Assembly: GCF_900116765.1 (NCBI RefSeq)
Contig: NZ_UETC01000002.1
Coordinates: 62,001-126,000, forward strand
Direction: 5' to 3'
Length of the DNA stretch: 64,000 bases
DNA from: Jannaschia seohaensis
GTDB taxonomy: Bacteria > Pseudomonadota > Alphaproteobacteria > Rhodobacterales > Rhodobacteraceae
This document shows, piece by piece, positions 1 through 64,000 of this stretch (position 1 is the stretch's first letter; the number at the start of each line of letters is the position of its first letter). The notes under the pieces are model-generated. The model ran no database searches, was not told where the DNA came from, and saw only the letters and a list, made by a program, of their open reading frames with translations. The position numbers and the translations under genes were made by a program.

Positions 1-646
1 CCAGGATGCCCAGCTCTTCCTTCTCGGCGCCGGTCAGCAGGACGTTGCCATGCTCCTTCATGCGTCGCAGCGCGCCGCCCCAGCCGCAGGCCATGTCGAG
101 CGAGCCCTGCGCGAGCGCGGCGGCGCCTTCCGCGGGGGCCATATCGACCACTTCCATCGTCGTGACGTCGACGCCGAAATGGTTCATCTGGCTGAGGAAG
201 CCGTAATGGGCGGCGGTCCCGATCGGCACGGCGACGCGCTTGCCTTCGAGATCGGCGGTCGTGTCCTTGTCGATCTCCAGCGCCTCGGCGACGACGCAGT
301 TGTCGTTGTCCGAGTAGCTGACCGCCACGTCCACGATCTTGAGGTCCTGGCCCGCCGAGGCCGCGACGACGAAGGGCGGCACGCCCTGGCTGACGGCGAG
401 TTGCACATCGCCCGAGGCCATCGCCGCCGACATGGCGGTACCGGTGTCGAAGGCGACCCAGTTGATACCGACGCCCATCTCTTCTTCGTAGGTGCCGTTC
501 ACCTTCGCGTATTGGAAGGGCATCGGCCATTCCAGGAAGTAGGCGACGGTGATCTCGTCGATATGCGCATCGGCCAGCGCGACCTGAGCGCCAGACAGCA
601 TCGCACCGGCGGCGACCGCACCAAGCAACTTGGACTTGAGTTTCAT
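1..646 (-). CDS. tauA: taurine ABC transporter periplasmic binding protein TauA (partial, runs off left edge)
   Basis: The N-terminal 215 codons are present and the C-terminus lies outside the window. A Sec signal peptide (MKLKSKLLGAVAAGAML..., cleavage near ALADA) precedes an NMT1/TauA-type binding fold, with segments such as FLEWPMPFQYAK, AMASGDVQLAVSQG and GKRVAVPIGTAAHYGFL. The ATG at 646 has a GGGAGA ribosome site. In this family the protein binds taurine in the periplasm for TauBC import. It is divergent from tpa, and the shared 354-bp gap carries probable TauR boxes. The taurine specificity is inferred from the neighbours. Confidence 0.88.
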   Translation of the reverse strand, partial: MKLKSKLLGAVAAGAMLSGAQVALADAHIDEITVAYFLEWPMPFQYAKVNGTYEEEMGVGINWVAFDTGTAMSAAMASGDVQLAVSQGVPPFVVAASAGQDLKIVDVAVSYSDNDNCVVAEALEIDKDTTADLEGKRVAVPIGTAAHYGFLSQMNHFGVDVTTMEVVDMAPAEGAAALAQGSLDMACGWGGALRRMKEHGNVLLTGAEKEELGIL

Positions 647-743
647 TCGATCTCTCCCGTTGAGTAACGTACTCGGAGGCTCTGCGACCTCTCTGGCCCT
701 TACGGGAACATGGGGACATGGGGCTGTGCAAGCCGCTAGCGGC

Positions 744-776
744 CTGGATATACCGGGGAGCGCGTGCTGGACCTAT
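744..776 (+). promoter_or_regulatory. probable TauR box pair A (tauA side)
   Basis: Decamers CTGGATATAC (744-753) and CTGGACCTAT (767-776) have a period of 23 bp. They resemble the CTGGACYTAA direct repeats reported for TauR of Rhodobacter capsulatus (recalled, not looked up). A further single CTGGCCCTTA lies at 693-702, nearer tauA. MocR/GabR-family regulators bind direct repeats as dimers, so the fixed spacing is what is expected. The assignment to tauA is inferred from position. Confidence 0.55.
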
Positions 777-882
777 CCGACGGACCGACCCGGTCCGCGT
801 CGGCGCATCGGAGGGCGACACGCCCGAATCCTGCGCGCTCCGTTTGCGGGAACGGGATCGGCGCCCTCCCGCCCGGCGCCGG

Positions 883-915
883 CTGGACCTAGGGGCCGCG
901 CAGGCCTGGCCCTAT
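883..915 (+). promoter_or_regulatory. probable TauR box pair B (tpa side)
   Basis: CTGGACCTAG (883-892) and CTGGCCCTAT (906-915) repeat with the same 23-bp period as pairs A and C. CTGGACGCAG follows at 922-931. The pair ends 85 bp before the tpa start codon, a plausible activator position. The remainder of 647-1000 shows no gene. Confidence 0.65.
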
Positions 916-1000
916 CCCCGGCTGGACGCAGACGGCAAATCCGCAGATGATCGCGCCCGCAGAGCCACGCCTGCGCGGCTCCCCCCCCGGAGGACATGAT

Positions 1001-2398
1001 ATGGACGACTTGAAACCCAACGACCTGAGCGCCGTCGTCGAAGCCGATCGGGCGCATATCTGGCACCACCTGCTGCCGCACAAGGCGCTCGAGACGACCG
1101 ATCCCCGCATCATCGTCGAAGGCCGCGGGATGAAGGTCTGGGACCAGCACGGCAAGGAGCATCTCGACGCGGTCTCTGGCGGCGTCTGGACCGTCAATGT
1201 GGGCTATGGCCGCGAGGAGATCGCGGACGCCGTGCGCGACCAGCTCGTCAAGATGAACTATTTCGCGCAGACCGCGGGCTCCATCCCCGGCTCGATGTTC
1301 GCCGAAAAGCTGATCTCGAAGATGCCGGGCCTGAGCCGGGTCTTCTACGCCAACTCGGGCTCTGAGGCGAACGAGAAGGCGTTCAAAATGATCCGCCAGA
1401 TCAGCGCGCGCAAGCATGGCGGCAAGAAGCACAAGATCCTCTACCGCGAGCGCGACTATCACGGCACCACCATCGCCTGCCTCTCGGCCGGCGGCCAGCA
1501 GGAGCGGAACGCCCATTACGGGCCGTTCACGCCGGGCTTCGTCGAGGTCCCGCACTGCCTGGAATATCGCCGCCACGAACAGGGGCTGGAGCATCTCTCG
1601 GGCGCCGAATACGGCCGCGCCGCCGCCGATGCCATCGAAGAGGTCATCCTGCGCGAGGGCCCCGACACGGTCGGCGCGCTCTGCCTTGAGCCGATCACGG
1701 CGGGCGGCGGCGTCATCGTGCCGCCCGAAGGCTATTGGGAGCGCGTGCAGGAGATCGTCGAGAAATACGACCTTCTGCTGCATATCGACGAGGTCGTCTG
1801 CGGCGTCGGCCGCACCGGCACCTGGTTCGGCTATCAGCATTACGGCGTGAAGCCCGATTTCGTGACCATGGCCAAGGGCGTCGCCTCGGGCTACGCGGCG
1901 ATCTCCTGCCTGGTGACCACCGAGGCGGTGTTCGAGCAGTTCAAGGACGATCCCACCGACAAGCTGCACTATTTCCGCGACGTGTCGACCTTCGGCGGCT
2001 GCACGGCCGGACCCGCCGCGGCGCTGGTCAACATGGAGATCATCGAGCGCGAAGGGCTCCTGGAGAACTGCCAGGAGATGGGCGCGCGGATGCTGCGCAA
2101 TCTCGGCCAGTTGATGGAAAAGCACGAGGTCATTGGCGATGTGCGCGGCAAGGGCCTGTTCCTGGGCGCCGAGCTTGTGAGCGACCGCGACGCCAAGACC
2201 CCCGTCGAAGAAGCCCATGTGCAGGCGGTCCTGGCCGACTGCATGAAGCAGGGGGTCATCATCGGCGCGTCCAACCGCTCGATCCCGGGGCGAAACAACA
2301 CGCTCTGCTTCAGCCCCGCGCTGATCGCCAAGCCCGACGACATCGACGCCATCACCGAGGCCGTGGACGGCGCCCTGGGCCGCGTGTTCGGCCACTGA
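1001..2398 (+). CDS. tpa: taurine--pyruvate aminotransferase
   Basis: Class III PLP aminotransferase of 465 residues. It transfers the amino group of taurine to pyruvate, giving sulfoacetaldehyde and alanine, in the cytoplasm. Visible family features are the N-terminal WHHLLPHKALE segment, the cofactor-binding YANSGSEANEKAFK loop, LHIDEVVCGVGRTG, and the Schiff-base lysine in FVTMAKGVASGY. The ATG at 1001 is preferred over an in-frame upstream start because GGAGG sits 7 nt before it and homology begins there. Probable TauR boxes lie upstream and a strong hairpin follows the stop. The alanine dehydrogenase needed to recycle pyruvate is not in the window. Confidence 0.95.
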   Translation: MDDLKPNDLSAVVEADRAHIWHHLLPHKALETTDPRIIVEGRGMKVWDQHGKEHLDAVSGGVWTVNVGYGREEIADAVRDQLVKMNYFAQTAGSIPGSMFAEKLISKMPGLSRVFYANSGSEANEKAFKMIRQISARKHGGKKHKILYRERDYHGTTIACLSAGGQQERNAHYGPFTPGFVEVPHCLEYRRHEQGLEHLSGAEYGRAAADAIEEVILREGPDTVGALCLEPITAGGGVIVPPEGYWERVQEIVEKYDLLLHIDEVVCGVGRTGTWFGYQHYGVKPDFVTMAKGVASGYAAISCLVTTEAVFEQFKDDPTDKLHYFRDVSTFGGCTAGPAAALVNMEIIEREGLLENCQEMGARMLRNLGQLMEKHEVIGDVRGKGLFLGAELVSDRDAKTPVEEAHVQAVLADCMKQGVIIGASNRSIPGRNNTLCFSPALIAKPDDIDAITEAVDGALGRVFGH

Positions 2399-2435
2399 GC
2401 GGCACCGCCCGGTTGCGGCGATTTGAACCGATCGG

Positions 2436-2461
2436 CCCCCTCGACCCCACGGTCGAGGGGG
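2436..2461 (+). terminator. hairpin terminator after tpa
   Basis: An 11-bp perfect stem (CCCCCTCGACC / GGTCGAGGGGG) with a CCAC loop lies 38 nt after the tpa stop. Only a weak T-containing tail follows (GCTAAATCTT), so it may be a partial terminator rather than a classical one. Confidence 0.7.
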
Positions 2462-2475
2462 CTAAATCTTGCAGC

Positions 2476-2709
2476 ATGGCCAGATCCATGCCCGACCTCT
2501 TTCTCGACAGCGCGGCCATCGGCGTCGTCGTCTCGACCGTGTCGCTCGAAGCGATTCTTCTGCTCGACCCCATCGGCATGGGCGCGGTCCTGGCCGGATT
2601 GGGCCCCATCGTGCTGACGCTGATCTGGCTGCACGTGATCGGGATGGCCGCACCGCTCGCGACTTTGGTGCTGCTGATGGGCGAAACCGACACATCCGAC
2701 GACTTGTAA
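2476..2709 (+). CDS. small two-helix membrane protein between tpa and tauR
   Basis: An ORF of 77 codons with strong G/C third positions like its neighbours, which supports real coding. It has two hydrophobic segments (about residues 12-35 and 38-67, rich in L, I, V, A and G) and an acidic tail ETDTSDDL. I do not recognise a family. It begins just after the tpa terminator hairpin and ends 30 bp before tauR. No clear Shine-Dalgarno is visible. A role in the taurine locus is only suggested by position. Confidence 0.5.
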   Translation: MARSMPDLFLDSAAIGVVVSTVSLEAILLLDPIGMGAVLAGLGPIVLTLIWLHVIGMAAPLATLVLLMGETDTSDDL

Positions 2710-2739
2710 GGGCCGGGTCCGGGGCGCATAGCTCCGGTC

Positions 2740-4191
2740 ATGGCCATCGCCGCGGAAAGTTTCGTCCTGGATCCGGGTCACACCGGCACGCTGCAACGGC
2801 AGTTGCAGGAGATCGTGACCGGCGGCATCCTCTCCGGGCGCTTCCGCCCCGGCGACCGAATGCCGTCATCGCGGGGGCTGGCCCGGCATCTCGGAATCAG
2901 CCGGATCACGGTGACGCTGGCCTATACCGAACTCGTCGCCAACGACTACCTCACCTCGCGCGGACGCTCGGGCTATTTCGTGTCCGACAGCGCGCCCACG
3001 CCGCCGGTGCTTCCGGTCGGCGCCCTCCCGGTCGAGGATCGGGTGGATTGGAACGCCGCCATGGTCCGCCGCTTCTCCGCCGGCCCCGACCTGGAGCGGC
3101 CGCGGGATTGGCGCAGCTATCGCTATCCGTTCATTTACGGCCAGACCGATGCGCGGCTCTTCGACCATCGCAACTGGCGGCGCTGCGCCTTGCAGGCGCT
3201 GGGCGCGCGCGATTTCGAGGCGACGACCTCCGACAGCTACGGGCGCGACGACGCGCTGCTGGTGGAGCAGATCGTGCGCCACATCCTGCCCCGCCGCGGC
3301 ATCGCCGCCGAGCCGGATCAGGTGCTCATCACGCTCGGCGCGCAGAACGCGCTCTGGATGGTGTCGCGCATCCTGCTGACGCAAGATCGCCTGGCGGCCA
3401 TCGAACATCCCGGCTATCCCGCGCTGCGCACCATTCTGGGGCGCTCGGGCGCGCGGAGCGTGGCGTTGCAGATCGACGCCGCAGGCCTGCCGCCGGAAAG
3501 CGTGCCGCCCGAGACGGATGTCGTCTTCGTCACGCCCTCCCACCATTGCCCGACCTCGGCCACCATGCCCGTCGCCCGCCGCCGAGAGCTGCTGGCCCGC
3601 GCCGACCGCGACGATTTCCTGATCGTCGAGGACGATTACGAGTTCGAGTTGGCCTTCGCCGCGCCCCCGGCCCCGGCGCTCAAGTCGCTCGATCGCTCCG
3701 GTCGGGTGATCTATATCGGCTCTTTCGCCAAGAGCCTCTTTCCCGGTCTGCGGCTCGGCTATCTCGTGGCCTCCGCGCCTTTCATCGCCGAGGCACGGGC
3801 GCTGCGCTCGCTCTTGGTGCGGCACGTGCCCGGCCATCTCCAACGCGCCGCCGCCTACTTCCTGGAGCAAGGCCATTACGACGCGCAGATCCACCGGATG
3901 GCCCGCGTCTACCGCGAGCGGCGCGCGACCGCCGAAGCCGCCATCGCGGCCCACGGCCTGACCGCGCTGGGCGCCAACACTTTCGGCGGCTCCTCCTTCT
4001 GGATGCAGAGCCGCGACGTGCCCGCCGAGATTCTCGCGGCGCGTCTGCGCAACCGAGGTGTGCTGATCGAACCCGGCGGTCCATTCTTCGGCGCGGACGA
4101 TCCGGGCGACCGCTACCGCCTCGCCTATTCCTCGATCGCGCGCGAGGACATCCCCGAAGGTCTGCGCCGCATCGCCGAGGCGGGCGGCTAG
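2740..4191 (+). CDS. tauR: taurine-responsive MocR-type regulator TauR
   Basis: A 483-residue MocR/GabR architecture. An N-terminal GntR winged helix (about residues 15-80, LQEIVTGGILSGRFRPGDRMPSSRGLARHLGISR) is joined to a class I aminotransferase-like domain. The PLP-lysine region is GSFAKSLFPGLRLGY and the substrate-site segment is IVEDDYEFEL. TauR members activate taurine genes and use PLP/taurine as signal. It stands between tpa and xsc, next to three pairs of TauR-like direct repeats. The start ATG has no strong ribosome site. Confidence in the family is high; the taurine role rests on context. Confidence 0.9.
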   Translation: MAIAAESFVLDPGHTGTLQRQLQEIVTGGILSGRFRPGDRMPSSRGLARHLGISRITVTLAYTELVANDYLTSRGRSGYFVSDSAPTPPVLPVGALPVEDRVDWNAAMVRRFSAGPDLERPRDWRSYRYPFIYGQTDARLFDHRNWRRCALQALGARDFEATTSDSYGRDDALLVEQIVRHILPRRGIAAEPDQVLITLGAQNALWMVSRILLTQDRLAAIEHPGYPALRTILGRSGARSVALQIDAAGLPPESVPPETDVVFVTPSHHCPTSATMPVARRRELLARADRDDFLIVEDDYEFELAFAAPPAPALKSLDRSGRVIYIGSFAKSLFPGLRLGYLVASAPFIAEARALRSLLVRHVPGHLQRAAAYFLEQGHYDAQIHRMARVYRERRATAEAAIAAHGLTALGANTFGGSSFWMQSRDVPAEILAARLRNRGVLIEPGGPFFGADDPGDRYRLAYSSIAREDIPEGLRRIAEAGG

Positions 4192-4214
4192 GTCCAGGCC
4201 CTCTGGGGAGCGAA

Positions 4215-4247
4215 CTGGCCCTAGGCCAGCTTGGAAGCTGGCCCTAA
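4215..4247 (+). promoter_or_regulatory. probable TauR box pair C (xsc promoter)
   Basis: CTGGCCCTAG (4215-4224) and CTGGCCCTAA (4238-4247) have exactly the 23-bp period seen in pairs A and B. A TTGACC hexamer (4255-4260), a possible -35, follows 7 nt later, so an activator bound here would abut RNA polymerase. An inverted copy of the half-site (TAGGTCCAG, 4189-4197) overlaps the tauR stop. Confidence 0.65.
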
Positions 4248-4342
4248 CGCTGCATTGACCCCGACCCTATTATTGCGGCACACTCCGACCAATGAGACTC
4301 ATGGTCTCAATTTTCGATATGCTCCGGGGAGGAAGCACCGCC

Positions 4343-6121
4343 ATGAAGATGACCACCGAGGAAGCCTTCGTCAAAACCCTACAGGCGCATGGCATCCGCC
4401 ATGCTTTCGGGATCATCGGCTCGGCCATGATGCCGATTTCCGACATCTTCCCTGCCGCGGGCATCACCTTCTGGGACTGCGCGCATGAGGGCAGTGCGGG
4501 CATGATGGCCGACGGGTACACCCGCGCCACCGGCGAGATGTCGATGATGATCGCGCAGAACGGCCCGGGCATCACCAACTTCGTCACCGCGGTGAAGACG
4601 GCCTACTGGAACCACACCCCGCTTTTGCTGGTCACGCCGCAGGCGGCCAACAAGACCATCGGCCAGGGCGGCTTCCAGGAAGTCGAGCAGATGAAGCTGT
4701 TCGAGGACATGGTCGCCTATCAGGAAGAGGTCCGCGACCCGACCCGCGTGGCCGAGGTCCTGACCCGCGTCATCGCCAAGGCCAAGCGCCTGTCCGGCCC
4801 GGCCCAGATCAACATCCCGCGCGACTTCTGGACCCAGGTCGTCGACATCACCATCCCTGAGCCGATCGAATTCGAGGTCTCTCCGGGCGGCGAGAACTCC
4901 GTTCGCAAGGCGGCGGAACTCCTGTCTTCGGCCAAGAACCCGGTCATCCTGAACGGCGCGGGCGTCGTTCTGTCCGAGGGCGGGATCGCCGCCTCCATGG
5001 CGCTGGCCGAGCGGCTCGATGCGCCGGTCTGCGTCGGCTACCAGCACAACGACGCCTTCCCGGGCTCGCACCCGCTGTTTGCCGGTCCGCTGGGCTATAA
5101 CGGGTCGAAGGCCGGCATGCAGCTGATCAAGGACGCGGATGTCGTGCTCTGCCTCGGCACGCGCCTCAACCCGTTCTCCACCCTGCCCGGCTACGGCATG
5201 GAATACTGGCCCGCCGACGCCAAGATCATCCAGGTCGACATCAACCCCGACCGGATCGGCCTGACCAAGAAGGTCACCGTGGGCATCGTCGGCGACGCGG
5301 CCAAGGTCGCGACCGGCATCCTGAACGGCCTCTCCGACTCTGCGGGCGACGCCGGACGCGACGAGCGCAAGGCGAAGATCGCTCAGACGAAATCCGCCTG
5401 GAAACAGGAGCTGTCGAGCCTCGACCACGAGCAGGACGATCCCGGCACCAGCTGGAACGAGCGCGCCCGCCAAGCCCGCCCCGACTGGATGTCGCCGCGT
5501 CAGGCGTGGCGTGCGATCCAGCAGGCCCTCCCGCGCGAGGCGATCATCTCCTCCGACATCGGCAACAACTGCGCCATCGGCAACGCCTATCCGGATTTCG
5601 ACGAGGGCCGGAAATATCTGGCGCCGGGCCTCTTCGGCCCCTGCGGCTACGGCCTGCCCGCGATCGTCGGCGCCAAGATCGGCAAGCCCGATGTCCCGGT
5701 CGTGGGCTTCGCCGGTGACGGCGCCTTCGGCATCGCCGTGAACGAGCTGACCGCCATCGGGCGCGAGGAATGGCCCGCCATCACGCAGATCGTGTTCCGC
5801 AACTATCAGTGGGGCGCGGAGAAGCGGAACTCGACCCTCTGGTTCGACGACAACTTCGTCGGCACCGAGCTCGACATGAAGGTGAGCTACGCCAAGATCG
5901 CCGAGGCCTGCGGCCTCAAGGGCGTTCAGGCCAAGACCATGGACGAGCTGACCGACGCGCTGAACACCGCGATCAAGGATCAGATGGAGAACAACACCAC
6001 CACCCTGATCGAGGTCATCCTCAACCAGGAACTGGGCGAGCCCTTCCGTCGCGACGCGATGAAGAAGCCGGTGCGCGTGGCGGGCATCTCCAAGGACGAC
6101 ATGGCCCACGCGGCCGAATGA
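4343..6121 (+). CDS. xsc: sulfoacetaldehyde acetyltransferase
   Basis: A 592-residue ThDP-dependent enzyme that converts sulfoacetaldehyde plus phosphate to acetyl-phosphate and sulfite, the desulfonation step. The N-terminal PYR domain starts MKMTTEEAFVKTLQAHGIRHAFGIIGSAM. The ThDP/Mg motif is GDGAFGIAVNELTAIGRE...N near residue 455. Length and sequence match Xsc rather than acetolactate synthase. The ATG at 4343 has GGGGAGGA 9 nt upstream; an earlier in-frame ATG has none. TauR-like boxes precede it and pta follows 320 bp downstream. The central ThDP domains are intact. Confidence 0.96.
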   Translation: MKMTTEEAFVKTLQAHGIRHAFGIIGSAMMPISDIFPAAGITFWDCAHEGSAGMMADGYTRATGEMSMMIAQNGPGITNFVTAVKTAYWNHTPLLLVTPQAANKTIGQGGFQEVEQMKLFEDMVAYQEEVRDPTRVAEVLTRVIAKAKRLSGPAQINIPRDFWTQVVDITIPEPIEFEVSPGGENSVRKAAELLSSAKNPVILNGAGVVLSEGGIAASMALAERLDAPVCVGYQHNDAFPGSHPLFAGPLGYNGSKAGMQLIKDADVVLCLGTRLNPFSTLPGYGMEYWPADAKIIQVDINPDRIGLTKKVTVGIVGDAAKVATGILNGLSDSAGDAGRDERKAKIAQTKSAWKQELSSLDHEQDDPGTSWNERARQARPDWMSPRQAWRAIQQALPREAIISSDIGNNCAIGNAYPDFDEGRKYLAPGLFGPCGYGLPAIVGAKIGKPDVPVVGFAGDGAFGIAVNELTAIGREEWPAITQIVFRNYQWGAEKRNSTLWFDDNFVGTELDMKVSYAKIAEACGLKGVQAKTMDELTDALNTAIKDQMENNTTTLIEVILNQELGEPFRRDAMKKPVRVAGISKDDMAHAAE

Positions 6122-6440
6122 CGGCCATCACAGCGCGGGCGGGGGGGCAGCCCCCCGCCCTCGTCGCGCCACATCTGAATGAATGGCCGGTGACGGGCCC
6201 GCTGCCGGTCTCCGCCAGCCTGGATTTCCGTGTCCCGGGGCGGCCGGTTTCGGCTGCTCGGCGCCAGCTAGGTCCGCTCTTGCGCCCCCGTACCGGCTCG
6301 GCGGGCGGGTCCTTTCCCCGCGCCGCAGATCAGCCCTTCGGCCAAAGCCTCATCCGACTGGGCGCGGGTGCCCGCCATCGACACCCCGCTGAACTCGGTC
6401 GGACCATCGGCGTGAGCCCAAAACGAGACGGTCACAGCGA
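6122..6440. other. xsc-pta gap with one strong hairpin
   Basis: No gene is supported in these 319 bases. The only clear structure is a 10-bp perfect GC stem (GGGCGGGGGG 6137-6146 / CCCCCCGCCC 6151-6160) directly after the xsc stop, without a T-run. It probably attenuates or terminates xsc transcription. The rest shows no convincing promoter or TauR pair. Confidence 0.5.
6137..6160 (+). terminator. GC hairpin after xsc
   Basis: A 10-bp stem with a GCAG loop begins 16 nt after the xsc stop codon. It lacks a U-tract, so it may be a processing or attenuation hairpin. Confidence 0.5.
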
Positions 6441-7424
6441 ATGAGTTTCTTCGACACCCTCCGCGCCCGGGCCCAAGCCGCCTGCCATCACATCGTCTTG
6501 CCCGAGGGCACCGACCCCCGCGTGCAGGAGGCCGCCGGCCGTGCCGTGGCCGAGGGCCTGGCGCGTATCACCCTGCTCGCACCCGAGGGCACCGCTCTGC
6601 CGGACGGCGTGACGCTCGAAGACCCGACGAAGAGCGCCCGCAGGGACGCGATGAGCGCCGCCTATCTCGCCGCCCGCGCTAAGAAATCCCCCACGGACGA
6701 GCAGGCCGCCGCGGCCATCTCGGACCCGCTGGTCTGGGCTGCGCTGATGGTCCGCGCGGGCTTCGCGGAGGGCACCATCGGCGGCGCCGTCGCCACGACC
6801 TCCGACACGGTGCGCGCCGCGCTCCAGATGATCGGCACCGCGCCGGGCGCCCCGCTCGTCTCCAGCTTCTTCCTGATGGTGCTGCCCGAGACGCACCCGA
6901 CCCGCCCCGGGGCGGGCCTGATCTTCTCCGATTGCGGCCTCGTCATCGACCCGTCGCCCGAGGAGCTCGCCGCCATCGCCACCCAGGCCGCCGCCTCCGC
7001 CGAAGCGCTGCTCGGCGAGGCCGCCAAGGTCGCCATGCTCAGCTTCTCGACCAAGGGCTCCGCCAGGCATGCCCGCGTGACCAAGGTCACCGACGCGCTT
7101 GCGCTGCTGGCCGACGCCCCCTTCGCCGTCGATGGAGAGCTTCAGTTCGACGCGGCCTTCGACGCGGGGGTGGGCGCCGCCAAGGCGCCGGGCAGCGCGG
7201 TCGCCGGCCACGCCAACGTGATGGTCTTCCCCAATCTCGATGCCGGCAATCTGGGCTACAAGATCGCCCAGCGCATCGGCGGCGCGACCGCCATCGGCCC
7301 CGTCCTCCAGGGCCTCGCCAAGCCTGCCAACGACCTCAGCCGGGGCTGTACCGCCGAGGACATCCTCGACATGATCGCCGTCACCTCGGCGCAGATCGAC
7401 GCCACCAAGGGAGCAACGCCATGA
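6441..7424 (+). CDS. pta: phosphate acetyltransferase
   Basis: A 327-residue short-form Pta (PTA_PTB family) that converts acetyl-phosphate from Xsc to acetyl-CoA in the cytoplasm. Family signatures include HIVLPEGTDPRVQEAA at the N-terminus, MVRAGFAEGTIGGAV and NVMVFPNLDAGNLGYKIAQRIGGA near the C-terminus. The ATG at 6441 gives the usual start of the family. Its stop overlaps the soeA start (ATGA), so pta and soeA are translationally coupled. This ties acetyl-CoA formation to disposal of the sulfite released by Xsc. Confidence 0.95.
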   Translation: MSFFDTLRARAQAACHHIVLPEGTDPRVQEAAGRAVAEGLARITLLAPEGTALPDGVTLEDPTKSARRDAMSAAYLAARAKKSPTDEQAAAAISDPLVWAALMVRAGFAEGTIGGAVATTSDTVRAALQMIGTAPGAPLVSSFFLMVLPETHPTRPGAGLIFSDCGLVIDPSPEELAAIATQAAASAEALLGEAAKVAMLSFSTKGSARHARVTKVTDALALLADAPFAVDGELQFDAAFDAGVGAAKAPGSAVAGHANVMVFPNLDAGNLGYKIAQRIGGATAIGPVLQGLAKPANDLSRGCTAEDILDMIAVTSAQIDATKGATP

Positions 7425-10246
7425 ACCAGCCCGTGCTCAATCTCTCCCCCAAGGTGGGCGACGAGATCCGCAAAACCACCTGCTACATGTGCGCGTGCCG
7501 CTGCGGCATCGACGTCCACATCAAACACACCGACAAGGGCGACAAGGTCGCCTATATCGAGGGAAATCGTGATCACCCGGTGAACCAGGGCGTGCTCTGC
7601 GCCAAGGGCTCCGCCGGGATCATGCAGCACAACGCGCCCTCCCGCCTGCGCCAGCCGATGAAGCGCGTGGGCCCCCGCGGCTCGGGCGAGTTCGAGCCGA
7701 TCTCCTGGGACGAGGCCTACGACATCGCGGCAAGCTGGCTGGAGCCGATCCGGCGCGAGGACCCGTCCAAGCTCGCCTTCTTTACCGGCCGCGACCAGTC
7801 GCAAAGCTTCACCTCTTGGTGGGCGCAGGCCTTCGGCACGCCCAATTACGCGGCCCATGGCGGCTTCTGCTCGGTCAACATGGCGGCGGGCGGCATCTAT
7901 ACGATGGGCGGCGCCTTCTGGGAGTTCGGGCAGCCGGATTGGGAGCGCACCAAGCTCTTCATCCTCTTCGGCGTGGCCGAGGACCACGACAGCAACCCCA
8001 TCAAGATGGGCATCGGCAAGATGAAGGCGCTGGGCGGCAAGGTCGTCGGCGTGAACCCCATCCGCTCCGGCTATAATGCCGTGGCTGATGACTGGTTCGG
8101 CGTGACGCCCGGCACCGACGGCCTCTTGATCCTGTCTCTGGTCCATTGCCTGCTCAAGGCCGGCAAGATTGACCTCGACTACCTCGCGCAGTTCACCGAC
8201 GCGCCCGTCCTCATCGATGCGCGCCCCGGGCCGACCGAAGGTCTGCCGCTCAAGGACGATGACGGCCACGCCCTGGTCTGGTGCCGCGCCGAGAACCGCG
8301 TGCGGTGCTACGACGCCGAAGGGGTCGAGCCCTCGCTCACCGCCACATGGGAGCAGGACGGCGTGACGCACCGGACGGTGTTCGCGCATATGGCCGAGAA
8401 ATATCTCAGCGCCGACTACTCCCCCGAGGCCGTGGCCGAGCGCGTCGGCATCCCCGCCCCCCGCATCCGCGCGCTCGCCAACGAAATCGCCCGCGTCGCC
8501 TTCGAGGAGGAGATCGAACTCGACCACGAATGGACCGATTTCCGCGGCCGCACCCACAAGACGATGAAGGGCCGCCCCGTCAGCTTCCACGCCATGCGCG
8601 GCATCTCGGCCCATGCCAACGGCTTCCAGACCTGCCGCGCGCTGCACATGCTGCAAATCCTGATCGGCTCGGTCGAGACCCCCGGCGGCTTCCGCTTCAA
8701 ACCGCCCTACCCCAAGGCCGCGACGATCCACCCAAAGCCCCATTGCAAGGTCACGCCCGGCGCGCCCCTCGACGGCCCTCATCTGGGCTTCACCCACGGT
8801 CCCGAAGACCTGTGCCTGAAGGAAGACGGCTCCCCCGCGCGGATCGATAAAGCCTATACCTGGGAAAACCCCATGAGCTCCCATGGCATGATGCATATGG
8901 TGATCTCGAACGCCCATGCGGGCGATCCCTACAAGATCGACACCCTGTTCCTCTACATGGCGAACATGGCGTGGAACTCGTCGATGAACACGTCCGGCAC
9001 GATGAAGATGCTGTCGGATACCGACGAGAACGGCGATTACGTGATCCCGCATATCATCTATTCCGACGCCTATAGCTCGGAGATGGTCGCCTATGCGGAC
9101 CTCATTCTGCCCGATACCACCTATCTGGAGCGCCACGACTGCATCTCGCTGCTCGACCGCCCGATCTGCGAGGCCGAGGCCGCCGCTGACGCCATCCGCT
9201 GGCCCGTGGTGGAGCCCGATCGCGACGTGCGCGGCTTCCAGACGGCGTTGATCCAACTCGGCGCCAAGATGGGTCTCCCCGGCTTCGTGAAGGAAGACGG
9301 TACGCCGAAATTCGCCGATTACGCCGATTATATCGTCAACCACGAACGCCGCCCCGGCGTGGGGCCGCTGATGGGCTGGCGCGGCAATGGCGACGAGACC
9401 GGGCGCGGCGCGGTCAACCCCAACCAGCTCGACCGCTATATCGAAAACGGCGGCTTCTGCCTCGCCCATATCCCCGAGCACGCGCAGTTCTACAAACCGT
9501 GGAACGCCGCCTATCAGGACTGGGCCGTGGAGATCGGCCTCTACGACAAAGCGTCCCCCTACATCTTCACGCTCTGGTGCGAGCCACTGCGCAAGTTCCA
9601 GCTGGCCGCCGAGGGCCATGGAGAGCGCCAGCCCCCCGATCACCTGCGGGAGCGCATGAAGGCCACGATGGACCCGCTCCCGATCTGGTGGGATCCGACC
9701 GCCGCCCATGATGGCGAGGGCAAGTTCACCGTGACGGCGCTGACCCAGCGACCGATGGCGATGTACCATTCCTGGGGCACGCAGAACGCCTGGCTGCGCC
9801 AGATCCACGGCATGAACCCGCTCTACGTCCCGACCAAGCTCTGGCAGCAGCATAGCTTCGCCGAGGGCGACTGGGCCCGCGTGACCTCCCCGCACGGAGA
9901 GATCACCGTCCCCGTCGCCCATATGCCCGCGCTCAACGAGAACACGGTCTGGACCTGGAACGCCATCGGCAAGCGCCGCGGCGCCTGGGCGCTCCACGAC
10001 AATGCGCCCGAGTCGAACAAGGGCTTCCTGCTGAACCACCTCATCCACGAGCTTCTGCCGCCCAAGAAGGACGGGATGCGCTGGTCCAACTCCGACCCGA
10101 TCACCGGCCAGGCGGCGTGGTTCGACCTGAAGGTGGCGATCGAAAAAACCGCGCCCCCCGCCGATCTGCGCTCCAAGCCGGACACCGGATCCCAGAAGAG
10201 CCCGGTCGGCGCAGGCCCCCAAAAGCTCGCCTGGGAGGTGAAATGA
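7421..10246 (+). CDS. soeA: sulfite dehydrogenase molybdopterin subunit SoeA
   Basis: A 941-residue molybdopterin-guanine-dinucleotide oxidoreductase of the DMSO-reductase superfamily. An N-terminal [4Fe-4S] motif (CYMCACRCGIDVHI...CAKG, about residues 24-70) precedes the large catalytic domains and a C-terminal MGD-binding domain. There is no twin-arginine signal, which agrees with the cytoplasm-facing SoeABC sulfite dehydrogenase. It oxidises sulfite to sulfate with electrons passed to SoeB and SoeC. The start overlaps pta by 4 nt. The assignment to sulfite rather than thiosulfate or polysulfide rests on pta/xsc context and the SoeA-type N-terminus. Confidence 0.9.
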   Translation: MNQPVLNLSPKVGDEIRKTTCYMCACRCGIDVHIKHTDKGDKVAYIEGNRDHPVNQGVLCAKGSAGIMQHNAPSRLRQPMKRVGPRGSGEFEPISWDEAYDIAASWLEPIRREDPSKLAFFTGRDQSQSFTSWWAQAFGTPNYAAHGGFCSVNMAAGGIYTMGGAFWEFGQPDWERTKLFILFGVAEDHDSNPIKMGIGKMKALGGKVVGVNPIRSGYNAVADDWFGVTPGTDGLLILSLVHCLLKAGKIDLDYLAQFTDAPVLIDARPGPTEGLPLKDDDGHALVWCRAENRVRCYDAEGVEPSLTATWEQDGVTHRTVFAHMAEKYLSADYSPEAVAERVGIPAPRIRALANEIARVAFEEEIELDHEWTDFRGRTHKTMKGRPVSFHAMRGISAHANGFQTCRALHMLQILIGSVETPGGFRFKPPYPKAATIHPKPHCKVTPGAPLDGPHLGFTHGPEDLCLKEDGSPARIDKAYTWENPMSSHGMMHMVISNAHAGDPYKIDTLFLYMANMAWNSSMNTSGTMKMLSDTDENGDYVIPHIIYSDAYSSEMVAYADLILPDTTYLERHDCISLLDRPICEAEAAADAIRWPVVEPDRDVRGFQTALIQLGAKMGLPGFVKEDGTPKFADYADYIVNHERRPGVGPLMGWRGNGDETGRGAVNPNQLDRYIENGGFCLAHIPEHAQFYKPWNAAYQDWAVEIGLYDKASPYIFTLWCEPLRKFQLAAEGHGERQPPDHLRERMKATMDPLPIWWDPTAAHDGEGKFTVTALTQRPMAMYHSWGTQNAWLRQIHGMNPLYVPTKLWQQHSFAEGDWARVTSPHGEITVPVAHMPALNENTVWTWNAIGKRRGAWALHDNAPESNKGFLLNHLIHELLPPKKDGMRWSNSDPITGQAAWFDLKVAIEKTAPPADLRSKPDTGSQKSPVGAGPQKLAWEVK

Positions 10247-10249
10247 CCC

Positions 10250-10301
10250 TCCTTCTTCTGGCCAGAAATACTCCCGGGGGTCCGGGGGGCTGGCCCCCCG
10301 G
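10250..10301 (+). repeat. intergenic repeat family, copy 1
   Basis: A conserved head (TTCTTCTGGCCAGAAATAC) is followed by an 8-bp hairpin CCGGGGGG-CTGG-CCCCCCGG (10282-10301). It lies between soeA and soeB. Similar elements occur at 14665, 35246 and 49031. In this copy the head precedes the hairpin in the sense of transcription; in the other three it follows it. Confidence 0.75.
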
Positions 10302-10328
10302 CGCTCTCCGCAAGCGAGGACCGACGAC

Positions 10329-11114
10329 ATGACCTCCCTTCCGACCACCGTCCAGAAGAAGCTGGGCCTCGTCATCGATCTGGATACCTGCGTGGGCTGC
10401 CATGCCTGCGTCACGGCCTGCAAAGGCTGGAACACGCAGAATTACGGCGCGCCGCTCTCGGATCAGGACCCCTATGGCAAGGCGTCCGGGACGTTCCTCA
10501 ACCGGATCCACGCCTTCCAGGTTCAGCCGGACCCGACCCTGGCCGAGCATGTGCCGCCGCGTCTTGCCCAGACGGTCCATTTCCCCAAGTCCTGCCTGCA
10601 TTGCGACGACGCACCCTGCGTCACGGTCTGCCCCACCGGCGCCAGCTACAAGCGGGCCGAGGACGGGATCGTGCTGGTCAACGAGGATGCCTGCATGGGC
10701 TGCGGCCTCTGCGCCTGGGCCTGCCCCTATGGCGCGCGGGAGATCGACGAGGAGGCGGGGGTGATGAAGAAATGCACACTCTGCGTCGACCGGATCTATA
10801 ACGAAAATCTGCCCGAAGAGGATCGGAAGCCCGCCTGCGTCCGCACCTGCCCCGCCGGCGCGCGCCATTTCGGCGACCTGTCCGACCCGGAGAGCGACGT
10901 CTCCAAGCTGGTGGCCAAGCGCGGCGGGATGGACCTGATGCCCGAGCAGGGCACCGCGCCGGTCAACAAGTACCTCCCGCCGCGGCCCAAGGACACGATC
11001 CAGGCGCCGGAACTGACCGGCGACGAGGACATCCTCGCCCCCTTCCTCGCCCCCGTCGCCGAAGAGCCGCAGGGCCTCCTGGCTTGGGTCGACCGCACGT
11101 TGGAGAAGATCTGA
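10329..11114 (+). CDS. soeB: sulfite dehydrogenase iron-sulfur subunit SoeB
   Basis: A 261-residue ferredoxin-like electron-transfer subunit (DmsB/NrfC type). Four cysteine clusters are visible: DTCVGCHACVTACKGW, CLHCDDAPCVTVCPTGA, CMGCGLCAWACPYGA and CTLCVDRIYNE...CVRTCPAGA, enough for four [4Fe-4S] centres. It relays electrons from SoeA to the membrane subunit. The ATG at 10329 follows intergenic repeat copy 1. The stop overlaps the soeC start (TGATG), giving tight coupling. Confidence 0.92.
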   Translation: MTSLPTTVQKKLGLVIDLDTCVGCHACVTACKGWNTQNYGAPLSDQDPYGKASGTFLNRIHAFQVQPDPTLAEHVPPRLAQTVHFPKSCLHCDDAPCVTVCPTGASYKRAEDGIVLVNEDACMGCGLCAWACPYGAREIDEEAGVMKKCTLCVDRIYNENLPEEDRKPACVRTCPAGARHFGDLSDPESDVSKLVAKRGGMDLMPEQGTAPVNKYLPPRPKDTIQAPELTGDEDILAPFLAPVAEEPQGLLAWVDRTLEKI

Positions 11115-12001
11115 TGCATCCCGCTCCCTCCGTTATCATCTTCTCCACGCTCTCCGGCGCGGGCTTCGGCCTGCTGGCCTTCCTCGGTCTTGGCCTGCCG
11201 GTCGTGACCGGCTGGGTCGCCTTCGGCTTCTACCTGATCGGCTTCGCGCTGGCCGTGGGCGGCCTGCTCTCGGCCGTCTTCCACCTGCAGAACCCCAAGA
11301 ACGCCTGGCGCAGCTACAGCCAATGGCGCTCCTCCTGGCTCTCGCGCGAGATGTGGGCGGCGATCGGCGCGCTGCTGGCGATGGGACTCTACGCCTTTCT
11401 CCAGGTCTTCTTCGCCACCACGATCGCCCCGCTCGGCTGGCTAGGTGCCGCCCTGTCGCTCGCGACGGTGTTCACCACGTCGATGATCTACGCCCAGCTC
11501 AAGACCGTGCCGCGCTGGAACCAGCTGCCCGTGACGCCGCTGATGTTTCTCAGCTGCGCCCTGGCCGGCGGCGCGCTGCTCTCGGCCAATCTGGCGGCGG
11601 CGGGCGTGCTGCTGCTGACCGCGGGCGGCGTGACCGTCTGGTATTGGGTGGCGGGCGACGGGCGCTTCGCGGAGGCCGGGTCCACGGCGCGCACCGCGAC
11701 CGGCCTGGGCGGCGCCGTCTCGCTTTGGGAAAAGCCCCATACCGGCGAGAACTACCTCACCCGCGAGATGGTCTTCCAGATCGGGCGCAAGCACGCGGTC
11801 AAGCTGCGGGCCATCGCCCTGGTGCTGATGGTCGGGCTGCCGCTGATCCTCATCCTGCTGCCCATGAGCCACGTGACGGCCGTCATCGCCGTGCTGTCGC
11901 ATCTGGCGGGCGTGCTGACCCAGCGCTGGCTGTTCTTCGCCGAGGCCGAGCATGTCGTCGGCCTCTACTATGGCGCCCATGGCGCCAAGGCCGCCGCCTG
12001 A
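11114..12001 (+). CDS. soeC: sulfite dehydrogenase membrane anchor SoeC (DmsC/NrfD-like)
   Basis: A 295-residue protein with about eight hydrophobic helices, starting MHPAPSVIIFSTLSGAGFG, of the DmsC anchor family. It should anchor SoeAB at the inner face of the membrane and pass electrons to quinone. One-base overlap with soeB and a GAAA-loop terminator 14 nt after its stop mark it as the last gene of pta-soeABC. No heme-binding motif is obvious. Confidence 0.9.
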   Translation: MHPAPSVIIFSTLSGAGFGLLAFLGLGLPVVTGWVAFGFYLIGFALAVGGLLSAVFHLQNPKNAWRSYSQWRSSWLSREMWAAIGALLAMGLYAFLQVFFATTIAPLGWLGAALSLATVFTTSMIYAQLKTVPRWNQLPVTPLMFLSCALAGGALLSANLAAAGVLLLTAGGVTVWYWVAGDGRFAEAGSTARTATGLGGAVSLWEKPHTGENYLTREMVFQIGRKHAVKLRAIALVLMVGLPLILILLPMSHVTAVIAVLSHLAGVLTQRWLFFAEAEHVVGLYYGAHGAKAAA

Positions 12002-12014
12002 ACGGCCCGTGGGG

Positions 12015-12036
12015 GGGCGCGGGGAAACCCGCGCCC
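12015..12036. terminator. GAAA-loop terminator between soeC and carboxypeptidase
   Basis: A 9-bp perfect stem GGGCGCGGG / CCCGCGCCC closed by a GAAA tetraloop lies between the convergent stops of soeC and the M32 peptidase, so it can serve both strands. No long T-run is present. Confidence 0.75.
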
Positions 12037-12040
12037 TACC

Positions 12041-13507
12041 CTACTTCGCCAGATCGGTGAATTTCGCGTCCAGATAGTCGAGCAGCGGCGCCGCCGAAGG
12101 CGCCGCGCCGGTGGCATGCCGGATCGTCTCGGCGGGCGTACGCAGCGCGCCATGCACCTGCAAGCGGTCACGCATCCAGCCGGTGGCCTGCGACGGGTCG
12201 CCCTGGGCCAGCGCATCGTCGAGCCCCGGCAACTCGGCCCGCGCCGCAGCCATCAGGCAGCCCGCATAGAGGTTGCCCAGCGAATAGGTCGGGAAATAGC
12301 CGAACAGACCGATGGACCAGTGCACGTCCTGCATGAACCCGTTGGAGGGCTTGTCCACCGCCACCCCGAAATCCGCCTCGAACCGCGCGTTCCAGGCCTC
12401 CTCCAGGTCGTCCACCTCCAACTCGCCGCGCATCAACGCCCGCTCCAGATCGAAGCGCAGCATGACGTGGAGGTTGTAATGAAGCTCGTCGGCCTCAGTG
12501 CGGATGTAGCCCGAGCGCACCGCGTTGACGGCCCGGTAGAAGTCCCGCTCCGACGCGACGCCGATCTCGCCGAACAGATCCCGCATCCGGCCGTAGAGCC
12601 ATCCGCAGAACGGCTCCGACCGCCCGATCTGGTTCTCGTAGCTGCGCGACTGGCTCTCATGCACGCCCATGGAGACGCCCTTGCCGATGGGCGTCAGCAG
12701 GTGATCGGCGGCGACGTTCTGCTCATAGCAGGCATGGCCGACCTCGTGGATCGTCGAATAGAGGCAGCCGAAAGGCTCCGCCTCGTCCACCCGCGTGGTG
12801 ATCCGCACGTCCAGCCCCGAGCCGGAGGAGAAGGGATGCACGGCCAGGTCCAGCCGCCCGCGCGCGAAGTCATAGCCGAACCGCTCCGCGATCTCGCGGG
12901 CGAGTTGCAACTGCGCCTCCTTCGGGAAATGGCCCGTGAGCCTCGGGGCCGGCGGCGCGGCTAGCGCCGCCTCCCGCAGGGCCACCAGCCGGGGGCGCAT
13001 CGTTCCGAACATCTCGGCCATGGCGTCCGCCGACCCGCCTGGCTCATAATCCTGCATCAGCGCGTCATAGGGATCGCCGCCTTCGGCCAGATGCGCGGCC
13101 TCTTCGCGCCGGAGCCGCACGACCTCGGCCAGAACGGGCCGAAAGGCCCCCGCATCCTCGGCCTCCCGCGCCTCGGCCCATATGCCCTGGGCCAGAGAGG
13201 TCACCCGAGCCAACTCGGCCGCCAGCCGGGCGGGGACTTTCTGGTTGCGAGCATAGCTGCGCCGCATCTCGCGCAGATTGGCGTCGGCGACATCGTCCTT
13301 CGCATGCGCCTCTTCCAGCCAGTCCCCCAGGCGCGGATCGGTCCGACGGGCATGGAGCACCTCTTCCAGCGCCGCCATCTCTTCGGAGCGCTGCCGCGCC
13401 GCGCCCCGGGGCATCATCGCCTCCTGGTCCCAGCCAGTGCGGCCGGCGACCTGGGCCAGGGCCTCGGTCACGCGCTGGAAGGACAGCAGGTCGTCGTAAG
13501 CGGGCAT
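12041..13507 (-). CDS. carboxypeptidase M32 (Taq-type)
   Basis: A 488-residue zinc carboxypeptidase of family M32. The metal site HEVGH is in STIHEVGHACYEQN (about residue 260), followed by family segments GVSMGVHESQSRSYENQ and ADELHYNLHVMLRFDLE. It removes C-terminal residues from peptides in the cytoplasm. It ends convergent with soeC. Its start lies 1 nt after the ctaA stop, so it is cotranscribed with and probably coupled to ctaA. Confidence 0.95.
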   Translation of the reverse strand: MPAYDDLLSFQRVTEALAQVAGRTGWDQEAMMPRGAARQRSEEMAALEEVLHARRTDPRLGDWLEEAHAKDDVADANLREMRRSYARNQKVPARLAAELARVTSLAQGIWAEAREAEDAGAFRPVLAEVVRLRREEAAHLAEGGDPYDALMQDYEPGGSADAMAEMFGTMRPRLVALREAALAAPPAPRLTGHFPKEAQLQLAREIAERFGYDFARGRLDLAVHPFSSGSGLDVRITTRVDEAEPFGCLYSTIHEVGHACYEQNVAADHLLTPIGKGVSMGVHESQSRSYENQIGRSEPFCGWLYGRMRDLFGEIGVASERDFYRAVNAVRSGYIRTEADELHYNLHVMLRFDLERALMRGELEVDDLEEAWNARFEADFGVAVDKPSNGFMQDVHWSIGLFGYFPTYSLGNLYAGCLMAAARAELPGLDDALAQGDPSQATGWMRDRLQVHGALRTPAETIRHATGAAPSAAPLLDYLDAKFTDLAK

Positions 13508-13508
13508 T

Positions 13509-14639
13509 TCAGGCTCTCACGGATTGGGACAGGGGATATTTGGCGCGGTGCCGGGCGCGCACGGCGAGGCAGATCAGCACCACGGCGCCGAACTGGTGCA
13601 GGATGGCCCACTGGATCGGAACGCCCTCCAGCACGGTGACGATGCCCAGCACCATCTGCACGAAGACCGCGGGGATCAGCCAGAGGAACGCGGCACGCGT
13701 GGCCCGATAGGCCGAACGCCGCGCCCGCCACCAGGCGGCGACGATCACGACGGCCAGCAGATAACCCCAGATCCGGTGGAACCATTGCACCGTCCCGGGA
13801 TTGTCGATCACATTGCGCAGGAGCGGCTCCATCTCCCACATCCCGACCGGGAAGACGCCACCATGCATCGTCGGCCAGTCCCGCACCCAGAGGCCGGCGT
13901 CGATCCCGGCCACCAGCGCGCCCCAGACGATCTGGAACAGGCTGAAGCCAATGAGCACCGACCCCCAGCGCATCAGCGCCGCGTCCCGGTCCCGCCGCGC
14001 CTGCAACAGCGCCGCCTCGGGGCGCGACATCGACAGGACATACCACGCGATCAGCGACAGGATGACGAAGGCCAGGCCCAGATGGGTGGCCAGCCGGTAG
14101 GACGCCACGTCCAACATCGTCCCCGTCAGCCCCGACGAGACCATCCACCAGCCGATCGCCCCCTGTAGCCCGCCCAGAGCCCCCAGCAGGGCGAATCGTC
14201 CGGTCCAGCCCACGGGCATCTTTTTCGACAGCAGCAGCCACGCGAAGCCCAGGGCCCAGACGAGGCCGATGACGCGGCCCAGTTGCCGGTGCCCCCATTC
14301 CCACCAGTAGATCACCTTGAACTCAGAGAGGGACATGCCCTTGTTCTGCAACTCGTATTCCGGGATCGCGCGGTAGAGCTCGAACTCCGCCTCCCAGGCC
14401 TCGTCCGACATCGGCGGCAGCGCCCCCGAGACCGGCCGCCATTCGGTGATCGACAGTCCGGAGTCGGTCAGCCGCGTCAACCCGCCTACCGCGATCATCA
14501 CGACGACCAAGGCGAAGAGCACGATCAGCCAGGCCCGCGCCGCCCACCGCGACCCGCGCCGCGCCGCATCGATCACGCCGCCCTTGGCCGCCGGCCGCTC
14601 GGCCTGATCGACTTCCTCGAAGATCGCCCGTTTCGCCAT
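13509..14639 (-). CDS. ctaA: heme A synthase, type 2
   Basis: A 376-residue integral membrane protein of the COX15/CtaA family that oxidises heme O to heme A for cytochrome oxidase. The conserved histidine segments HRQLGRVIG, ATHLGLAF, WFHRIWGY and ILHQFGAVV, expected heme ligands, are all present in eight hydrophobic helices. The N-terminal RLTDSGLSITEWRPVSGALPP loop is typical of alphaproteobacterial enzymes. It lies upstream of the M32 gene; intergenic repeat copy 2 separates it from trmJ. Confidence 0.96.
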   Translation of the reverse strand: MAKRAIFEEVDQAERPAAKGGVIDAARRGSRWAARAWLIVLFALVVVMIAVGGLTRLTDSGLSITEWRPVSGALPPMSDEAWEAEFELYRAIPEYELQNKGMSLSEFKVIYWWEWGHRQLGRVIGLVWALGFAWLLLSKKMPVGWTGRFALLGALGGLQGAIGWWMVSSGLTGTMLDVASYRLATHLGLAFVILSLIAWYVLSMSRPEAALLQARRDRDAALMRWGSVLIGFSLFQIVWGALVAGIDAGLWVRDWPTMHGGVFPVGMWEMEPLLRNVIDNPGTVQWFHRIWGYLLAVVIVAAWWRARRSAYRATRAAFLWLIPAVFVQMVLGIVTVLEGVPIQWAILHQFGAVVLICLAVRARHRAKYPLSQSVRA

Positions 14640-14664
14640 ATCGCGTTCCTTCGTCGTCCGTCCC

Positions 14665-14715
14665 CCCTCATCTTGCCGGAAATACCTCGGGGGGTCTGGG
14701 GGGCTGGCCCCCCAG
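14665..14715 (+). repeat. intergenic repeat family, copy 2
   Basis: The head TCATCTTGCCGGAAATAC (14668-14685) is followed by hairpin CTGGGGGG-CTGG-CCCCCCAG (14696-14715). It lies between trmJ and ctaA. Head and CTGG loop match copies 1 and 3. Confidence 0.75.
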
Positions 14716-14750
14716 CCTCGCCGCTCGCGCAGCGGTCTCGATCTATGCGC

Positions 14751-15488
14751 CTAGCCGCGTTCCTTCCAGCGCACCATCTGACGCAGCACCCCATGAAAGA
14801 CCTGCGCATCCGCGCGGGTCAGCGGCAGGCGCGACCACATGTTGCGCAGGGTGCGCTTCATCGCGGGGGCCTTGCCCTCCGGAAAGAAGAACCCCGCCTC
14901 TTCCAGCCGCGTCTCGTAATGGCTGGCCAGCGCCTCCAACTCGGCCTGGTTAACCCAGTCGGTCCCGGCCATCTCCATCTCCATGCCGCCCGCGCGCGTC
15001 GAGACGCGGCGCCACTCATAGCCCATCAGAAGCACGCATTGCGCGAGGTTGAGCGACGGGAAGTCGGGGTTGGTCGGGACCTGCACGATGGCCGAAGCCC
15101 GCGCGATGTCGTCATTCTCCAGCCCCGCCCGCTCCGGCCCGAAGAGCACGGCGACCCGCTCCCCGGCCCGCCCGCGGCGCACGGCTTCCTCCATGGCGGC
15201 CTCGGGGGTGTAGACAGGTTTGGTCAGATCGCGGTCGCGGGCCGTGGTGGCGAAGACATAGGTGCAATCGGCCACCGCGGCGGGCACGTCCTCGGTCAGC
15301 ATCGCCCCATCCAGCAGCCGCCCGGCGCCCGAGGCCAGGGCCACGGCGCGCTCATTGGGCCAGCCGTCGCGCGGGGCGACGACGCGCATATGCTCCAGGC
15401 CGAAATTCAGCATGGCGCGGGCGGAGGCCCCGATATTCTCGCCCATCTGCGGGCGGACCAGGACGAAGGCGGGGCGTGGATCGCTCAT
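14751..15488 (-). CDS. trmJ: SpoU/TrmJ-type RNA methyltransferase
   Basis: A 245-residue SPOUT methyltransferase. The start MSDPRPAFVLVRPQMGENIGAS and the knot motifs VLFGPERAGLENDDI and NPDFPSLNLAQCVLLMGYE match TrmJ, which 2'-O-methylates position 32 of tRNAs. A C-terminal helical extension carries WKERG at the end. It is the first gene of the minus-strand run toward ctaA. The target position is inferred from the family, not shown by the sequence. Confidence 0.85.
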   Translation of the reverse strand: MSDPRPAFVLVRPQMGENIGASARAMLNFGLEHMRVVAPRDGWPNERAVALASGAGRLLDGAMLTEDVPAAVADCTYVFATTARDRDLTKPVYTPEAAMEEAVRRGRAGERVAVLFGPERAGLENDDIARASAIVQVPTNPDFPSLNLAQCVLLMGYEWRRVSTRAGGMEMEMAGTDWVNQAELEALASHYETRLEEAGFFFPEGKAPAMKRTLRNMWSRLPLTRADAQVFHGVLRQMVRWKERG

Positions 15489-15921
15489 GGCGGCTCGGAT
15501 ACGCGCGACGCAGGGCGGGCGCAACGGCTTCCCACACCGTCGGAGCAGCACCCGCGCAACCGGGAACACGATGGGGAGACTCGCGCCGGAGGCATGAGGC
15601 GGCGATCACCGGCAAACCCCACCGCATCTCGGCAGCCTTCCCTGCGTGCGCCCGGTGGGTATGCTGCGACACGACCGAGCCGGTTCCGGCCTCCACGGCG
15701 GCCTGGGGTGAAGCCGGGACGGATCTTGGCCTGGGGCTCTTCGCGGCGCACCCTAAAGCGGGACGACTGTCCCGTTCGTCCAGCGCCCCCGATGCGCATC
15801 CGGATGGATGGCGCCGATCCCGGAACGGGCATGGCCCGATGGGGCTCGGGCGGACGACCGTCCGACGCCGCTTGCAGGCCCCCTGCCCGCGCTCTACGAC
15901 ACGGGGGCCAAGGGGGACCCC
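15489..15921. other. 433-bp gap with small inverted repeats
   Basis: No supported gene. Two short inverted repeats occur: CGGGAC-GACT-GTCCCG (15759-15774) and CGGAC-GACC-GTCCG (15851-15864). The open frames through it are shadows and lack start signals or homology. It contains the divergent promoters of trmJ and the thiE-like gene; an RNA element cannot be excluded. Confidence 0.4.
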
Positions 15922-16530
15922 ATGACCGACGCGCCGCAACTCTACCTCGTGACTCCGCCCGAGATCGGCGCGGAGTTTCCCGACCGGCTCTCGGCCGTCC
16001 TCGATGCCCATGAGATCGCCTGCCTGCGGCTCGACCTCGCCACTCGCGACGAAGACCGCGTGCTGCGCGCAGCGGATCTCTGCCGCGAGGTGGCGCATCG
16101 CTTCGACGTGCCGCTCGTGGTGACGGACCACGCCGCGCTGGTCCAGCGCCTCGGCCTCGACGGCGTGCATCTGAGCGACCCGCGTCTCGTCGGCAAGCTG
16201 CGGCGGGACTGGGGCCCGGACCCGATCATCGGCGCTTTTTGCGGGACGTCGCGCCATGACGGGATGAACGCGGGCGAGGCGGGCGCCGACTATGTCAGCT
16301 TCGGCCCGGCCGAGGATACGGGGCTGGGCGATGGCAGCCACGCGCCGCTGGAGCTTTTCGCCTGGTGGTCCGAGATGATCGAACTGCCCGTCGTCGCCGA
16401 AGGGCCGCTGACGGTCGAGGGCCTGGCGCGCCTCGCCCCGGTCGTCGATTTCGTCGCCTTAGGCGAGGAGGTCTGGGGCGCCGACGATCCGGTCGCACGC
16501 CTGAAGGAGCTGTCGGCCGCGCTGACCTGA
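15922..16530 (+). CDS. thiamine-phosphate synthase-like protein
   Basis: A 202-residue TIM-barrel protein related to ThiE/TenI. It has VVTDHAALVQRLGLDGVHL, GTSRH and AGADYVSFGPAEDTG, matching the ThiE layout. The usual phosphate-loop TxTK after the GP motif is replaced by TGLGDGSH, so a true thiamine-phosphate synthase activity is uncertain. There are no thi genes nearby. A divergent paralogue conserved in Rhodobacterales is likely. Confidence 0.7.
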   Translation: MTDAPQLYLVTPPEIGAEFPDRLSAVLDAHEIACLRLDLATRDEDRVLRAADLCREVAHRFDVPLVVTDHAALVQRLGLDGVHLSDPRLVGKLRRDWGPDPIIGAFCGTSRHDGMNAGEAGADYVSFGPAEDTGLGDGSHAPLELFAWWSEMIELPVVAEGPLTVEGLARLAPVVDFVALGEEVWGADDPVARLKELSAALT

Positions 16531-16588
16531 CGGCCAAGCGCCGGACGCCCTCCCCGCCTCGGCGCCGCAACCGGCGGCGCATCCCCCA

Positions 16589-17434
16589 TCAGGCTTCGGA
16601 CGCCTCCAGCATGGGCACGCCCGATCCTTCCAGCCCGGCCCTCACAATCGCCTCCGCCCTCCGCGCGAGCGCCTTGCGATCCGCGAATGCGGCCACCTCC
16701 AACGGCGGATGAAAGATCACCTCGACCGTGCCGTGGCGGGCAGCGGCCAACATCGCGACCATATGCGTCCCGGCCGACTGGTCGCCCCACCAGCCATAGA
16801 ACGCAGCAGGGGCGCCCTCGGGCGCGTGATAGGACAGCGTGACCGGCTGGACCCGCAAATCGGAAGGCGTCCCCTCGGCGAGAAAGGACGCGAAGAGGCT
16901 CGACTTGAACGGGAGCACGCGCCGCCCATCCGTGCTGGTGCCTTCGGGGAAGAACAGCAGTTCATGCCCCACCGCCAGCCGCTGCTGCAAGAGATCGGTC
17001 TGCGTCCGCGCCTCGCGCCGGTCCCGTCGGATGAACACCGTGCCCGTCGCCCGCGCCAGCCAGCCGATTCCCGGCCAGCCCGCCACCTCCGACTTCGACA
17101 CGAAATAGACCCGGCGGCAGGCATTGAGGGCGAAGATGTCCAACCAGGAGACGTGGTTGGCGACAACCGCCCCCGCCCCGTCCATCGGCGTTCCCCGCAC
17201 CAGGCGGCGCAGGCCCAGGAGGCGCAGCGCGTTGCGGCAAACGAAGACGGTGATATGCGGCGTCACGGGACGGCGCCCCCCGCAAAGCGGTTGCTCCACC
17301 AGGCGCACCAGCAGCAGCACGACGAGACCGCCGAAGATCAGCGAGAGCATCGCCCCGCCCTTCACAAAGACCCGCAGCAAGGACAGGGGGCCGAGGGGCG
17401 GGAAGACGGGATGAGGGGCATCGTCCCAGGTCAC
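16589..17434 (-). CDS. olsA: lyso-ornithine lipid O-acyltransferase (PlsC family)
   Basis: A 281-residue 1-acylglycerol-3-phosphate acyltransferase-like protein. An N-terminal hydrophobic segment precedes the HX4D motif in ANHVSWLDIFALN and the FPEGTSTDG glycerol-phosphate-loop motif. In olsBA operons OlsA adds the second acyl chain to lyso-ornithine lipid. The GTG start at 17434, 7 nt after the olsB stop, is chosen because upstream residues read antisense to olsB and homology begins around VTWDD. The pairing with olsB supports OlsA over a general PlsC. Confidence 0.85.
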   Translation of the reverse strand: MTWDDAPHPVFPPLGPLSLLRVFVKGGAMLSLIFGGLVVLLLVRLVEQPLCGGRRPVTPHITVFVCRNALRLLGLRRLVRGTPMDGAGAVVANHVSWLDIFALNACRRVYFVSKSEVAGWPGIGWLARATGTVFIRRDRREARTQTDLLQQRLAVGHELLFFPEGTSTDGRRVLPFKSSLFASFLAEGTPSDLRVQPVTLSYHAPEGAPAAFYGWWGDQSAGTHMVAMLAAARHGTVEVIFHPPLEVAAFADRKALARRAEAIVRAGLEGSGVPMLEASEA

Positions 17435-17441
17435 GCGGCTG

Positions 17442-18134
17442 TCATGCGACGCTGCCCAAGGGCGCGCGCCGTCCCGCCCCCGGCAGGCGCAGACGCGCCA
17501 TGTCGAGAAGGATGCAGATATCGGTGCAGCCGAAATCGGCGTCGATCCAGGCGCCCTCGCCGACCCAGGCCCCCGCGCGCAGATAGGCCTTGATGAGGGG
17601 CGGGGCCGCGCGCAGGTCGCCCGCACCGGCGGTCACGGCGACCGCCTGCGGCCCCCGGGCGCGCGGGCGCAGCTCCTCGGGCGCGAGCGCCGCGTCCCGA
17701 AGCCCGCGCAGAACCGGCATCAGCGCCGCCGCATCCGTTCCCGGAAGCGAGGCCGTGCCCACCAGATAGGCGACGCCCCGCTGGAGCAGCTGTTCGGCGA
17801 TCCCGCGGAACAGGGTCAGGGCCGCCGTGCCGCCACGATAGTCGGGATGCAGGCAGGTGCGGCCCAGTTCGACGACCCGCCCCTCCGCTGCGCACAGCCG
17901 ATGCAGGTCGAACTCCCTTGCGGTATAGGCCGTGCCCCGCGCCAGGCGGGCCGTCCCGATCGCGCCCAACTCCGGGCGGCCCGGGTCGCGCAGGATCGCG
18001 TGCTCGCTGGTGGCGTCAAAGGAATCGGCCTCGATCTCGGGCGCGATTCCCATTTCCTCCACGAAGACCGACCGCCGCAGAGCGCAGGCCGCGCGCGCGT
18101 CTCCCGTGATCTCGAAGGTCAGCGGCCTGTCCAT
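17442..18134 (-). CDS. olsB: L-ornithine N-alpha-acyltransferase (GNAT)
   Basis: A 230-residue acyl-ACP N-acyltransferase of the OlsB/hemolysin-like GNAT family. It makes lyso-ornithine lipid at the membrane. Visible segments are ALRRSVFVEEMG, VVELGRTCLHPDYRGGTA, PPLIKAYLRAGAWVGEGAWIDADFGCTDICILLDM. It starts at the ATG at 18134. It sits immediately upstream of olsA, the common order, which allows phosphorus-free membrane lipid synthesis. No Pho box was identified in the 209-bp upstream gap. Confidence 0.9.
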   Translation of the reverse strand: MDRPLTFEITGDARAACALRRSVFVEEMGIAPEIEADSFDATSEHAILRDPGRPELGAIGTARLARGTAYTAREFDLHRLCAAEGRVVELGRTCLHPDYRGGTAALTLFRGIAEQLLQRGVAYLVGTASLPGTDAAALMPVLRGLRDAALAPEELRPRARGPQAVAVTAGAGDLRAAPPLIKAYLRAGAWVGEGAWIDADFGCTDICILLDMARLRLPGAGRRAPLGSVA

Positions 18135-18343
18135 GCCCTGCAGGTAAGGACTTTTGGGACCGGGTGGAAGCGGCCAATCCCCGCTTTCGACGCCCTGTTC
18201 CGATTTCGTCAACGCTTCGTTAACCAATTAACCCCAACCCTGTGCGAAAGCCTCGGGCGCAATGATCGAGCCAGCGTGATACTGACCGCTTCCGGAACGG
18301 GGGCGCGACCGGATCGCCCGGCTCGACTTTGCCGTCCGGCGCT

Positions 18344-18526
18344 CTAGTCGAACACCGGCATCAGAAGGACGCGAGCCCCATCGATCACCTGCTTTCCCGA
18401 TTCTTCGAAATTCACCGTGATCCGTGCACCGATGACGGATTGCACCTGTCCCGTGCCCCAATCCGGCACATCCGGATGACGGACCAGCATCCCGGGCTCC
18501 AATGTCGGGTTGAGGTTCTGTGACAT
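18344..18526 (-). CDS. DUF3553 family small protein
   Basis: A 60-residue protein matching the compact DUF3553 pattern (PGMLVRHPDVPDWGTGQVQSV, ARITVNFEESGKQVI), an SH3-like fold related to the UvrD C-terminal tail. Its molecular role is unknown. It has a GGAG site before the ATG at 18526. It is divergent from chpT with only 12 bp between start codons, so each promoter must lie inside the other gene or the two share a compact control site. Confidence 0.8.
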   Translation of the reverse strand: MSQNLNPTLEPGMLVRHPDVPDWGTGQVQSVIGARITVNFEESGKQVIDGARVLLMPVFD

Positions 18527-18538
18527 GAGTGGTCTCCG

Positions 18539-19174
18539 ATGAGCGACGATCTGAAGCGTGACGGTAATGCCTTTCGCGCCGAGGACGAGGCCGATCTCGT
18601 CGCCCTACTTGGCTCCCGGCTGTGCCACGACCTGGTCAGCCCTCTGGGCGCGATCCATAACGGCTTGGAACTGATCGAGCTTTCGGGCTCCACCTCCGGC
18701 GACGAGATGGCGCTGATCCGGCAGTCGCTCGACGCCGCTCTGGCCCGGATCGCCTTTTTCCGGCTGGCCTTCGGCTCGGCGGCCCGGGACGCGGTGATCC
18801 CCCAGCGCGACCTGCGCGCCGCGATCTCGGCCATGTATCGGGAGAGCCGGACCGAGGTCATCTGGCGCGACGAGGAGGATCGGCCGCGCTCCGAGATCCG
18901 CCTCGCCTGCCTCGCCCTGCTCTGCGTCGAAACCGCGATCCCTTGGGGCGCGAAGATCGAAGTCACGCGCAATCCGAACGCCTGGGTGTTCCATGTCGAC
19001 GCCAAGCGGCTGAAGATCGAGCCGGCCCTGTGGCAGGCGCTGGGCCGCGGAGCGGTGTTGGCCGATCTGACCGGCGCGCAGGTGCAGTTCGGCATCCTCG
19101 CCCGCGCCTGCCGCGCGCTGCGCCGGCCGGTCTCGGTCAGCGCCGACGAGACGCATCTGAGCCTCCTGGTCTGA
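18539..19174 (+). CDS. chpT: histidine phosphotransferase ChpT
   Basis: A 211-residue protein with a DHp-like helical hairpin containing the phospho-acceptor histidine in SRLCHDLVSPLGAIHNGLELIE (about residue 30). A degenerate ATPase-like C-terminal half follows. ChpT passes phosphate from CckA to CtrA; in Rhodobacterales this controls motility, gene-transfer agents and quorum responses. No Shine-Dalgarno precedes the ATG at 18539, and the gene is 12 bp from the divergent DUF3553 start, so a leaderless or internal start is possible. Confidence 0.88.
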   Translation: MSDDLKRDGNAFRAEDEADLVALLGSRLCHDLVSPLGAIHNGLELIELSGSTSGDEMALIRQSLDAALARIAFFRLAFGSAARDAVIPQRDLRAAISAMYRESRTEVIWRDEEDRPRSEIRLACLALLCVETAIPWGAKIEVTRNPNAWVFHVDAKRLKIEPALWQALGRGAVLADLTGAQVQFGILARACRALRRPVSVSADETHLSLLV

Positions 19175-19226
19175 GCGCGCGCGCCCCATCGGGCGCCACC
19201 GCCGCCCCCACCGGCTGGCGGCCCCG

Positions 19227-19745
19227 TCAGACCGCGCGCATCCCGGCCCGGAACCGCGCCGCCTTCGCGACATAGTGGCGTGCCGAGTCCAGCAGTCCCG
19301 CGCGCGCCGCCGCGTCCAACTCCCGCACGACCTTGCCCGGCGCGCCCATGACCAGCGAGCCGGGCGGGATGACCTTGCCCTCGGTCACCAGCGCTCCGGC
19401 GCCGATCAGGGAGCCCGCCCCGATCACCGCGCCGTTCAGCACCGTCGCGCCCATGCCGACCAGCGCGCCGTCCTCGACCGTGCAGCCGTGGAGAATCGCC
19501 TTGTGACCGATGGTGCAATCGGCCCCGATCGTCAGCGGGAAGCCCATATCGGTATGCAGCACGCAGGCTTCCTGCACGTTGGAGCCGCGGCCGACCGTGA
19601 TGCGCTCATTGTCGCCGCGCAGGGTGGCGCCGAACCAGATATTCGCATCGGCCTCCAGGGTGCAGGCGCCGATCACATTGGCATCGGGGGCGATCCAGGC
19701 CCCCTCCGCGATTTCAGGGGCGATGTCGTCCAAGGCGTAGATCAT
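19227..19745 (-). CDS. gamma-carbonic anhydrase-like hexapeptide-repeat protein
   Basis: A 172-residue left-handed beta-helix protein with repeated hexapeptides ([34 protein letters not shown]). The expected gamma-class zinc histidines are seen in VLHTDMG and [11 protein letters not shown]. It probably hydrates CO2 or acts as a related LbH metal enzyme in the cytoplasm. The ATG overlaps the gmk stop (ATGA). It is the last gene of the yicC-gmk operon. Confidence 0.88.
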
Positions 19746-20401
19746 GTCGTCTCCCTTTCCCGGAATTCCTCCGACAGGCCGGCCACGAAACCCGACAGCC
19801 AGGGCTGGCGTCCCCGCTTGAGGCGCTCCGCCTCCAACAGTGTGCGCAGCCGCATCTCGGTCGCGTCCATGTCGTCATTGACGAGGACATAGTCATACTC
19901 GGCCCAATGGCTGATCTCCGCCTCGGACTTGGCCATCCGCTTGGCGATTACGTCGGGGCCGTCCTGGCCACGGGACCGCAGCCGCCGTTCGAGCTCCGCG
20001 ATGGAGGGCGGCAGGATGAAGATCGAGACCATGTCGCCGCGAATGGCCGATTGCGCCAGCTGCTGGGTGCCCTGCCAATCGATGTCGAAGATCACGTCCC
20101 GCCCGGCCGCCAAGGCCGCCTCGACCGGAGCCTTGGGAGAGCCGTAATGATTCCCGAACACCTCCGCGTGTTCGAGCATCTCGCCCTGCATGATCCATTC
20201 GCCGAAGGTCTCGCGGTCGACGAAATAGTAGTCGCGCCCCTCCACCTCGCCCGGACGCGGGGGCCGGGTGGTCGCCGAGACGGAAAAGCTGAGCGTCGGG
20301 TCCCAGGTCATCAGGCGCCGGGCCATGGTCGATTTGCCCGCGCCCGAGGGGCTGGAGAGGATGATGGCGAGGCCGCGGCGGGTGGGCGTCAACTCGGTCA
20401 C
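19742..20401 (-). CDS. gmk: guanylate kinase
   Basis: A 219-residue enzyme that phosphorylates GMP to GDP. The P-loop is [11 protein letters not shown] at about residue 17. GMP-binding segments [22 protein letters not shown] and [10 protein letters not shown] are intact. It starts at a GTG whose last bases overlap the yicC stop (GTGA), giving coupling. The yicC-gmk order is typical of proteobacteria. Confidence 0.96.
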
Positions 20402-21258
20402 TCCACGTTCTGCACCTGCTCGCGCAGGCGGTCGATGACGGTCTTGAGCTCCAACCCGATGGCGGTCAGCTCGGAGAGGCCGGATTTGGAGCAGATCGTG
20501 TTGGTCTCGCGCACGAATTCCTGGGTCAGGAAGTCAAGACGGCGCCCCACCGGCCCGTCGGCGTCCAAGAGCGCGCGCGCGGCGTCGATATGCACGGCGA
20601 GGCGGTCGAGCTCCTCGGCGATGTCCGCCTTGACGGCGAGGGCAGCGATCTCCTGCCGGACCCGATCGTCCGCGATCTGCGCCGCCTCCAGCCGGGCGGC
20701 GGCGGCGCGGAAGGTCTCGGCGATGTGGTCGGCCCGGGCGGGCGCGAGGTCTATGGCGGCCTGGCGCAGCCGGGCGATCTCGTCGATCTGGGCAGAGAGC
20801 ACCTCGCGCAGGGCGGCGCCCTCGCGGGCACGGTCGGCATCCCAGGCGGCGACGAGATCGGCGAGATCGGCGCGCAGGGTCTCCAGCGGGGGCGGCGCCT
20901 CCGCCTCGCCCGCCTCCCAGACGCCGCGCACCGAGAGCACGCCCGCCGCGGTCGAGGGCGCAAGCGGCAGCCCCCGCGCCTGCGCGACCGCCTCGGCCTG
21001 AGCCATGGCGTCGACCGCGCGGGCCAGCGCCTCGGCGTTGAGGACGGGTCCAGACGGGCCGGTCGCAGTGAGACGCAGCGAGACCGAGACATTGCCCCGC
21101 GCCGCCGTGCCGGTGACCGAGGCCCGGACGGCAGGCTCCAGCCCGGCGGGCATGTCCGGCAAGCGCAGACGCAGATCCAGACCGCGCGCATTGACCGAGC
21201 GCATCTCCCATCGGCGGCCCTCGGCGTCGCGCGCCGCGTATCCCGTCATCGACTTCAT
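20398..21258 (-). CDS. yicC: YicC family endoribonuclease-type protein
   Basis: A 286-residue YicC/YloC protein. It starts [34 protein letters not shown] and ends with the conserved DUF1732 C-terminus ([21 protein letters not shown]...[18 protein letters not shown]). Members are stress-related RNases. It is upstream of and overlaps gmk. The start at 21258 matches the family N-terminus; a longer frame to 21294 adds unrelated residues. Confidence 0.92.
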
Positions 21259-21429
21259 CGCGCATGGCCTAGCCCCCCGGCGGAGCGCGGGCAAGCGTCC
21301 TGGCCCGGAGAGAGCGTTAACCAGAGGTTAAGGAAAAGGGGGCATTTGATCAAAACCGACGCTAAGTTCGCTGACAGACCCGAGCGTCCGGTCCGTGACC
21401 GGCGCCGCACGAGCGATGGAACAGACCCG

Positions 21430-22107
21430 ATGACGATGACGACCGACCATGACCAGACCCGACCTGCGGAAATACTCGATCTGACGGGTCGCCGGATGGA
21501 AAAACACTCCCCGCTGTTGGAGGAGGCGTGGCGCTATTGGAACTCGCTCCGCTCCGGCGGAGGCGTGCCGCGGCGGGAGGCTCTGGACCCGCGCAAGATG
21601 TCTCTGACGCTCGGCCACTCGATGATCCTGGACCGCACGCGCCCCGGCACGGTGCGGGTGCGCCTGGGCGGGCGCGTGATGAACGGGCTGATGGGGATGG
21701 AGGTGCGGGGGCTGCCGATCCGCGCCTTCTTCGACCTGACCCAACGGGGCCATGCGGCCGCCCTGGTGGAGAAGGTGTTCGAACTGCCGGCCACGCTGGA
21801 GCTGGACCTCATCAGCCATACGATGGACGGGGCGACCCATGCGCGGATGCTCGTCCTTCCGCTGCGCGACCGGGCCGGCGTCGTGACCAAGGCCCTGACC
21901 TGCATCGCCCTGGACCGGCTCGATTTCGAGCCCCCGCACCGCTTCTCCATCCTGCGGGAGCAGCTCGGGCCGTTAAAGCCACACCCTGCGCTTCATGGCA
22001 ACAGAGCCAGGCCGGCCCGCCGGGCGCAGGACTTGCCGATGGAGATGGCCGAGGCACAGGACGGCTTTGCGCCCCGCCCCAAGCCCTATCTCCGCGTGGT
22101 GAAATAG
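21430..22107 (+). CDS. PAS-domain protein (PAS_5 family)
   Basis: A 225-residue soluble protein with a single PAS_5-like domain (about residues 20-160), recognisable by SPLLEEAWRYWNSLRSGGGVPRREALDPRKM, RVRLGGRVMNGLMGMEVRGLPIRAFFD and MLVLPLRDR. It is common in alphaproteobacteria and of unknown function, possibly sensory. A basic C-terminal tail contains RARPARRAQDLP. The ATG at 21430 is used because the upstream frame is yicC antisense. A strong terminator follows. Confidence 0.8.
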   Translation: MTMTTDHDQTRPAEILDLTGRRMEKHSPLLEEAWRYWNSLRSGGGVPRREALDPRKMSLTLGHSMILDRTRPGTVRVRLGGRVMNGLMGMEVRGLPIRAFFDLTQRGHAAALVEKVFELPATLELDLISHTMDGATHARMLVLPLRDRAGVVTKALTCIALDRLDFEPPHRFSILREQLGPLKPHPALHGNRARPARRAQDLPMEMAEAQDGFAPRPKPYLRVVK

Positions 22108-22114
22108 GCGGATC

Positions 22115-22138
22115 GGGCGCCCCGCCGCCGGGGCGCCC
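22115..22138. terminator. bidirectional terminator between PAS gene and DAHP synthase
   Basis: A 10-bp perfect stem GGGCGCCCCG / CGGGGCGCCC with a CCGC loop is followed by GTTTCCGT on the plus strand. It lies between convergent stops. Confidence 0.85.
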
Positions 22139-22147
22139 GTTTCCGTC

Positions 22148-23512
22148 TCAGGAGGCCGCGCGGGCGCGGTCCTGGCGCAGGCTCGACAACTCCTCGGCCA
22201 CCAGGAAGGCCAGCTCCAGCGATTGCGAGGCGTTGAGACGCGGGTCGCAGGCGGTGTGGTAGCGATCAGACAGGTCCTCATCGGTCACGTCGCGCACGCC
22301 GCCGGTGCATTCGGTCACGTCCTGGCCGGTCATCTCGAAATGCACGCCGCCCGGAATCGTCCCGTGGTCGCGATGCACGGCGAAGAACTCTCTCACCTCG
22401 CCCAGCACCCGCTCGAACGGGCGGGTCTTGTAGCCCGACTCCGACTTGATCGTGTTGCCGTGCATCGGATCGCAGGTCCAGACGACATTCGCGCCGATCT
22501 CCTGCACGGTCTTGATGAGCCGCGGCAGGTTCTCCTGGACCTTCCCCGCACCGAAGCGCGCGATCAGGGTCAGGCGGCCCATCTCATTGTCGGGGTTGAG
22601 CGCGGCGATCAGCGCCTTGAGGTCGTCGGAGGTCATCGTCGGGCCGCATTTCAGGCCGATCGGGTTCAGCACGCCCTTGCAGAACTCCACGTGGGCGCCG
22701 TCCGGCTGCCGCGTGCGGTCGCCGATCCAGATCATGTGGCCCGACCCCGCCAGCCACTGGCCCGTCAGCGAATCCTGGCGGCAGAGCGCCTCTTCGTATT
22801 CAAGCAGCAGCGCCTCATGCGAGGTGTAGAAATCGACCGTCGCCATCTCATGATTGGTGTCGCCGGTCATACCCGCGGCGGCCATGAAATCCAGGGTGTC
22901 CTGAATGCGCGTGGCCATATCGCGATACTGCGCCGCCCGCTCGCCCTCGGCAAAGCCCAGCGTCCAGGCATGCACGCGGTGCATGTCGGCGAAGCCGCCC
23001 TTGGAGAAGGCGCGCAGCAAGTTCAGCGTTGCGGCGGCCTGGGTATAGGCCTCCAGCATCTTGGACGGCGCGGGGATACGCGCCTCGGGCGTGAAGGGCA
23101 GATCGTTGATGATGTCGCCGCGATAGCTGGGAAGCTCGACGCCATCCTTGATCTCGGTCGGGGCGGAGCGGGGCTTGGCGAACTGGCCCGCCATGCGGCC
23201 GACCTTCACCACCGGGACTTTCGCCCCGTAGGTCAGCACCATGGCCATCTGCAACAGGACCTTGAACGTGTCTCGGATGGTGTCGGCGGAGAATTCGGCA
23301 AAGCTCTCGGCGCAATCGCCACCCTGCAACAGGAAGGCCTGGCCCCGGCCCGCGGCGGCCAGTTCATCCCGCAGGGTGCGGGCCTCGCCCGCGAAAACCA
23401 GCGGGGGATACTTGGCCAGCCGGGCTTCCACGGCCGCCAGGGCCTCCGCATCGGTATACTCGGGCATCTGAACCCGAGGTTTCGATCTCCAGTCGCTCTT
23501 CGTCCAGGCCAT
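22148..23512 (-). CDS. class II 3-deoxy-7-phosphoheptulonate synthase (DAHP synthase)
   Basis: A 454-residue plant-type DAHP synthase, the first step of the shikimate pathway (PEP plus erythrose-4-phosphate). Signatures are [51 protein letters not shown] and [13 protein letters not shown]. It is about the usual length. It is divergent from the GlxA-type regulator gene across 140 bp. No regulatory ACT or mutase domain is fused. Confidence 0.95.
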
Positions 23513-23652
23513 CCTCTATCCCTCCGGTCCGGCTCTCGGGCGTCTGCCTTAGCCCATCGCCGGACCCGGGGCCAGCGCCCTGTGTCATCATTCCCTTGAT
23601 TCCGGCTCCTGAATGGGCGACCTCCCCTCCTGGAAGATCGTCGGAGAGGGAG

Positions 23653-24672
23653 ATGACGCAAGCCAAGCAGCCCGCGCCGCTCGCACGCCCCGTCGGATCG
23701 GACCGGGCCAGTGGCGGCCCCGAGCACGTCATCTTCGTGCTGCTCGATCAATTCTCCCTGATCAACCTGGCCAGCGCGATCGACACGATGCGCATCGCCA
23801 ACCGGATGTCCGGGCAACAGCTCTACACCTGGACCCTTGCGGGCGAGGGCGGCGAGAGCGCGACTTGTTCGGCGGGCACCACCTTCGTGCTCAATTCGGA
23901 CCTGCCCGAGACGGACCGCGACGACATGTTGCTGCTGATCGGGGGCGTCGATGTGTCGAAAGCGACGAGCAAGCGTCTGATCTCCTGGCTGCGCCGCGAG
24001 TCGCGACGCGGCGCGACCATCGGCGGGCTTTGCACCGGCAGTTGGGCGCTGGCCGCGGCCGGGCTGCTCGACGGCAAGCGCGCCACCATCCACTGGGAGA
24101 ACCACGACAGCTTTGCCGAGGAGTTTCCCGACGTCAATCTGACCAAGTCCGTCTTCACCGTGGACGGAAAGCGCATCACCACGGCGGGCGGGACGGCCTC
24201 GGTCGATCTGATGCTGCATCTCATCGCCCGCGACCATGGCGAGGACCTGGCCGCGCTGGTCGCCGATCAGCTGATCTATTCCTCGATCCGCACCGACCAG
24301 GACACACAGCGGCTGTCGATTCCGACCCGGATCGGCGTCCGCCATCCGCGCCTGAGCCAGGTCATCCGCGAGATGGAGCAGAACATCGAGGAGCCGATCA
24401 GCCCCTCGGTCCTGGCCGCCGATGTGGGCATGTCGACCCGCCAACTGGAGCGTCTCTTCCGCCGCTATCTGAACCGCTCGCCCAAGCGCTACTACATGGA
24501 ATTGCGGCTGGGAAAGGCGCGCAACCTGCTGATGCAGACCGACATGACGATCATCAACGTCGCGCTGGCCTGCGGCTTCACCTCACCGTCCCACTTCTCC
24601 AAGTGCTACCGCGCGCAATACGGCACCACCCCCTATCGGGAGCGGGGCGCCAAGGCCGGTCAGCCCGTCTGA
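23653..24672 (+). CDS. GlxA-type AraC-family regulator (DJ-1/PfpI plus AraC domains)
   Basis: A 339-residue regulator. The N-terminal DJ-1/PfpI-like domain (about residues 25-200) contains GGLCTGSWALAAAGLLDG with the nucleophile-like cysteine. A C-terminal AraC double HTH (about 235-330) contains LAADVGMSTRQLERLFRRYLNRSPKRYYMELRLGKAR. Homologues such as GbdR/CdhR control quaternary-amine or amino-acid catabolism; the ligand here is not evident. A good GGAG-type site precedes the ATG at 23653. The stop overlaps the opposing small ORF by 13 bp. Confidence 0.88.
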   Translation: MTQAKQPAPLARPVGSDRASGGPEHVIFVLLDQFSLINLASAIDTMRIANRMSGQQLYTWTLAGEGGESATCSAGTTFVLNSDLPETDRDDMLLLIGGVDVSKATSKRLISWLRRESRRGATIGGLCTGSWALAAAGLLDGKRATIHWENHDSFAEEFPDVNLTKSVFTVDGKRITTAGGTASVDLMLHLIARDHGEDLAALVADQLIYSSIRTDQDTQRLSIPTRIGVRHPRLSQVIREMEQNIEEPISPSVLAADVGMSTRQLERLFRRYLNRSPKRYYMELRLGKARNLLMQTDMTIINVALACGFTSPSHFSKCYRAQYGTTPYRERGAKAGQPV

Positions 24673-24935
24673 CCCAACCTGGCCGCGCGGCCGCCCCGGC
24701 GACTGGGCTGCGGCGCATCGGCGAGACCGGCCCGGAGCACATCGGTCATGGGGTGGTCGGGCGCATCCTGGGCCGCGATCAGGCGGGGGATCGCCTCGGA
24801 CGTGTCGCCCGGATAGCTCAGCGCCCAATCCAGAAAGATCGACCGGCACTCCGCTTCGGTGATGCCGTCGATGCGAAATGCTTCGTGGATCAGCCCTTTC
24901 GGGTCGTCGGGCCCCTGCCCCGGTTTCACAGCCAT
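24660..24935 (-). CDS. conserved hypothetical small protein
   Basis: A 91-residue soluble protein (MAVKPGQGPDDPKGLIHEAFRIDG...). The central ITEAECRSIFLDWALSYP and EAIPRLIAAQDAPDHPMTDVLRAGL look like a small helical domain known from Rhodobacterales genomes. No function is assigned. It lies 30 bp downstream of glnE's stop in transcription order reversed, that is, its start is 30 bp left of the glnE stop, suggesting cotranscription from glnE. Confidence 0.7.
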   Translation of the reverse strand: MAVKPGQGPDDPKGLIHEAFRIDGITEAECRSIFLDWALSYPGDTSEAIPRLIAAQDAPDHPMTDVLRAGLADAPQPSRRGGRAARLGQTG

Positions 24936-24965
24936 GGCGTCCCTCCGTGATCCGCTCCTGCTATC

Positions 24966-27689
24966 CTAACCCGCGCCCCGGTCAAGGGCAGCCTCGATCG
25001 CGGCGCGCGCCTTGTCGGCGGCGACATCGCAGGCCTCTGCCACCGCGGCGACATCGGGCAGGCCCATCCGCTCGGCCAGCAGCGCCTCCCCTCCGGACCC
25101 GAGCGGCCCCGGCGGCGCGTCGGAGCTGAGCAGGCGCAACACCTGCTGCGCGTCCGAGAGCGTGCCGTATGTCGCCGTCAGCACGGCCCGTTCCTCCTCG
25201 GTCAGCCAGCCGGGCACCGCCAGCTGATCAACGACGGGGCGCGCGTCCGCCTTGGCGATCAGCGCATGCGCCTGCGCGACCAACTCGATCTCCTGCATCC
25301 GGCCCGGCCCGTTCTTGAGCGCCAGATAGCCGCCCCGCCGCCCGGCCTCCAGCAGGCGCCGCCGCATATTCGCCACCTCGTCCACGATCTGCGCGGCATC
25401 GAATCGGGAGGCGGTCAGGACCGCGCAACGCGCGTCCTCCGCCGCTGCCTGCAATTCCGCATCCCCAGCCACCGCCCGGGCGCGGGTCAGCGCCATATGC
25501 TCCCAGACCCAGGCTTCCTCGCTCTGATAGGTGCGGAAGCCCGAGAGCGCCGTCGCCACCGGCCCCTGCCGGCCCGAGGGCCGCAATCGCATGTCCACCT
25601 CATAAAGCCGCCCCTCGCCCATCGGCGCGGAGAGCGCCGTGATCAGCGTCTGGGTGAACTTCGCCGCCCATTGCGACGCCGCGAGGCTCCGCCGCCCCTC
25701 CGACACGGCGCCGGGCGCGGCGCCGTCATGCAGCACCACGAGGTCCAGATCGGACCGGGCCGTCAGCCGCCCGGACCCGAGCGAGCCCATGCCCAACCCC
25801 GCCAATCGCAGCCCCGGAACGCGGCCATAGCGGCGCTCCGTTTCCGCCTCCGCGAGGGTCCAACAGGCCGCCAGCGCCGCCTCGGCCAGGCGCGTATATG
25901 CGAAACCTGCCTCGCGGGGCGTGGCAAGCCCACGGAGCAGATGCACGCCGATCCGGAAATGCGCCTCCCGATGCCAGCGGCGGAGCGAGGCCAGCCCGCT
26001 CTCGAAATCCCCTCCGACGTGAGCGGAGGCATCGTAGGCCTCCGGCAGCGGCGCCAGGAAGTCGCCGCCGATCACCGCGTCAAACACGCCCGAATTGCGC
26101 GCGAGATACCGCGCCAGATCCGGCGCGACCGTGCAGATGTCGGCGATCAGATCGACCAGGATCGGGTTCGCCTCGAACAGGGAGAAGACCTGAACGCCGG
26201 CCGGCAGCCCCCGGAGGAAATCGTCGAAGGCGGCCAGCGCCTCCTCCGGGCGGGCGGCGCGGGACAGAGACGTCAGAAGCGGCGCGCGCAGACGGGCGAA
26301 GATGCGCTGCGCCCGGTCCGAACGAAGCGCGGGATAGGTCACCCACCGCTCGGTCACCGTATCCGCACCAGGGATCGGATCGGGCGCCGCAACCGGTTCT
26401 GCGGGGCGGAAGCGCGGCTCCACGATGGCCTCGACCGCCTCCAACTTGCCGCGCAGATCTCGGATGAACGCATCGGTCTCGGCCTGCCCCATGAACCGCG
26501 CGATCCGATCCAGCCCGTCGTCGGAGGTGGGCATCCGGTGAGTTTGCGCGTCCTGGACCATCTGCAACCGATGCTCGACCCGCCGCAAATAGCGATAGCT
26601 GTCGCCCAGCGTCACGGCCAAATCGGCCTCCACCCAGCCGGCGGCGACGAGCCGGTCCAGCGCCTCCAGCGTCCCCCGCACCCGCAGCGAGGGATCGCGG
26701 CCGCCGGAGACGATCTGATGGGTCTGCGCAAAGAACTCGATCTCGCGGATACCGCCCTGGCCCAGCTTGACGTCATGGCCCGGAATGTCCCAGGGCCCGC
26801 CCAGGCGTTTGTGATCACGAATTCGCAGGCGCATCTCATGGGCATCCTGCACGACCGCGAAGTCGAGATGCCTGCGCCAAACGAAAGGCCGCATACGCTC
26901 CAGGAAGGCCTCCCCCGCCACGATATCCCCAGCCGCCGGCCGCGCCTTGATCCAGGCGGCCCGCTCCCAGGTCCGCCCCAAGGCTTCGAAATAGCGTTCC
27001 GCCGCCTCCATCGACAGAACGATCGGCGTGGAGCCAGGATCGGGCCGCAGCCGCAGATCCGTGCGAAAGACATAGCCCTCCGCCGTCACATCCGAGAGCG
27101 CCGCCATCGCCATCCGTGCGGCCTTGATCAGACGCGCCCGGATTTCAGCGTAGTCCGACGGCGCATAGCGGCTCTCGTCGAACAGAAGGACGAGGTCGAT
27201 ATCGCTGGAATAATTGAGCTCTCCGGCGCCCATCTTGCCCATCGCCATGGCCACCAGCCCGCCCGACGGCCCGATCAGGTCCCGCCCGTGTCGTGCCAGC
27301 GCCCAGGCCAAGGCCGTCTCCAACACGGCATCGGCCACGCGGGTCCAGGCCGCGGTCGCCTCCATCACCGGCCAGACGCCGCCCAATTCCGCCAAACCGA
27401 CCAGCACCGCCATCCGCCGCTTCACCTCGCGGAGCGCGACCCGGGGATCGCCCCGGAGGTCCGCAAGTCCGCGCAGCGTTTCATCGAGCGTTTCTTCAGG
27501 CGCGCGGTCCCAGACCCCGTCGAGCCACACCGCCTCCTTGAGCATCGCGGCGGAGAGATAGGGGCTGCACCCCGCCACGCCGCTGACGAGCGCCTCGGCC
27601 TGCGATGGCGGGCTCAGCCGCGCCACCGCCTCCGCTCCGGCGCTGGTATCGTAGGGCAAGGGATGGCGGGCGATCTGATCACGGAACAT
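24966..27689 (-). CDS. glnE: bifunctional glutamine-synthetase adenylyltransferase/adenylyl-removing enzyme
   Basis: A 907-residue two-headed nucleotidyltransferase controlling GlnA by adenylylation. Two catalytic nucleotidyltransferase motifs are seen: NYSSDIDLVLLFD in the N-terminal half and TARSDLDLVVLHD in the C-terminal half. The linker HEMRLRIRDHKRL and GGIREIEFFAQ are conserved. The start at 27689 gives the normal N-terminus. It is divergent from ybaK with 51 bp between starts. Confidence 0.95.
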   Translation of the reverse strand: MFRDQIARHPLPYDTSAGAEAVARLSPPSQAEALVSGVAGCSPYLSAAMLKEAVWLDGVWDRAPEETLDETLRGLADLRGDPRVALREVKRRMAVLVGLAELGGVWPVMEATAAWTRVADAVLETALAWALARHGRDLIGPSGGLVAMAMGKMGAGELNYSSDIDLVLLFDESRYAPSDYAEIRARLIKAARMAMAALSDVTAEGYVFRTDLRLRPDPGSTPIVLSMEAAERYFEALGRTWERAAWIKARPAAGDIVAGEAFLERMRPFVWRRHLDFAVVQDAHEMRLRIRDHKRLGGPWDIPGHDVKLGQGGIREIEFFAQTHQIVSGGRDPSLRVRGTLEALDRLVAAGWVEADLAVTLGDSYRYLRRVEHRLQMVQDAQTHRMPTSDDGLDRIARFMGQAETDAFIRDLRGKLEAVEAIVEPRFRPAEPVAAPDPIPGADTVTERWVTYPALRSDRAQRIFARLRAPLLTSLSRAARPEEALAAFDDFLRGLPAGVQVFSLFEANPILVDLIADICTVAPDLARYLARNSGVFDAVIGGDFLAPLPEAYDASAHVGGDFESGLASLRRWHREAHFRIGVHLLRGLATPREAGFAYTRLAEAALAACWTLAEAETERRYGRVPGLRLAGLGMGSLGSGRLTARSDLDLVVLHDGAAPGAVSEGRRSLAASQWAAKFTQTLITALSAPMGEGRLYEVDMRLRPSGRQGPVATALSGFRTYQSEEAWVWEHMALTRARAVAGDAELQAAAEDARCAVLTASRFDAAQIVDEVANMRRRLLEAGRRGGYLALKNGPGRMQEIELVAQAHALIAKADARPVVDQLAVPGWLTEEERAVLTATYGTLSDAQQVLRLLSSDAPPGPLGSGGEALLAERMGLPDVAAVAEACDVAADKARAAIEAALDRGAG

Positions 27690-27740
27690 GCTCGACCTGA
27701 ACCTCTTGCGACGCGCGCCGTCAACGGGCAGTCGGTGGCG

Positions 27741-28214
27741 ATGAGCAAGAGCCCGAAACGCGTCACCGCCGCGCTCGAAGCCGCCGGCCTCTCCGCGCGC
27801 CCGATCGAAATGCCGGACGAAACCCGAACCGCACAACAGGCGGCGGACGCGGTGGGCTGCCGTTTGGATCAGATCGCGAAGTCGATCCTCTTCGGACGGG
27901 GCGAAGGCTGCGCGCTTTTCCTGACGGCGGGCGGCAACCAGGTCGATCCGTCCAAGGCGGCCGCCCTGGCGGGCGCTCCGCTGACACGGGCCGACGCCGC
28001 CACGGTGCGACGGGTGACCGGCTTCGCGATCGGGGGCGTTTCACCGATCGGTCACCTGACCGAAAGCCCGGTCTGGATCGACCCCCGCCTCAGCGAATTC
28101 CCGGAGATCTGGGCCGCGGGGGGCACGCCCCGCCATGTCTTTCCGATCGCCCCGGCCGATCTCATTCGGATCGCCGGAGCGGTCGAAGCCGATTTCACGA
28201 TGCGCGGCGCCTAG
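27741..28214 (+). CDS. YbaK/EbsC-type aminoacyl-tRNA deacylase
   Basis: A 157-residue YbaK/ProX-type trans-editing domain. Visible family segments are the central LDQIAKSILFGR, FLTAGGNQVDPSKAAAL and the GxxSPxGH-like GGVSPIGHL. It probably hydrolyses mischarged Cys- or Ala-tRNA(Pro). The stop overlaps the convergent sufS stop by 4 nt. Confidence 0.88.
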   Translation: MSKSPKRVTAALEAAGLSARPIEMPDETRTAQQAADAVGCRLDQIAKSILFGRGEGCALFLTAGGNQVDPSKAAALAGAPLTRADAATVRRVTGFAIGGVSPIGHLTESPVWIDPRLSEFPEIWAAGGTPRHVFPIAPADLIRIAGAVEADFTMRGA

Positions 28215-29431
28215 GCGAAAAGCTTGTGGCAGAGCTCCAGGGCGTCGACCAGCACGTCGACCTCCTCGCGCGTGTTATAGACCCCAAAGCTCGCCCGGCA
28301 GGTGGCGCTGACGCCCAGATACTCCATCAGAGGCTGGGCACAGTGATGCCCCGCACGAACCGCGACCCCCTTCTTGTCGAGCACCGTGGAAATATCGTGC
28401 GGATGGGCCGCACCTTCGAGCGTGAAGGAGAAAATCGCTGCCTTACCCGCGCTTTGCCCCTGCACGTTCAGCCAATTCAGCCCGTCGAGCCGCGCCCGCG
28501 CATAATCCCTGAGATCGGCCTCGTATTCGGCGATGGACGTCATTCCAACATCCATCATCCACTCCAGCGCGGCCCCGAGCCCGATCGTCTGAACGATCCC
28601 CGGCGTCCCCGCCTCGAACTTCATCGGCGGATCGTTCCAGGTAACGCTGTCACGATGAACCTCTCGGATCATGTCGCCGCCCCCGAGAAAGGGACGCATC
28701 TCGGCCATGCGCTCGGGCCGGATAAACACCGCACCGGAACCGCTTGGCCCATATAGCTTATGCCCGGTGATCGCATAGAAATCACAGCCGATATCGGCCA
28801 CGTTGACGGGCATATGTACCGCCGCCTGGGAGCCATCGACCACCGTCGCGATCCCCTTCTCGCGGGCGGCGGCACAGATCGTCTTGACGTCAACAACGGT
28901 GCCCAAGACGTTGGAAAGATGCGTGATCGCGATCAGCTTCGTCCGATCCGTCACCGCGTCCAGCACGGCTTGCGGATCCAGATCGCCGTTCACGTCCGGC
29001 TCGACCCAGACGAGCTCCACGCCCTGCCGCTCCCGGAGGAAGTGCCAGGGCACGATATTGGCGTGATGCTCCATCACCGACAGCACGATCTGGTCGCCCG
29101 CCTTCAGACGCGGCGCGGCCCAGCTATAGCTGATGAGGTTCAGCGCCTCCGTGGTACCGGATGTGAAGACGATATGCTCTTCCGACGGCGCCCCCAGAAA
29201 CCGGGCGACGGTCCCGCGGACGGCCTCGTAATTCTCGGTGGAGATCGTCGAAAGGGTGTGCAAACCCCTGTGTACGTTGGAATATTCATTCGCATAGGCG
29301 CGCTGGATCGTGTCAAGAACGACCTGCGGCTTCTGCGCAGAAGCACCGTTGTCGAGATAGGTCAGCGGTTTGCCGTTCACCTCCCGCGAGAGGATCGGAA
29401 ATTGCGCCCGGATGGCGTGCACATCAAGCAT
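28211..29431 (-). CDS. sufS: SufS-type cysteine desulfurase
   Basis: A 406-residue group II cysteine desulfurase supplying persulfide sulfur for Fe-S assembly. The PLP lysine is in ITGHKLYGPSGSG and the active cysteine is in GVSATCRASFGVYNT near residue 365. LDNGASAQKP and SNVHRGLHTLS are typical. It is the last gene of the suf operon, overlapping yip1 by 8 nt. Confidence 0.95.
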   Translation of the reverse strand: MLDVHAIRAQFPILSREVNGKPLTYLDNGASAQKPQVVLDTIQRAYANEYSNVHRGLHTLSTISTENYEAVRGTVARFLGAPSEEHIVFTSGTTEALNLISYSWAAPRLKAGDQIVLSVMEHHANIVPWHFLRERQGVELVWVEPDVNGDLDPQAVLDAVTDRTKLIAITHLSNVLGTVVDVKTICAAAREKGIATVVDGSQAAVHMPVNVADIGCDFYAITGHKLYGPSGSGAVFIRPERMAEMRPFLGGGDMIREVHRDSVTWNDPPMKFEAGTPGIVQTIGLGAALEWMMDVGMTSIAEYEADLRDYARARLDGLNWLNVQGQSAGKAAIFSFTLEGAAHPHDISTVLDKKGVAVRAGHHCAQPLMEYLGVSATCRASFGVYNTREEVDVLVDALELCHKLFA

Positions 29432-29978
29432 TTGGGGTCTCCGCTACGTAGAGAGCGTTGAGCGATATCCATATGAAACCGCAGACCAAAACCAGGCCGA
29501 TCGCAGTTTCGGCCGGACCGGGGCCGACGAAACCGGAGGTCAGGCCAAGCAGCAGCAGCGCCGGGGACACGGCCAGGAACGAGAAGAACAAGGCGACCCG
29601 AACGCGCAGCCCCGTGCCGCGGCCGCCGATGAGATGGGCGATGCCCCGGATGAGCCAGGCGGCCACATACATCAGCAGCGGCACGATGAAGATCCAGCCC
29701 ATGAGCGCGCCCGACATGAGCGCCTCGAACTTCGTGCTGGCCACATCGGTCACTGCCATGCCCGCCGCCTGAGCCTCAGCCACGATCGCGGCGTCGAGCT
29801 CCGGGTCGATCTCCCGCGACCGTCGCACGAGCGCCGGGAGTTGCGCGACGAACCCCAGGACCGATGCCACCGCGAGATACACGAAGGCGACCCGGTCGCT
29901 CGGCCCACCCTGCAACAGTTCGGACACGACCTGTCGCGGGCGAATCCACGCCCGGGGAATGTCGCGCGTAACCGCCAT
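29424..29978 (-). CDS. YIP1-family membrane protein
   Basis: A 184-residue protein with about five hydrophobic helices. It starts MAVTRDIPRAWIRPRQVVSELLQGGPSDRVAF and fits the YIP1-like family found beside sufD in Rhodobacterales. The function is unknown. It is directly adjacent to sufD and overlaps the sufS start, so it is translated with the Fe-S machinery. Confidence 0.82.
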   Translation of the reverse strand: MAVTRDIPRAWIRPRQVVSELLQGGPSDRVAFVYLAVASVLGFVAQLPALVRRSREIDPELDAAIVAEAQAAGMAVTDVASTKFEALMSGALMGWIFIVPLLMYVAAWLIRGIAHLIGGRGTGLRVRVALFFSFLAVSPALLLLGLTSGFVGPGPAETAIGLVLVCGFIWISLNALYVAETPNA

Positions 29979-31232
29979 CTAGTGCTCCGCGAGCCAGCCC
30001 GCGAGGCGCGCCGTCACATGCTCCCGCAAGGCCTCATCCTCAATCTCGTCAAGGGCTTCCGCGAGGAAGCTCAGAACCAGCATGTCTGTCGCATCCCGCT
30101 TGGACACCCCGCGTGAGCGAAGGTAGAATAGCGCCGTCTCGTCGATGGCTCCGGTCGTAGAGCCGTGGGAACAGGCCACATCGTCAGCGTAGATCTCCAG
30201 CTCGGGCTTCGCCAGGAAGACGGAATCGTCGTCGAGCAGGAGCGACTGGGAAATCTGATACCCGTCCGTCTTTTGCGCGCCCTCCTTCACCAGGATCTTG
30301 CCCTGGAAGACGCCCGTCGCACCGTCGCGGAGAACCTTCTTGAACACCTGACGGCTTTCGCAATTGAGCGCGTCATGGGTCACGAACACCGTGTCGTCGT
30401 GATGGAACGCGCCACGCCCGAAGGCCGCGCCGGCCACTGTGGCCGAACCGTCATCGCCCGTCATCTCGATGACCGCTTCATTCCGGGTGAGCGCGCCATT
30501 GGCCGACAAAGTGAACGACTTCAGGACGCTACGGGCCGAAAGCCCCGCGAAGACATGGGTGTTCACGTGGCGGAGATCGTCGGGGCCCTGGATCCGCAGA
30601 TGATGGAACGAGGCGTCGTCGGCCAGATCGGCCTCCAACACATGGTTCGACCGATCCCCGGAGGTCCCGGATTCCAGCAGCACCAGCGACGCACCCGGTT
30701 CGAGCTTGACCACATGATGCAGGATCGGATCGGTACCGGGCGTGTAGCGGATCGCCACGGGCCGCGCGACCGCGCCCTTGACCCGCAGCAGCAGCCCGTC
30801 GGTGGCATAGGCCGTGTTCAGCATCGCCAAGGGGCGCAGGACCGGGCGCGACCCCGCCGCCTCATGCGTCCCGTAAACATCGCGGACCCAATGGATATCG
30901 ACAGCGGAGGCCGCGCGCAGGGTGTCGATCTCCAGGCCCTCGGGCGCGCCGTCAGGCACCGTGATCGCGTCGCCGTCGACCGTGATCACAAACGGGTCGA
31001 GTTCGGCAAAGGGATCGGCGGCGGCCTGCGCGCCCTCGACCGCCGGAGCGGTCGCGACAAGCGCGGAGGGGTCCGTAAAGCGCCAGTATTCGTCGCGCTT
31101 CGCCGGCAGCCCAACCGCCCGGAGACGGCCCAAGGCATCCTTGCGCGCGGCGTCGAGCCAGCCATTCCCCTGGGGAAGCGTCAGCGCCGAGAGCCGATCT
31201 TCAGTGGCTTTCTTCTTTGCTTCGCTGACCAT
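29979..31232 (-). CDS. sufD: Fe-S cluster assembly protein SufD
   Basis: A 417-residue SufBD-family scaffold subunit. The C-terminal core includes HHLRIQGPDDLRHVNTHVFAG, NCESRQVFKKVLRDGATGVFQGKILVKEGAQKTDGYQ and the conserved EIYADDVACSHGSTTG. It forms the SufBC2D complex. The start overlaps the sufC stop (ATGA). Confidence 0.95.
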   Translation of the reverse strand: MVSEAKKKATEDRLSALTLPQGNGWLDAARKDALGRLRAVGLPAKRDEYWRFTDPSALVATAPAVEGAQAAADPFAELDPFVITVDGDAITVPDGAPEGLEIDTLRAASAVDIHWVRDVYGTHEAAGSRPVLRPLAMLNTAYATDGLLLRVKGAVARPVAIRYTPGTDPILHHVVKLEPGASLVLLESGTSGDRSNHVLEADLADDASFHHLRIQGPDDLRHVNTHVFAGLSARSVLKSFTLSANGALTRNEAVIEMTGDDGSATVAGAAFGRGAFHHDDTVFVTHDALNCESRQVFKKVLRDGATGVFQGKILVKEGAQKTDGYQISQSLLLDDDSVFLAKPELEIYADDVACSHGSTTGAIDETALFYLRSRGVSKRDATDMLVLSFLAEALDEIEDEALREHVTARLAGWLAEH

Positions 31233-31987
31233 CAGGCCACCTCGCCGATAATGTCGCCATACCCGTTCGTCTCGACTTCCAGCGCCAGTTCCGGCCCGCC
31301 AGATTTGACGATGCGCCCGTTGGCCATGATGTGCACCACGTCCGGTTTGATGTGGTCCAGGAGGCGCTGATAATGCGTGATGACAAGGAAGCCACGATCC
31401 GGACCGCGCAGGGCGTTGACCCCTTCCGAGACCAGCTTCATCGCGTCCACGTCGAGGCCGGAATCGGTCTCGTCGAGGATGCACATCTTGGGCTCCAGCA
31501 TGGCCATCTGTAGGATCTCGTTGCGCTTTTTCTCGCCGCCCGAGAAGCCGACATTGACCGGACGCTTCAGCATTTCCGAGTCGATCTTGAGCGTCTTGGC
31601 CTTGGCGCGGACCGCCTTGAGGAAGTCGCCCGCCGACAGCTCCTCTTCGCCACGGGCCTTGCGCTGGGCGTTCACGGCGGTGCGAAGGAAGGTCATGTTG
31701 CCGACGCCGGGGATCTCTACCGGGTATTGGAACGCGAGGAACAGCCCGGCGGCGGCCCGCTCCTCCGGTTCCAGGTCCAGAAGGTCTTCGCCCTCCAACT
31801 GCGCCGACCCCTCGGTCACCTCATAGCCGTCGCGGCCCGACAGGACATAGGACAGGGTCGACTTGCCCGACCCGTTCGGCCCCATGATGGCATGCACCTC
31901 GCCATAGGGCACGTGCAGGTCGATCCCCTTGAGGATCTGCTTGTCCTCTTCTTCCAGCTTCACATGGAGGTTTTCGATCTTGAGCAT
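31232..31987 (-). CDS. sufC: Fe-S assembly ATPase SufC
   Basis: A 251-residue ABC-type ATPase. Walker A is GPNGSGKSTL, the signature is FSGGEKKRNE and Walker B is CILDETDSGLD. It powers the SufBCD scaffold. It lies between the small membrane-anchored orf and sufD. Confidence 0.97.
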   Translation of the reverse strand: MLKIENLHVKLEEEDKQILKGIDLHVPYGEVHAIMGPNGSGKSTLSYVLSGRDGYEVTEGSAQLEGEDLLDLEPEERAAAGLFLAFQYPVEIPGVGNMTFLRTAVNAQRKARGEEELSAGDFLKAVRAKAKTLKIDSEMLKRPVNVGFSGGEKKRNEILQMAMLEPKMCILDETDSGLDVDAMKLVSEGVNALRGPDRGFLVITHYQRLLDHIKPDVVHIMANGRIVKSGGPELALEVETNGYGDIIGEVA

Positions 31988-31999
31988 ATCCGTTCCTCG

Positions 32000-32335
32000 T
32001 CAGCGCTTTGGCGCGCGGTGTTCATCCAGTTTCACGAGTTCGCCGCGGCGTTCCGCGGCTGCTCGCCGTTTCTCGGTCTCGGCCAGGCGATAGGCTTCCA
32101 TCGCCGCGGCCTCGTCATCGCGGAACGCGGCCTCGGCCCGTTCCAACACATTGATCGCGAAGCCGAACAGGACCGGCCCTACGATTACGCCCGCCATGGC
32201 GAGCGGGTATCCGTCATGCCCGAAGAGCAGATCCAGCAGAGACCCCGCCACCGCGCCGCAGCCCATCGCAGGGATCAGCAACTGCATCCCGCAGCGCGGC
32301 AGCACACGCAGCACGTCGAGCGGGGTCGGGATCAT
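32000..32335 (-). CDS. hypothetical protein in suf operon
   Basis: A 111-residue protein with two hydrophobic segments (about residues 12-35 and 44-62) and a charged C-terminal tail rich in Ala, Glu, Arg and Lys (RRAAAERRGELVKLDEHRAPKR). I do not recognise a named family. It is 12 bp upstream of sufC and 16 bp downstream of the ybjQ-like gene, hence in the operon. Confidence 0.75.
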   Translation of the reverse strand: MIPTPLDVLRVLPRCGMQLLIPAMGCGAVAGSLLDLLFGHDGYPLAMAGVIVGPVLFGFAINVLERAEAAFRDDEAAAMEAYRLAETEKRRAAAERRGELVKLDEHRAPKR

Positions 32336-32351
32336 CGCGCCCTCCGCGAGC

Positions 32352-32693
32352 TTACTCCAATGTCACGGCCGTTCCGGAGGCACTGACCATCAGCATGTTG
32401 TTGATGACCTCGTAATCCAGATCGACCCCGACCACCGCGTTCCCGCCCGCTTCCCGCGCCCGGTCCTCCAGCTCCTGTAGCGCTGTCGTTCGAGCCTCGT
32501 TCAACGACTTCTCATAGGCGCCGGAGCGGCCGCCGATGATGTCGGTGATCCCAGCGAAGATGTCCCGGAAGACATTCGCGCCAAGGATCGCCTCCCCCAC
32601 CACGACACCGTGATAGGCCGTGATCCGACGCCCCTCGACGGCGGGCGTCGTGGTCACGATCATGGCGGTCTTGTCCCTCGCGCCCCAGACCAT
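32352..32693 (-). CDS. YbjQ/UPF0145 family protein
   Basis: A 113-residue protein of the YbjQ (heavy-metal-binding domain, UPF0145) family: [44 protein letters not shown] and [15 protein letters not shown]. It forms a pentameric fold; its function is unknown. The ATG at 32693 overlaps the sufB stop (ATGA), which decides the start over the internal MIVTTT. Confidence 0.85.
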
Positions 32694-34204
32694 CAGCCGA
32701 CGCTGCCCTCGAGCGAGATCGCGACCAGCTGCTGCGCCTCCATGGCGAACTCCATCGGAAGTGCCTGAAGCACCTCCTTGCAGAAGCCGTTGACCACCAG
32801 CGCAACCGCTTCCTCTTCGTCCATGCCGCGGGAGCGGCAGTAGAAGAGCTGGTCGTCGTCCACCTTCGACGTCGTCGCCTCGTGCTCCACCCGCGAGGAG
32901 TTGTTCTTCACCTCGATATAGGGAACCGTGTGCGCCCCGCATTCCGACCCGATCAGCAGCGAGTCGCATTGCGTATAGTTGCGCGAGTTCTTGGCCCGCG
33001 GATGCATCGACACCAGGCCGCGATAGGTGTTCTGCGCCTTGCCCGCGCTGATCCCCTTCGAGACGATCCGCGACTTCGTGTTCTTGCCGAGATGGACCAT
33101 CTTGGTCCCAGTATCGGCCTGCTGGAAGTTGTTGGTGATGGCGATCGAGTAGAACTCGCCCTGGCTGTCGTCGCCGCGAAGGATGCAGGACGGGTATTTC
33201 CAGGTCACAGCGGAGCCGGTCTCGACCTGCGTCCACATCACCTTGGAGCGTTTGCCCCGGCAATCGGCGCGCTTGGTGACGAAGTTGTAGATGCCGCCCT
33301 TGCCGTTCTCGTCGCCGGGGAACCAGTTCTGAACGGTGGAGTATTTGATCTCGGCATCGTCCAGCGCGACCAGCTCGACGCAGGCCGCATGCAGCTGGGC
33401 GGTGTCCCGCTGCGGCGCCGTGCAACCTTCGAGATAGCTGACATAGCTGCCCTCGTCGGCGATGATCAGAGTGCGCTCGAACTGGCCGGTGTTCTCGGCG
33501 TTGATGCGAAAATAGGTCGACAGCTCCATCGGGCAGCGCACTCCCTTCGGGACATAAACGAAGGAGCCGTCCGAAAAGACCGCCGCGTTCAACGTCGCAT
33601 AGTAGTTGTCCGACTGCGGGATGACCGAGCCGAGATACTTGCGCACAAGCTCCGGATGCTCCTGGACCGCCTCGGAGATGGAGCAGAAAATGACGCCCGC
33701 CTTGGCGAGCTCCTCCTTGAAGGTCGTGCCGACCGACACGCTGTCGAACACAGCGTCGACGGCGACCTTGCGATCCTCGGGCGCGGGCTCCACGCCCGCG
33801 AGAATCGCCTGCTCCTTCAACGGGATACCCAGTTTTTTATAGGTCTCCAGCAGCTTCGGATCGACCTCGTCCAGCGACTTCGGCTTCTCCGTCATGCTCT
33901 TGGGCCGGGCGTAGTAATACTGATCCTGAAAATCGATCTCGGGATAATTGACCATCGCCCATTTCGGCTCGGACATCTGGGTCCAGCGGCGATAGGCCTC
34001 CAGACGCCATTCCAGCATCCACTCGGGCTCGTTGTTCTTCTCCGAGATCAGGCGCACGATGTCCTCGGACAGGCCCTTCGGCGCGTATTCCGTATCGATC
34101 TCGGTGTTCCAGCCGTGCTTGTAGCTGCCGGCCAGCGATTTGACCGCCTCGACGGTATCGGCTTCGACGCCGTCCTTGACCTTGATCTCATCCAACGCGG
34201 TCAT
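32693..34204 (-). CDS. sufB: Fe-S cluster assembly protein SufB
   Basis: A 503-residue scaffold subunit. Characteristic segments are [63 protein letters not shown] and the C-terminal [21 protein letters not shown]. It binds nascent clusters and partners SufC and SufD. It overlaps the iscS stop by 4 nt. Confidence 0.97.
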
Positions 34205-35238
34205 GCCCGTCTCCTGTTTCTGAGGCGCTGGAACGTTTCAACGAACTGCGCCACCTGGTCTTCCGTTGTCTCCGGGCCAAGGCTCACGCGGATCGCGCAA
34301 TCCGCCTCGCCCGGCCCATATCCCATCGCGCGGAGCACCGCGCTCTCCCGCACCTTGCCCGAAGAACAGGCCGACCCCGCACTCACCGCGAACCCGGCCA
34401 GATCCAGCGCCATCACCTGCGTCTCCCCCTTCCAGCCAGGGGTGATGAGGCAGGATGTGTTGGGCAGGCGCTTCGATTCCTTGCCTACCAAAATAGTCGG
34501 GTTTCCCGGGCCCTCAAGACTTGTTTCTAGAAAAGTTCTAAATTGGGAAACCCGCTCCCATGCGCCCTCGGACAAATCGCGCGCCGCCGCCTCCGCAGCC
34601 GCGCCGAAGCCCGCGATCCCGAGGATGTTCTCGGTGCCCGAGCGGCGGCCCATCTCCTGCCCGCCGCCCTTGATCATAGCTACGACATCCAGGCCCCGCC
34701 GGATCACCAAAGCCCCGATCCCTTTCGGGCCGCCCAGCTTGTGCGCAGAGACCAGCGCCATGTCGACACCGGTCCAATCGAAGGCCAAAGGCAGCTTGCC
34801 GAAGCCCTGGGTCATGTCCGACAGCGCCAAGCCCTGCGGCAGGTCCTGCACCACCCCGGTTTCGGAATTGGCCAGTTGCAGCGCGGCGCGCGCCGGGTCC
34901 GGGACTTCCACCGTGCCGTCCGGATGGACGCGCAGCGCCCCGTCGCCCCAGGCCGCCACTGCCTCGTGCTCCACGGCGGCGGTCGAAAGGCCCCTGCCCC
35001 GCATCGCCAGCGCCGCGGCCTCGGTCGCGCCCGAGACAAAGACGATATCCGCCCCCTGCGCCCCCAGAGCCGCGGCCACCTGCGCCCGCGCGCGCTCCAC
35101 CAGCCCTTTGGCGGCGCGCCCTTCGGCATGAACCGAGGACGGATTGCCGACCACATCCATCGCCGCGATCATCGCCGCGCGGGCCTCGGGGCGCAGCGGC
35201 GCCGTCGCGTTCCAATCGAGATAGACCCGCTCGCGCAT
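34201..35238 (-). CDS. NifS/IscS-type cysteine desulfurase
   Basis: A 345-residue class V aminotransferase, shorter than canonical IscS. It has [14 protein letters not shown], the PLP lysine in [11 protein letters not shown], and the active cysteine in [14 protein letters not shown]. It is the first gene of the suf operon, so the operon carries two desulfurases (this and SufS). A GTG 6 nt upstream is an alternative start. The stretch 34498-34554 inside it is unusually AT-rich and holds a 10-bp inverted repeat. No IscR gene precedes it here. Confidence 0.9.
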
Positions 35239-35245
35239 CCACACC

Positions 35246-35297
35246 CCCTTCTTCTGGCCGGAAATACTCCGGGGAGCGCGAGGGGCTGGCCCCTCGC
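35246..35297 (+). repeat. intergenic repeat family, copy 3
   Basis: The head TTCTTCTGGCCGGAAATAC (35249-35267) precedes hairpin GCGAGGGG-CTGG-CCCCTCGC (35278-35297). It fills most of the 74-bp gap between the IOR stop and the iscS start, so any suf promoter must overlap it or lie in the IOR gene. Confidence 0.75.
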
Positions 35298-35312
35298 TCC
35301 CTCGCTGTCAAG

Positions 35313-38300
35313 CTATTCCGCGGCGCGGGACAAGGGCGCACCGCCCGCGCGGATCACCGACAGCAGCTCCTCGCGCCGCTTCGCCGCCTTCGCCTCGTTC
35401 GCCGCCTTCACCGGACCGAAGCCGCGGATCATGAGCGGAAGTTCGGCGAGCGCGACAACCGCGTCCATCGTCGCCGGGCTCGCCTGCGGCAAGACCTCGG
35501 CCATATCGGCCTCGTATTGCGCGATCAGCGCCCGCTCCATTTTGCGCTCCTCGGTACGGCCGAACAGGTCGAACGGGGTGCCGCGCAGGATCTTGCCCGC
35601 CGAAAGCAGCGGATAGACCCGCTCGATCCATTCCCCGAAGGCGCGCTTTTTCGGCCGCCCGTCCGGGCCTGTCTTCGTCAGCATCGGCGGCGCGAGGTGG
35701 TAGGTCAGCTTGAGGTCGCCGTCGAAAGCCGCGCGCGCCTTTTCGCGCGTGTCCCGCAGCAGCCGAGCGACCTCGTATTCATCCTTGTAGGTCAGCAGCT
35801 TGTGATACCCCTTCGCCACCGCTTCCTTCAGGCGAGGGTCAGAAATGCCCTCCAGCATCTTCTGGTAGCGCTTCGCGTAGCGCTTGGACTGGTAGGCGGT
35901 CAGATGCGCGACGCGGGTGGCGATCTTGGCCTCCAGCGTCTCGGGCAGCTTGATCACCTTGTCGGCGGTCACCTTCACCGCGTCCTCGGGGTGCAGGACC
36001 GCCCAGCGGCCGATCTCGAAGGCGCGCTGGTTCTTCTCGACGGCGGCCCCGTTCAGTTCGACGGCCTTCAGGATCGCCTCGTGCGACAGCGGCACCAGAC
36101 CATTCTGCCAGGCCGCGCCCAGGATCATCATGTTGGAGAAGATCGTGTCGCCCAGCAGCGCCTCGGCCAGCGCGGAGGCGTCGAACATCGTCAGCCGGTC
36201 GCGCAGCCGCGCCTGGAGCGAGAGTTGCAGCCGGTCGGCGGGCAGCTTGAAATCGGCGTTGCGGGTGAACTCGCCGGTGACGATCTCATGCGCGTTGACC
36301 ACGGCGCCGGTGCGGCCCGTCGAGGTCAGGCCCAGCGTCTTGGCCTGGGCACTGACCACCAGATCGCCGCCGATCAGGGCGTCCGCCTCGCCCAGCGCCA
36401 CGCGGATCGCGCTGATATCCGAAGGTTTCTCAGCCAGGCGGCAATGCAGCGCCACCGCGCCGCCCTTCTGCGCCAGCCCGGCCATCTCCATCAGCCCGGC
36501 GCCCTTGCCATCGAGATGCGCGGCCATTGCCATGACGGCGCCGATGGTCATGACGCCGGTGCCGCCCACGCCGGTGATGACGGTGTTCCAGGTGCCATCG
36601 ATGGTGGGCAGATCGGGCTGCTCCATCTCGGGCAGATCGACCGATCGCGTCGCGGCCTTCTTGAGCTCCGCGCCCTCGACCGACACGAAGCTCGGGCAGA
36701 AGCCTTTGACGCAGCTGTAATCTTTGTTGCAGGTCGACTGGTCGATCGCCCGCTTGGTGCCGAAATCGGTCTCGACCGGCACGATCGAGACGCAGTTCGA
36801 CTGCACCCCGCAATCGCCACAGCCCTCGCAGACATCGGTGTTGATGAAGATCCGTCGGTCCGGGTCGGGGAACAGGCCCCGCTTGCGGCGGCGGCGCTTT
36901 TCGGCGGCGCAGGTCTGGATGTAGAGGATGGCCGAGACGCCCTCGACCTCCTGCATCTTCTCCTGGACCTGGGGCATGTCCTCGCGCTCATGCCAGTCGA
37001 GCCCGGGCGGGAATTTGGACTTATCGACATCCTCCTTCTCGTCGTAGACGACCACGATTTCCTTGACCCCCATCGCCTGCAATTCCTTGGCGATCTGCTC
37101 GGGCTGGAGGTCGCCCTCATTGTGCTGCCCCCCGGTCATGGCGACCGCATCATTATAGAGGATCTTGTAGGTGATATTGGTGCCGGCCGCCAAAGCGGCG
37201 CGGATCGCCAGAATGCCGGAGTGGTTGTAGGTGCCCTCGCCCAGGTTCTGGAACACATGCTTGCGCTTGGAGAACAGGCTCTCGCCCACCCAGTTGACCC
37301 CCTCGGCGCCCATATGGGTGTAGCCCTCCGTCGAGCGGTCCATCCAGAGCGCCATCACATGGCAGCCGATCCCGGCCCCGGCCCGCGCGCCGTCGGGCAC
37401 CTTGGTCGAGGTGTTGTGCGGACAGCCGGAGCAGAACCACGGCGTGCGCACCGCGATCTCGGAGGCGTTGTCGGAGCGCTTGACCTCGGAGATGCGCGCC
37501 AGCCCGACCTCCATCCGGTCGGTCATGCGCCCCTCTTCCTTGAGCACGCGCCCCAGCTTTTCGGCGATCTCGGTCGGGTCCAGGGCGAAGCTCTGCTTGA
37601 ACAGCAGGTTGCCCTGACCGTCCTTGTGGCCATAGACGCGCCGGCCGCGGCGGTCGTCGAAGATCGCCTCCTTGACCTGCACCTCGATGAGCTTGCGCTT
37701 CTCCTCGACGCAGACGATCAGCTCCAGCCCTTCGGCCCAGTCATGCAGGCCCTTCATGTCCATGGGCCAGGTCTGGCCGACCTTGTAGGTGGTGATGCCC
37801 AGCCGCTCGCATTCGGCGTCGTCGAGTCCCAGCAGGCCCATGGCGTGCACGAGGTCGAGCCAGTTCTTGCCGTGAGAGACGAAACCGATCTTGGCGCCGG
37901 GCTTTCCGTGCATCCGCTTGTCGATACCGTTGGCATGGCTGAACGCCTCCGCGGCCCAACGCTTATGGCCGAGCAGGCGCTCCTCCTGCGGAATCCAATG
38001 GTCGTTCAAACGGATGTTCAGCCCGCCCTCGGGGATCGGATAATCGGGAGTGACGAAGGACAGCCGGTCGGGGCGGCCGTCGACGACGCTCGTCACCTCG
38101 ACCGTGTCCTTCATCGTCTTGAGGCCGACCCAAAGGCCGGAATAGCGGCTCAGCGCATAGCCGTAGATTCCGAAATCCAGGATCTCCTGCACGCCGGCGG
38201 GGCTGAGCACGGGCATGTGCACATCGACCAGCGCCCAGTCGGATTGGTGACAGGTCGTGGAGCTTTCGCCGGTGTGGTCGTCGCCCATCGCCAGCAGGAC

Positions 38301-38714
38301 GCCACCGTTCCTGGACGTGCCGGCCATGTTCGCATGCCGCATCGCATCGCCCGAACGATCCACGCCGGGCCCCTTGCCATACCAAAGGCCGAAGACGCCG
38401 TCATACTTGCCTTCGCCGCGCAGCTCCGCCTGCTGCGCGCCCCAATGGGCGGTGAGGGCGAGATCCTCGTTGAGGCCGGGCTTGAAGACGATGTCATTGG
38501 CCTCGAGCACTTTCTTGGCCTTGGCCATATTGACGTCCACCGCACCCAGCGGCGAGCCGCGATAACCGGTGACGTAGCCCGCGGTGTTCAACCCCGCCCG
38601 GCGGTCCCGCTCCTTCTGCATCAACATGAGGCGGACCAGCGCCTGGGTGCCGTTGAGCAGCACCTGCTCCTTCTCGAGATCGTATCGATCGTGCAGGGAA
38701 ACGTCTTGGCGCAT
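35313..38714 (-). CDS. indolepyruvate ferredoxin oxidoreductase, fused IorA-IorB type
   Basis: A 1133-residue 2-oxoacid:ferredoxin oxidoreductase that decarboxylates aryl pyruvates to aryl-acetyl-CoA. The order is an N-terminal pyrimidine-type domain, the ThDP domain (CPHNTSTKVP, GAGIGCHVMALW, DAVAMTGGQHNEGDL), ferredoxin-type cysteines (DVCEGCGDCGVQSNC, STCNKDYSCVKGFC), a gamma domain (GVGGTGVMTIGAVMAMAAH) and a C-terminal DUF6537-like extension. It is divergent from LysR; a 25-bp palindrome lies 24 bp before its start. Confidence 0.93.
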   Translation of the reverse strand: MRQDVSLHDRYDLEKEQVLLNGTQALVRLMLMQKERDRRAGLNTAGYVTGYRGSPLGAVDVNMAKAKKVLEANDIVFKPGLNEDLALTAHWGAQQAELRGEGKYDGVFGLWYGKGPGVDRSGDAMRHANMAGTSRNGGVLLAMGDDHTGESSTTCHQSDWALVDVHMPVLSPAGVQEILDFGIYGYALSRYSGLWVGLKTMKDTVEVTSVVDGRPDRLSFVTPDYPIPEGGLNIRLNDHWIPQEERLLGHKRWAAEAFSHANGIDKRMHGKPGAKIGFVSHGKNWLDLVHAMGLLGLDDAECERLGITTYKVGQTWPMDMKGLHDWAEGLELIVCVEEKRKLIEVQVKEAIFDDRRGRRVYGHKDGQGNLLFKQSFALDPTEIAEKLGRVLKEEGRMTDRMEVGLARISEVKRSDNASEIAVRTPWFCSGCPHNTSTKVPDGARAGAGIGCHVMALWMDRSTEGYTHMGAEGVNWVGESLFSKRKHVFQNLGEGTYNHSGILAIRAALAAGTNITYKILYNDAVAMTGGQHNEGDLQPEQIAKELQAMGVKEIVVVYDEKEDVDKSKFPPGLDWHEREDMPQVQEKMQEVEGVSAILYIQTCAAEKRRRRKRGLFPDPDRRIFINTDVCEGCGDCGVQSNCVSIVPVETDFGTKRAIDQSTCNKDYSCVKGFCPSFVSVEGAELKKAATRSVDLPEMEQPDLPTIDGTWNTVITGVGGTGVMTIGAVMAMAAHLDGKGAGLMEMAGLAQKGGAVALHCRLAEKPSDISAIRVALGEADALIGGDLVVSAQAKTLGLTSTGRTGAVVNAHEIVTGEFTRNADFKLPADRLQLSLQARLRDRLTMFDASALAEALLGDTIFSNMMILGAAWQNGLVPLSHEAILKAVELNGAAVEKNQRAFEIGRWAVLHPEDAVKVTADKVIKLPETLEAKIATRVAHLTAYQSKRYAKRYQKMLEGISDPRLKEAVAKGYHKLLTYKDEYEVARLLRDTREKARAAFDGDLKLTYHLAPPMLTKTGPDGRPKKRAFGEWIERVYPLLSAGKILRGTPFDLFGRTEERKMERALIAQYEADMAEVLPQASPATMDAVVALAELPLMIRGFGPVKAANEAKAAKRREELLSVIRAGGAPLSRAAE

Positions 38715-38737
38715 GGCTCAGATCCTCCTGACCAATA

Positions 38738-38762
38738 TATAGGTCACGATAACTGACCTATA
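38738..38762. promoter_or_regulatory. 25-bp palindrome in the IOR promoter
   Basis: Perfect 9-bp arms TATAGGTCA / TGACCTATA around CGATAAC. On the minus strand it overlaps an AT-rich TATATT element ahead of the IOR ribosome site. It is a probable operator for the aryl-pyruvate pathway; the adjacent LysR or an unlinked GntR/MarR/Lrp-type regulator are candidates. Confidence 0.65.
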
Positions 38763-38839
38763 AAGCGGTTTCTTTTATCTTGAGCTTATCGTCCGAGTGA
38801 CATCATGCGAAGCAAAGCGTGGTGAGCGGAGGAATCGTC

Positions 38840-39742
38840 ATGGACTGGGATAAACTGCGGATCTTCCATGCCGTTGCCGATGCCGGGTCGCTGACCCATG
38901 CGGGCGACGTGCTGCATCTGTCGCAATCGGCGGTCTCCCGGCAGATTCGCTCGCTGGAGGAATCGCTCGACACCACGCTGTTCCACCGTCACGCGCGCGG
39001 GCTGATCCTGACCGAGCAGGGCGAGTTGCTGTTCGATGCGACACAGCACATGACCAAGCGGCTCGAAACCGCCGCCGCCCGCATTCGCGACAGCGAGGAG
39101 GAGGTGTTCGGCAATCTGCGCGTCACCACGACGATCGGCTTCGGCTCGATCTGGCTCGCGCCGCGGCTGCACAAGCTTTACGCTAAATATCCAGACCTGA
39201 CCCTCGACCTGATGCTGGAGGAACGGGTCCTGGACCTGCCCATGCGCGAGGCCGACGTGGCGATCCGCCTCAAGGAGCCGTCACAGGCCGATCTGGTGCG
39301 CAAGCGGCTGATGGACGTCCGGATGCAGCTCTTCGCGACGCCCGAATACATCGCGGAGAATGGCAAGCCCCTGACGCCGAACGAGTTGCCCGAGCATCGC
39401 CTGATCTGTCAGAACGTCAGCGCAACGCAGGTCTCGGCCGGGGCGATGCTGGTGCGGGAGCTGATGAGCTATCCGATCGGGCGCCTGCTGACGGTGAACA
39501 ACTATTTCGGCGTGCTTCAGGCAGTGCTGTCGAATCTGGGCGTGGGCGTCTTGCCCGACTATTTGCAGCAAGATTTCCCGAACCTCGTCAGGGTGATGCC
39601 GGAGGTCGAGTCGAACGAGGTGCCGGTCTTCCTGGCCTTCCCCGAAGAGCTGCGCGGATCGCGCCGGGTCGAGGCGTTCCGCGATTTCGTCCTGGAGGAG
39701 GTCATCGCCTACCGCCGGTCCCGGCAGGAACGCGGGACCTGA
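38840..39742 (+). CDS. LysR-family regulator
   Basis: A 300-residue LysR protein. The HTH at about residues 16-40 is GSLTHAGDVLHLSQSAVSRQIRSLEESL, with an effector domain from about residue 90 (NLRVTTTIGFGSIWLAPRL). The ATG at 38840 with a GGAGGA site is chosen over an upstream in-frame GTG/ATG. It is divergent from IOR and may regulate it. The ligand is unknown. Confidence 0.9.
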   Translation: MDWDKLRIFHAVADAGSLTHAGDVLHLSQSAVSRQIRSLEESLDTTLFHRHARGLILTEQGELLFDATQHMTKRLETAAARIRDSEEEVFGNLRVTTTIGFGSIWLAPRLHKLYAKYPDLTLDLMLEERVLDLPMREADVAIRLKEPSQADLVRKRLMDVRMQLFATPEYIAENGKPLTPNELPEHRLICQNVSATQVSAGAMLVRELMSYPIGRLLTVNNYFGVLQAVLSNLGVGVLPDYLQQDFPNLVRVMPEVESNEVPVFLAFPEELRGSRRVEAFRDFVLEEVIAYRRSRQERGT

Positions 39743-39849
39743 CTCTCGTCAGCCGTCCCGCGAGCTTTGCGCTAGACGCATAGCGGAGTTGCACCGCTCG
39801 GTTCAAATTCTGCCTTGTCCGTAGTCACACTGCTTCCTATTTGTCCTCT

Positions 39850-39920
39850 TGAAGCGGCGCAGCGCGCCCCTTCACCTCCCTGTTGGACTTGGCCGGACTT
39901 CGCGTCCGGCCATTTTTTTT
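39850..39920 (+). ncRNA. probable small RNA of the MmgR/suhB (alphaproteobacterial) type
   Basis: A promoter-like pair TTGTCC (39815-39820) and TATTTG (39838-39843) has 17-bp spacing. A transcript from about 39850 would have a first stem (GAAG-C-GGCGC / GCGCC-C-CTTC, 39851-39873) and a single-stranded ACCTCCCTGTTGG carrying the anti-Shine-Dalgarno-like CCTCCC. It ends in a strong terminator hairpin with eight T. About 71 nt with this two-hairpin plan matches my recollection of the MmgR/suhB family. The exact ends are inferred. Confidence 0.65.
39891..39920 (+). terminator. rho-independent terminator of the small RNA
   Basis: The stem GGCCGGAC / GTCCGGCC with a TTCGC loop is followed by A and eight T. 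It is the strongest intrinsic terminator in the window. It could also stop LysR read-through before the convergent sufE. Confidence 0.93.
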
Positions 39921-39924
39921 GCGG

Positions 39925-40350
39925 TCAGCCCGCAGCTTGTGCGGCGACCTCACGGATGCGCCGCACCATCGCGCGCAATCCGTTGGAGCGTTGGGAGGAC
40001 AGATGCTCGTCCAAGCCCAGCCGGGCGAGTTCCGCAAGTGCATCGACGGCACCGACCTCAGCCACCGGCAGCCCGCCATAGAGATCGTGCAAGACGGCGA
40101 TCAGGCCACGGACGATCATGGCATCCGACTCGCCCTCGAAATCGAAGCGCGCATCCGGCCCCTCCCCCTCGATCCGCGGGTGAATCCAGACCTGGCTGGC
40201 ACAGCCATCGACCTTGGTCGCCGGCACCTTCAGCGCGTCATCGAGCGGCGGGAACGCCTTTCCCATATCGATGACGTGCCGATACCGGTCCTCCCAATCG
40301 TCCAGGAACTCGAACGTCTCGACCAGCTCTTCGAACTTTTCCTGTGCCAT
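39925..40350 (-). CDS. sufE: SufE family sulfur-acceptor protein
   Basis: A 141-residue SufE protein that accepts persulfide from SufS. The active cysteine is in VPATKVDGCASQVWI at about residue 50, and the N-terminus FEELVETFEFLDDWEDRYRHVIDMGK is typical. It starts at the ATG at 40350 after a GGAAAGGGGG site. It is separate from the suf operon, about 4.7 kb upstream of iscS. Confidence 0.93.
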   Translation of the reverse strand: MAQEKFEELVETFEFLDDWEDRYRHVIDMGKAFPPLDDALKVPATKVDGCASQVWIHPRIEGEGPDARFDFEGESDAMIVRGLIAVLHDLYGGLPVAEVGAVDALAELARLGLDEHLSSQRSNGLRAMVRRIREVAAQAAG

Positions 40351-40458
40351 GGGGCCCCCTTTCCCGCCTGGAGTTAGGGGCCTCGGCCGATGGCGTCCAG
40401 CGGCTTCCCATGCCGCACCGGATGGGCTAGCCCAATCGCGGAGACGAGGAGAGACGAG

Positions 40459-40917
40459 ATGCGCAAGGCGACACTGGCAGCGGGCCTGGCCCTCCTGGCG
40501 CTGGCGGGCTGCGGCGGCGGCGGCGAAAGCGGCGGCGGAGGCATGGGTATTCGCGCCTTCGACTTCTCGAACAATCGCGACGTGCTCGACGAACTGCGCG
40601 CGCGACTCGGCGAGCCGCTGGTCGATCAGGTCGTCTCGATGGAGCTGTCGCCGACGCCGGGCGGCGTCATCGTCTCGGCGGTCGGCCTGCCGCCGACGCA
40701 GGGCTTCTGGGACGCGACCCTGGTGCGTGTGCCGACCGACGAGGCCGCGACCCTGCTGCTGGAGTTCCGGCTGCTGCCCCCGGTAGAGCCGCGCCCGGTC
40801 GGCACCCAACCCTCCCGCGAGGTTCTGGCGGGCACCTTCCTGTCTCGGCAGGATCTGGCGGGCATTCGCACCGTCGCGATCCAGGCGCAGCGCAACCGGG
40901 CGACCTCCCGCCGGTGA
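40459..40917 (+). CDS. hypothetical lipoprotein
   Basis: A 152-residue protein with a lipoprotein signal (MRKATLAAGLALLALAGC) whose lipobox LALAGC puts the lipidated cysteine at residue 18. A Gly-rich linker (GGGGESGGGGMG) follows, then a small domain (DFSNNRDVLDELRARLGEPLVDQVVSMEL...). I do not recognise the family. A purine-rich site (GAGGAGAGACGAG) precedes the ATG. Confidence 0.75.
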   Translation: MRKATLAAGLALLALAGCGGGGESGGGGMGIRAFDFSNNRDVLDELRARLGEPLVDQVVSMELSPTPGGVIVSAVGLPPTQGFWDATLVRVPTDEAATLLLEFRLLPPVEPRPVGTQPSREVLAGTFLSRQDLAGIRTVAIQAQRNRATSRR

Positions 40918-40945
40918 GCGCCCAAGCGGCCGGCGGCCGCTCAGG

Positions 40946-42076
40946 TCACGCCCGGGCGTTGGCCAGCTTGGTGCCTTCCGCCAGAGTGGCGAGCTTGGCA
41001 TAGGCGATATCCGGATCCACCGCCCCGAACCCGGCGAAGGTGCCAAAGCCGCAATCGCTGCTGGCAATGACCCGGTCGGCCCCGACGATCTGCACGAAGC
41101 GGCCCAGGCGCTCGGCGACGACCTCGGGGTGTTCGACGAAGTTCGAGGTCGAATCGATCACGCCCGGCACCAGCACCTTGTCCTCGGGGATCTCCGACGC
41201 GCGGTCACGGAATACCTGCCATTCGTGGGCGTGGCGCGGGTTCGAGGTCTCGAACAGCAATTGCGACGCATTCACCGACAGGAAGGTCGAGAAGACCGTG
41301 TCCATCGGGATGTCGCAGACATGCGGACCCTCGTAATTGCCCCAGCAGATATGAACGCGCACGCGGGACGGGTCGATGCCGGTCAGCGCGGCATTCAGCG
41401 CCTCGACATGGCCGGCAGCGATCTTGAGGAACTCCGCGTCCGTGAGGTCGGCGAACAGCATGTGCCGGGACAAGGCCAGATCCGGGCAGTCGACTTGCAG
41501 GTAGAGGCCGCTGTCGACGATGGTGCGGTATTCGTCGCGCATCGCATCCGAGAGCGCCGCCAGATAGGCATCGCGGGTCGGGTAGAAATCGTTCTGCAGG
41601 AACAGCGAGATGACACCCGGCGATGCGGCGTTCATGAAGCCTTCGGCCGCGCCATGCTCGGCCATCGCGGCCTTGAGGTTGGCAATGTCGGTCTTCAACT
41701 CGTCCTGGCCCTTCGAGCGGACCTCGCCGGTGCACATCGGCCGCGCGTATTTCGGGGTCCCCCCATCGGCCGCGAGGCGCTTCAGGAAGTTGGGGAAGAG
41801 CTTGAGATCGGCGGGCGCGTTGCGGGGGCTGTCGCCGGAGAACCCGGTATAGCGATCCTTCACATAGGTCGCGTAGCTGATCTTCGAGGTCTCCCCATCC
41901 GAGACGATATCGATGCCCGCCTCGACCTGCCGACGCACCGTCTCGGAGGAGGCGGCGGTCATCTGCGCATCGAAGGCGGCCTGATCATAGGCCTCGCCCC
42001 GCTCCCGGGCGAAGATCATGTCGACCGTCTCTTGGGTGCGCGGCAGCGACCCGACATGGGTGGTGCGGATGGGCAT
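40946..42076 (-). CDS. cobalamin-independent methionine synthase II-like protein (MetE C-terminal family)
   Basis: A 376-residue stand-alone MetE catalytic-domain homologue. Probable zinc ligands are the H and C in VRVHICWGNYEG, the E in FETSNPRHAHEW and the C in IASSDCGFGTFAGF. Family N-terminal motif THVGSLPRTQETVDM. It lacks the N-terminal MetE half, so the methyl donor and acceptor are uncertain. GGAGGAGT precedes the ATG at 42076. Confidence 0.85.
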   Translation of the reverse strand: MPIRTTHVGSLPRTQETVDMIFARERGEAYDQAAFDAQMTAASSETVRRQVEAGIDIVSDGETSKISYATYVKDRYTGFSGDSPRNAPADLKLFPNFLKRLAADGGTPKYARPMCTGEVRSKGQDELKTDIANLKAAMAEHGAAEGFMNAASPGVISLFLQNDFYPTRDAYLAALSDAMRDEYRTIVDSGLYLQVDCPDLALSRHMLFADLTDAEFLKIAAGHVEALNAALTGIDPSRVRVHICWGNYEGPHVCDIPMDTVFSTFLSVNASQLLFETSNPRHAHEWQVFRDRASEIPEDKVLVPGVIDSTSNFVEHPEVVAERLGRFVQIVGADRVIASSDCGFGTFAGFGAVDPDIAYAKLATLAEGTKLANARA

Positions 42077-42242
42077 GGCGGACTCCTCCTGAATACCTAT
42101 GCAGGAGTTACATGCACCGGCCGGGAGGGCAACAGATCCATGCCGGGGCAGGTTCGCGGGGCGTCTCGGCGCAGTGTCGCTGTTCGACGTGGCAGCGACG
42201 CGGGCGGCCCGGCCCGGCCGCCCGTCGCCTTTGACGCTCCCT

Positions 42243-43448
42243 TCAAGAGGCCCGCGGCTCCATCCAGCGGCGGTCGAGCTGCCACAGCCCCCAGGCCAGC
42301 GGGATCGCGGCCAGCCCTCCGACGACATAGACTAGGGGCTCGTCATGGTAGGTCTCGAAAGCTTGGGTATAGGCGTGGATGCCGGCAAAGGTCACCGCGG
42401 CGTTGAAGAGCCCGCGCCGGGCCTTGTGCGCGGCCCAGAATACGGCGGCGGCCAGCGCGAGAGCCCAGAGGATCGAATAGACACCCTCGGGGATGAACAG
42501 CGCGGTCTCGTTGAAGGCATCCAGCGCGGCGGCCCAGGCCTCCTGCGACTCGTAGGCCTCGCGATTGCTCCACCAGGAGCGGCCGGGACCCCAGAGCGTC
42601 TCCCCCACCCGGTCGCCGAACAGCGAGCCGACCAGCGCGCAGAGATTGGCCACGATCGCCGCCATGATCGCGAGGATACCGCCATGGCGTCCCCAGCGGG
42701 GGTCGAGGGAATGGGCCGCCCACAGACCGCCCGCCACGAGCGCGCCCATCTGGAGGATCGAAAGCGTCGGTTCCGGGGAATAGAACACATAGGCCGCGTG
42801 CCAGTAGATCGTGCCGGTCGACAGCGCTTGGGCGAAGGGGACGATAGCCAGCGCCGTGACCACGCGCAGATCGGTGACGATCCCCGCGCCGACCAGGGCG
42901 GCGGCGGCATAGAGCGAGGCCAGCGCCACGGGCCATCCGGTGATGTCGTTCAGCTCGATCAGGGCGGCCAGGCCCGTCAGGTGCAAGGCCAAGCCCATCA
43001 ATCCGATCGCCCCGCAGGCAAAGCGGGAGGTCAGACGCGGGCGACCGAGGGCCATGCCGAAGCCTCCAGCCACGGCGGCCCCAAGAAGCAACATGGCCGG
43101 ACCCGCGATATCTTCGTATTTGTCCATCAGCTCGAAGGCGGCCCCGCCCAGCAGCAGCCCGGCCCCGATCAGCGCCGCCGCATTGCCGAAGAAGCGCAGT
43201 GTCTCGCCCCCCTTGGCCAGCGCCAGAAGCCCCCCTGCCAGCGCGACGGCCCCGGCCCCCGCGACCGGCAAAGGCTCGGCCAGCCAGAAGATCAGACCGA
43301 GGGTCGCCGCCAAGATGCCACCGGTCAGCAGCAGGTTGATGGCGAGTTTCATCATCGTCTCGCGCGCCTGGGCGCGGAGAATATCGACCTGTGCGGGCGT
43401 CAGCGCGCCCTCGGCCAGAAGGCGGTGGGTATCTGCGACGACATACAT
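42243..43448 (-). CDS. DUF2157-type polytopic membrane protein
   Basis: A 401-residue protein with a short soluble N-terminus (LLAEGALTPAQVDILRAQARE) and then about eleven hydrophobic helices, as in DUF2157 proteins. The ATG at 43448 is chosen because GGAGG lies 7 nt before it; a longer frame to 43514 runs through a palindrome. The function is unknown. Its promoter region contains two GAAC-N3-GTTC palindromes. Confidence 0.78.
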   Translation of the reverse strand: MYVVADTHRLLAEGALTPAQVDILRAQARETMMKLAINLLLTGGILAATLGLIFWLAEPLPVAGAGAVALAGGLLALAKGGETLRFFGNAAALIGAGLLLGGAAFELMDKYEDIAGPAMLLLGAAVAGGFGMALGRPRLTSRFACGAIGLMGLALHLTGLAALIELNDITGWPVALASLYAAAALVGAGIVTDLRVVTALAIVPFAQALSTGTIYWHAAYVFYSPEPTLSILQMGALVAGGLWAAHSLDPRWGRHGGILAIMAAIVANLCALVGSLFGDRVGETLWGPGRSWWSNREAYESQEAWAAALDAFNETALFIPEGVYSILWALALAAAVFWAAHKARRGLFNAAVTFAGIHAYTQAFETYHDEPLVYVVGGLAAIPLAWGLWQLDRRWMEPRAS

Positions 43449-43463
43449 CAGAGCCTCCAGTTC

Positions 43464-43490
43464 TTGAACTATGTTCAAATTTTGTAGCGG
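43464..43490. promoter_or_regulatory. palindrome repeat 1 upstream of the DUF2157 gene
   Basis: TTGAAC-TAT-GTTCAA (43464-43478), followed by ATTTTGTAGCG. A second copy of the same composite pattern lies at 43520-43545. Only 16 bp separates it from the start codon, so a bound regulator would block initiation. Confidence 0.5.
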
Positions 43491-43519
43491 AGCGGCACCC
43501 ACGAAAGCAAACACTTTCG

Positions 43520-43545
43520 TGAACGTCGTTCAATAACGTAGCGTC
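43520..43545. promoter_or_regulatory. palindrome repeat 2 upstream of the DUF2157 gene
   Basis: TGAAC-GTC-GTTCA (43520-43532), followed by ATAACGTAGCG, mirrors the downstream composition of repeat 1. The centres are about 55 bp apart. It is a probable operator for an unlinked TetR-like or similar regulator. Confidence 0.5.
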
Positions 43546-43578
43546 ACTTCCCTTGGGCCGCCAGAGCCGGCTGCACCG

Positions 43579-44538
43579 TCACGCGGGCCAAAGCGAGGAA
43601 GGTCCGGCCGGATCGTCCGTCGCCACGATATGGTAGAGTGCGGCGTCGCCGCTCATCGACGGGACGGCCGCGTGGCTGAGACCCGCGGGCACCGACATGG
43701 TGTCGCCGGGCGCGAGCGTGTCCGAGCCGCCGTCCCAGGTCACCCGCCAATGACCGGTGACAGGCATCAGCACGGAGGGCCGGTCGTGGGAATGGGGCGT
43801 CTCGGTCGCGCTGCCGCGGGTAATGAGATCGACCTCGAAGCCGGGCCGGTCACGGATGATGCCTTCGGCCCCGATCACCTTGAGCGGCTTTTTCCCGGCC
43901 AGCGCGACCATGTCCCAGTAGCGGCGCACGCCCCAGCCGACGACCTGCTGCGGCGTCAGCTCCGGGTAGTCCTTCAACTGCTCGTCCGTGAGCGTCTTCA
44001 TCGGTCCGACGCCCTCGGGCAGGCTCTGCCCCTTCTTGGTGTCATAGAGCTTGCCGGTCTCGGCCAGGACGAGCCCGTGATCCTTGGCGTCCTCGATCAC
44101 CTGCGGCGCCCAGATCACGCCGCCGCCCGCGTCGTCACCGCCAAGCACGGCCATGATCATTCCGTAATCGTCGCCGATATTCTCGAAGCCCCGGAAGATG
44201 CCCGTCGGGATGTTGATGATGTCGCCCTGCTCCAGCACGACCTCGCCCGCATCGCCCCAGCGCCCCCAGAAAAAGCGCCAGCGGCCGGTCAGGATCCAGA
44301 ACACTTCGGCGGTGCGGTGCGAATGCAGCGAGTTGCGGCATTTCGGCGGCTGGCCCGCCGCGCCTATGTTGAAGCCATGCGACTCGGTGATGTGGACGAA
44401 CTGGTCCGCGCTCTCGGAGACGCCGCCCCCGATGATGGTGAAATTCTCCTTGAGGTTGGAGCCGGGCGTATGGGCGTCGATGAAGGCGGTCTTGCAGGGC
44501 TGAAGCTCGCCGTAGCGAACGATCGTGGGCTGGGTCAT
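43579..44538 (-). CDS. bicupin protein
   Basis: A 319-residue protein with two cupin domains. The first has NSLHSHRTAEVFWILTG...GDIINIPTGIFRGFEN (about residues 65-125). The second has TETPHSHDRPSVLMPVTGHW...GDTMSVPAGLSHA (about 240-300). Both keep HxH metal ligands, so a dioxygenase or isomerase-like role is possible. It resembles gentisate-dioxygenase-like cupins only in general layout. It is the last gene of the SDR-lacI-SnoaL block, 73 bp after SnoaL-1, with a GGGAGAGAG site. Confidence 0.75.
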   Translation of the reverse strand: MTQPTIVRYGELQPCKTAFIDAHTPGSNLKENFTIIGGGVSESADQFVHITESHGFNIGAAGQPPKCRNSLHSHRTAEVFWILTGRWRFFWGRWGDAGEVVLEQGDIINIPTGIFRGFENIGDDYGMIMAVLGGDDAGGGVIWAPQVIEDAKDHGLVLAETGKLYDTKKGQSLPEGVGPMKTLTDEQLKDYPELTPQQVVGWGVRRYWDMVALAGKKPLKVIGAEGIIRDRPGFEVDLITRGSATETPHSHDRPSVLMPVTGHWRVTWDGGSDTLAPGDTMSVPAGLSHAAVPSMSGDAALYHIVATDDPAGPSSLWPA

Positions 44539-44611
44539 GTCTCTCTCCCGTGATGCATGGGCCGTAAGGGGGCGCGGGCCGCCCCGCGCTCCGCCGACGG
44601 CCGGTGGCGGG

Positions 44612-45592
44612 TCAGGTCGCGCCGAGGTGAATTTGTTTCCAGATGGCGGTCTCGTCGTAGAGCGTCCATTCCCGTCGGATGGACCAGCCATCCGGGCCAA
44701 ACGGGCCGAACTCCGCATGGGTGATCCCCATCACGTAGACCATCGCCCCGGTGGGCGCACCGAAACCGCCCCAGCCGGAATGGCGGCCCCAGAGCGACCA
44801 GCGGACCGCCGCGCGGGGCGGCATCATCGGGTCGTCGCGGCCGATCGCGTGATGGATGGTGAACGCCGCCTTCGGGAAGGCGGCGCGCAGCGGCATCCAG
44901 AACCGGTCGGCGCCATCCGGCGAATGCGCGGTCCGGCCGGACGGGTATTCGAGGTGGCACGCCCGATCATACCGCTCGGGGATGACGCGCATGTCGGCGG
45001 CCATGATCCGGGATAGGATCTCGGCCAGTCGCGCGCCCCAGGGATTGCCATTGCCGCTGCCGGTATAGGGGCCGGCGCGCTCGGTCTCGGGGGTGTAGGG
45101 CGGGACGCAGCGCGACGGCCCGCCCTCCTTCTCGATCAGGTCGACGGCGAAGGCCTCGGGGGTCATCCCCATCTGCCGGACGATCGCGCCCTGGTCGCGC
45201 ACCAGCCATTCATCGTCGATGACGGTGCCCGAGACATGGCAGTCGGCCAGGATGCGGTAGGCCAGCTTGGCCCCGCTCGCCGGCCCATAGACGCCATCGC
45301 CCAGATGCGTCGCCGTGCAATAGAGCCGATGGGAGGACAACTGCCCCCCTGCCCCGTCCTCGCACCAGATCACATCCTCGCCCAGCAAAGCGCGGTCGGG
45401 AAACTCCGCCAGCGTGGCCATGGTGGCCCCGATCACGTCCCCGTTGCCGACCACGACCGAGGCGGGCGAGCGCACGACGATGTCCGGGGCGTAAAAGTCA
45501 CGGAGGGTCGAGATGCCGCGATCCTCCCAGATCTCCTTGGTGATCCCGATGATGTAGTCGGGCAGGTCGTTCCACCGGCCATCCAAGGTCAC
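44612..45592 (-). CDS. SnoaL-like (NTF2-fold) protein 1
   Basis: A 326-residue protein with two NTF2/SnoaL-like halves. The N-half contains IWEDRGISTLRDFYAPDIVVRSPASVVVGNGDV. The C-half contains ERYDRACHLEYPSGRTAHSPDGADRFWMPLRAAFPKAAFTIHHAI. It begins at a GTG overlapping the lacI stop (GTGA), so it is coupled to the regulator. The activity is unknown; SnoaL folds serve as cyclases, isomerases or hydrolases. Confidence 0.72.
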   Translation of the reverse strand: MTLDGRWNDLPDYIIGITKEIWEDRGISTLRDFYAPDIVVRSPASVVVGNGDVIGATMATLAEFPDRALLGEDVIWCEDGAGGQLSSHRLYCTATHLGDGVYGPASGAKLAYRILADCHVSGTVIDDEWLVRDQGAIVRQMGMTPEAFAVDLIEKEGGPSRCVPPYTPETERAGPYTGSGNGNPWGARLAEILSRIMAADMRVIPERYDRACHLEYPSGRTAHSPDGADRFWMPLRAAFPKAAFTIHHAIGRDDPMMPPRAAVRWSLWGRHSGWGGFGAPTGAMVYVMGITHAEFGPFGPDGWSIRREWTLYDETAIWKQIHLGAT

Positions 45593-46623
45593 TCCGACTC
45601 CCCCCCGGATCCGCTCCGAGGCAGCCGGGCGGAGCCGCGCACCACCAGCGGGCCTTCGATCTCGATGCGGCTGGGGCGGCGAGAGGGCGTGTCGATGCGC
45701 GCCAACACCTCCTCCACGGTGGCGGCGATCATCCGGCGCACGGGCTGGCGCAGGGTGGTAAGGTCATAGGCGGGCCAGGCCGACATCGCGATGTCGTCGA
45801 AACCCACCACCGAGACATCGCCCGGCACCGAAAGCCCCAGATCGAAGCGCAGCACGTCCATCACGGCGAGCGCCATATAGTCGTTGCCGACGAAGATCGC
45901 GTCCGGCGGGTCGGGCCGGTCCATCATTGCCCGCGCCGCCTCGGCGGCCTCGGCGCGGCTGTAGCGCCCGTCGATCACCTCCAGCGGCGCAGCGCCCGCC
46001 GCGCGCAGCCCCGCCTCGAACCCCTCGCGCCGGTCCCGCCCCGTCGAGGAGCCCTGCCAGCCGGAGATATGCGCGATCCGCTCATGCCCGCCCGCCAACA
46101 GGAACTCCGCCACGCGGCGCCCGCCCGCCCGGTTGTCGGAAGTCACCGCCGACATGCCGGACTTGTCGATTCCGCGGTTGAACAGCACCACCGGCAGACC
46201 GGCCGACGCGCAGCGCGCGACCAGCGCGCCCGAGAGATCCACCGACGCGGCAATCAGCGCGTCCACCTGGTAATCCATCAGCTCCGACACGACCCCGTCC
46301 AGATCGGCCCCGGAATTCCCGACGGTAAAGATCAGCAGGTGATAGCCCTCGGCCTGGAGCGCATGGGACAGCTTTTCGACCGCATCGGCGAAGAACGGAT
46401 TGTCGAGATAAGCCACCACCAGCCCGACGATCCGCGACCGCCCGGTGATGAGCGACCGGGCCAGCACGTTGGGACGGTAGCCCAGTCGCTCGGCCGCTTC
46501 GCGGACGCGCTTCTCCATCGCCTCGCTGACCGAGGCCCCTTTGGTGAAGACGCGAGAGACGGCCGACTGGCTGACGCCAGCCGCCCGGGCCACGTCGAGC
46601 GAGGTGACCTTCTTGCCGCTCAT
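45589..46623 (-). CDS. LacI-family transcriptional regulator
   Basis: A 344-residue regulator. The N-terminal HTH is KVTSLDVARAAGVSQSAVSRVF and the hinge helix region is RLGYRPNVLARSLITGRSRIVGLV. A periplasmic-binding-like sensor domain follows. The start at 46623 overlaps the SDR stop (ATGA). Two matching 16-bp operators with central CG lie before the SDR and before the HpsN-like gene, so it probably controls itself and both blocks. The inducer is unknown. Confidence 0.92.
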   Translation of the reverse strand: MSGKKVTSLDVARAAGVSQSAVSRVFTKGASVSEAMEKRVREAAERLGYRPNVLARSLITGRSRIVGLVVAYLDNPFFADAVEKLSHALQAEGYHLLIFTVGNSGADLDGVVSELMDYQVDALIAASVDLSGALVARCASAGLPVVLFNRGIDKSGMSAVTSDNRAGGRRVAEFLLAGGHERIAHISGWQGSSTGRDRREGFEAGLRAAGAAPLEVIDGRYSRAEAAEAARAMMDRPDPPDAIFVGNDYMALAVMDVLRFDLGLSVPGDVSVVGFDDIAMSAWPAYDLTTLRQPVRRMIAATVEEVLARIDTPSRRPSRIEIEGPLVVRGSARLPRSGSGGESE

Positions 46624-47375
46624 CCTGCGGTCCATCCGCCATCGACCAGGATCGAGGTGCCGGTGATCATCGCGCTGGCATCCGAGGCGAGGAAGACCAC
46701 GGCGCCCATGATATCCTCCACCTCGCCCACGCGGGGCAGCTTGATCTTCTCGTCAATCCAGGCGCGACGCACCGGATCGTCGAAGGTCGCCTGGGTCAGA
46801 GGCGTCAGGATGAAGGTCGGGCAGATCGTGTTGACGCGGATATTCTTCGGCCCCCACTCGATCGCCATCGCCTTGGTCATGCCCTCGACGCCGTGCTTGG
46901 TCGCGCAATAGACGGCCCGGTCGATCCCGCCGACATGCCCCATCTGGCTGCTGATCTGGATGATCGAGCCCCCGCCCTCCATCCGCCGCGCCACGCGCTG
47001 CGCCATGAAATAGGCGGCGCGCAAGTTGAGGCTGACGACGGCGTCGAAATCTTCGGGCTCGGTCTCGATCGAGGGCCCGTGCCGCGCCATTCCGGCGGAG
47101 TTGCACAGAATGTCGAAGGGCGCGCGCGCCTCCAGCGCGGCGTCCAGCGCGTCCAGGTCGGAGACGTCCAGCGCCAGCCCGTCGGCAGCATATCCGGCCT
47201 CGCGCAAAGCGGCCACGGCCGTCTCCACCCCGGCTTCGCTGCGCGCGGCGACGGTCACTTCGGCCCCCGCCTCGGCGAGCGCCGCGGCACAGCCCAGACC
47301 GATGCCGCGCGTGCCGCCGGGGACGAAAGCCCGGCGTCCCTCGAGCCGGAAAGAAGGCGTGCGGGGAAGGGTCAT
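46620..47375 (-). CDS. short-chain dehydrogenase/reductase (SDR)
   Basis: A 251-residue classical SDR. The cofactor motif is FVPGGTRGIGLGCA, followed by NSAG (NNAG variant), catalytic Ser in QISSQMGH, the YxxxK in VYCATKHG, and an SDR C-terminus ending ITGTSILVDGGWTAG. It is likely an NAD(P)-dependent polyol or sugar-acid dehydrogenase. It heads a four-gene block and its start is 24 bp from a LacI-type operator. The substrate is unknown. Confidence 0.9.
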   Translation of the reverse strand: MTLPRTPSFRLEGRRAFVPGGTRGIGLGCAAALAEAGAEVTVAARSEAGVETAVAALREAGYAADGLALDVSDLDALDAALEARAPFDILCNSAGMARHGPSIETEPEDFDAVVSLNLRAAYFMAQRVARRMEGGGSIIQISSQMGHVGGIDRAVYCATKHGVEGMTKAMAIEWGPKNIRVNTICPTFILTPLTQATFDDPVRRAWIDEKIKLPRVGEVEDIMGAVVFLASDASAMITGTSILVDGGWTAG

Positions 47376-47398
47376 GGCGGGTCTCCGAACGAGGTGAT

Positions 47399-47414
47399 GT
47401 GCAAGCGTATGCAA
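47399..47414. promoter_or_regulatory. LacI-type operator before SDR
   Basis: GTGCAAGCGTATGCAA, an imperfect palindrome with the central CG typical of LacI-family operators. It differs from the 50508 site at two of sixteen positions. It lies 24 bp before the SDR start. Confidence 0.75.
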
Positions 47415-47508
47415 TCACCGCCGGACTACGGGTTCAAGAGGTTTCAAAGAACTGGAGCATGGTTTGGCGCGTTGCGTTTCGTGTTTCGGCCCCAACCGCG
47501 GAACGGAT

Positions 47509-48081
47509 ATGACCAAACCGACCGAGATCATCGAGACCCTGGAGGAGAGCGCGACGGCCACCGAAGAGGTCAGCGCGGACCGGGTCGCCGGCCAACTCGG
47601 GCGCCGGTCGATCGGCGCGCTGCTCGCCATCCCGGCCGCATTTGAGCTGACACCGATCGGAGGCCTTCCCGGCGTGCCGACGCTTCTGGCCTCGATCGTG
47701 GCGGTCGTCGCGATGCAGATCCTGATCGGGCGTCGGAACCTTTGGCTGCCGGATATTCTGGCCCGGAGATCGGTCGGGGCCAGCCGCCTGGCGCAAGCCA
47801 CCGACCGGCTGCGTCCTGCCGCCGAATGGGCCGACCGGCATCTTGGCGGCCATCTCCCATGTCTCGTGGCGCCACCCGCGCCGCGCTTCGCGGCGGCGGC
47901 GATCCTGGCGCTCTGCGCCACGGTGCCGGGGCTGGAGCTTGTGCCCTTCGCCTCCTCGATCCCGATGGGAACGATCGTGCTGTTTGGTCTGGCCCTCCTC
48001 GCCCGCGACGGGCGCGTCATGGCGCTGGCCTGGGCCTGCACGGCGGCCGCCTTCGGCACGATCTGGTGGCTCTGGCCCTGA
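47509..48081 (+). CDS. ExoD family membrane protein
   Basis: A 190-residue ExoD-like exopolysaccharide-related protein. The N-terminal RVAGQLGRRSIGALLAIPAAFELTPIGGLPGVPTLLA and late hydrophobic helices match the family, whose biochemical role is unknown. It is on the plus strand inside the minus-strand LacI cluster, ending 3 bp before the SnoaL-2 stop, so it splits the cluster into two blocks. Confidence 0.85.
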   Translation: MTKPTEIIETLEESATATEEVSADRVAGQLGRRSIGALLAIPAAFELTPIGGLPGVPTLLASIVAVVAMQILIGRRNLWLPDILARRSVGASRLAQATDRLRPAAEWADRHLGGHLPCLVAPPAPRFAAAAILALCATVPGLELVPFASSIPMGTIVLFGLALLARDGRVMALAWACTAAAFGTIWWLWP

Positions 48082-48084
48082 CGG

Positions 48085-49026
48085 TCAGAGCAGCTGCCGC
48101 ATCCGCGCCAGCACATCCACGCCGAGCTGCGCCCAGATATCCAAGAGGTCCACCGTGACCCAGTTCTCCCGGATCAGCGCACCCTCGACCCGCCAGAAAT
48201 CCAGCGACCGCATGGTGAGCGTCTGGCCGGCGGGCGCGATCCCCAGCCACCCATCCCCGGTCAATGTCATGCGCATCCCGGGCCACGCCGTGAAGGCGAC
48301 GTAGTTGCCCTGAGCGAACAGGTGCCCCTGTTCCATCAAAGCGGCCCGGTCCGGCATCGCCGACAGGAAGGGGATCTGGTGATGATCGCGAAAGCCCCGG
48401 ATCCCCCGCAGGTTCCCGATCCCGCCCGGCCCGTACCAGGAGCAGCGCGGATGCCAGAAGTCCGGGAGACGCATCGCCTCTTCGCCCTGCGGCGAGAGGT
48501 GCAGATGCGCCAGCATGTCCTCGACCACCGCGAGCGCGGCCGCCCCGTCCCCTTCGATGCGCAGGCCGTCCTGCGTCGGGGGCGCGGGGACCCTCCCGCG
48601 GGCGCCCAAAGGAGGACCCATCGGCCAGAGACCGGCCTGCGCCATCAGATCCGGCAAGTCCCAGATCGCCTGCACCTCCACCGCCCGGCCGTCCTCGATC
48701 CGAAAGAACTCGTGGTAGCGCAGCGCGGCCAGGCGGCCCGTCGGCCGGATACCCAGGAACGGCGCGGCGAACCGCCCCTGATAATGGCCCGCTTGCCCGA
48801 TCCAATCCTGCCCGTGCCCGCAGATCCCCCGAACCGAAATATCGACCCGCCGCTCCACATCCGGCATCGCCGCCCAAAGCGGCGCGAGCGCCGCCTCGAC
48901 AAGGCCGGCCCCACCGATGACATCCCCGAACGGATGAGACAGATGCACCACCGCATCGGGCGCGACCGCCGCCTCCACCGCCCCACGCATCTCACGCGCG
49001 GAGCAATCGCCAAGCGCCTCCAGCAT
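48085..49026 (-). CDS. SnoaL-like (NTF2-fold) protein 2
   Basis: A 313-residue protein with two SnoaL/NTF2-like halves (DAVVHLSHPFGDVIGGAGLVEA..., and FWHPRCSWYGPGGIGNLRGIRGFRDHHQIPFL...). It resembles polyketide-cyclase SnoaL proteins. It lies downstream of the HpsN-like gene, separated by intergenic repeat copy 4. Its function is unknown. Two such double-SnoaL proteins in one regulon suggest a linked reaction. Confidence 0.75.
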   Translation of the reverse strand: MLEALGDCSAREMRGAVEAAVAPDAVVHLSHPFGDVIGGAGLVEAALAPLWAAMPDVERRVDISVRGICGHGQDWIGQAGHYQGRFAAPFLGIRPTGRLAALRYHEFFRIEDGRAVEVQAIWDLPDLMAQAGLWPMGPPLGARGRVPAPPTQDGLRIEGDGAAALAVVEDMLAHLHLSPQGEEAMRLPDFWHPRCSWYGPGGIGNLRGIRGFRDHHQIPFLSAMPDRAALMEQGHLFAQGNYVAFTAWPGMRMTLTGDGWLGIAPAGQTLTMRSLDFWRVEGALIRENWVTVDLLDIWAQLGVDVLARMRQLL

Positions 49027-49030
49027 GGAT

Positions 49031-49081
49031 CCTCATCTTGCCAAAAATACCTCAGAGAGCGCGAGAGACAGCGTCTCTCGC
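49031..49081 (+). repeat. intergenic repeat family, copy 4 (divergent)
   Basis: The head TCATCTTGCCAAAAATAC (49033-49050) precedes hairpin GCGAGAGAC-AGC-GTCTCTCGC (49061-49081). A second hairpin GCCGGGGC-TCGAT-GCCCCGGC lies at 49089-49109. It sits between the HpsN-like gene and SnoaL-2. Confidence 0.7.
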
Positions 49082-49120
49082 AGGCCGTGCCGGGGCTCGA
49101 TGCCCCGGCGCGGCCTCCCG

Positions 49121-50446
49121 CTACTCGGCCGCCTCGCGATAGGGCGCGCCCGCGCCATAGGGCACGTTCACACCGCCATAGCGCCGGACCCGCACGTTGC
49201 ACTGCTCGGCATGGCCCACGAAGCCCTCCAACATGCAAAGCCGCGAGCCGTACTCCCCGATCAGCGTGGCCGCTTCGTCTGTGGTGATCTTCTGATAACT
49301 ATGGGTCTTGATGAACTTGCCGACCCAGAGCCCGCCCGTATACCGCCCGGCCTTCTTGGTCGGCAGCGTGTGGTTGGTGCCGATCACCTTGTCGCCATTG
49401 GACACGTTCGTGCGCGGCCCGAGAAACAGCGCCCCGTAGGAGTGCATGTTCTCCAGATACCAATCGTCCCGGTCGGTCATGACCTGCACATGTTCGGACG
49501 CGATGTCATTGGCCAGGGCCAACATCTCGTCATGGTCCTCACAGAGGATCACCTCGCCATATTCCTCCCAGCTCACCCGCGCCGTCTCGGCGGTCGGCAG
49601 GATGCCCAGGAGGCGGTCGATCTCGGCCTGGGTCGCCTCGGCCAGCTTGCGCGACGTGGTCAGCATCACGGCCGGCGAGTTATAGCCATGCTCCGCCTGC
49701 CCCAGCAGGTCGGTCGCGCAGATCTCGGCGTCGACGGTGTGGTCGGCGATCACCATGGTCTCGGTCGGGCCCGCGAAGAGGTCGATACCGACCCGGCCGA
49801 AGAGCTGCCGCTTGGCCTCCGCGACATAGGCGTTGCCGGGGCCGACCAGCATATGGACCGGCTCGATCGTCTCGGTGCCGATCGCCATGGCGCCCACGGC
49901 CTGGATGCCGCCCAGAACGTGGATCTCATGGGCGCCGCCCAGATGCATGGCGGCAATGACGGCGGGGTTGGGCTTGCCTTTGAAGGGCGGGGTGCAGGCG
50001 ACGATGCGCGGCACGCCCGCGACGCTGGCCGTGGCGACGGACATATGCGCCGAGGCGACCATCGGAAACTTGCCCCCTGGCACGTAGCATCCCACAGACT
50101 GCACCGGGATGTTGCGATGGCCCAGGATGACGCCGGGCATGGTCTCGACCTCGACATCCTTCATCGAGTCGCGCTGGATGCGCGCGAAATTGCGGACCTG
50201 CTCCTGGGCGAATTTGATATCGGCCAACTCCCGGTCCGACAGCTCGCCGATCAGCGCGTCGATCTCGGCCTGGCTCAGGCGGAAGCTCTCGGGCTCGTAA
50301 TTGTCGAACTTGGCCGCCATCTCGCGGACGGCCACGTCACCGCGCGCCTCGATGTCCTTGAGCGCGGCCTCGACCGACGCACGCACTTTCGCGTCGTCCT
50401 CGGCGCGGTCGGCTTCGGATTTGGCGGTCTTGAGATGCTCGGCCAT
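49121..50446 (-). CDS. hpsN: HpsN/HisD-like NAD dehydrogenase (sulfopropanediol 3-dehydrogenase type)
   Basis: A 441-residue histidinol-dehydrogenase-fold protein. It resembles HpsN (DHPS 3-dehydrogenase) more than true His[57 protein letters not shown] and [30 protein letters not shown]. The metal and catalytic His/Glu positions are retained. The ATG at 50446 has GGGAGG upstream. A LacI operator lies 62 bp before it. No hpsKLM transport or sulfolactate genes are near, so the substrate may not be DHPS. Confidence 0.75.
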
Positions 50447-50507
50447 GCACTGTCCTCCCATTGCTGCGGCAAGGATAGGCGAGCCGTGCCGGACGCTCAA
50501 ACAGTTT

Positions 50508-50523
50508 TTGCAATCGTATGCAA
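50508..50523. promoter_or_regulatory. LacI-type operator before HpsN-like gene
   Basis: TTGCAATCGTATGCAA has a central CG and the same TGCAANCGTATGCAA core as the 47399 site. It lies 62 bp upstream of the HpsN-like start codon. Confidence 0.75.
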
Positions 50524-50555
50524 GTCGCCTACCCGCAGCCGCTCGCCGCCCAGCG

Positions 50556-51545
50556 TCAGAGCCCCTGCAACCAGGCCGTCAGCGTGGCGATGGCGTCCGG
50601 GGTGCGGCCCGGAGAGACGATCTCGCCCGCGATCACGTGTTCGGAGGGATCGTCGCCGGGCGACGGCGGCACCCGTTCCACCGTGACCGCTCCGCCCCAG
50701 GCGGCGGCGACGGCTTCGGTGGCTGCGGGCATGACGACCTGATCTCGGGGCGAGAAATAAAAGAGCGCCGGCATCCGGGCCGCGCCCCAATCGAGATCCT
50801 CCGCGTGATCCACCAGAGCCTGCATCGGCAGCGCCGCGACGGTGGGATAGCGCGTGGTCCAATGCTCCGCCTGCGCCGCGTTGATCGGCTCGAAGCCCCG
50901 CTGCTCCCCGGCAAGAACCGGCACCCAATAGCGCGCCGCGGGCCAGGAGAGTAGCTGCGCCGCCGGACCGGCCACCCGAAAGTTCGGCGAGACCAGCGCG
51001 ACACCGGCCAGCCCCTCCCGCTCCGCAGCAAGCGCCCGATCCGCCGCCAGGATCGCGGCCAGGAGCCCTCCGGTCGAGGTTCCCACCACAACGACCCGGT
51101 CGCCCAGACGCCGGCCGATCGCCATCGCCTCGGCCACGTCCTCCAACCAGTCGCCCGCGCGCGGCTCCGCCATCGCCGCCCCGTCCCGCCCGTGGCCCGC
51201 GAGGCGCTGATAGAACAGGTTCGCGCCCAGCGCCGCGGCGGCGCGGTCGGCGACGGGGCGGATTTCCCAGAGGTTGGCCGAGAAGCCGTGCAGGTAGACG
51301 ATGGCCAGATCGGTGCGTTGCCCGGGCGCGCCGGCCCAGATGATGCGCTTGGCGGAGCCGGGCCGCAGGTTGGGCACCTGGCTTTCGGTATCGGCCAGCC
51401 ACCCGTCCAGATCCTCCGGCAGAGCCCCCGGATCGAAGGCGATCTCGGTATCGACCTCCTCATAGGGACCCACGACCCAGAGGGCAGCGACCGCGATGGC
51501 GAGTCCGATGAAGAGAAACAGAATTCCGCGCAGAACCGTGACCAT
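50556..51545 (-). CDS. membrane-anchored alpha/beta hydrolase
   Basis: A 329-residue serine hydrolase with an N-terminal membrane helix ([22 protein letters not shown]). The oxyanion segment is [13 protein letters not shown], the nucleophile elbow [11 protein letters not shown] (about residue 165), the acid SPRDQVV and the likely histidine SEHVIAG. It is probably exported and anchored, acting as a carboxylesterase. The gene is monocistronic, next to a second hydrolase. Confidence 0.85.
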
Positions 51546-51589
51546 GGCACCCTCTCTTTCCCCCAGGGCACAGGAGGGCGGCGCTCAGG

Positions 51590-52333
51590 TCAAGGCGCGA
51601 TGCGGTCCAGCACCTCTTCGACGCTGCGTTCGATCAGCGCGATCTGGTCCGGCTCCGAGAAGCGGTGATCCGCGCCCTTGACCAGTGTCAGCCGGATGTC
51701 GGGCCCCTCGGCATGGGCCAGCAGGCGATGGGCCCAGGCCTCGGGCACGTCGGCATCGGCGGTTCCTTGCAGGAACCGTGTCGGCACCGGCAGCGGCAGG
51801 GGGCTGCGGAGCACCAGCCGCTCCCGCCCCTCCTCGATCAGGTGCTTGGTGATGACATAGGGCTCGCCATAGTCCGACGGCACCGCTACGCGCCCGGCTT
51901 CGAACAGGGCGACGCGCTGCGCCTCGTCGAATGAGGCCCAATAGCCGTCCTCGGTGAAATCCGGAGCCGCCGCGATGGTCACGAGGCCCGCGACGCGCGA
52001 CGGATGCTCCCGCGCGATCAGCAGCGCGATCCAGCCGCCCATGGACGAGCCGACCAGCACGCAGGGCTGCGTGATCTCATGGGCGATCACCGCCAGCGCG
52101 TCCGCATACCAGGCGCCGATGCTCCCCGCCTCGAAGGTGCCCCCGGATTGGCCGTGGCCCGAATAGTCCAGCCGGAGGAAGGCCTGGCCCCGTGCCCGCG
52201 CCCAGGCTTCGAGGGCCAGCGCCTTGGTGCCCTGCATGTCCGATTTGAAGCCGCCGAGAAATACGACAGCGGGGGCCTCGCCCGGGGTGAATTCATAGGC
52301 GAGCGGGGTTCCGTCTCGGTCGATCATGGGCAT
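51590..52333 (-). CDS. cytoplasmic alpha/beta hydrolase
   Basis: A 247-residue alpha/beta hydrolase resembling the ABHD10-like group: FLGGFKSDMQGTKALALEAWA, LRLDYSGHGQSGG, nucleophile in LVGSSMGGWIALL, acid in GTADADVP, histidine in GADHRFSE. It has no signal peptide. The ATG at 52333 follows a GGAGG. It is divergent from the ArsR gene, whose two operators lie in the shared gap and may control both. Confidence 0.88.
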   Translation of the reverse strand: MPMIDRDGTPLAYEFTPGEAPAVVFLGGFKSDMQGTKALALEAWARARGQAFLRLDYSGHGQSGGTFEAGSIGAWYADALAVIAHEITQPCVLVGSSMGGWIALLIAREHPSRVAGLVTIAAAPDFTEDGYWASFDEAQRVALFEAGRVAVPSDYGEPYVITKHLIEEGRERLVLRSPLPLPVPTRFLQGTADADVPEAWAHRLLAHAEGPDIRLTLVKGADHRFSEPDQIALIERSVEEVLDRIAP

Positions 52334-52383
52334 GGCGGGTCCTCCTGGCCCGCAGATAGACCGCGAGGGCCGCACATGCAAAC

Positions 52384-52403
52384 AGGTGACCTAGTAGTCA
52401 CAT
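52384..52403. promoter_or_regulatory. ArsR operator A
   Basis: AGGTGAC-N6-GTCACAT, 20 bp. It is near-identical to operator B; centres are 28 bp apart. It lies between the divergent hydrolase and the arsR -35. Confidence 0.7.
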
Positions 52404-52405
52404 GT

Positions 52406-52435
52406 ATTGACAGGTGACCAATGAGTCACCTACAA
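52406..52435 (+). promoter_or_regulatory. promoter of the ArsR-SRPBCC operon
   Basis: TTGACA (52406-52411) and CTACAA (52430-52435) have 18-bp spacing. Transcription would begin at about the ATG at 52444, giving a leaderless mRNA; this agrees with the absence of a Shine-Dalgarno there. Confidence 0.55.
52412..52431. promoter_or_regulatory. ArsR operator B
   Basis: A perfect palindrome AGGTGAC-N6-GTCACCT. It fills the spacer between the proposed -35 and -10, an ideal repression site. Confidence 0.75.
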
Positions 52436-52443
52436 GACCGATA

Positions 52444-53109
52444 ATGGACACGATCTTCAAAGCCCTCGCCGACCCCTCCCGCCGCGATCTACTCGACGCG
52501 CTGCGGCAGGCCGACGGCCAGACCCTTTCGGAGTTGGAGGCCACCTTGCCCATCAGCCGCTTCGGCGTGGCCAAGCACCTGAAGATATTGGAGGAAGCAG
52601 GGCTGATAACGCGCCTCAAGCGCGGCCGCTACACCCATCACTACCTCAATGCCGTCCCCCTGGCCGAAGCGCTCAACCGCTGGGTTGAGCCGTTCGAGGT
52701 CGCGCCCGCGGCGTCCGGACTCCTCGCTCTCAAGGCCCGGCTGGAAGCGGAGGAAGAAGCGCCCGACGTGACCCATCACAGCTTCATCCGCTGCTCCCGG
52801 GACGCGCTTTGGCGGGCCCTGCGGATCGGCGCGCGCCGCCCACTGCGCCCCGGCCCGGACAGCGCCGTCATCGCTGCCGAGACGGGCACGCGGCTCGTCA
52901 CCCGCCTGCCCCCCCTGGGCGCCCTGCCCGAGACCCGCGTGATCTATGACATCGCGTCCGAAGACGGGCATCAGCATCTGACCGTCGGCCATTATGGCCT
53001 GCCGCAACCTCTGCGCGCCCAGGTCGCCGAGAACTGGGCGCGCTGGTCCGCCGCGCTCAAGACCTTTTTGGAGACCGGCGAGGCCGTGGCTTTCCCCCGC
53101 CCCGGCTGA
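52444..53109 (+). CDS. ArsR-family regulator fused to an SRPBCC-like domain
   Basis: 221 residues. The N-terminal winged helix is DTIFKALADPSRRDLLDALRQADGQTLSELEATLPISRFGVAKHLKILEEAGLI. The C-terminal half (from about residue 105) looks like a shortened START/SRPBCC domain. A GTG at 52414 is in frame but lies inside operator B, so the ATG at 52444 is preferred. The next gene is a full SRPBCC protein, a frequent ArsR-AHSA1 arrangement. Confidence 0.85.
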   Translation: MDTIFKALADPSRRDLLDALRQADGQTLSELEATLPISRFGVAKHLKILEEAGLITRLKRGRYTHHYLNAVPLAEALNRWVEPFEVAPAASGLLALKARLEAEEEAPDVTHHSFIRCSRDALWRALRIGARRPLRPGPDSAVIAAETGTRLVTRLPPLGALPETRVIYDIASEDGHQHLTVGHYGLPQPLRAQVAENWARWSAALKTFLETGEAVAFPRPG

Positions 53110-53196
53110 GGCATCCCGCCAAATCGAAACATGCAAGCCGTCCGCTCTCACGGGACGGCCACCGGATACCTGCGCCCAATCCATTGCAGACCCGAG

Positions 53197-53625
53197 ATGA
53201 CCCCAAAGCCCGATTATGTGCTACGCACCTTCATCAGGTGCAGTCAGGATGCACTCTGGGAGGCGCTGACCGCGCCCGAGGACGCCGCCTCCTACCACCC
53301 TTACACGCCCGAGGCGGTCCGCGATGGCGACGCGCTGGTCTACAAGCTGCCCGACGGCTCGGACATGCTGGTCTGCCGCGAAACCTCGGTGACCCCGAAG
53401 ACACGGATCGAAGTGGAGTTCGCGCCGAAATGGGCCCCCAACATCCCCGTTTCGCGCTTCGTCTGGTCGATCGCCCCCGAAGGCGCCTTCTGCGCGCTCA
53501 CGCTGGAGCATTACGACATCCCCGAGGGCGGCGAAGGCTATGCCGACGGCTGGGAGCGGCTGGTTGCCGGGCTCAAGACCTGGCTGGAGACCGGAACGCC
53601 GGCCCGCGTCGGAGAAACCGCATGA
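53197..53625 (+). CDS. SRPBCC/AHSA1-family protein
   Basis: A 142-residue START-like ligand-binding domain: DYVLRTFIRCSQDALWEALTAPEDAASYHPYTPEAVRDGDALVY... VSRFVWSIAPEGAFCALTLEHYDIPEG. Its N-terminus (FIRCSQDALWEAL) repeats the start of the second half of the upstream ArsR protein (FIRCSRDALWRAL), suggesting duplication. It overlaps the MAPEG start (ATGA). Confidence 0.88.
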   Translation: MTPKPDYVLRTFIRCSQDALWEALTAPEDAASYHPYTPEAVRDGDALVYKLPDGSDMLVCRETSVTPKTRIEVEFAPKWAPNIPVSRFVWSIAPEGAFCALTLEHYDIPEGGEGYADGWERLVAGLKTWLETGTPARVGETA

Positions 53626-54032
53626 CCGCGAAGCTCTGGTGGATGACCTGGACCGCGCTCCTCGCCGGGTCGCTTTGGATCCCCTACGTCGTCGGCGTGA
53701 ACACCGCGCCGAAACCCGCGGGCTAGGACGATCCCTTCGTGACGCCGCCCAACCCGCTGGCCCATCGCCCCTGGGTCGCCCGCGCCTGGCGGGCGCATCT
53801 GAACCTGCTGGAGCAGTTCCTGCCGATGCTCGCGCTGGTGCTGATCGCGAACGCGGCCGGGGTCTCGACGGCTGTCACGGTCTGGGCGACGGGTCTGTTC
53901 TTCGGCCTGCGGCTCATCCATGCGGCGGGCATGATCGGCGGCTGGGCGCGCATGCCGGTGCGGCCGCTGATTTTCCTGGCGGGCTGGGGCTGCCTCCTGG
54001 CCGTGGGGCTGTCGGTGATCGCCGCAGGGTAG
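53622..54032 (+). pseudogene. MAPEG family membrane protein with in-frame TAG
   Basis: The reading frame encodes a four-helix MAPEG protein (MTAKLWWMTWTALLAGSLWIPYVVGVN ... RAHLNLLEQFLPMLALVLIA ... RLIHAAGMIGGWARMPVRPLIFLAGW) of about 136 residues. It is split by a single amber codon at 53724-53726 after residue 34 (KPAG-stop-DDPF). Homologues as I recall them have a charged residue such as Lys at this place, so one AAG-to-TAG change would explain it. Read-through or a downstream restart is possible but unsupported. Confidence 0.8.
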
Positions 54033-54091
54033 TCGTCGCGAAACAGTTTCCCGCGCCGATGCGTTGGCGTGGGAACGACAGGAGCGATGCG

Positions 54092-54295
54092 ATGGTGAGA
54101 AAGACCCCGACCGGGCACCAGCCGAGGCCCCCTTCCCCCCGTCCGCCGCGCACCGGCAAGGAGACGACGCGGGAGGGCGACAAGACGAAATACGACACCC
54201 CGTCACGGGCGGAGGACGACTTTGCCATCGACGAACAGCGCGAGAAGCGGATCCGGGGCGACGAGACCCCGAAAGACGTCCACGTCCCGGATTGA
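54092..54295 (+). CDS. small hydrophilic hypothetical protein
   Basis: 67 residues, strongly charged and Pro/Lys/Arg/Asp rich (MVRKTPTGHQPRPPSPRPP..., DDFAIDEQREKRIRGDETPKDVHVPD). AGGAG precedes the ATG by 7 nt. No family is recognised. It is probably intrinsically disordered. Its stop lies 3 bp from the convergent TetR stop. Confidence 0.6.
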   Translation: MVRKTPTGHQPRPPSPRPPRTGKETTREGDKTKYDTPSRAEDDFAIDEQREKRIRGDETPKDVHVPD

Positions 54296-54298
54296 AGG

Positions 54299-54958
54299 CT
54301 AAGCCCGGGCCGCCCGGTCGGGATCGCGCAACACCATCCGCATGATCGTCTCGATGTTGAACGCGAGCCGCTCGGCCAGGGCCTCGGGCGTCATGAAGGG
54401 CCGCTCGAAGAGATGCTCGCCCGTGTGCCGGTTGGTCAGGTAATAATAGCCGATCGCCGCGATGGTGATGTTGAGCTGCACCGGGTCGATCCCGTCGCGG
54501 AAATCGCCGGAGGCGACGCCGCGCGCCAGGATGCCGCCGATCAGCTCGGTCAGGCCGCGCGACGGCTCATTGAGGCGATCCGATTCGGCGATATGGCGGG
54601 CACCGTGCAGGTTCTCGCTGTTGACGAGGCGGATGAATTCCGGGTTTTCGAGGTAGTAATCCCAGGTGAAGCGCACGAGCGCCTCCATCGCGCGGGGCGG
54701 GTCGAGATGTTCGAGTTCCAGCGCCCGCTCCGCCGCTCGGATGTCGAGGTAGGCCGCTTCGAGGACGTGCCGGAACAGATCCTCTTTGGATCCGAAGTAG
54801 TGATAGATCATGCGCTTGTTGGCCTCGGCGCGCTCCGCGATTACGTCCACGCGGGCGCCGGCGAGACCAAGGCGGGCGAATTCCTCCTTTGCGGCCTGAA
54901 GGATGCGGGCCTGCGTCGCTTCCGCGTCGCGCACCCTCGGCTGGGCCGTTCCGTCCAT
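54299..54958 (-). CDS. TetR-family regulator
   Basis: A 219-residue TetR regulator. The HTH is LGLAGARVDVIAERAEANKRMIYHYFGSKEDLFRHVL at about residues 30-65; the C-terminal ligand domain is of the TetR_C type with FMTPEALAERLAFN. It is intact. It is divergent from the truncated binding-protein gene across a shared 22-bp operator. Two further matching operators precede the aldo/keto reductase and acyl-CoA dehydrogenase genes, so it is the likely regulator of the cluster. Confidence 0.9.
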   Translation of the reverse strand: MDGTAQPRVRDAEATQARILQAAKEEFARLGLAGARVDVIAERAEANKRMIYHYFGSKEDLFRHVLEAAYLDIRAAERALELEHLDPPRAMEALVRFTWDYYLENPEFIRLVNSENLHGARHIAESDRLNEPSRGLTELIGGILARGVASGDFRDGIDPVQLNITIAAIGYYYLTNRHTGEHLFERPFMTPEALAERLAFNIETIMRMVLRDPDRAARA

Positions 54959-55047
54959 CGCATCCCCTTTCCGGGCCTTCCGCCGCCCGACCATGCACCT
55001 GCTTACGATAGCGCCTCTAGCCCGGGCTTGACAGCGTGGCAAATTAG

Positions 55048-55069
55048 TAAGTAACCAGTTAGTGTATTT
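55048..55069. promoter_or_regulatory. TetR operator 1
   Basis: A 22-bp site starting TAAGTAACCA and ending in TATTT. It shares its first 10 bases exactly with operator 2. TTGACA at 55028-55033 is the -35 of the binding-protein gene; the operator covers the -10 position. Confidence 0.65.
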
Positions 55070-55121
55070 GGCAGCCGACGCGCTCGGGAGGCGAGCGGAG
55101 CCGCGCATTTGGGAGGAAGAC

Positions 55122-55352
55122 ATGTCGTTCATCAAATCGCTCATCGAGCGTGAGACGGTCACCCGTTGCAACATCCTGCTGGCGGGGGCCTATGGCATCC
55201 CGGCCGTGGCCGCGGCGCGCATGTTCGGCCCCTCGGCCGCGCAGGCCCAGACCTATGGCGACCCGACCATCGCCTGGTCCTACCGCAACCGCACCAACCC
55301 TACTGGAACGAGATCGTGTCCGGCGGCGAGGCCTTCGTCCGCTCGCTGGGGA
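55122..55352 (+). pseudogene. sugar-type ABC substrate-binding protein, frameshifted and truncated
   Basis: It begins with a GGGAGGA site and a signal-like N-terminus (MSFIKSLIERETVTRCNILLAGA...), then the mature start YGDPTIAWSYRNRTNP of a type-1 periplasmic sugar-binding protein. One C is missing from a CCC near 55298-55300; restoring it gives NPYWNEIVSGGEAFVRSLGK. After about residue 76 homology stops abruptly at about 55352 where an antisense MaoC fragment begins. The rest of the protein and presumably its ABC permease and ATPase genes are gone. Confidence 0.82.
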
Positions 55353-55630
55353 AAGCTCCACTCCCAACCCAGCGAGACCACCGCGCGCATCTGCACAGGC
55401 GCGGCGTTCTTGAGCCCATCGACCAGCGACAGGACCAGCAGGCCATGGGCCACCCCACCGCGGACGCCCATCGCGCCGGCCGCCGCGTCGTCCATATGGA
55501 TCGCGAAGCGGTCGCCCGAGAAATCGGCGAAGGCGTCGATATCCGCCGCCGTCACGATGCGGCGCCCGCTCCGCCACCAGGCGCCGACGGGCAGATCGTC
55601 CCAGGCATCGTCTCCGGGGGCCAGCTTCAC
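55353..55630 (-). pseudogene. MaoC-like dehydratase, 3'-truncated
   Basis: The GTG at 55630 overlaps the aldo/keto reductase stop (GTGA). About 92 residues of a MaoC hot-dog domain follow: RIVTAADIDAFADFSGDRFAIHMDDAAA, GGVAHGLLVLSLVDGL and VVSLGWEWSFPQ. At about 55353 the frame enters the antisense of the binding-protein gene, so the C-terminal third is lost. The catalytic D and H region is present but the fold is incomplete. Confidence 0.8.
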
Positions 55631-56640
55631 GGGGTGGGCGCGTCCTCGCGCAGCAGCCCCTTCGCCTTGAGGTCGGACCAGAATTCGGCCGGGATCGGGT
55701 GATCGAACCAAGCGAGGTTCTGATTGAGTTGCTCGACCGTCCGGGTTCCGGCGATGAAGCTCGGGATCGCCGGATGGGCGACGACGAATTGCAGCGCGGC
55801 GGCGGGCAGCGGCACGTCGTACTCGGCGCAGACGGCCTCGATGCCGCGGACGCGCTCCATGATCTCGGCGGGCGCGGGGGCGTAATTGTATTTGGCCCCC
55901 TCCTTCGCCCCCGTCGCCAGGATGCCGGAGTTGAAACCGCCGCCCACGACCACCGCCGCGCCGCGTTCCTCGCAGAGCGGCAGGAACTCGTTCAGCGCGT
56001 CTTGCTCCAACAAGGTGTAGCGGCCCGCCAGCAGGAAGCAGTCGAAGTCGCGCTGCTTGAGTGCCTCGTGGCAGACCTCCCATTCGTTGACGCCCACGCC
56101 GATGGCCTTGACCACGCCCTCGTCGCGCAGGCGAGAGAGCGCCTTCCACGACCCGTCCATCGCCTGCTTGAACACCTCGGGCTGTTCGTCGCCCCGGGTG
56201 AAGACGTCGATATCGTGGATGAAGCAGATATCCATCCGCTCCAGCGCGAGGCGCTGGAGGCTGTCTTCGAAGGCGCGCATCGTGCCGTCATAGGTGTAGT
56301 CGAACTCCATCACGAAGGGCGCGGCGTTGGTCCAGGGCGCGAAGTCGATCTCCGACCGTTTCGCCGGGACCAGACGGCGCCCGACCTTGGAGGACAGCAC
56401 GAACGAGTCGCGGTCCTTCCAGCGCAGGCTTTGCCCGGTCCGAAGCTCGGACAACCCGTGCCCATACATCGGCGCCGTATCGTAGTAGCGCACGCCGGCG
56501 TCCCAAGCCGACTGGAACATCGCGTCCGAGATCGCCTCGTCGATCTCGCGAAAGATGTTGCCCACCGGCGCGGTGCCGAATCCGAAGGCCGTGACCTCCA
56601 GATCGGTGCGGCCGAACTTGACCTTCTCGGACGGTTTCAT
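55627..56640 (-). CDS. aldo/keto reductase
   Basis: A 337-residue AKR (TIM barrel) with D and Y in YYDTAPMYGHGLSELRTG, the catalytic lysine in VLSSKVGRRL and the histidine in ICFIHDID. It is related to D-threo-aldose/pyridoxal-type reductases. It is intact, unlike most of its neighbours. A palindromic TetR operator lies 11 bp before the start, and it is coupled to the truncated MaoC gene. The substrate is unknown, possibly a sugar or aldose. Confidence 0.9.
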   Translation of the reverse strand: MKPSEKVKFGRTDLEVTAFGFGTAPVGNIFREIDEAISDAMFQSAWDAGVRYYDTAPMYGHGLSELRTGQSLRWKDRDSFVLSSKVGRRLVPAKRSEIDFAPWTNAAPFVMEFDYTYDGTMRAFEDSLQRLALERMDICFIHDIDVFTRGDEQPEVFKQAMDGSWKALSRLRDEGVVKAIGVGVNEWEVCHEALKQRDFDCFLLAGRYTLLEQDALNEFLPLCEERGAAVVVGGGFNSGILATGAKEGAKYNYAPAPAEIMERVRGIEAVCAEYDVPLPAAALQFVVAHPAIPSFIAGTRTVEQLNQNLAWFDHPIPAEFWSDLKAKGLLREDAPTP

Positions 56641-56650
56641 GGCGTGCCCC

Positions 56651-56672
56651 TAAGTAACCACTTGGATACTTA
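56651..56672. promoter_or_regulatory. TetR operator 2
   Basis: TAAGTA-N10-TACTTA, 22 bp, begins 11 bp upstream of the aldo/keto reductase start. It shares the first 10 bases (TAAGTAACCA) with operator 1. Confidence 0.7.
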
Positions 56673-56734
56673 TGGAAGCACGCCGCGCCTGTCCAGCCCT
56701 TTCGGCGGCTTGACGGGAAGCGAAGCAGAGCGCG

Positions 56735-56756
56735 TGAGTAACGATATAGTTACTCA
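56735..56756. promoter_or_regulatory. TetR operator 3
   Basis: A perfect inverted repeat TGAGTAAC-GATATA-GTTACTCA, 22 bp, ending 10 bp before the acyl-CoA dehydrogenase ATG. Confidence 0.75.
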
Positions 56757-56766
56757 GGGGAGAGCC

Positions 56767-57915
56767 ATGAATCTGACCGATATCCATCTCCAGGTCCGGG
56801 ATATGGCGCGCGATTTCGCCGAGGGCGCGATCCGCCCCATCGCCGAGGCGCTGGATGCGGAGGAGCGGTTCCCGGCGGAGCTTTATGCCCAGATGCGAGA
56901 GCTCGGGCTGTTCGGCATCGGCGTCCCGGAGGAGATGGGCGGCCCCGGCTTCGACACGCTGACCTACGCGCTGGTGATGGAGGAGCTGTCGCGCGGCTAT
57001 GCCTCTGTCGCCGATCAATGCGGGTTGGTGGAGCTGATCACCACCCTGCTGGTGCGTCACGGCACCGACGCGCAAAGGAACCGCTGGATGGCCGATGTGA
57101 TGACGGCCAAGACCCGCGTCGCCTATTGCATCACCGAGCCCGAAGCCGGCACCGACGTCTCCGGCATCCGCACCGAGGCGGTGCGGGACGGCGACGGCTG
57201 GATCCTGAACGGCGGCAAGATCTGGATCCATAACGCACCGGTCGCCGATCTGGGCTTCGTCCTGGCCCGCACCGACCGGGAGGCGGGCCATCGCGGCATG
57301 TCGATCTTCGTCGTCGATCTGCACGCGTCGGGCCTGGAGCGCGGCCCCAAGGAGCACAAGGTGGGCCAGCGCGCCTAGCAGGTCGGCGCGCTGACCTTCA
57401 CGGATGTGCGGCTGCCCGCCGATGCGCTGCTGGGGGACGAGGGGCGCGGCTTCCACATGATGATGAGCGTGCTCGACAAGGGCCGCGTCGGAATCGCCGC
57501 CCTGGCCGTCGGCATCGGCCAGGCCGGGCTGGAGGCAGCCGTGGACTACGCCGCGCAGCGCAAGCAATTCAAGCGACCCATAGCCGAATTCCAGGGCGTG
57601 CAATGGCTGCTCGCCGACATGGCCGTCGATGTCGAGGCGGCCCGGCTGCTGGTGCATTCGGCGGCCACCAAGATCGACCGGGGCGAGGACGCGACCCGCG
57701 CCTGCTCGATGGCCAAGCGCTTCGCGGGCGACATGGCGGTGGCGCGCTCGGCGGACGCGGTGCAGGTCTTCGGCGGCTCCGGCTATATCCGGGGCTTCGA
57801 GGTGGAACGGCTCTATCGCGACGCGAAGATCACCCAGATCTACGAGGGCACCAACCAGATCCAGCGCATGATCATCGCGCGGGAGCTGATCAAGAACGGG
57901 GCGCGGGCGGCGTGA
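56767..57915 (+). pseudogene. acyl-CoA dehydrogenase with in-frame TAG
   Basis: The frame encodes a complete 382-codon acyl-CoA dehydrogenase: N-terminal domain LHVQVRDMARDF-like start, AYCITEPEAGTDVSGI substrate loop, the catalytic Glu in IYEGTNQIQRM near the end. A single TAG at 57376-57378 after KVGQRA interrupts it; homologous reading continues immediately with QVGALTFTDVRLPADALLG in the same frame. The usual residue there is Ser (TCG), one base away. Ribosome site AGGGGAGAG. Confidence 0.88.
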
Positions 57916-58620
57916 CGGGGGGCGCTCTGGTCACCGGCGCGGGCCGGGGCATCGGGCTGGCCTGCGCGCGCGCTCGCCGCGAAGGGCTTCGCGGTCGCCG
58001 TCAACGGGCTGACCGAGACGGATGTGGCCGATGCGGTCGCGACACTTCGGGCGGAGGGCGCCCGCGCCATGGCTCTGCCCTTCGACGTGGCCGAGCTTGC
58101 GGCGCATGAGGCCGCGCTCGACCAGCTGGAGGCGGAACTCGGGCCCCTCACGACCCTCGTCAACAATGCGGGCGTGGGCGTGATGGAACGGGGCGACCCG
58201 CTGAACGCCTCCGAAGCGTCCTGGGACCGCTGCCTGAAGGTCAACGCCAAGGCCCTGTTCTTTCTGACCCAGGCGGTCGCGAAGCGCCTGATCGGGCGGG
58301 AGGGATTGCGCGTGATCGTCTCGATCACCTCGTCCAACGCGAGCGCCGTGGCGGTGCCGCGCTCCGAATATTGCGCCTCCAAGGCCGCCGCCGCGATGGC
58401 CACCGCCGCCTGGGCCGCGCGGCTCGGCCCCGAGGGCGTGCAGGTCTACGACGTGCGCCCCGGCCTGATCGCCACCGACATGACCGCCCCCGTCATCGCG
58501 CAATACGAACAGCGCGCGAAGGACGGCCTGACCCTCATCCCCCGCGTGGGCCAGCCCGAGGAGGTAGGCGAGATCGTCGCCACCCTCGCTACGGGCGGCC
58601 TGCCCGACACGACCGGCGCC
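57912..58620 (+). pseudogene. short-chain dehydrogenase, frameshifted and fused to DUF993
   Basis: A GTG overlapping the acyl-CoA dehydrogenase stop starts TGGALVTGAGRGIGLACAR. A frameshift in the GC-repeat stretch at about 57970-57976 moves the reading to LAAKGFAVAVNGL. The remainder has TLVNNAGVGV, the catalytic Ser (VSITSSNASA), YCASK and VGQPEEVGEIVATLATGGLPDTTG. The normal C-terminal GGL-type tail and stop are absent; the frame runs straight into the DUF993 domain at about 58620. Confidence 0.8.
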
Positions 58621-59718
58621 CTCGACTACATCCTGACCGGCACGCCCCTGACGGCCACGCCGCTCGGTCCCGACCCAGTCCGCGTCTGCTTTTCGGCGGC
58701 GCATGTCGTGGCCGATCCCTTCGCCGACGACATCCATGCCATCGACTGGGAGGCGACGATGGCCTTTCGCCGCCATCTGGACGGGCTGAGCCTGGGTATC
58801 GCCGAGGCGATGGACACCGCGCAGCGCGGCATGGGCCTGGGCTGGCCTCAAGCGCTGGAACTGGTCCGCCGCACCCGCGCCGAACTACCCGACGCGCTGG
58901 TCTTCAACGGCTGCGGGACGGACCATCTGGGCCCGGCGGAGGCGCGCGGCCTCGATGACGTCCGCCGCGCCTATCTCGAGCAGGTCGCGGCCATCCAGGC
59001 CGCCGACGCCCGGATCATCCTCATGGCCTCCCGCGCGCTGGCGAAGCTGGCCCAAGGCCCGGACGATTATGTGCGCATCTACAGCGAGGTGCTCGCCGCC
59101 TGCGACAAGCCAGTGATCCTCCACTGGCTGGGCGAGATGTTCGACCCGGCGCTTGCGGGCTATTGGGGCACGGAGGGTTTCGCCCCCGCGCTCGACACCG
59201 TGGCCGGGATCATCGAGGCCAATGCCGCCAAGGTGGACGGGATCAAGATCTCGCTGCTCGACGCCGAGAAGGAGATCGCCCTCCGCAACCGCCTGCCCGA
59301 GGGCGTGAAGATGTATACAGGCGACGACTTCAACTATCCCAAGCTGATCCAGGGCGATGTCGAAAGGTTTTCCCGCGCGCTGCTCGGCATCTTCGACCCG
59401 CTCGCCGTCGCCGTGGGCCGCGCCGTGGGACAGTTGGGCGAGGGCGACGTCGCGGGCTTCCGCGCGACGCTTGACCCCATCGTGCCGCTGGCGCGCCACA
59501 TCTTCCGAGCGCCGACGCAGTTCTACAAGACCGGGGTCGTGTGACTCGCATGGCTCAACGGCCACCAGGACCATTTCGCCATGATCGACGGAGCCCAGGC
59601 CAAGCGCCCCCTGCACTACTTCGTCGATTGCTTCCGTCTCGCCGATCGCTGCGGCGTCCTGGCCGACCCGGACCTGGCCATCGACCGCATGACCCGCCTC
59701 ATCCGGACCTACATGTGA
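58621..59718 (+). pseudogene. DUF993 (dihydrodipicolinate-synthase-like) gene, start lost and TGA in frame
   Basis: TIM-barrel DUF993 protein: ILTGTPLTATPLGPDPVRVCFSAAHVVADPF, AEAMDTAQRGMGL, NGCGTDHLGP, VILHWLGEMFDPALAGYWG, KISLLDAEKEIALR, YTGDDFNYP. A TGA at 59542-59544 follows FYKTGVV, and the frame continues as LAWLNGHQDHFAMIDGAQ... to 59718, the usual C-terminus. A TGG-to-TGA change would explain it. The own start codon is missing because of the SDR junction. The function of the family is unknown. Confidence 0.82.
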
Positions 59719-60533
59719 TTACCCGCGACCGCCTCGCCCTGAACACCGCGACGCTCGGCGCCAATCTGGGCCAGGGCGCCGGTTGGTCGCCGGAGCGCAC
59801 CGTCGATGCCTGCGCCGCGCGGGGCTTTGGCGGCATCGTCTTCTGGCGGCAGGAGCTGAAGGGCCGCGCCCAGGCCATCGGAGAGTACGCCCGCGCCGCC
59901 GGGCTGCGAGTCGATGGGCTGTGCCGCACGCCCTATCTGACGGGGCCGGATGCGAGCACCGATGACGAACTGGCCGCCTCGCTCGACGAGGCCGCGGCCC
60001 TCGGCGCGCCGGTCCTGACCATCGTAACCGGCGGCACCGAGCCCGGTACGACCGGTTTGGAGGACAGCCGCAAGCGCCTCGCCGACCGCCTGCGCCCCGC
60101 TTGCGCACGGGCCGAAGCCCAAGGCGTCCGCCTCGCGCTGGAGCCGCTCAACCCGATGTTCGGCGGCAACCGGACCGTCATCTTCACCGTCGCCGACGCC
60201 GTGGAGCTGGCCGAGGCGTGCCACCCCGCCCTCGCCATCGCCGTCGATGTCTACCACGTCTGGTGGGACCGCACGCTCGCCCCCGCCTGCGCCCGCGCCG
60301 GGGACCGGATCGCCGGGCTGCATCTCTGCGACTGGCTGCGCGACACCTCGGATATATTGCTCGATCGCGGCATGATGGGGGACGGCGTGGCCGACATCCC
60401 CGCCATCCGGCGCGCCGTCGAGGCGGCGGGTTATACCGGCCCGTGCGAGGTCGAGATCTTCTCCCGCGACTGGTGGTCCCGGGATCCGGGCGACGTCCTC
60501 GATACCATCCTCGACCACCTACCGGAGTGCTGA
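59715..60533 (+). CDS. sugar-phosphate isomerase/epimerase-like TIM-barrel protein
   Basis: A 272-residue AP-endonuclease-2-type barrel. Metal-binding segments are LALEPLNPMFGGNR, AIAVDVYHVWWD, AGLHLCDWLR and CEVEIFSRDWW. It starts at a GTG overlapping the DUF993 stop (GTGA). It is intact. Members act on sugars, inositols or hydroxypyruvate; the substrate here is unknown but fits a sugar-related cluster. Confidence 0.87.
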   Translation: MITRDRLALNTATLGANLGQGAGWSPERTVDACAARGFGGIVFWRQELKGRAQAIGEYARAAGLRVDGLCRTPYLTGPDASTDDELAASLDEAAALGAPVLTIVTGGTEPGTTGLEDSRKRLADRLRPACARAEAQGVRLALEPLNPMFGGNRTVIFTVADAVELAEACHPALAIAVDVYHVWWDRTLAPACARAGDRIAGLHLCDWLRDTSDILLDRGMMGDGVADIPAIRRAVEAAGYTGPCEVEIFSRDWWSRDPGDVLDTILDHLPEC

Positions 60534-60534
60534 C

Positions 60535-60979
60535 ATGGACCTGACCCGAACGCCGCCCGTCGTTACCTACGATGCCGCCGCCGCCCTGCTCGCCGCCGCG
60601 CTGGCCCATGCGCGGGCGAATGGCTGGACGGTCGCCGCCTGCGTGGTCGACACGGCGGGCGTCGTGGTCTCCGCCGGACGGCTCGACGGCGCCCCGCCTC
60701 CGGTGCTGGAGATGGCGACCGACAAGGCGGTGACCACGATCCTGGGCAAAACCACCAAACCTGGGCAAAACCACCAAAGCCTTCATGGGGCGGATGCAGG
60801 ACCCGGCCCTGGCGGGCGGCCTCGCCAGCCGCACGAAGCTCCCGGCCTGGGAGGGCGGGCAGCCGATCCGCCTGAACGGCGCGCTCGTCGGCGGCATGGG
60901 CGTGTCGGGGGCGTCCGGGCATCAGGATTCGGATTGCGTGGCGGTCGCGCTCGCGACGCTGGGCTTCGACCCCGCCTGA
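60535..60979 (+). pseudogene. HbpS/GlcG-like heme-binding protein disrupted by a 19-bp duplication
   Basis: The N-terminal frame (VTYDAAAALLAAALAHARANGWTVAACVVDTAGVVVSAGRLDGAP...ATDKAVTTILGKTTK) is typical of GlcG/HbpS. A 19-bp tandem duplication at 60741-60778 shifts the frame. Removing one copy restores KTTKAFMGRMQDPALAGGLASR...GGMGVSGASGHQDSDCVAVALATLGFDPA to the TGA at 60977-60979, giving a normal 141-residue protein. Confidence 0.9.
60741..60778 (+). repeat. 19-bp perfect tandem duplication
   Basis: The unit CCTGGGCAAAACCACCAAA occurs twice without a mismatch (60741-60759, 60760-60778). A length of 19 is not a multiple of three and breaks the HbpS/GlcG-like frame. Confidence 0.97.
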
Positions 60980-60998
60980 GCGCGGCGCAGCGCTGAGT

Positions 60999-61028
60999 CC
61001 TCAGGCCTCCCCCCCTCAGGCCTCCCCG
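60999..61028. repeat. 15-bp imperfect tandem repeat at the rlmE stop
   Basis: CCTCAGGCCTCCCCC is repeated with one difference (60999-61013, 61014-61028). The right copy includes the rlmE stop codon. Confidence 0.75.
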
Positions 61029-61738
61029 GTACCGCGGAAGCCTTGCGCCACGACGAATTTCTCCGAGCTGTCCGACCGGCTCGCCCCGGGCTTCACATTG
61101 GCGACCTTGGTGAAGCGGCGCTTCAACTCGGCCTGAAGCTCCCCTTCGGCGCCCCCGGCCAGAACCTTGGCCACGAAAGTGCCGCCGGGCGAGAGCACAT
61201 CGAAGGCCAGCGCCGCCGCCGCCTCGCAGAGCGCGATGATCCGCAGGTGATCCGTCTGCTTGTGTCCCGAAGAGGCCGCCGCCATGTCGGACATGACCAC
61301 ATCCGCCGGGCCGCCCAGCCATGCCTTCACCTTGTCGTCGGCGCCGTCCTCCATGAAGTCGAGCACATGGATCTCGGCCCCCGCGACCGGATCGACCTCC
61401 TGCAGGTCGACGCCGATGATCTTGCCCTGGGGCTTACCCGGCCGCGACCCATCCGCGTTGATGCGCGGCACCGCCACCTGCAACCAGCCGCCGGGCGCGC
61501 AGCCCAGATCGACCACCCGCGCGCCAGGCACGAGAAAGTGGTATTTGTCGTCCAGTTCCATGATCTTGAACGCCGCCCGGCCGCGATAGCCCTCGGCCCG
61601 CGCGCGCTGGACATAGGGGTCATTGAGCTGCCGCTCCAGCCAGAGCTTGGAGCTGAGCTTGCGCCCGCGCGCGGTCTTGACCTTGACGGTGAGGTCACGA
61701 CGGCCGCGGCCGGAGGTGTTCTTGGGAGCCTTCGCCAT
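61016..61738 (-). CDS. rlmE: 23S rRNA (uridine-2'-O)-methyltransferase RlmE/FtsJ
   Basis: A 240-residue FtsJ methyltransferase modifying U2552 of 23S rRNA. The SAM site is [15 protein letters not shown]. The K-D-K-E tetrad is likely in [38 protein letters not shown] and [11 protein letters not shown]. The start at 61738 ([16 protein letters not shown]) is supported by the basic N-terminus common in alphaproteobacteria. Confidence 0.95.
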
Positions 61739-62062
61739 GATGAGCGAAATAATGCGCATCGCATCAAATCGGAAGCCTTCGACACGGCTCGGCTGCGCAT
61801 ATGCCCTATTTTCCGCAAGCGACGGGCGTATATGGGGGCCAGTTCAACTCTCCAGAGTCGCCTCATGGCCCAGCCTAGCCCATCCGCCCCCGCCCGACCC
61901 ACGCCGATCGTTCCCAAGGATGCGCCCCCCTCGGAGCAAAGCGCATTCGCGCGCCCAGCCCCCGCAGCCTGCGGCCGCGTCTACGAGTAGGAGTAAACCT
62001 CCAGGCGAGCGCGGCTTCGGCGGCATGCGGCGCGTGCGCCCATTGCCGCCAGGCGCAGGGTC
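61739..62062. other. 324-bp gap without a supported gene
   Basis: It holds the upstream region of rlmE and the 3' side of the VPLPA-CTERM gene. A 41-codon frame (61865-61990) of low complexity (Pro/Ala-rich) has no ribosome site or homology and is not called. No clear terminator was seen. Confidence 0.4.
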
Positions 62063-62624
62063 TCAGGTCGACCGGCGCGCCGCGCGAAGGGCCGCGAACG
62101 CGCCCAGCCCGGCAAGCAGCAAGGGCAACCCGGCCGGCAACGGAACCGCCGAGAGGTCGGCCGCCGCCGGGGTGATGGCATCGGCGGCCTCCTCAAAGCC
62201 GCTCGAGGATGGCGTGCAGTCGTCACAGGTCAATACGTCGATGCTTTCCGTCAGGAAACCTGCCCCCCGCCCCGGGGATCGAGACGAGGATATCGAAGTC
62301 GAACGGGGCCGTGAATGGCGCGCCGGGAATGTCGCTGATCGCGAAGACGCCTGCCGCCAAGCCGCCGACAAAGTTCGGCACGAGCATCCCTCCGACCGAG
62401 CTAGAAAGAAGCGACGCGCCGGAGAAATCTAATGTGTTCAGCGTGTTGCCCCAATCGAAGACGAGCTCGTTGAAGGAACTATTGACCGACGATATCGACG
62501 CCGCGATGCGAAGCAGGTCGTCGGCATCGTCGAATTGCGCTTCGATAGCGGAGAATGTCAGCGCAGACGCGGTCGAGGCAGACATGAGCCCCGCGACAGC
62601 CACAAGCGAGAGCCGCTTCATCAT
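62063..62624 (-). pseudogene. VPLPA-CTERM sorting-domain protein, frameshifted
   Basis: The first frame starts MMKRLSLVAVAGLMSASTASALTFSAIEAQFDD, a signal peptide and secreted domain. After FDILVSIPG the frame changes within a C/G-rich run (six C at 62263-62268, plus strand) to AGFLTESIDVLTCDDC...ADLSAVPLPAGLPLLLAGLGAFAALRAARRST, a classic VPLPA-CTERM tail. The restored protein is about 186 residues. This may be a real phase change or a sequencing error in a homopolymer. The sorting enzyme (exosortase) is not in the window. Confidence 0.8.
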
Positions 62625-62735
62625 CGGACGTCGTTTCCTTATTCATAAACGGCAACGCATCTCGGTCCCGGTGTTCCCAGGGCGAGCAAGCCAGTGGAGC
62701 GAACACTGCCCTTCGCCCCATAATGTGATCAACCC

Positions 62736-63884
62736 TCAGAGCGGCCCGTCGTCCAGAACCCCATCCGCCGACATCTGCGCATAGAGCAACCCCTCGCGCA
62801 GGCCCCGATCCGCCACCGACAGCCGATCGGTCGGCCAGACGCGCAGCAGCGCCTGGAGGATCGCCGCCCCCGACATGATGAGCGCGTGGCGCCCACGCCC
62901 GATCCTCGGATCGTTCCGCCGCCCCTCGGGCCCCATGCTCAGATAGCTGCGGATCACGCGGTCGATCTGCTCGGTCGTCATGCGCAGCCCGTCGACCTTA
63001 TTGCGGTCGTAGCGGCGCAGGTTGAGATGGGTCGCCGCGACCGTCGTGACGGTGCCCGAAGTGCCCACGATCTGAAACCCCGGATCACTGTCGCCCGCCG
63101 CGTCCGCATAGGGTGAGAACTCGGCCAGGCATTCCTCGAAATGCCACGACATCAACGCAAAGCGCGCGGCATCGTCGGTCACGTCGCGGAACTGGTCCTT
63201 GAGCGTCGCCACGCCCAGCGGGATCGAGATCCAGTCGACCACCTTGGCGCCGGGGAAGGGGTCGTTCTCTCCGGCCTGGAAACCGGTATGCAGCCGCATG
63301 ATGGCCCGCGCCCGGTCGTGGCTGGGCACCCGGGTCAGGTCGATCCAGACCAGCTCGGTCGAGCCGCCGCCGATATCCACCACCAGGAGCTGCTCAGTCT
63401 TGCGCGAGACCAGCGGCGCGCAGGAGACGACGGCGAGGCGCGCCTCCTCCTCCGGCTTGATGATCTCCAGCGGAAGGCCGGTCTCCCGCTCGACCAGACG
63501 GATGAACTCTTCGGCGTTGGTGGCGCGGCGGCAGGCTTCGGTCGCGACGAGGCGCATGCGCTTGACGTCATGCGTCTCCAGCTTGCGCCGACAGATCTTG
63601 AGCGCGCCGATGGTGCGCGCCATCGAGGCGCGGCTGAGCCGGCCGGACTGCTCCAACCCGTTGCCCAGTTGCACCGACTTGGAAAAGCTGTCGACCACGT
63701 GCAGTTGCGCGCCTTTGGGCTGCGCGATCAGCATGCGACAGGAATTCGTGCCCAGATCGAGCGCGGCATAGAGCTCAGCCGGATCCGGGCGGTCATGGGT
63801 CGGCGAAATCGGGGCCGGACCCCGTAGATCGTGCCGTGGCGCGCGCGGGGCCCGGCTGATTTTCGCCGGGTCTTCCGGTGGCAT
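62736..63884 (-). CDS. Ppx/GppA phosphatase family protein
   Basis: A 382-residue exopolyphosphatase/pppGpp phosphatase-like protein of the ASKHA fold: ALDLGTNSCRMLIAQP, VVATEACRRATN-like LVATEACRRA, VVDIGGGSTELVWID, VGTSGTVTTVAATHL. A proline-rich N-terminal 35 residues precede the domain. It lies upstream of the VPLPA-CTERM gene and rlmE on the same strand; in Rhodobacterales ppx and rlmE are commonly adjacent. The substrate (polyP or pppGpp) is not decided by sequence. Confidence 0.92.
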   Translation of the reverse strand: MPPEDPAKISRAPRAPRHDLRGPAPISPTHDRPDPAELYAALDLGTNSCRMLIAQPKGAQLHVVDSFSKSVQLGNGLEQSGRLSRASMARTIGALKICRRKLETHDVKRMRLVATEACRRATNAEEFIRLVERETGLPLEIIKPEEEARLAVVSCAPLVSRKTEQLLVVDIGGGSTELVWIDLTRVPSHDRARAIMRLHTGFQAGENDPFPGAKVVDWISIPLGVATLKDQFRDVTDDAARFALMSWHFEECLAEFSPYADAAGDSDPGFQIVGTSGTVTTVAATHLNLRRYDRNKVDGLRMTTEQIDRVIRSYLSMGPEGRRNDPRIGRGRHALIMSGAAILQALLRVWPTDRLSVADRGLREGLLYAQMSADGVLDDGPL

Positions 63885-64000
63885 CAGGGCCTCCGATCGT
63901 TTCGTTTTGTCTTATGTTATCCCGCGCGTCGGCCGCGCGGCAAGAAACTTCATCATGGACATGAAGAATTCGACGGCCCGCGCCCCTTCCGCCCCCTGCC

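Follow-up and report, generated by a model that had tools for sequence, protein, structure and literature searches.

We propose that the genes described here form part of a local, autoregulated LacI-family regulon for inducible import and catabolism, with four operators at three genomic places, a reading to which we give a probability of roughly 80%. The proposal is built on observed sites and genes, on the co-conservation of these genes, on the conservation of the operators and on conserved catalytic residues. The first-pass annotation of the 64,000-nucleotide stretch analysed here (the window) had described a LacI regulon split over two operators and six genes. We found that the operators recur in more than half, and each of the six genes in most, of 140 loci, which supports the split regulon, and that the regulon exceeds this description: it has four operators, an ABC transporter and two more double-SnoaL genes. 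Furthermore, the neighbourhoods in relatives add genes for a MetE-like protein, for a hydrolase and for an RraA aldolase.

In the window, the two CG-centred 16-mers reported previously are borne out at 47399 and 50508. They differ only at positions 1 and 7 (14 of 16 bases are the same) and lie 5′ of two minus-strand operons, SDR-lacI-SnoaL1-bicupin for operator 1 and HisD-like-SnoaL2 for operator 2 (Table 1). The SDR-lacI operon would, as judged from operator 1 lying 5′ of it, be autoregulated. The LacI protein scores above cut-off for PF00356 (HTH) and for PF13377 (periplasmic-binding-protein-like effector domain). The first operon had been called translationally coupled throughout. This fits SDR, lacI and SnoaL1, given that the overlap is 16 bases between SDR and lacI (4 with Met5 as start) and 4 bases between lacI and SnoaL1, and does not hold for the bicupin gene, which follows SnoaL1 after a 73 bp gap. 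In relatives, the MetE-like gene comes after the bicupin gene, often directly; in this genome a membrane-protein gene intervenes, and the MetE-like gene would also be under operator 1. Its longest ORF starts at 42328.

Table 1. Genes and candidate operators of the regulon within the window.
Feature	Position	Strand	Remark
MetE-like (Meth_synt_2) core methyltransferase	40946..42076	-	start at HVGSLPR-containing N terminus conserved in homologues
Bicupin, 319 aa	43579..44538	-	AlphaFold2 pLDDT 91.4
SnoaL1, tandem (double) SnoaL/NTF2-like, 326 aa	44612..45592	-	AlphaFold2 pLDDT 95.3
LacI-family repressor, 348 aa	45589..46635	-	translation may instead begin at Met5 (46623)
SDR-family oxidoreductase, 251 aa	46620..47375	-	family in 114/140 loci
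Operator 1 (candidate LacI), GTGCAAGCGTATGCAA	47399..47414	.	23 bp 5′ of SDR ATG (47375)
SnoaL2, tandem SnoaL/NTF2-like, 313 aa	48085..49026	-	
HisD/HpsN-superfamily dehydrogenase, third clade (G-K-F-P-M motif)	49121..50446	-	
Operator 2 (candidate LacI), TTGCAATCGTATGCAA	50508..50523	.	61 bp 5′ of HisD-like ATG (50446)

Operator enrichment within the window alone gives modest support: the consensus with at most three mismatches has 3 matches, one of which is site 2 read on the opposite strand, compared to 0.31 expected, and 3 of 100 shuffles reached 3. The genome-wide scan that the first-pass annotation had suggested located exact TGCANNCGNNTGCA at four places only in the 4.84-Mb genome. Composition predicts about five, so the number is not enriched and the genome-wide evidence lies in the position of the sites: all four are intergenic and adjoin genes of one conserved set. 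Both remaining sites lie in divergons: site 3 separates a UgpC/MalK-type ATPase gene from a third double-SnoaL gene (SnoaL3), and site 4 separates an SBP/GMC-oxidoreductase/permease operon from the fourth double-SnoaL gene (SnoaL4).

These two sites also account for the transporter, which the annotation had described as lacking from the window and which is indeed not found among the annotated window genes; it belongs to the set because sites 3 and 4 flank its genes. The parts of a CUT1 ABC importer are present, namely an SBP_bac_1 protein, two BPD_transp_1 permeases and a MalK/UgpC-type ATPase, with the ATPase on contig C17 and the remaining parts on C22. In this genome some 720 bp, with a predicted opposite-strand ORF, separate the ATPase gene from a single-SnoaL gene beyond it, which makes co-transcription of the two uncertain. 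The RraA orthologue (C16:221133-221803) is split into two pieces whose frames differ, while the hydrolase is found at C16:837732; no matching operator was found near either in this genome, and the end of the pathway may thus be impaired or separately controlled here.

The annotation had named operators missing from orthologous loci, and six genes that are not co-conserved, as findings that would count against its regulon; neither was observed. In the 140 loci, TGCANNCGNNTGCA has 126 sites in 80 HisD/LacI neighbourhoods, while nine control patterns gave 0 to 10. The site is present in 78 of the 115 loci with the LacI family versus 2 of the 25 without, the exact sequence being absent from the other 37 LacI-holding loci. 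A set gene lies downstream within 400 bp for 97 of the 126 sites; 24 were scored inside a set ORF, with longest-ORF starts used, and 5 are elsewhere.

As for the genes, each of the six is found in 99 to 134 of the 140 loci: SDR in 114, SnoaL1 in 106, bicupin in 102 and SnoaL2-type in 99, with the counts for HisD (134) and LacI (115) being biased because the loci were picked by those two genes (100 by HisD and 40 by LacI). The same loci contain the MetE-like gene (92), the hydrolase (74), a single SnoaL (64), RraA (62) and GMC (15), as well as the transporter families (SBP 90, permease F 88, ATPase 87, permease G 86). In many relatives the set is one cluster together with the MetE-like gene, the hydrolase and the RraA aldolase; some neighbourhoods, for example those of the Rhizobiales loci L159, L160 and L164, have no MetE-like gene. 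Named by eye, HpaI-type aldolases replace RraA in L085, L095 and L098.

Furthermore, we scanned for remote sites in six other genomes whose LacI neighbourhood holds no transporter, and found 74 places within one mismatch compared to 8 for the reversed control. Thirteen remote-site regions were hand-picked from among the places looked at; of the remaining 50 or so, many are clearly different palindromes. Set genes are present in 8 of the 13: ABC genes and/or SnoaL4 in L203, L204, L206, L207, L211 and L214 (five genomes), and single-SnoaL/SnoaL3 divergons in L202 and L213. No set gene was seen in the other five, L205 (genome G123), L208-L210 (all three of G035) and L212 (G081). The remote site marks the transporter in five of the six genomes.

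An even palindrome with a central CG 5′ of its targets, as the sequence test gave in this genome and in relatives, is a feature of the local LacI-family catabolic regulons described by Ravcheev et al. (2014, PMC4052901). Other traits shared with the regulons presented there are the HTH plus sugar-binding-protein-like domain, the 16-bp length of the operator, autoregulation, and control of an ABC transporter together with catabolic genes. The targets here differ from those presented there in comprising a dehydrogenase of the HisD clade, a bicupin, a MetE-like protein and several proteins that resemble SnoaL; neither “SnoaL” nor “histidinol” occurs in the main text of that study, and the 54 groups with unknown sugar pathway in its supplementary table may include this group.

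We infer repression, and likewise the order of the steps, the reactions and the substrate that follow. At each promoter the repressor most likely recognises TTGCANNCGNNTGCAA, a palindrome centred on CG in which one outer-end base may differ, and a substrate-derived inducer would, as in the family, bind the sugar-binding-protein-like domain and cause the repressor to leave. This would derepress the CUT1-type ABC importer, four double-SnoaL proteins, the HisD-like dehydrogenase, the SDR, the GMC oxidoreductase and the bicupin, and probably also the single-domain SnoaL-like protein and the MetE-like methyltransferase. Under the most likely reading of the active sites, which starts with import, the SnoaL proteins would perform rearrangement or release steps, the HisD-like enzyme would withdraw four electrons from a CH2OH adjacent to an OH-bearing carbon, and the SDR and GMC enzymes would oxidise further OH groups. 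The MetE-like protein would pass a methyl group to homocysteine, and oxidative cleavage by the bicupin would be followed by hydrolysis and by aldol cleavage to pyruvate, via RraA or, in other lineages, the HpaI-type aldolase.

The MetE-like H292, C294, E326 and C392, aligned to 3rpd, are invariant in 22 of 22 sequences and correspond to the zinc site (HxC, E, C) of MetE, whose ligands are H641, C643, E665 and C726 (PMC7857596). The protein shares with the core methionine synthases MesA-MesD of that source the zinc residues and a Meth_synt_2 catalytic domain that has no N-terminal domain before it (profile match to MesD 3rpd, E=6.6e-12), and differs in being a distinct sequence family encoded in a catabolic cluster. 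Likewise, R128-D129 of RraA, invariant in 22 of 22 proteins of relatives, match Arg-123 and Asp-124 of the pyruvate aldolase site of the RraA-family HMG/CHA aldolase (PMC5065237; PDB 3noj), while the similarity is weak (profile E=8e-4). The SnoaL1 model has Lsd19 (the top Foldseek match) and IdmH as nearest folds; Lsd19, a two-domain SnoaL-like epoxide hydrolase (PDB 3rga), shares the tandem SnoaL domains at about 11% identity and a TM of 0.33 over the query, and belongs to polyether biosynthesis, not catabolism. The bicupin model is nearest to quercetin dioxygenase YxaG, with oxalate decarboxylase, gentisate dioxygenase and vicilins nearly tied. Identity to YxaG and to gentisate/salicylate dioxygenases is 12-17%, and no function follows, since only 1 to 2 Z units set oxalate decarboxylase and the seed-storage bicupins apart from these.

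Our best reading of the substrate is a polar, often methylated, hydroxymethyl-bearing compound. At slightly less than even odds, the same regulon may instead serve ordinary carbohydrate chemistry, in which a sugar, polyol or sugar acid enters via CUT1 and undergoes dehydrogenation, hydrolysis and finally cleavage by a pyruvate aldolase, with the SnoaL proteins and bicupin acting as isomerases or epimerases and not in oxidative cleavage of the carbon skeleton. Consistent with this, most characterised LacI regulators sense sugars (PMC4052901), the best solved relative of the binding protein is a “Sugar ABC transporter” (5iai, E=1.9e-18), glucose 1-dehydrogenase and KduD rank second and third among the SDR models (all below cut-off), and an amidohydrolase-like gene, named by eye, is found in 13 of the 140 loci. 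However, no sugar kinase or isomerase was recognised by eye among the families in at least 8 of the 140 loci, many of which are antisense ORFs, and MetE-like and quercetinase-like proteins are unexpected. TRAP- or MFS-like transporters (by eye) replace the ABC transporter in L082, L085, L095 and L098, which suggests an acidic or small substrate.

A more specific and quite unlikely form of our reading is that the substrate is a carbocycle with O-methyl and hydroxymethyl groups, for example 4-deoxygadusol or a UV screen of the mycosporine type, which would make the pathway the first for the catabolism of such compounds. Here the SnoaL proteins would release amino-acid or other substituents, the HisD-like enzyme would oxidise the CH2OH beside a tertiary OH, the MetE-like protein would move the O-methyl to homocysteine and the bicupin would cleave the resulting reductone ring. 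The product would be 4-carboxy-4-hydroxy-2-oxoadipate, which the CHA aldolase of the RraA family is known to accept, and would yield oxaloacetate and pyruvate; this chemical fit is our own reasoning.

We consider it highly unlikely that the cluster is a dihydroxypropanesulfonate (DHPS) or other C3-sulfonate pathway with the HisD-like enzyme as HpsN, the SDR as HpsO and a sulfonate as inducer. HpsN structures are the closest solved relatives of the HisD-like protein (8v35, E=6.9e-111, 374.7 bits; 8wwe, 372.9 bits), above the best histidinol dehydrogenase structure (259.7 bits), and the SDR gene adjoins the HisD-like gene. Shared with HpsN are the fold superfamily, the active-site Asp352-Lys353 pair (GDK), the zinc ligands and the catalytic Glu-His, the last two being the same in 11 of 11 sequences. 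HisD shares the catalytic residues and the TIGR00069 match (425.6, cut-off 243.8), a model that may not separate HisD from HpsN. To our knowledge, SnoaL, bicupin, MetE-like and RraA proteins have no part in known DHPS routes. Of the companions of HpsN (hpsO, hpsP and a sulfolyase), an SDR is present, and no recurring family of the 140 loci was recognised by eye as HpsP or a sulfolyase. The signature of HpsN is G-R-Y-A/S-H, whose His126 touches the sulfonate, and that of HisD is G-S-A-P-L (PMC11382572). The HisD-like protein has neither: it carries G-K-F-P-M, with GK[FY]P[ML] (G-K-F-P-M or G-K-Y-P-L) in 132 of the 140 loci, and sits in a catabolic, LacI-linked neighbourhood different from that of HpsN. 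A DHPS-type sulfonate, among the substrates previously put forward, is therefore disfavoured, because the sulfonate-contacting His is replaced.

That the two sites are a chance pair beside unrelated neighbours has a negligible probability and is refuted in practice, since, although composition predicts about five such palindromes at this genome size and GC, the positions of all four sites, the operator counts in relatives and the six-genome scan that led to transporter loci all speak against it.

The proposed regulon is widespread. Of 295 genomes of the window's family, 129 carry close LacI relatives (E<=1e-60), and the HisD-like clade and its cluster extend to small Alphaproteobacteria genomes, to marine Gammaproteobacteria and to soil genera such as Rhizobium, Ensifer and Microvirga. 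We found no paper describing this enzyme combination. Given this distribution, the substrate should be a common natural compound, one that many marine and some soil bacteria appear to use, and the question is testable because the binding protein, the repressor and the signature dehydrogenase can each be screened directly. Genomes outside the class (L095-L097) again combine LacI, HisD and SDR with this palindrome. The findings also suggest that some “histidinol dehydrogenase” annotations are a third clade in which the motifs of HisD and HpsN are both absent.

The two predicted LacI operators of the window, 16-mers at 47399 and 50508 with 14 of 16 bases in common, lie where the first-pass annotation had placed them, upstream of two minus-strand operons, SDR-lacI-SnoaL1-bicupin and HisD-like-SnoaL2, respectively. 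Judged within the window alone, such a pair is only moderately unlikely. A scan of the whole genome, which that annotation had proposed, found exactly four copies of the symmetric core TGCANNCGNNTGCA; three sites (including a new one at C17:469073) lie within one mismatch of TTGCAANCGTATGCAA, and two more at two mismatches. Because about 5 core palindromes are expected from base composition alone against the four observed, we dropped the site count as evidence: the locations of the four sites carry much meaning, their number little. Site 3 is 58 bp from a gene for a UgpC/MalK-type ATPase and 14 bp from the ATG of a third double-SnoaL gene divergent from it, with a single-domain SnoaL gene about 720 bp past the ATPase gene. 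Site 4 is flanked on one side by an operon encoding an SBP_bac_1 binding protein, a 195-aa protein without an assigned family, a GMC oxidoreductase and two BPD_transp_1 permeases, and on the other by a fourth double-SnoaL gene. Jointly, the genes at sites 3 and 4 make up one complete CUT1 transporter. A further candidate, C17:10298, which has two mismatches and a non-palindromic sequence, was set aside because by eye no gene of the set was recognised nearby (the set being LacI, the HisD-like dehydrogenase, SDR, SnoaL proteins, bicupin, CUT1 transporter, GMC, MetE-like protein, hydrolase and RraA).

Next we scanned 140 neighbourhoods from relatives, amounting to 2.63 Mb, for the core palindrome and for nine control patterns, of which seven matched the operator core in base composition and two had A/T centres. 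The core palindrome was found 126 times over 80 of the 140 loci, compared with 0, 0, 0, 1, 1, 1, 2, 4 and 10 occurrences for the controls, and it was present in 78 of 115 loci with LacI versus 2 of 25 without. As the longest possible ORF starts were used, operator-to-gene distances in these loci are rough.

As an independent test, we scanned six genomes whose LacI neighbourhood had no transporter: 74 places matched TTGCANNCGNNTGCAA with at most one mismatch, versus 8 for the reversed control. Among 13 remote-site regions hand-picked from these places (L202-L214), eight contain genes of the set: six (L203, L204, L206, L207, L211 and L214, representing five of the six genomes) carry ABC genes, mostly together with SnoaL4, and two (L202 and L213) carry single-SnoaL/SnoaL3 divergons. 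Set genes were absent from the other five regions fetched, L205 (genome G123), L208-L210 (all of G035) and L212 (G081). Given the positions in the window's own genome, the controls in the 140 loci and these remote sites, we rejected the explanation that the two window sites are a chance pair.

Sites of the TTGCAACCGGTTGCAA type in other genomes were excluded from the count since they resemble the sites of another LacI-family regulator, whose operator they probably are; in G035, G140 and G123 they form recurring pairs 4-6 kb apart. L203 (G140) and L204 (G123) also encode a second LacI paralogue, 51-54% identical to the window LacI, with the same operator type, an ABC transporter and SnoaL4, and two related LacI regulators may thus share one operator type.

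At E<=1e-60, 129 of 295 genomes from the family contain a relative of LacI. HisD-like relatives at E<=1e-140 were found in 56 of 385 genomes in the class search, five of these from the window's own family, and a phylum search returned 31 of 398 genomes, nine of them outside the class. The 140 neighbourhoods comprise 40 picked by LacI from long contigs, 20 picked by HisD and 80 picked by a HisD profile, the last being the best 80 of at least 586 relatives; four pairs among the 140 have identical HisD core sequences. Gene families were built with a minimum identity of 35%, a threshold that misses more distant members. The comparison across relatives, likewise suggested by the first-pass annotation, revealed all the genes grouped together in many of these loci, arranged as operator, ATPase, SBP, permeases, single SnoaL, HisD-like, SnoaL2, SDR, LacI, SnoaL1, bicupin, MetE-like, alpha/beta hydrolase and RraA. 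A HisD-family member is present in 108 loci that are 19 kb or longer; 62 of these loci combine ABC genes with SnoaL, bicupin, MetE-like and LacI, and nine contain none of them. The split seen in the window, with HisD-SnoaL2 and SDR-lacI-SnoaL1 at separate operator-like sites, recurs in a few relatives, L042, L068, L069 and L117 among them, where some of the operator-like sites have a GG or CC centre. A rearranged set is kept in small Alphaproteobacteria genomes (G453, 1.6 Mb; G550, 1.4 Mb) and in AG-... isolates, presumably single-cell genomes; the exact operator is absent from these loci (L089, L090, L165-L170 and L175).

Parts of the set appear exchangeable. The transporter type differs by lineage: most loci have a CUT1 ABC system, while genes read from the sequence by eye are TRAP-like in L082 and L098 (and, by gene sizes only, in L141), TAXI-TRAP-like in L085 and MFS-like in L095. 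HpaI-type aldolases, also named by eye, stand in place of RraA in L085, L095 and L098. Seven loci of at least 19 kb have a bicupin without a SnoaL family member, with distant SnoaL1-like genes in two of the seven; L095 and L096 were scored as lacking SnoaL, yet contain SnoaL1-like genes at 24-29%. HisD-like and SDR form the most constant pair, followed by LacI, bicupin, hydrolase and aldolase, and the SnoaL proteins may serve as an initial module for some substrates.

The nearest solved structure to the HisD-like protein is HpsN, the DHPS dehydrogenase. All 11 aligned sequences share the same zinc ligands and catalytic Glu-His pair, and by analogy the enzyme should oxidise a CH2OH next to a metal-binding OH or NH2 to COOH. 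Its motif G-K-F-P-M, however, differs from both G-R-Y-A/S-H in HpsN and G-S-A-P-L in HisD; by the same analogy, recognition of a sulfonate through the HpsN His cannot take place in this protein. GK[FY]P[ML] and GTNHTLPT occur together in 132 of the 140 loci. Within a subset of 36 rows, two are second copies of a different HisD type; of the other 34, 32 show GKFPM, a pattern that L052 and L065 did not match. The MetE-like protein keeps the MetE zinc site and can be aligned with MesD; a PDB search with a single sequence gave no match, but a profile search did find one. PMC12366255 gives PGA1_c27430 as a Phaeobacter 'Mes-like' gene, which may be a counterpart of the MetE-like gene. RraA retains the Arg-Asp pair of CHA aldolase. 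Quercetinase is the best match to the bicupin model, by a narrow margin over oxalate decarboxylase and gentisate/salicylate dioxygenases, and SnoaL1 is a Lsd19-like tandem SnoaL protein whose fold search matches many SnoaL proteins; these structure and fold searches named no function for either.

A polar, often methylated compound with an oxidatively cleaved carbon skeleton would fit the predicted combination of CH2OH oxidation and methyl transfer to a thiol with a possible dioxygenase, hydrolase and pyruvate aldolase. The main rival, ordinary sugar, polyol or sugar-acid chemistry, is a serious contender at somewhat less than even odds; polyol and sugar acid were among the options of the first-pass annotation. 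A mycosporine or gadusol, a hypothesis from chemistry, seems rather improbable as the substrate; according to a review (PMC3083659), bacteria can convert shinorine and porphyra-334 to 4-deoxygadusol. DHPS or another sulfonate, the remaining option, was rejected as the favourite because the HpsN motif is replaced. As a kind of system, a LacI local regulon is familiar. We found no description of this target set in the literature collection searched for the gene set, for LacI regulons and for single steps or substrates; the LacI group of the window may be listed in RegPrecise.

Additional genes around the two operons of the window
Feature	Coordinates	Strand	Position or basis
Two alpha/beta-hydrolase genes	50556-51545, 51590-52381	-	Upstream of operator 2
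ExoD-family gene (PF06055)	47509-48081	+	Between the two operons, opposite strand
Predicted membrane protein	42243-43514	-	By eye; between bicupin and MetE-like gene
ArsR-type regulator with AHSA1-like extension, then second AHSA1-like gene	52414-53625	+	By eye

In 8 of the 140 loci, most of them from relatives that have the split arrangement, the family of the second hydrolase in the table recurs upstream of the HisD operon and on the same strand. Unlike in the window, the bicupin and MetE-like genes are adjacent in many relatives. Elsewhere in the same genome, a fetched stretch (L200, G000:C16:212000-231900) contains at 3951-9800 an ATPase 76% identical to that of the regulon and a SnoaL1 paralogue (54%), and its RraA is split into two pieces in different frames; the sole operator-like site of the stretch, at 1413 and with two mismatches, lies apart from these genes. 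In the Ruegeria loci L100-L102, L105 and L107, an amidohydrolase-like gene, recognised by eye, is located past SnoaL and on the other strand. An operator separates this gene from SnoaL in L100 and L101, and the amidohydrolase-like gene may therefore be a further member of the regulon.
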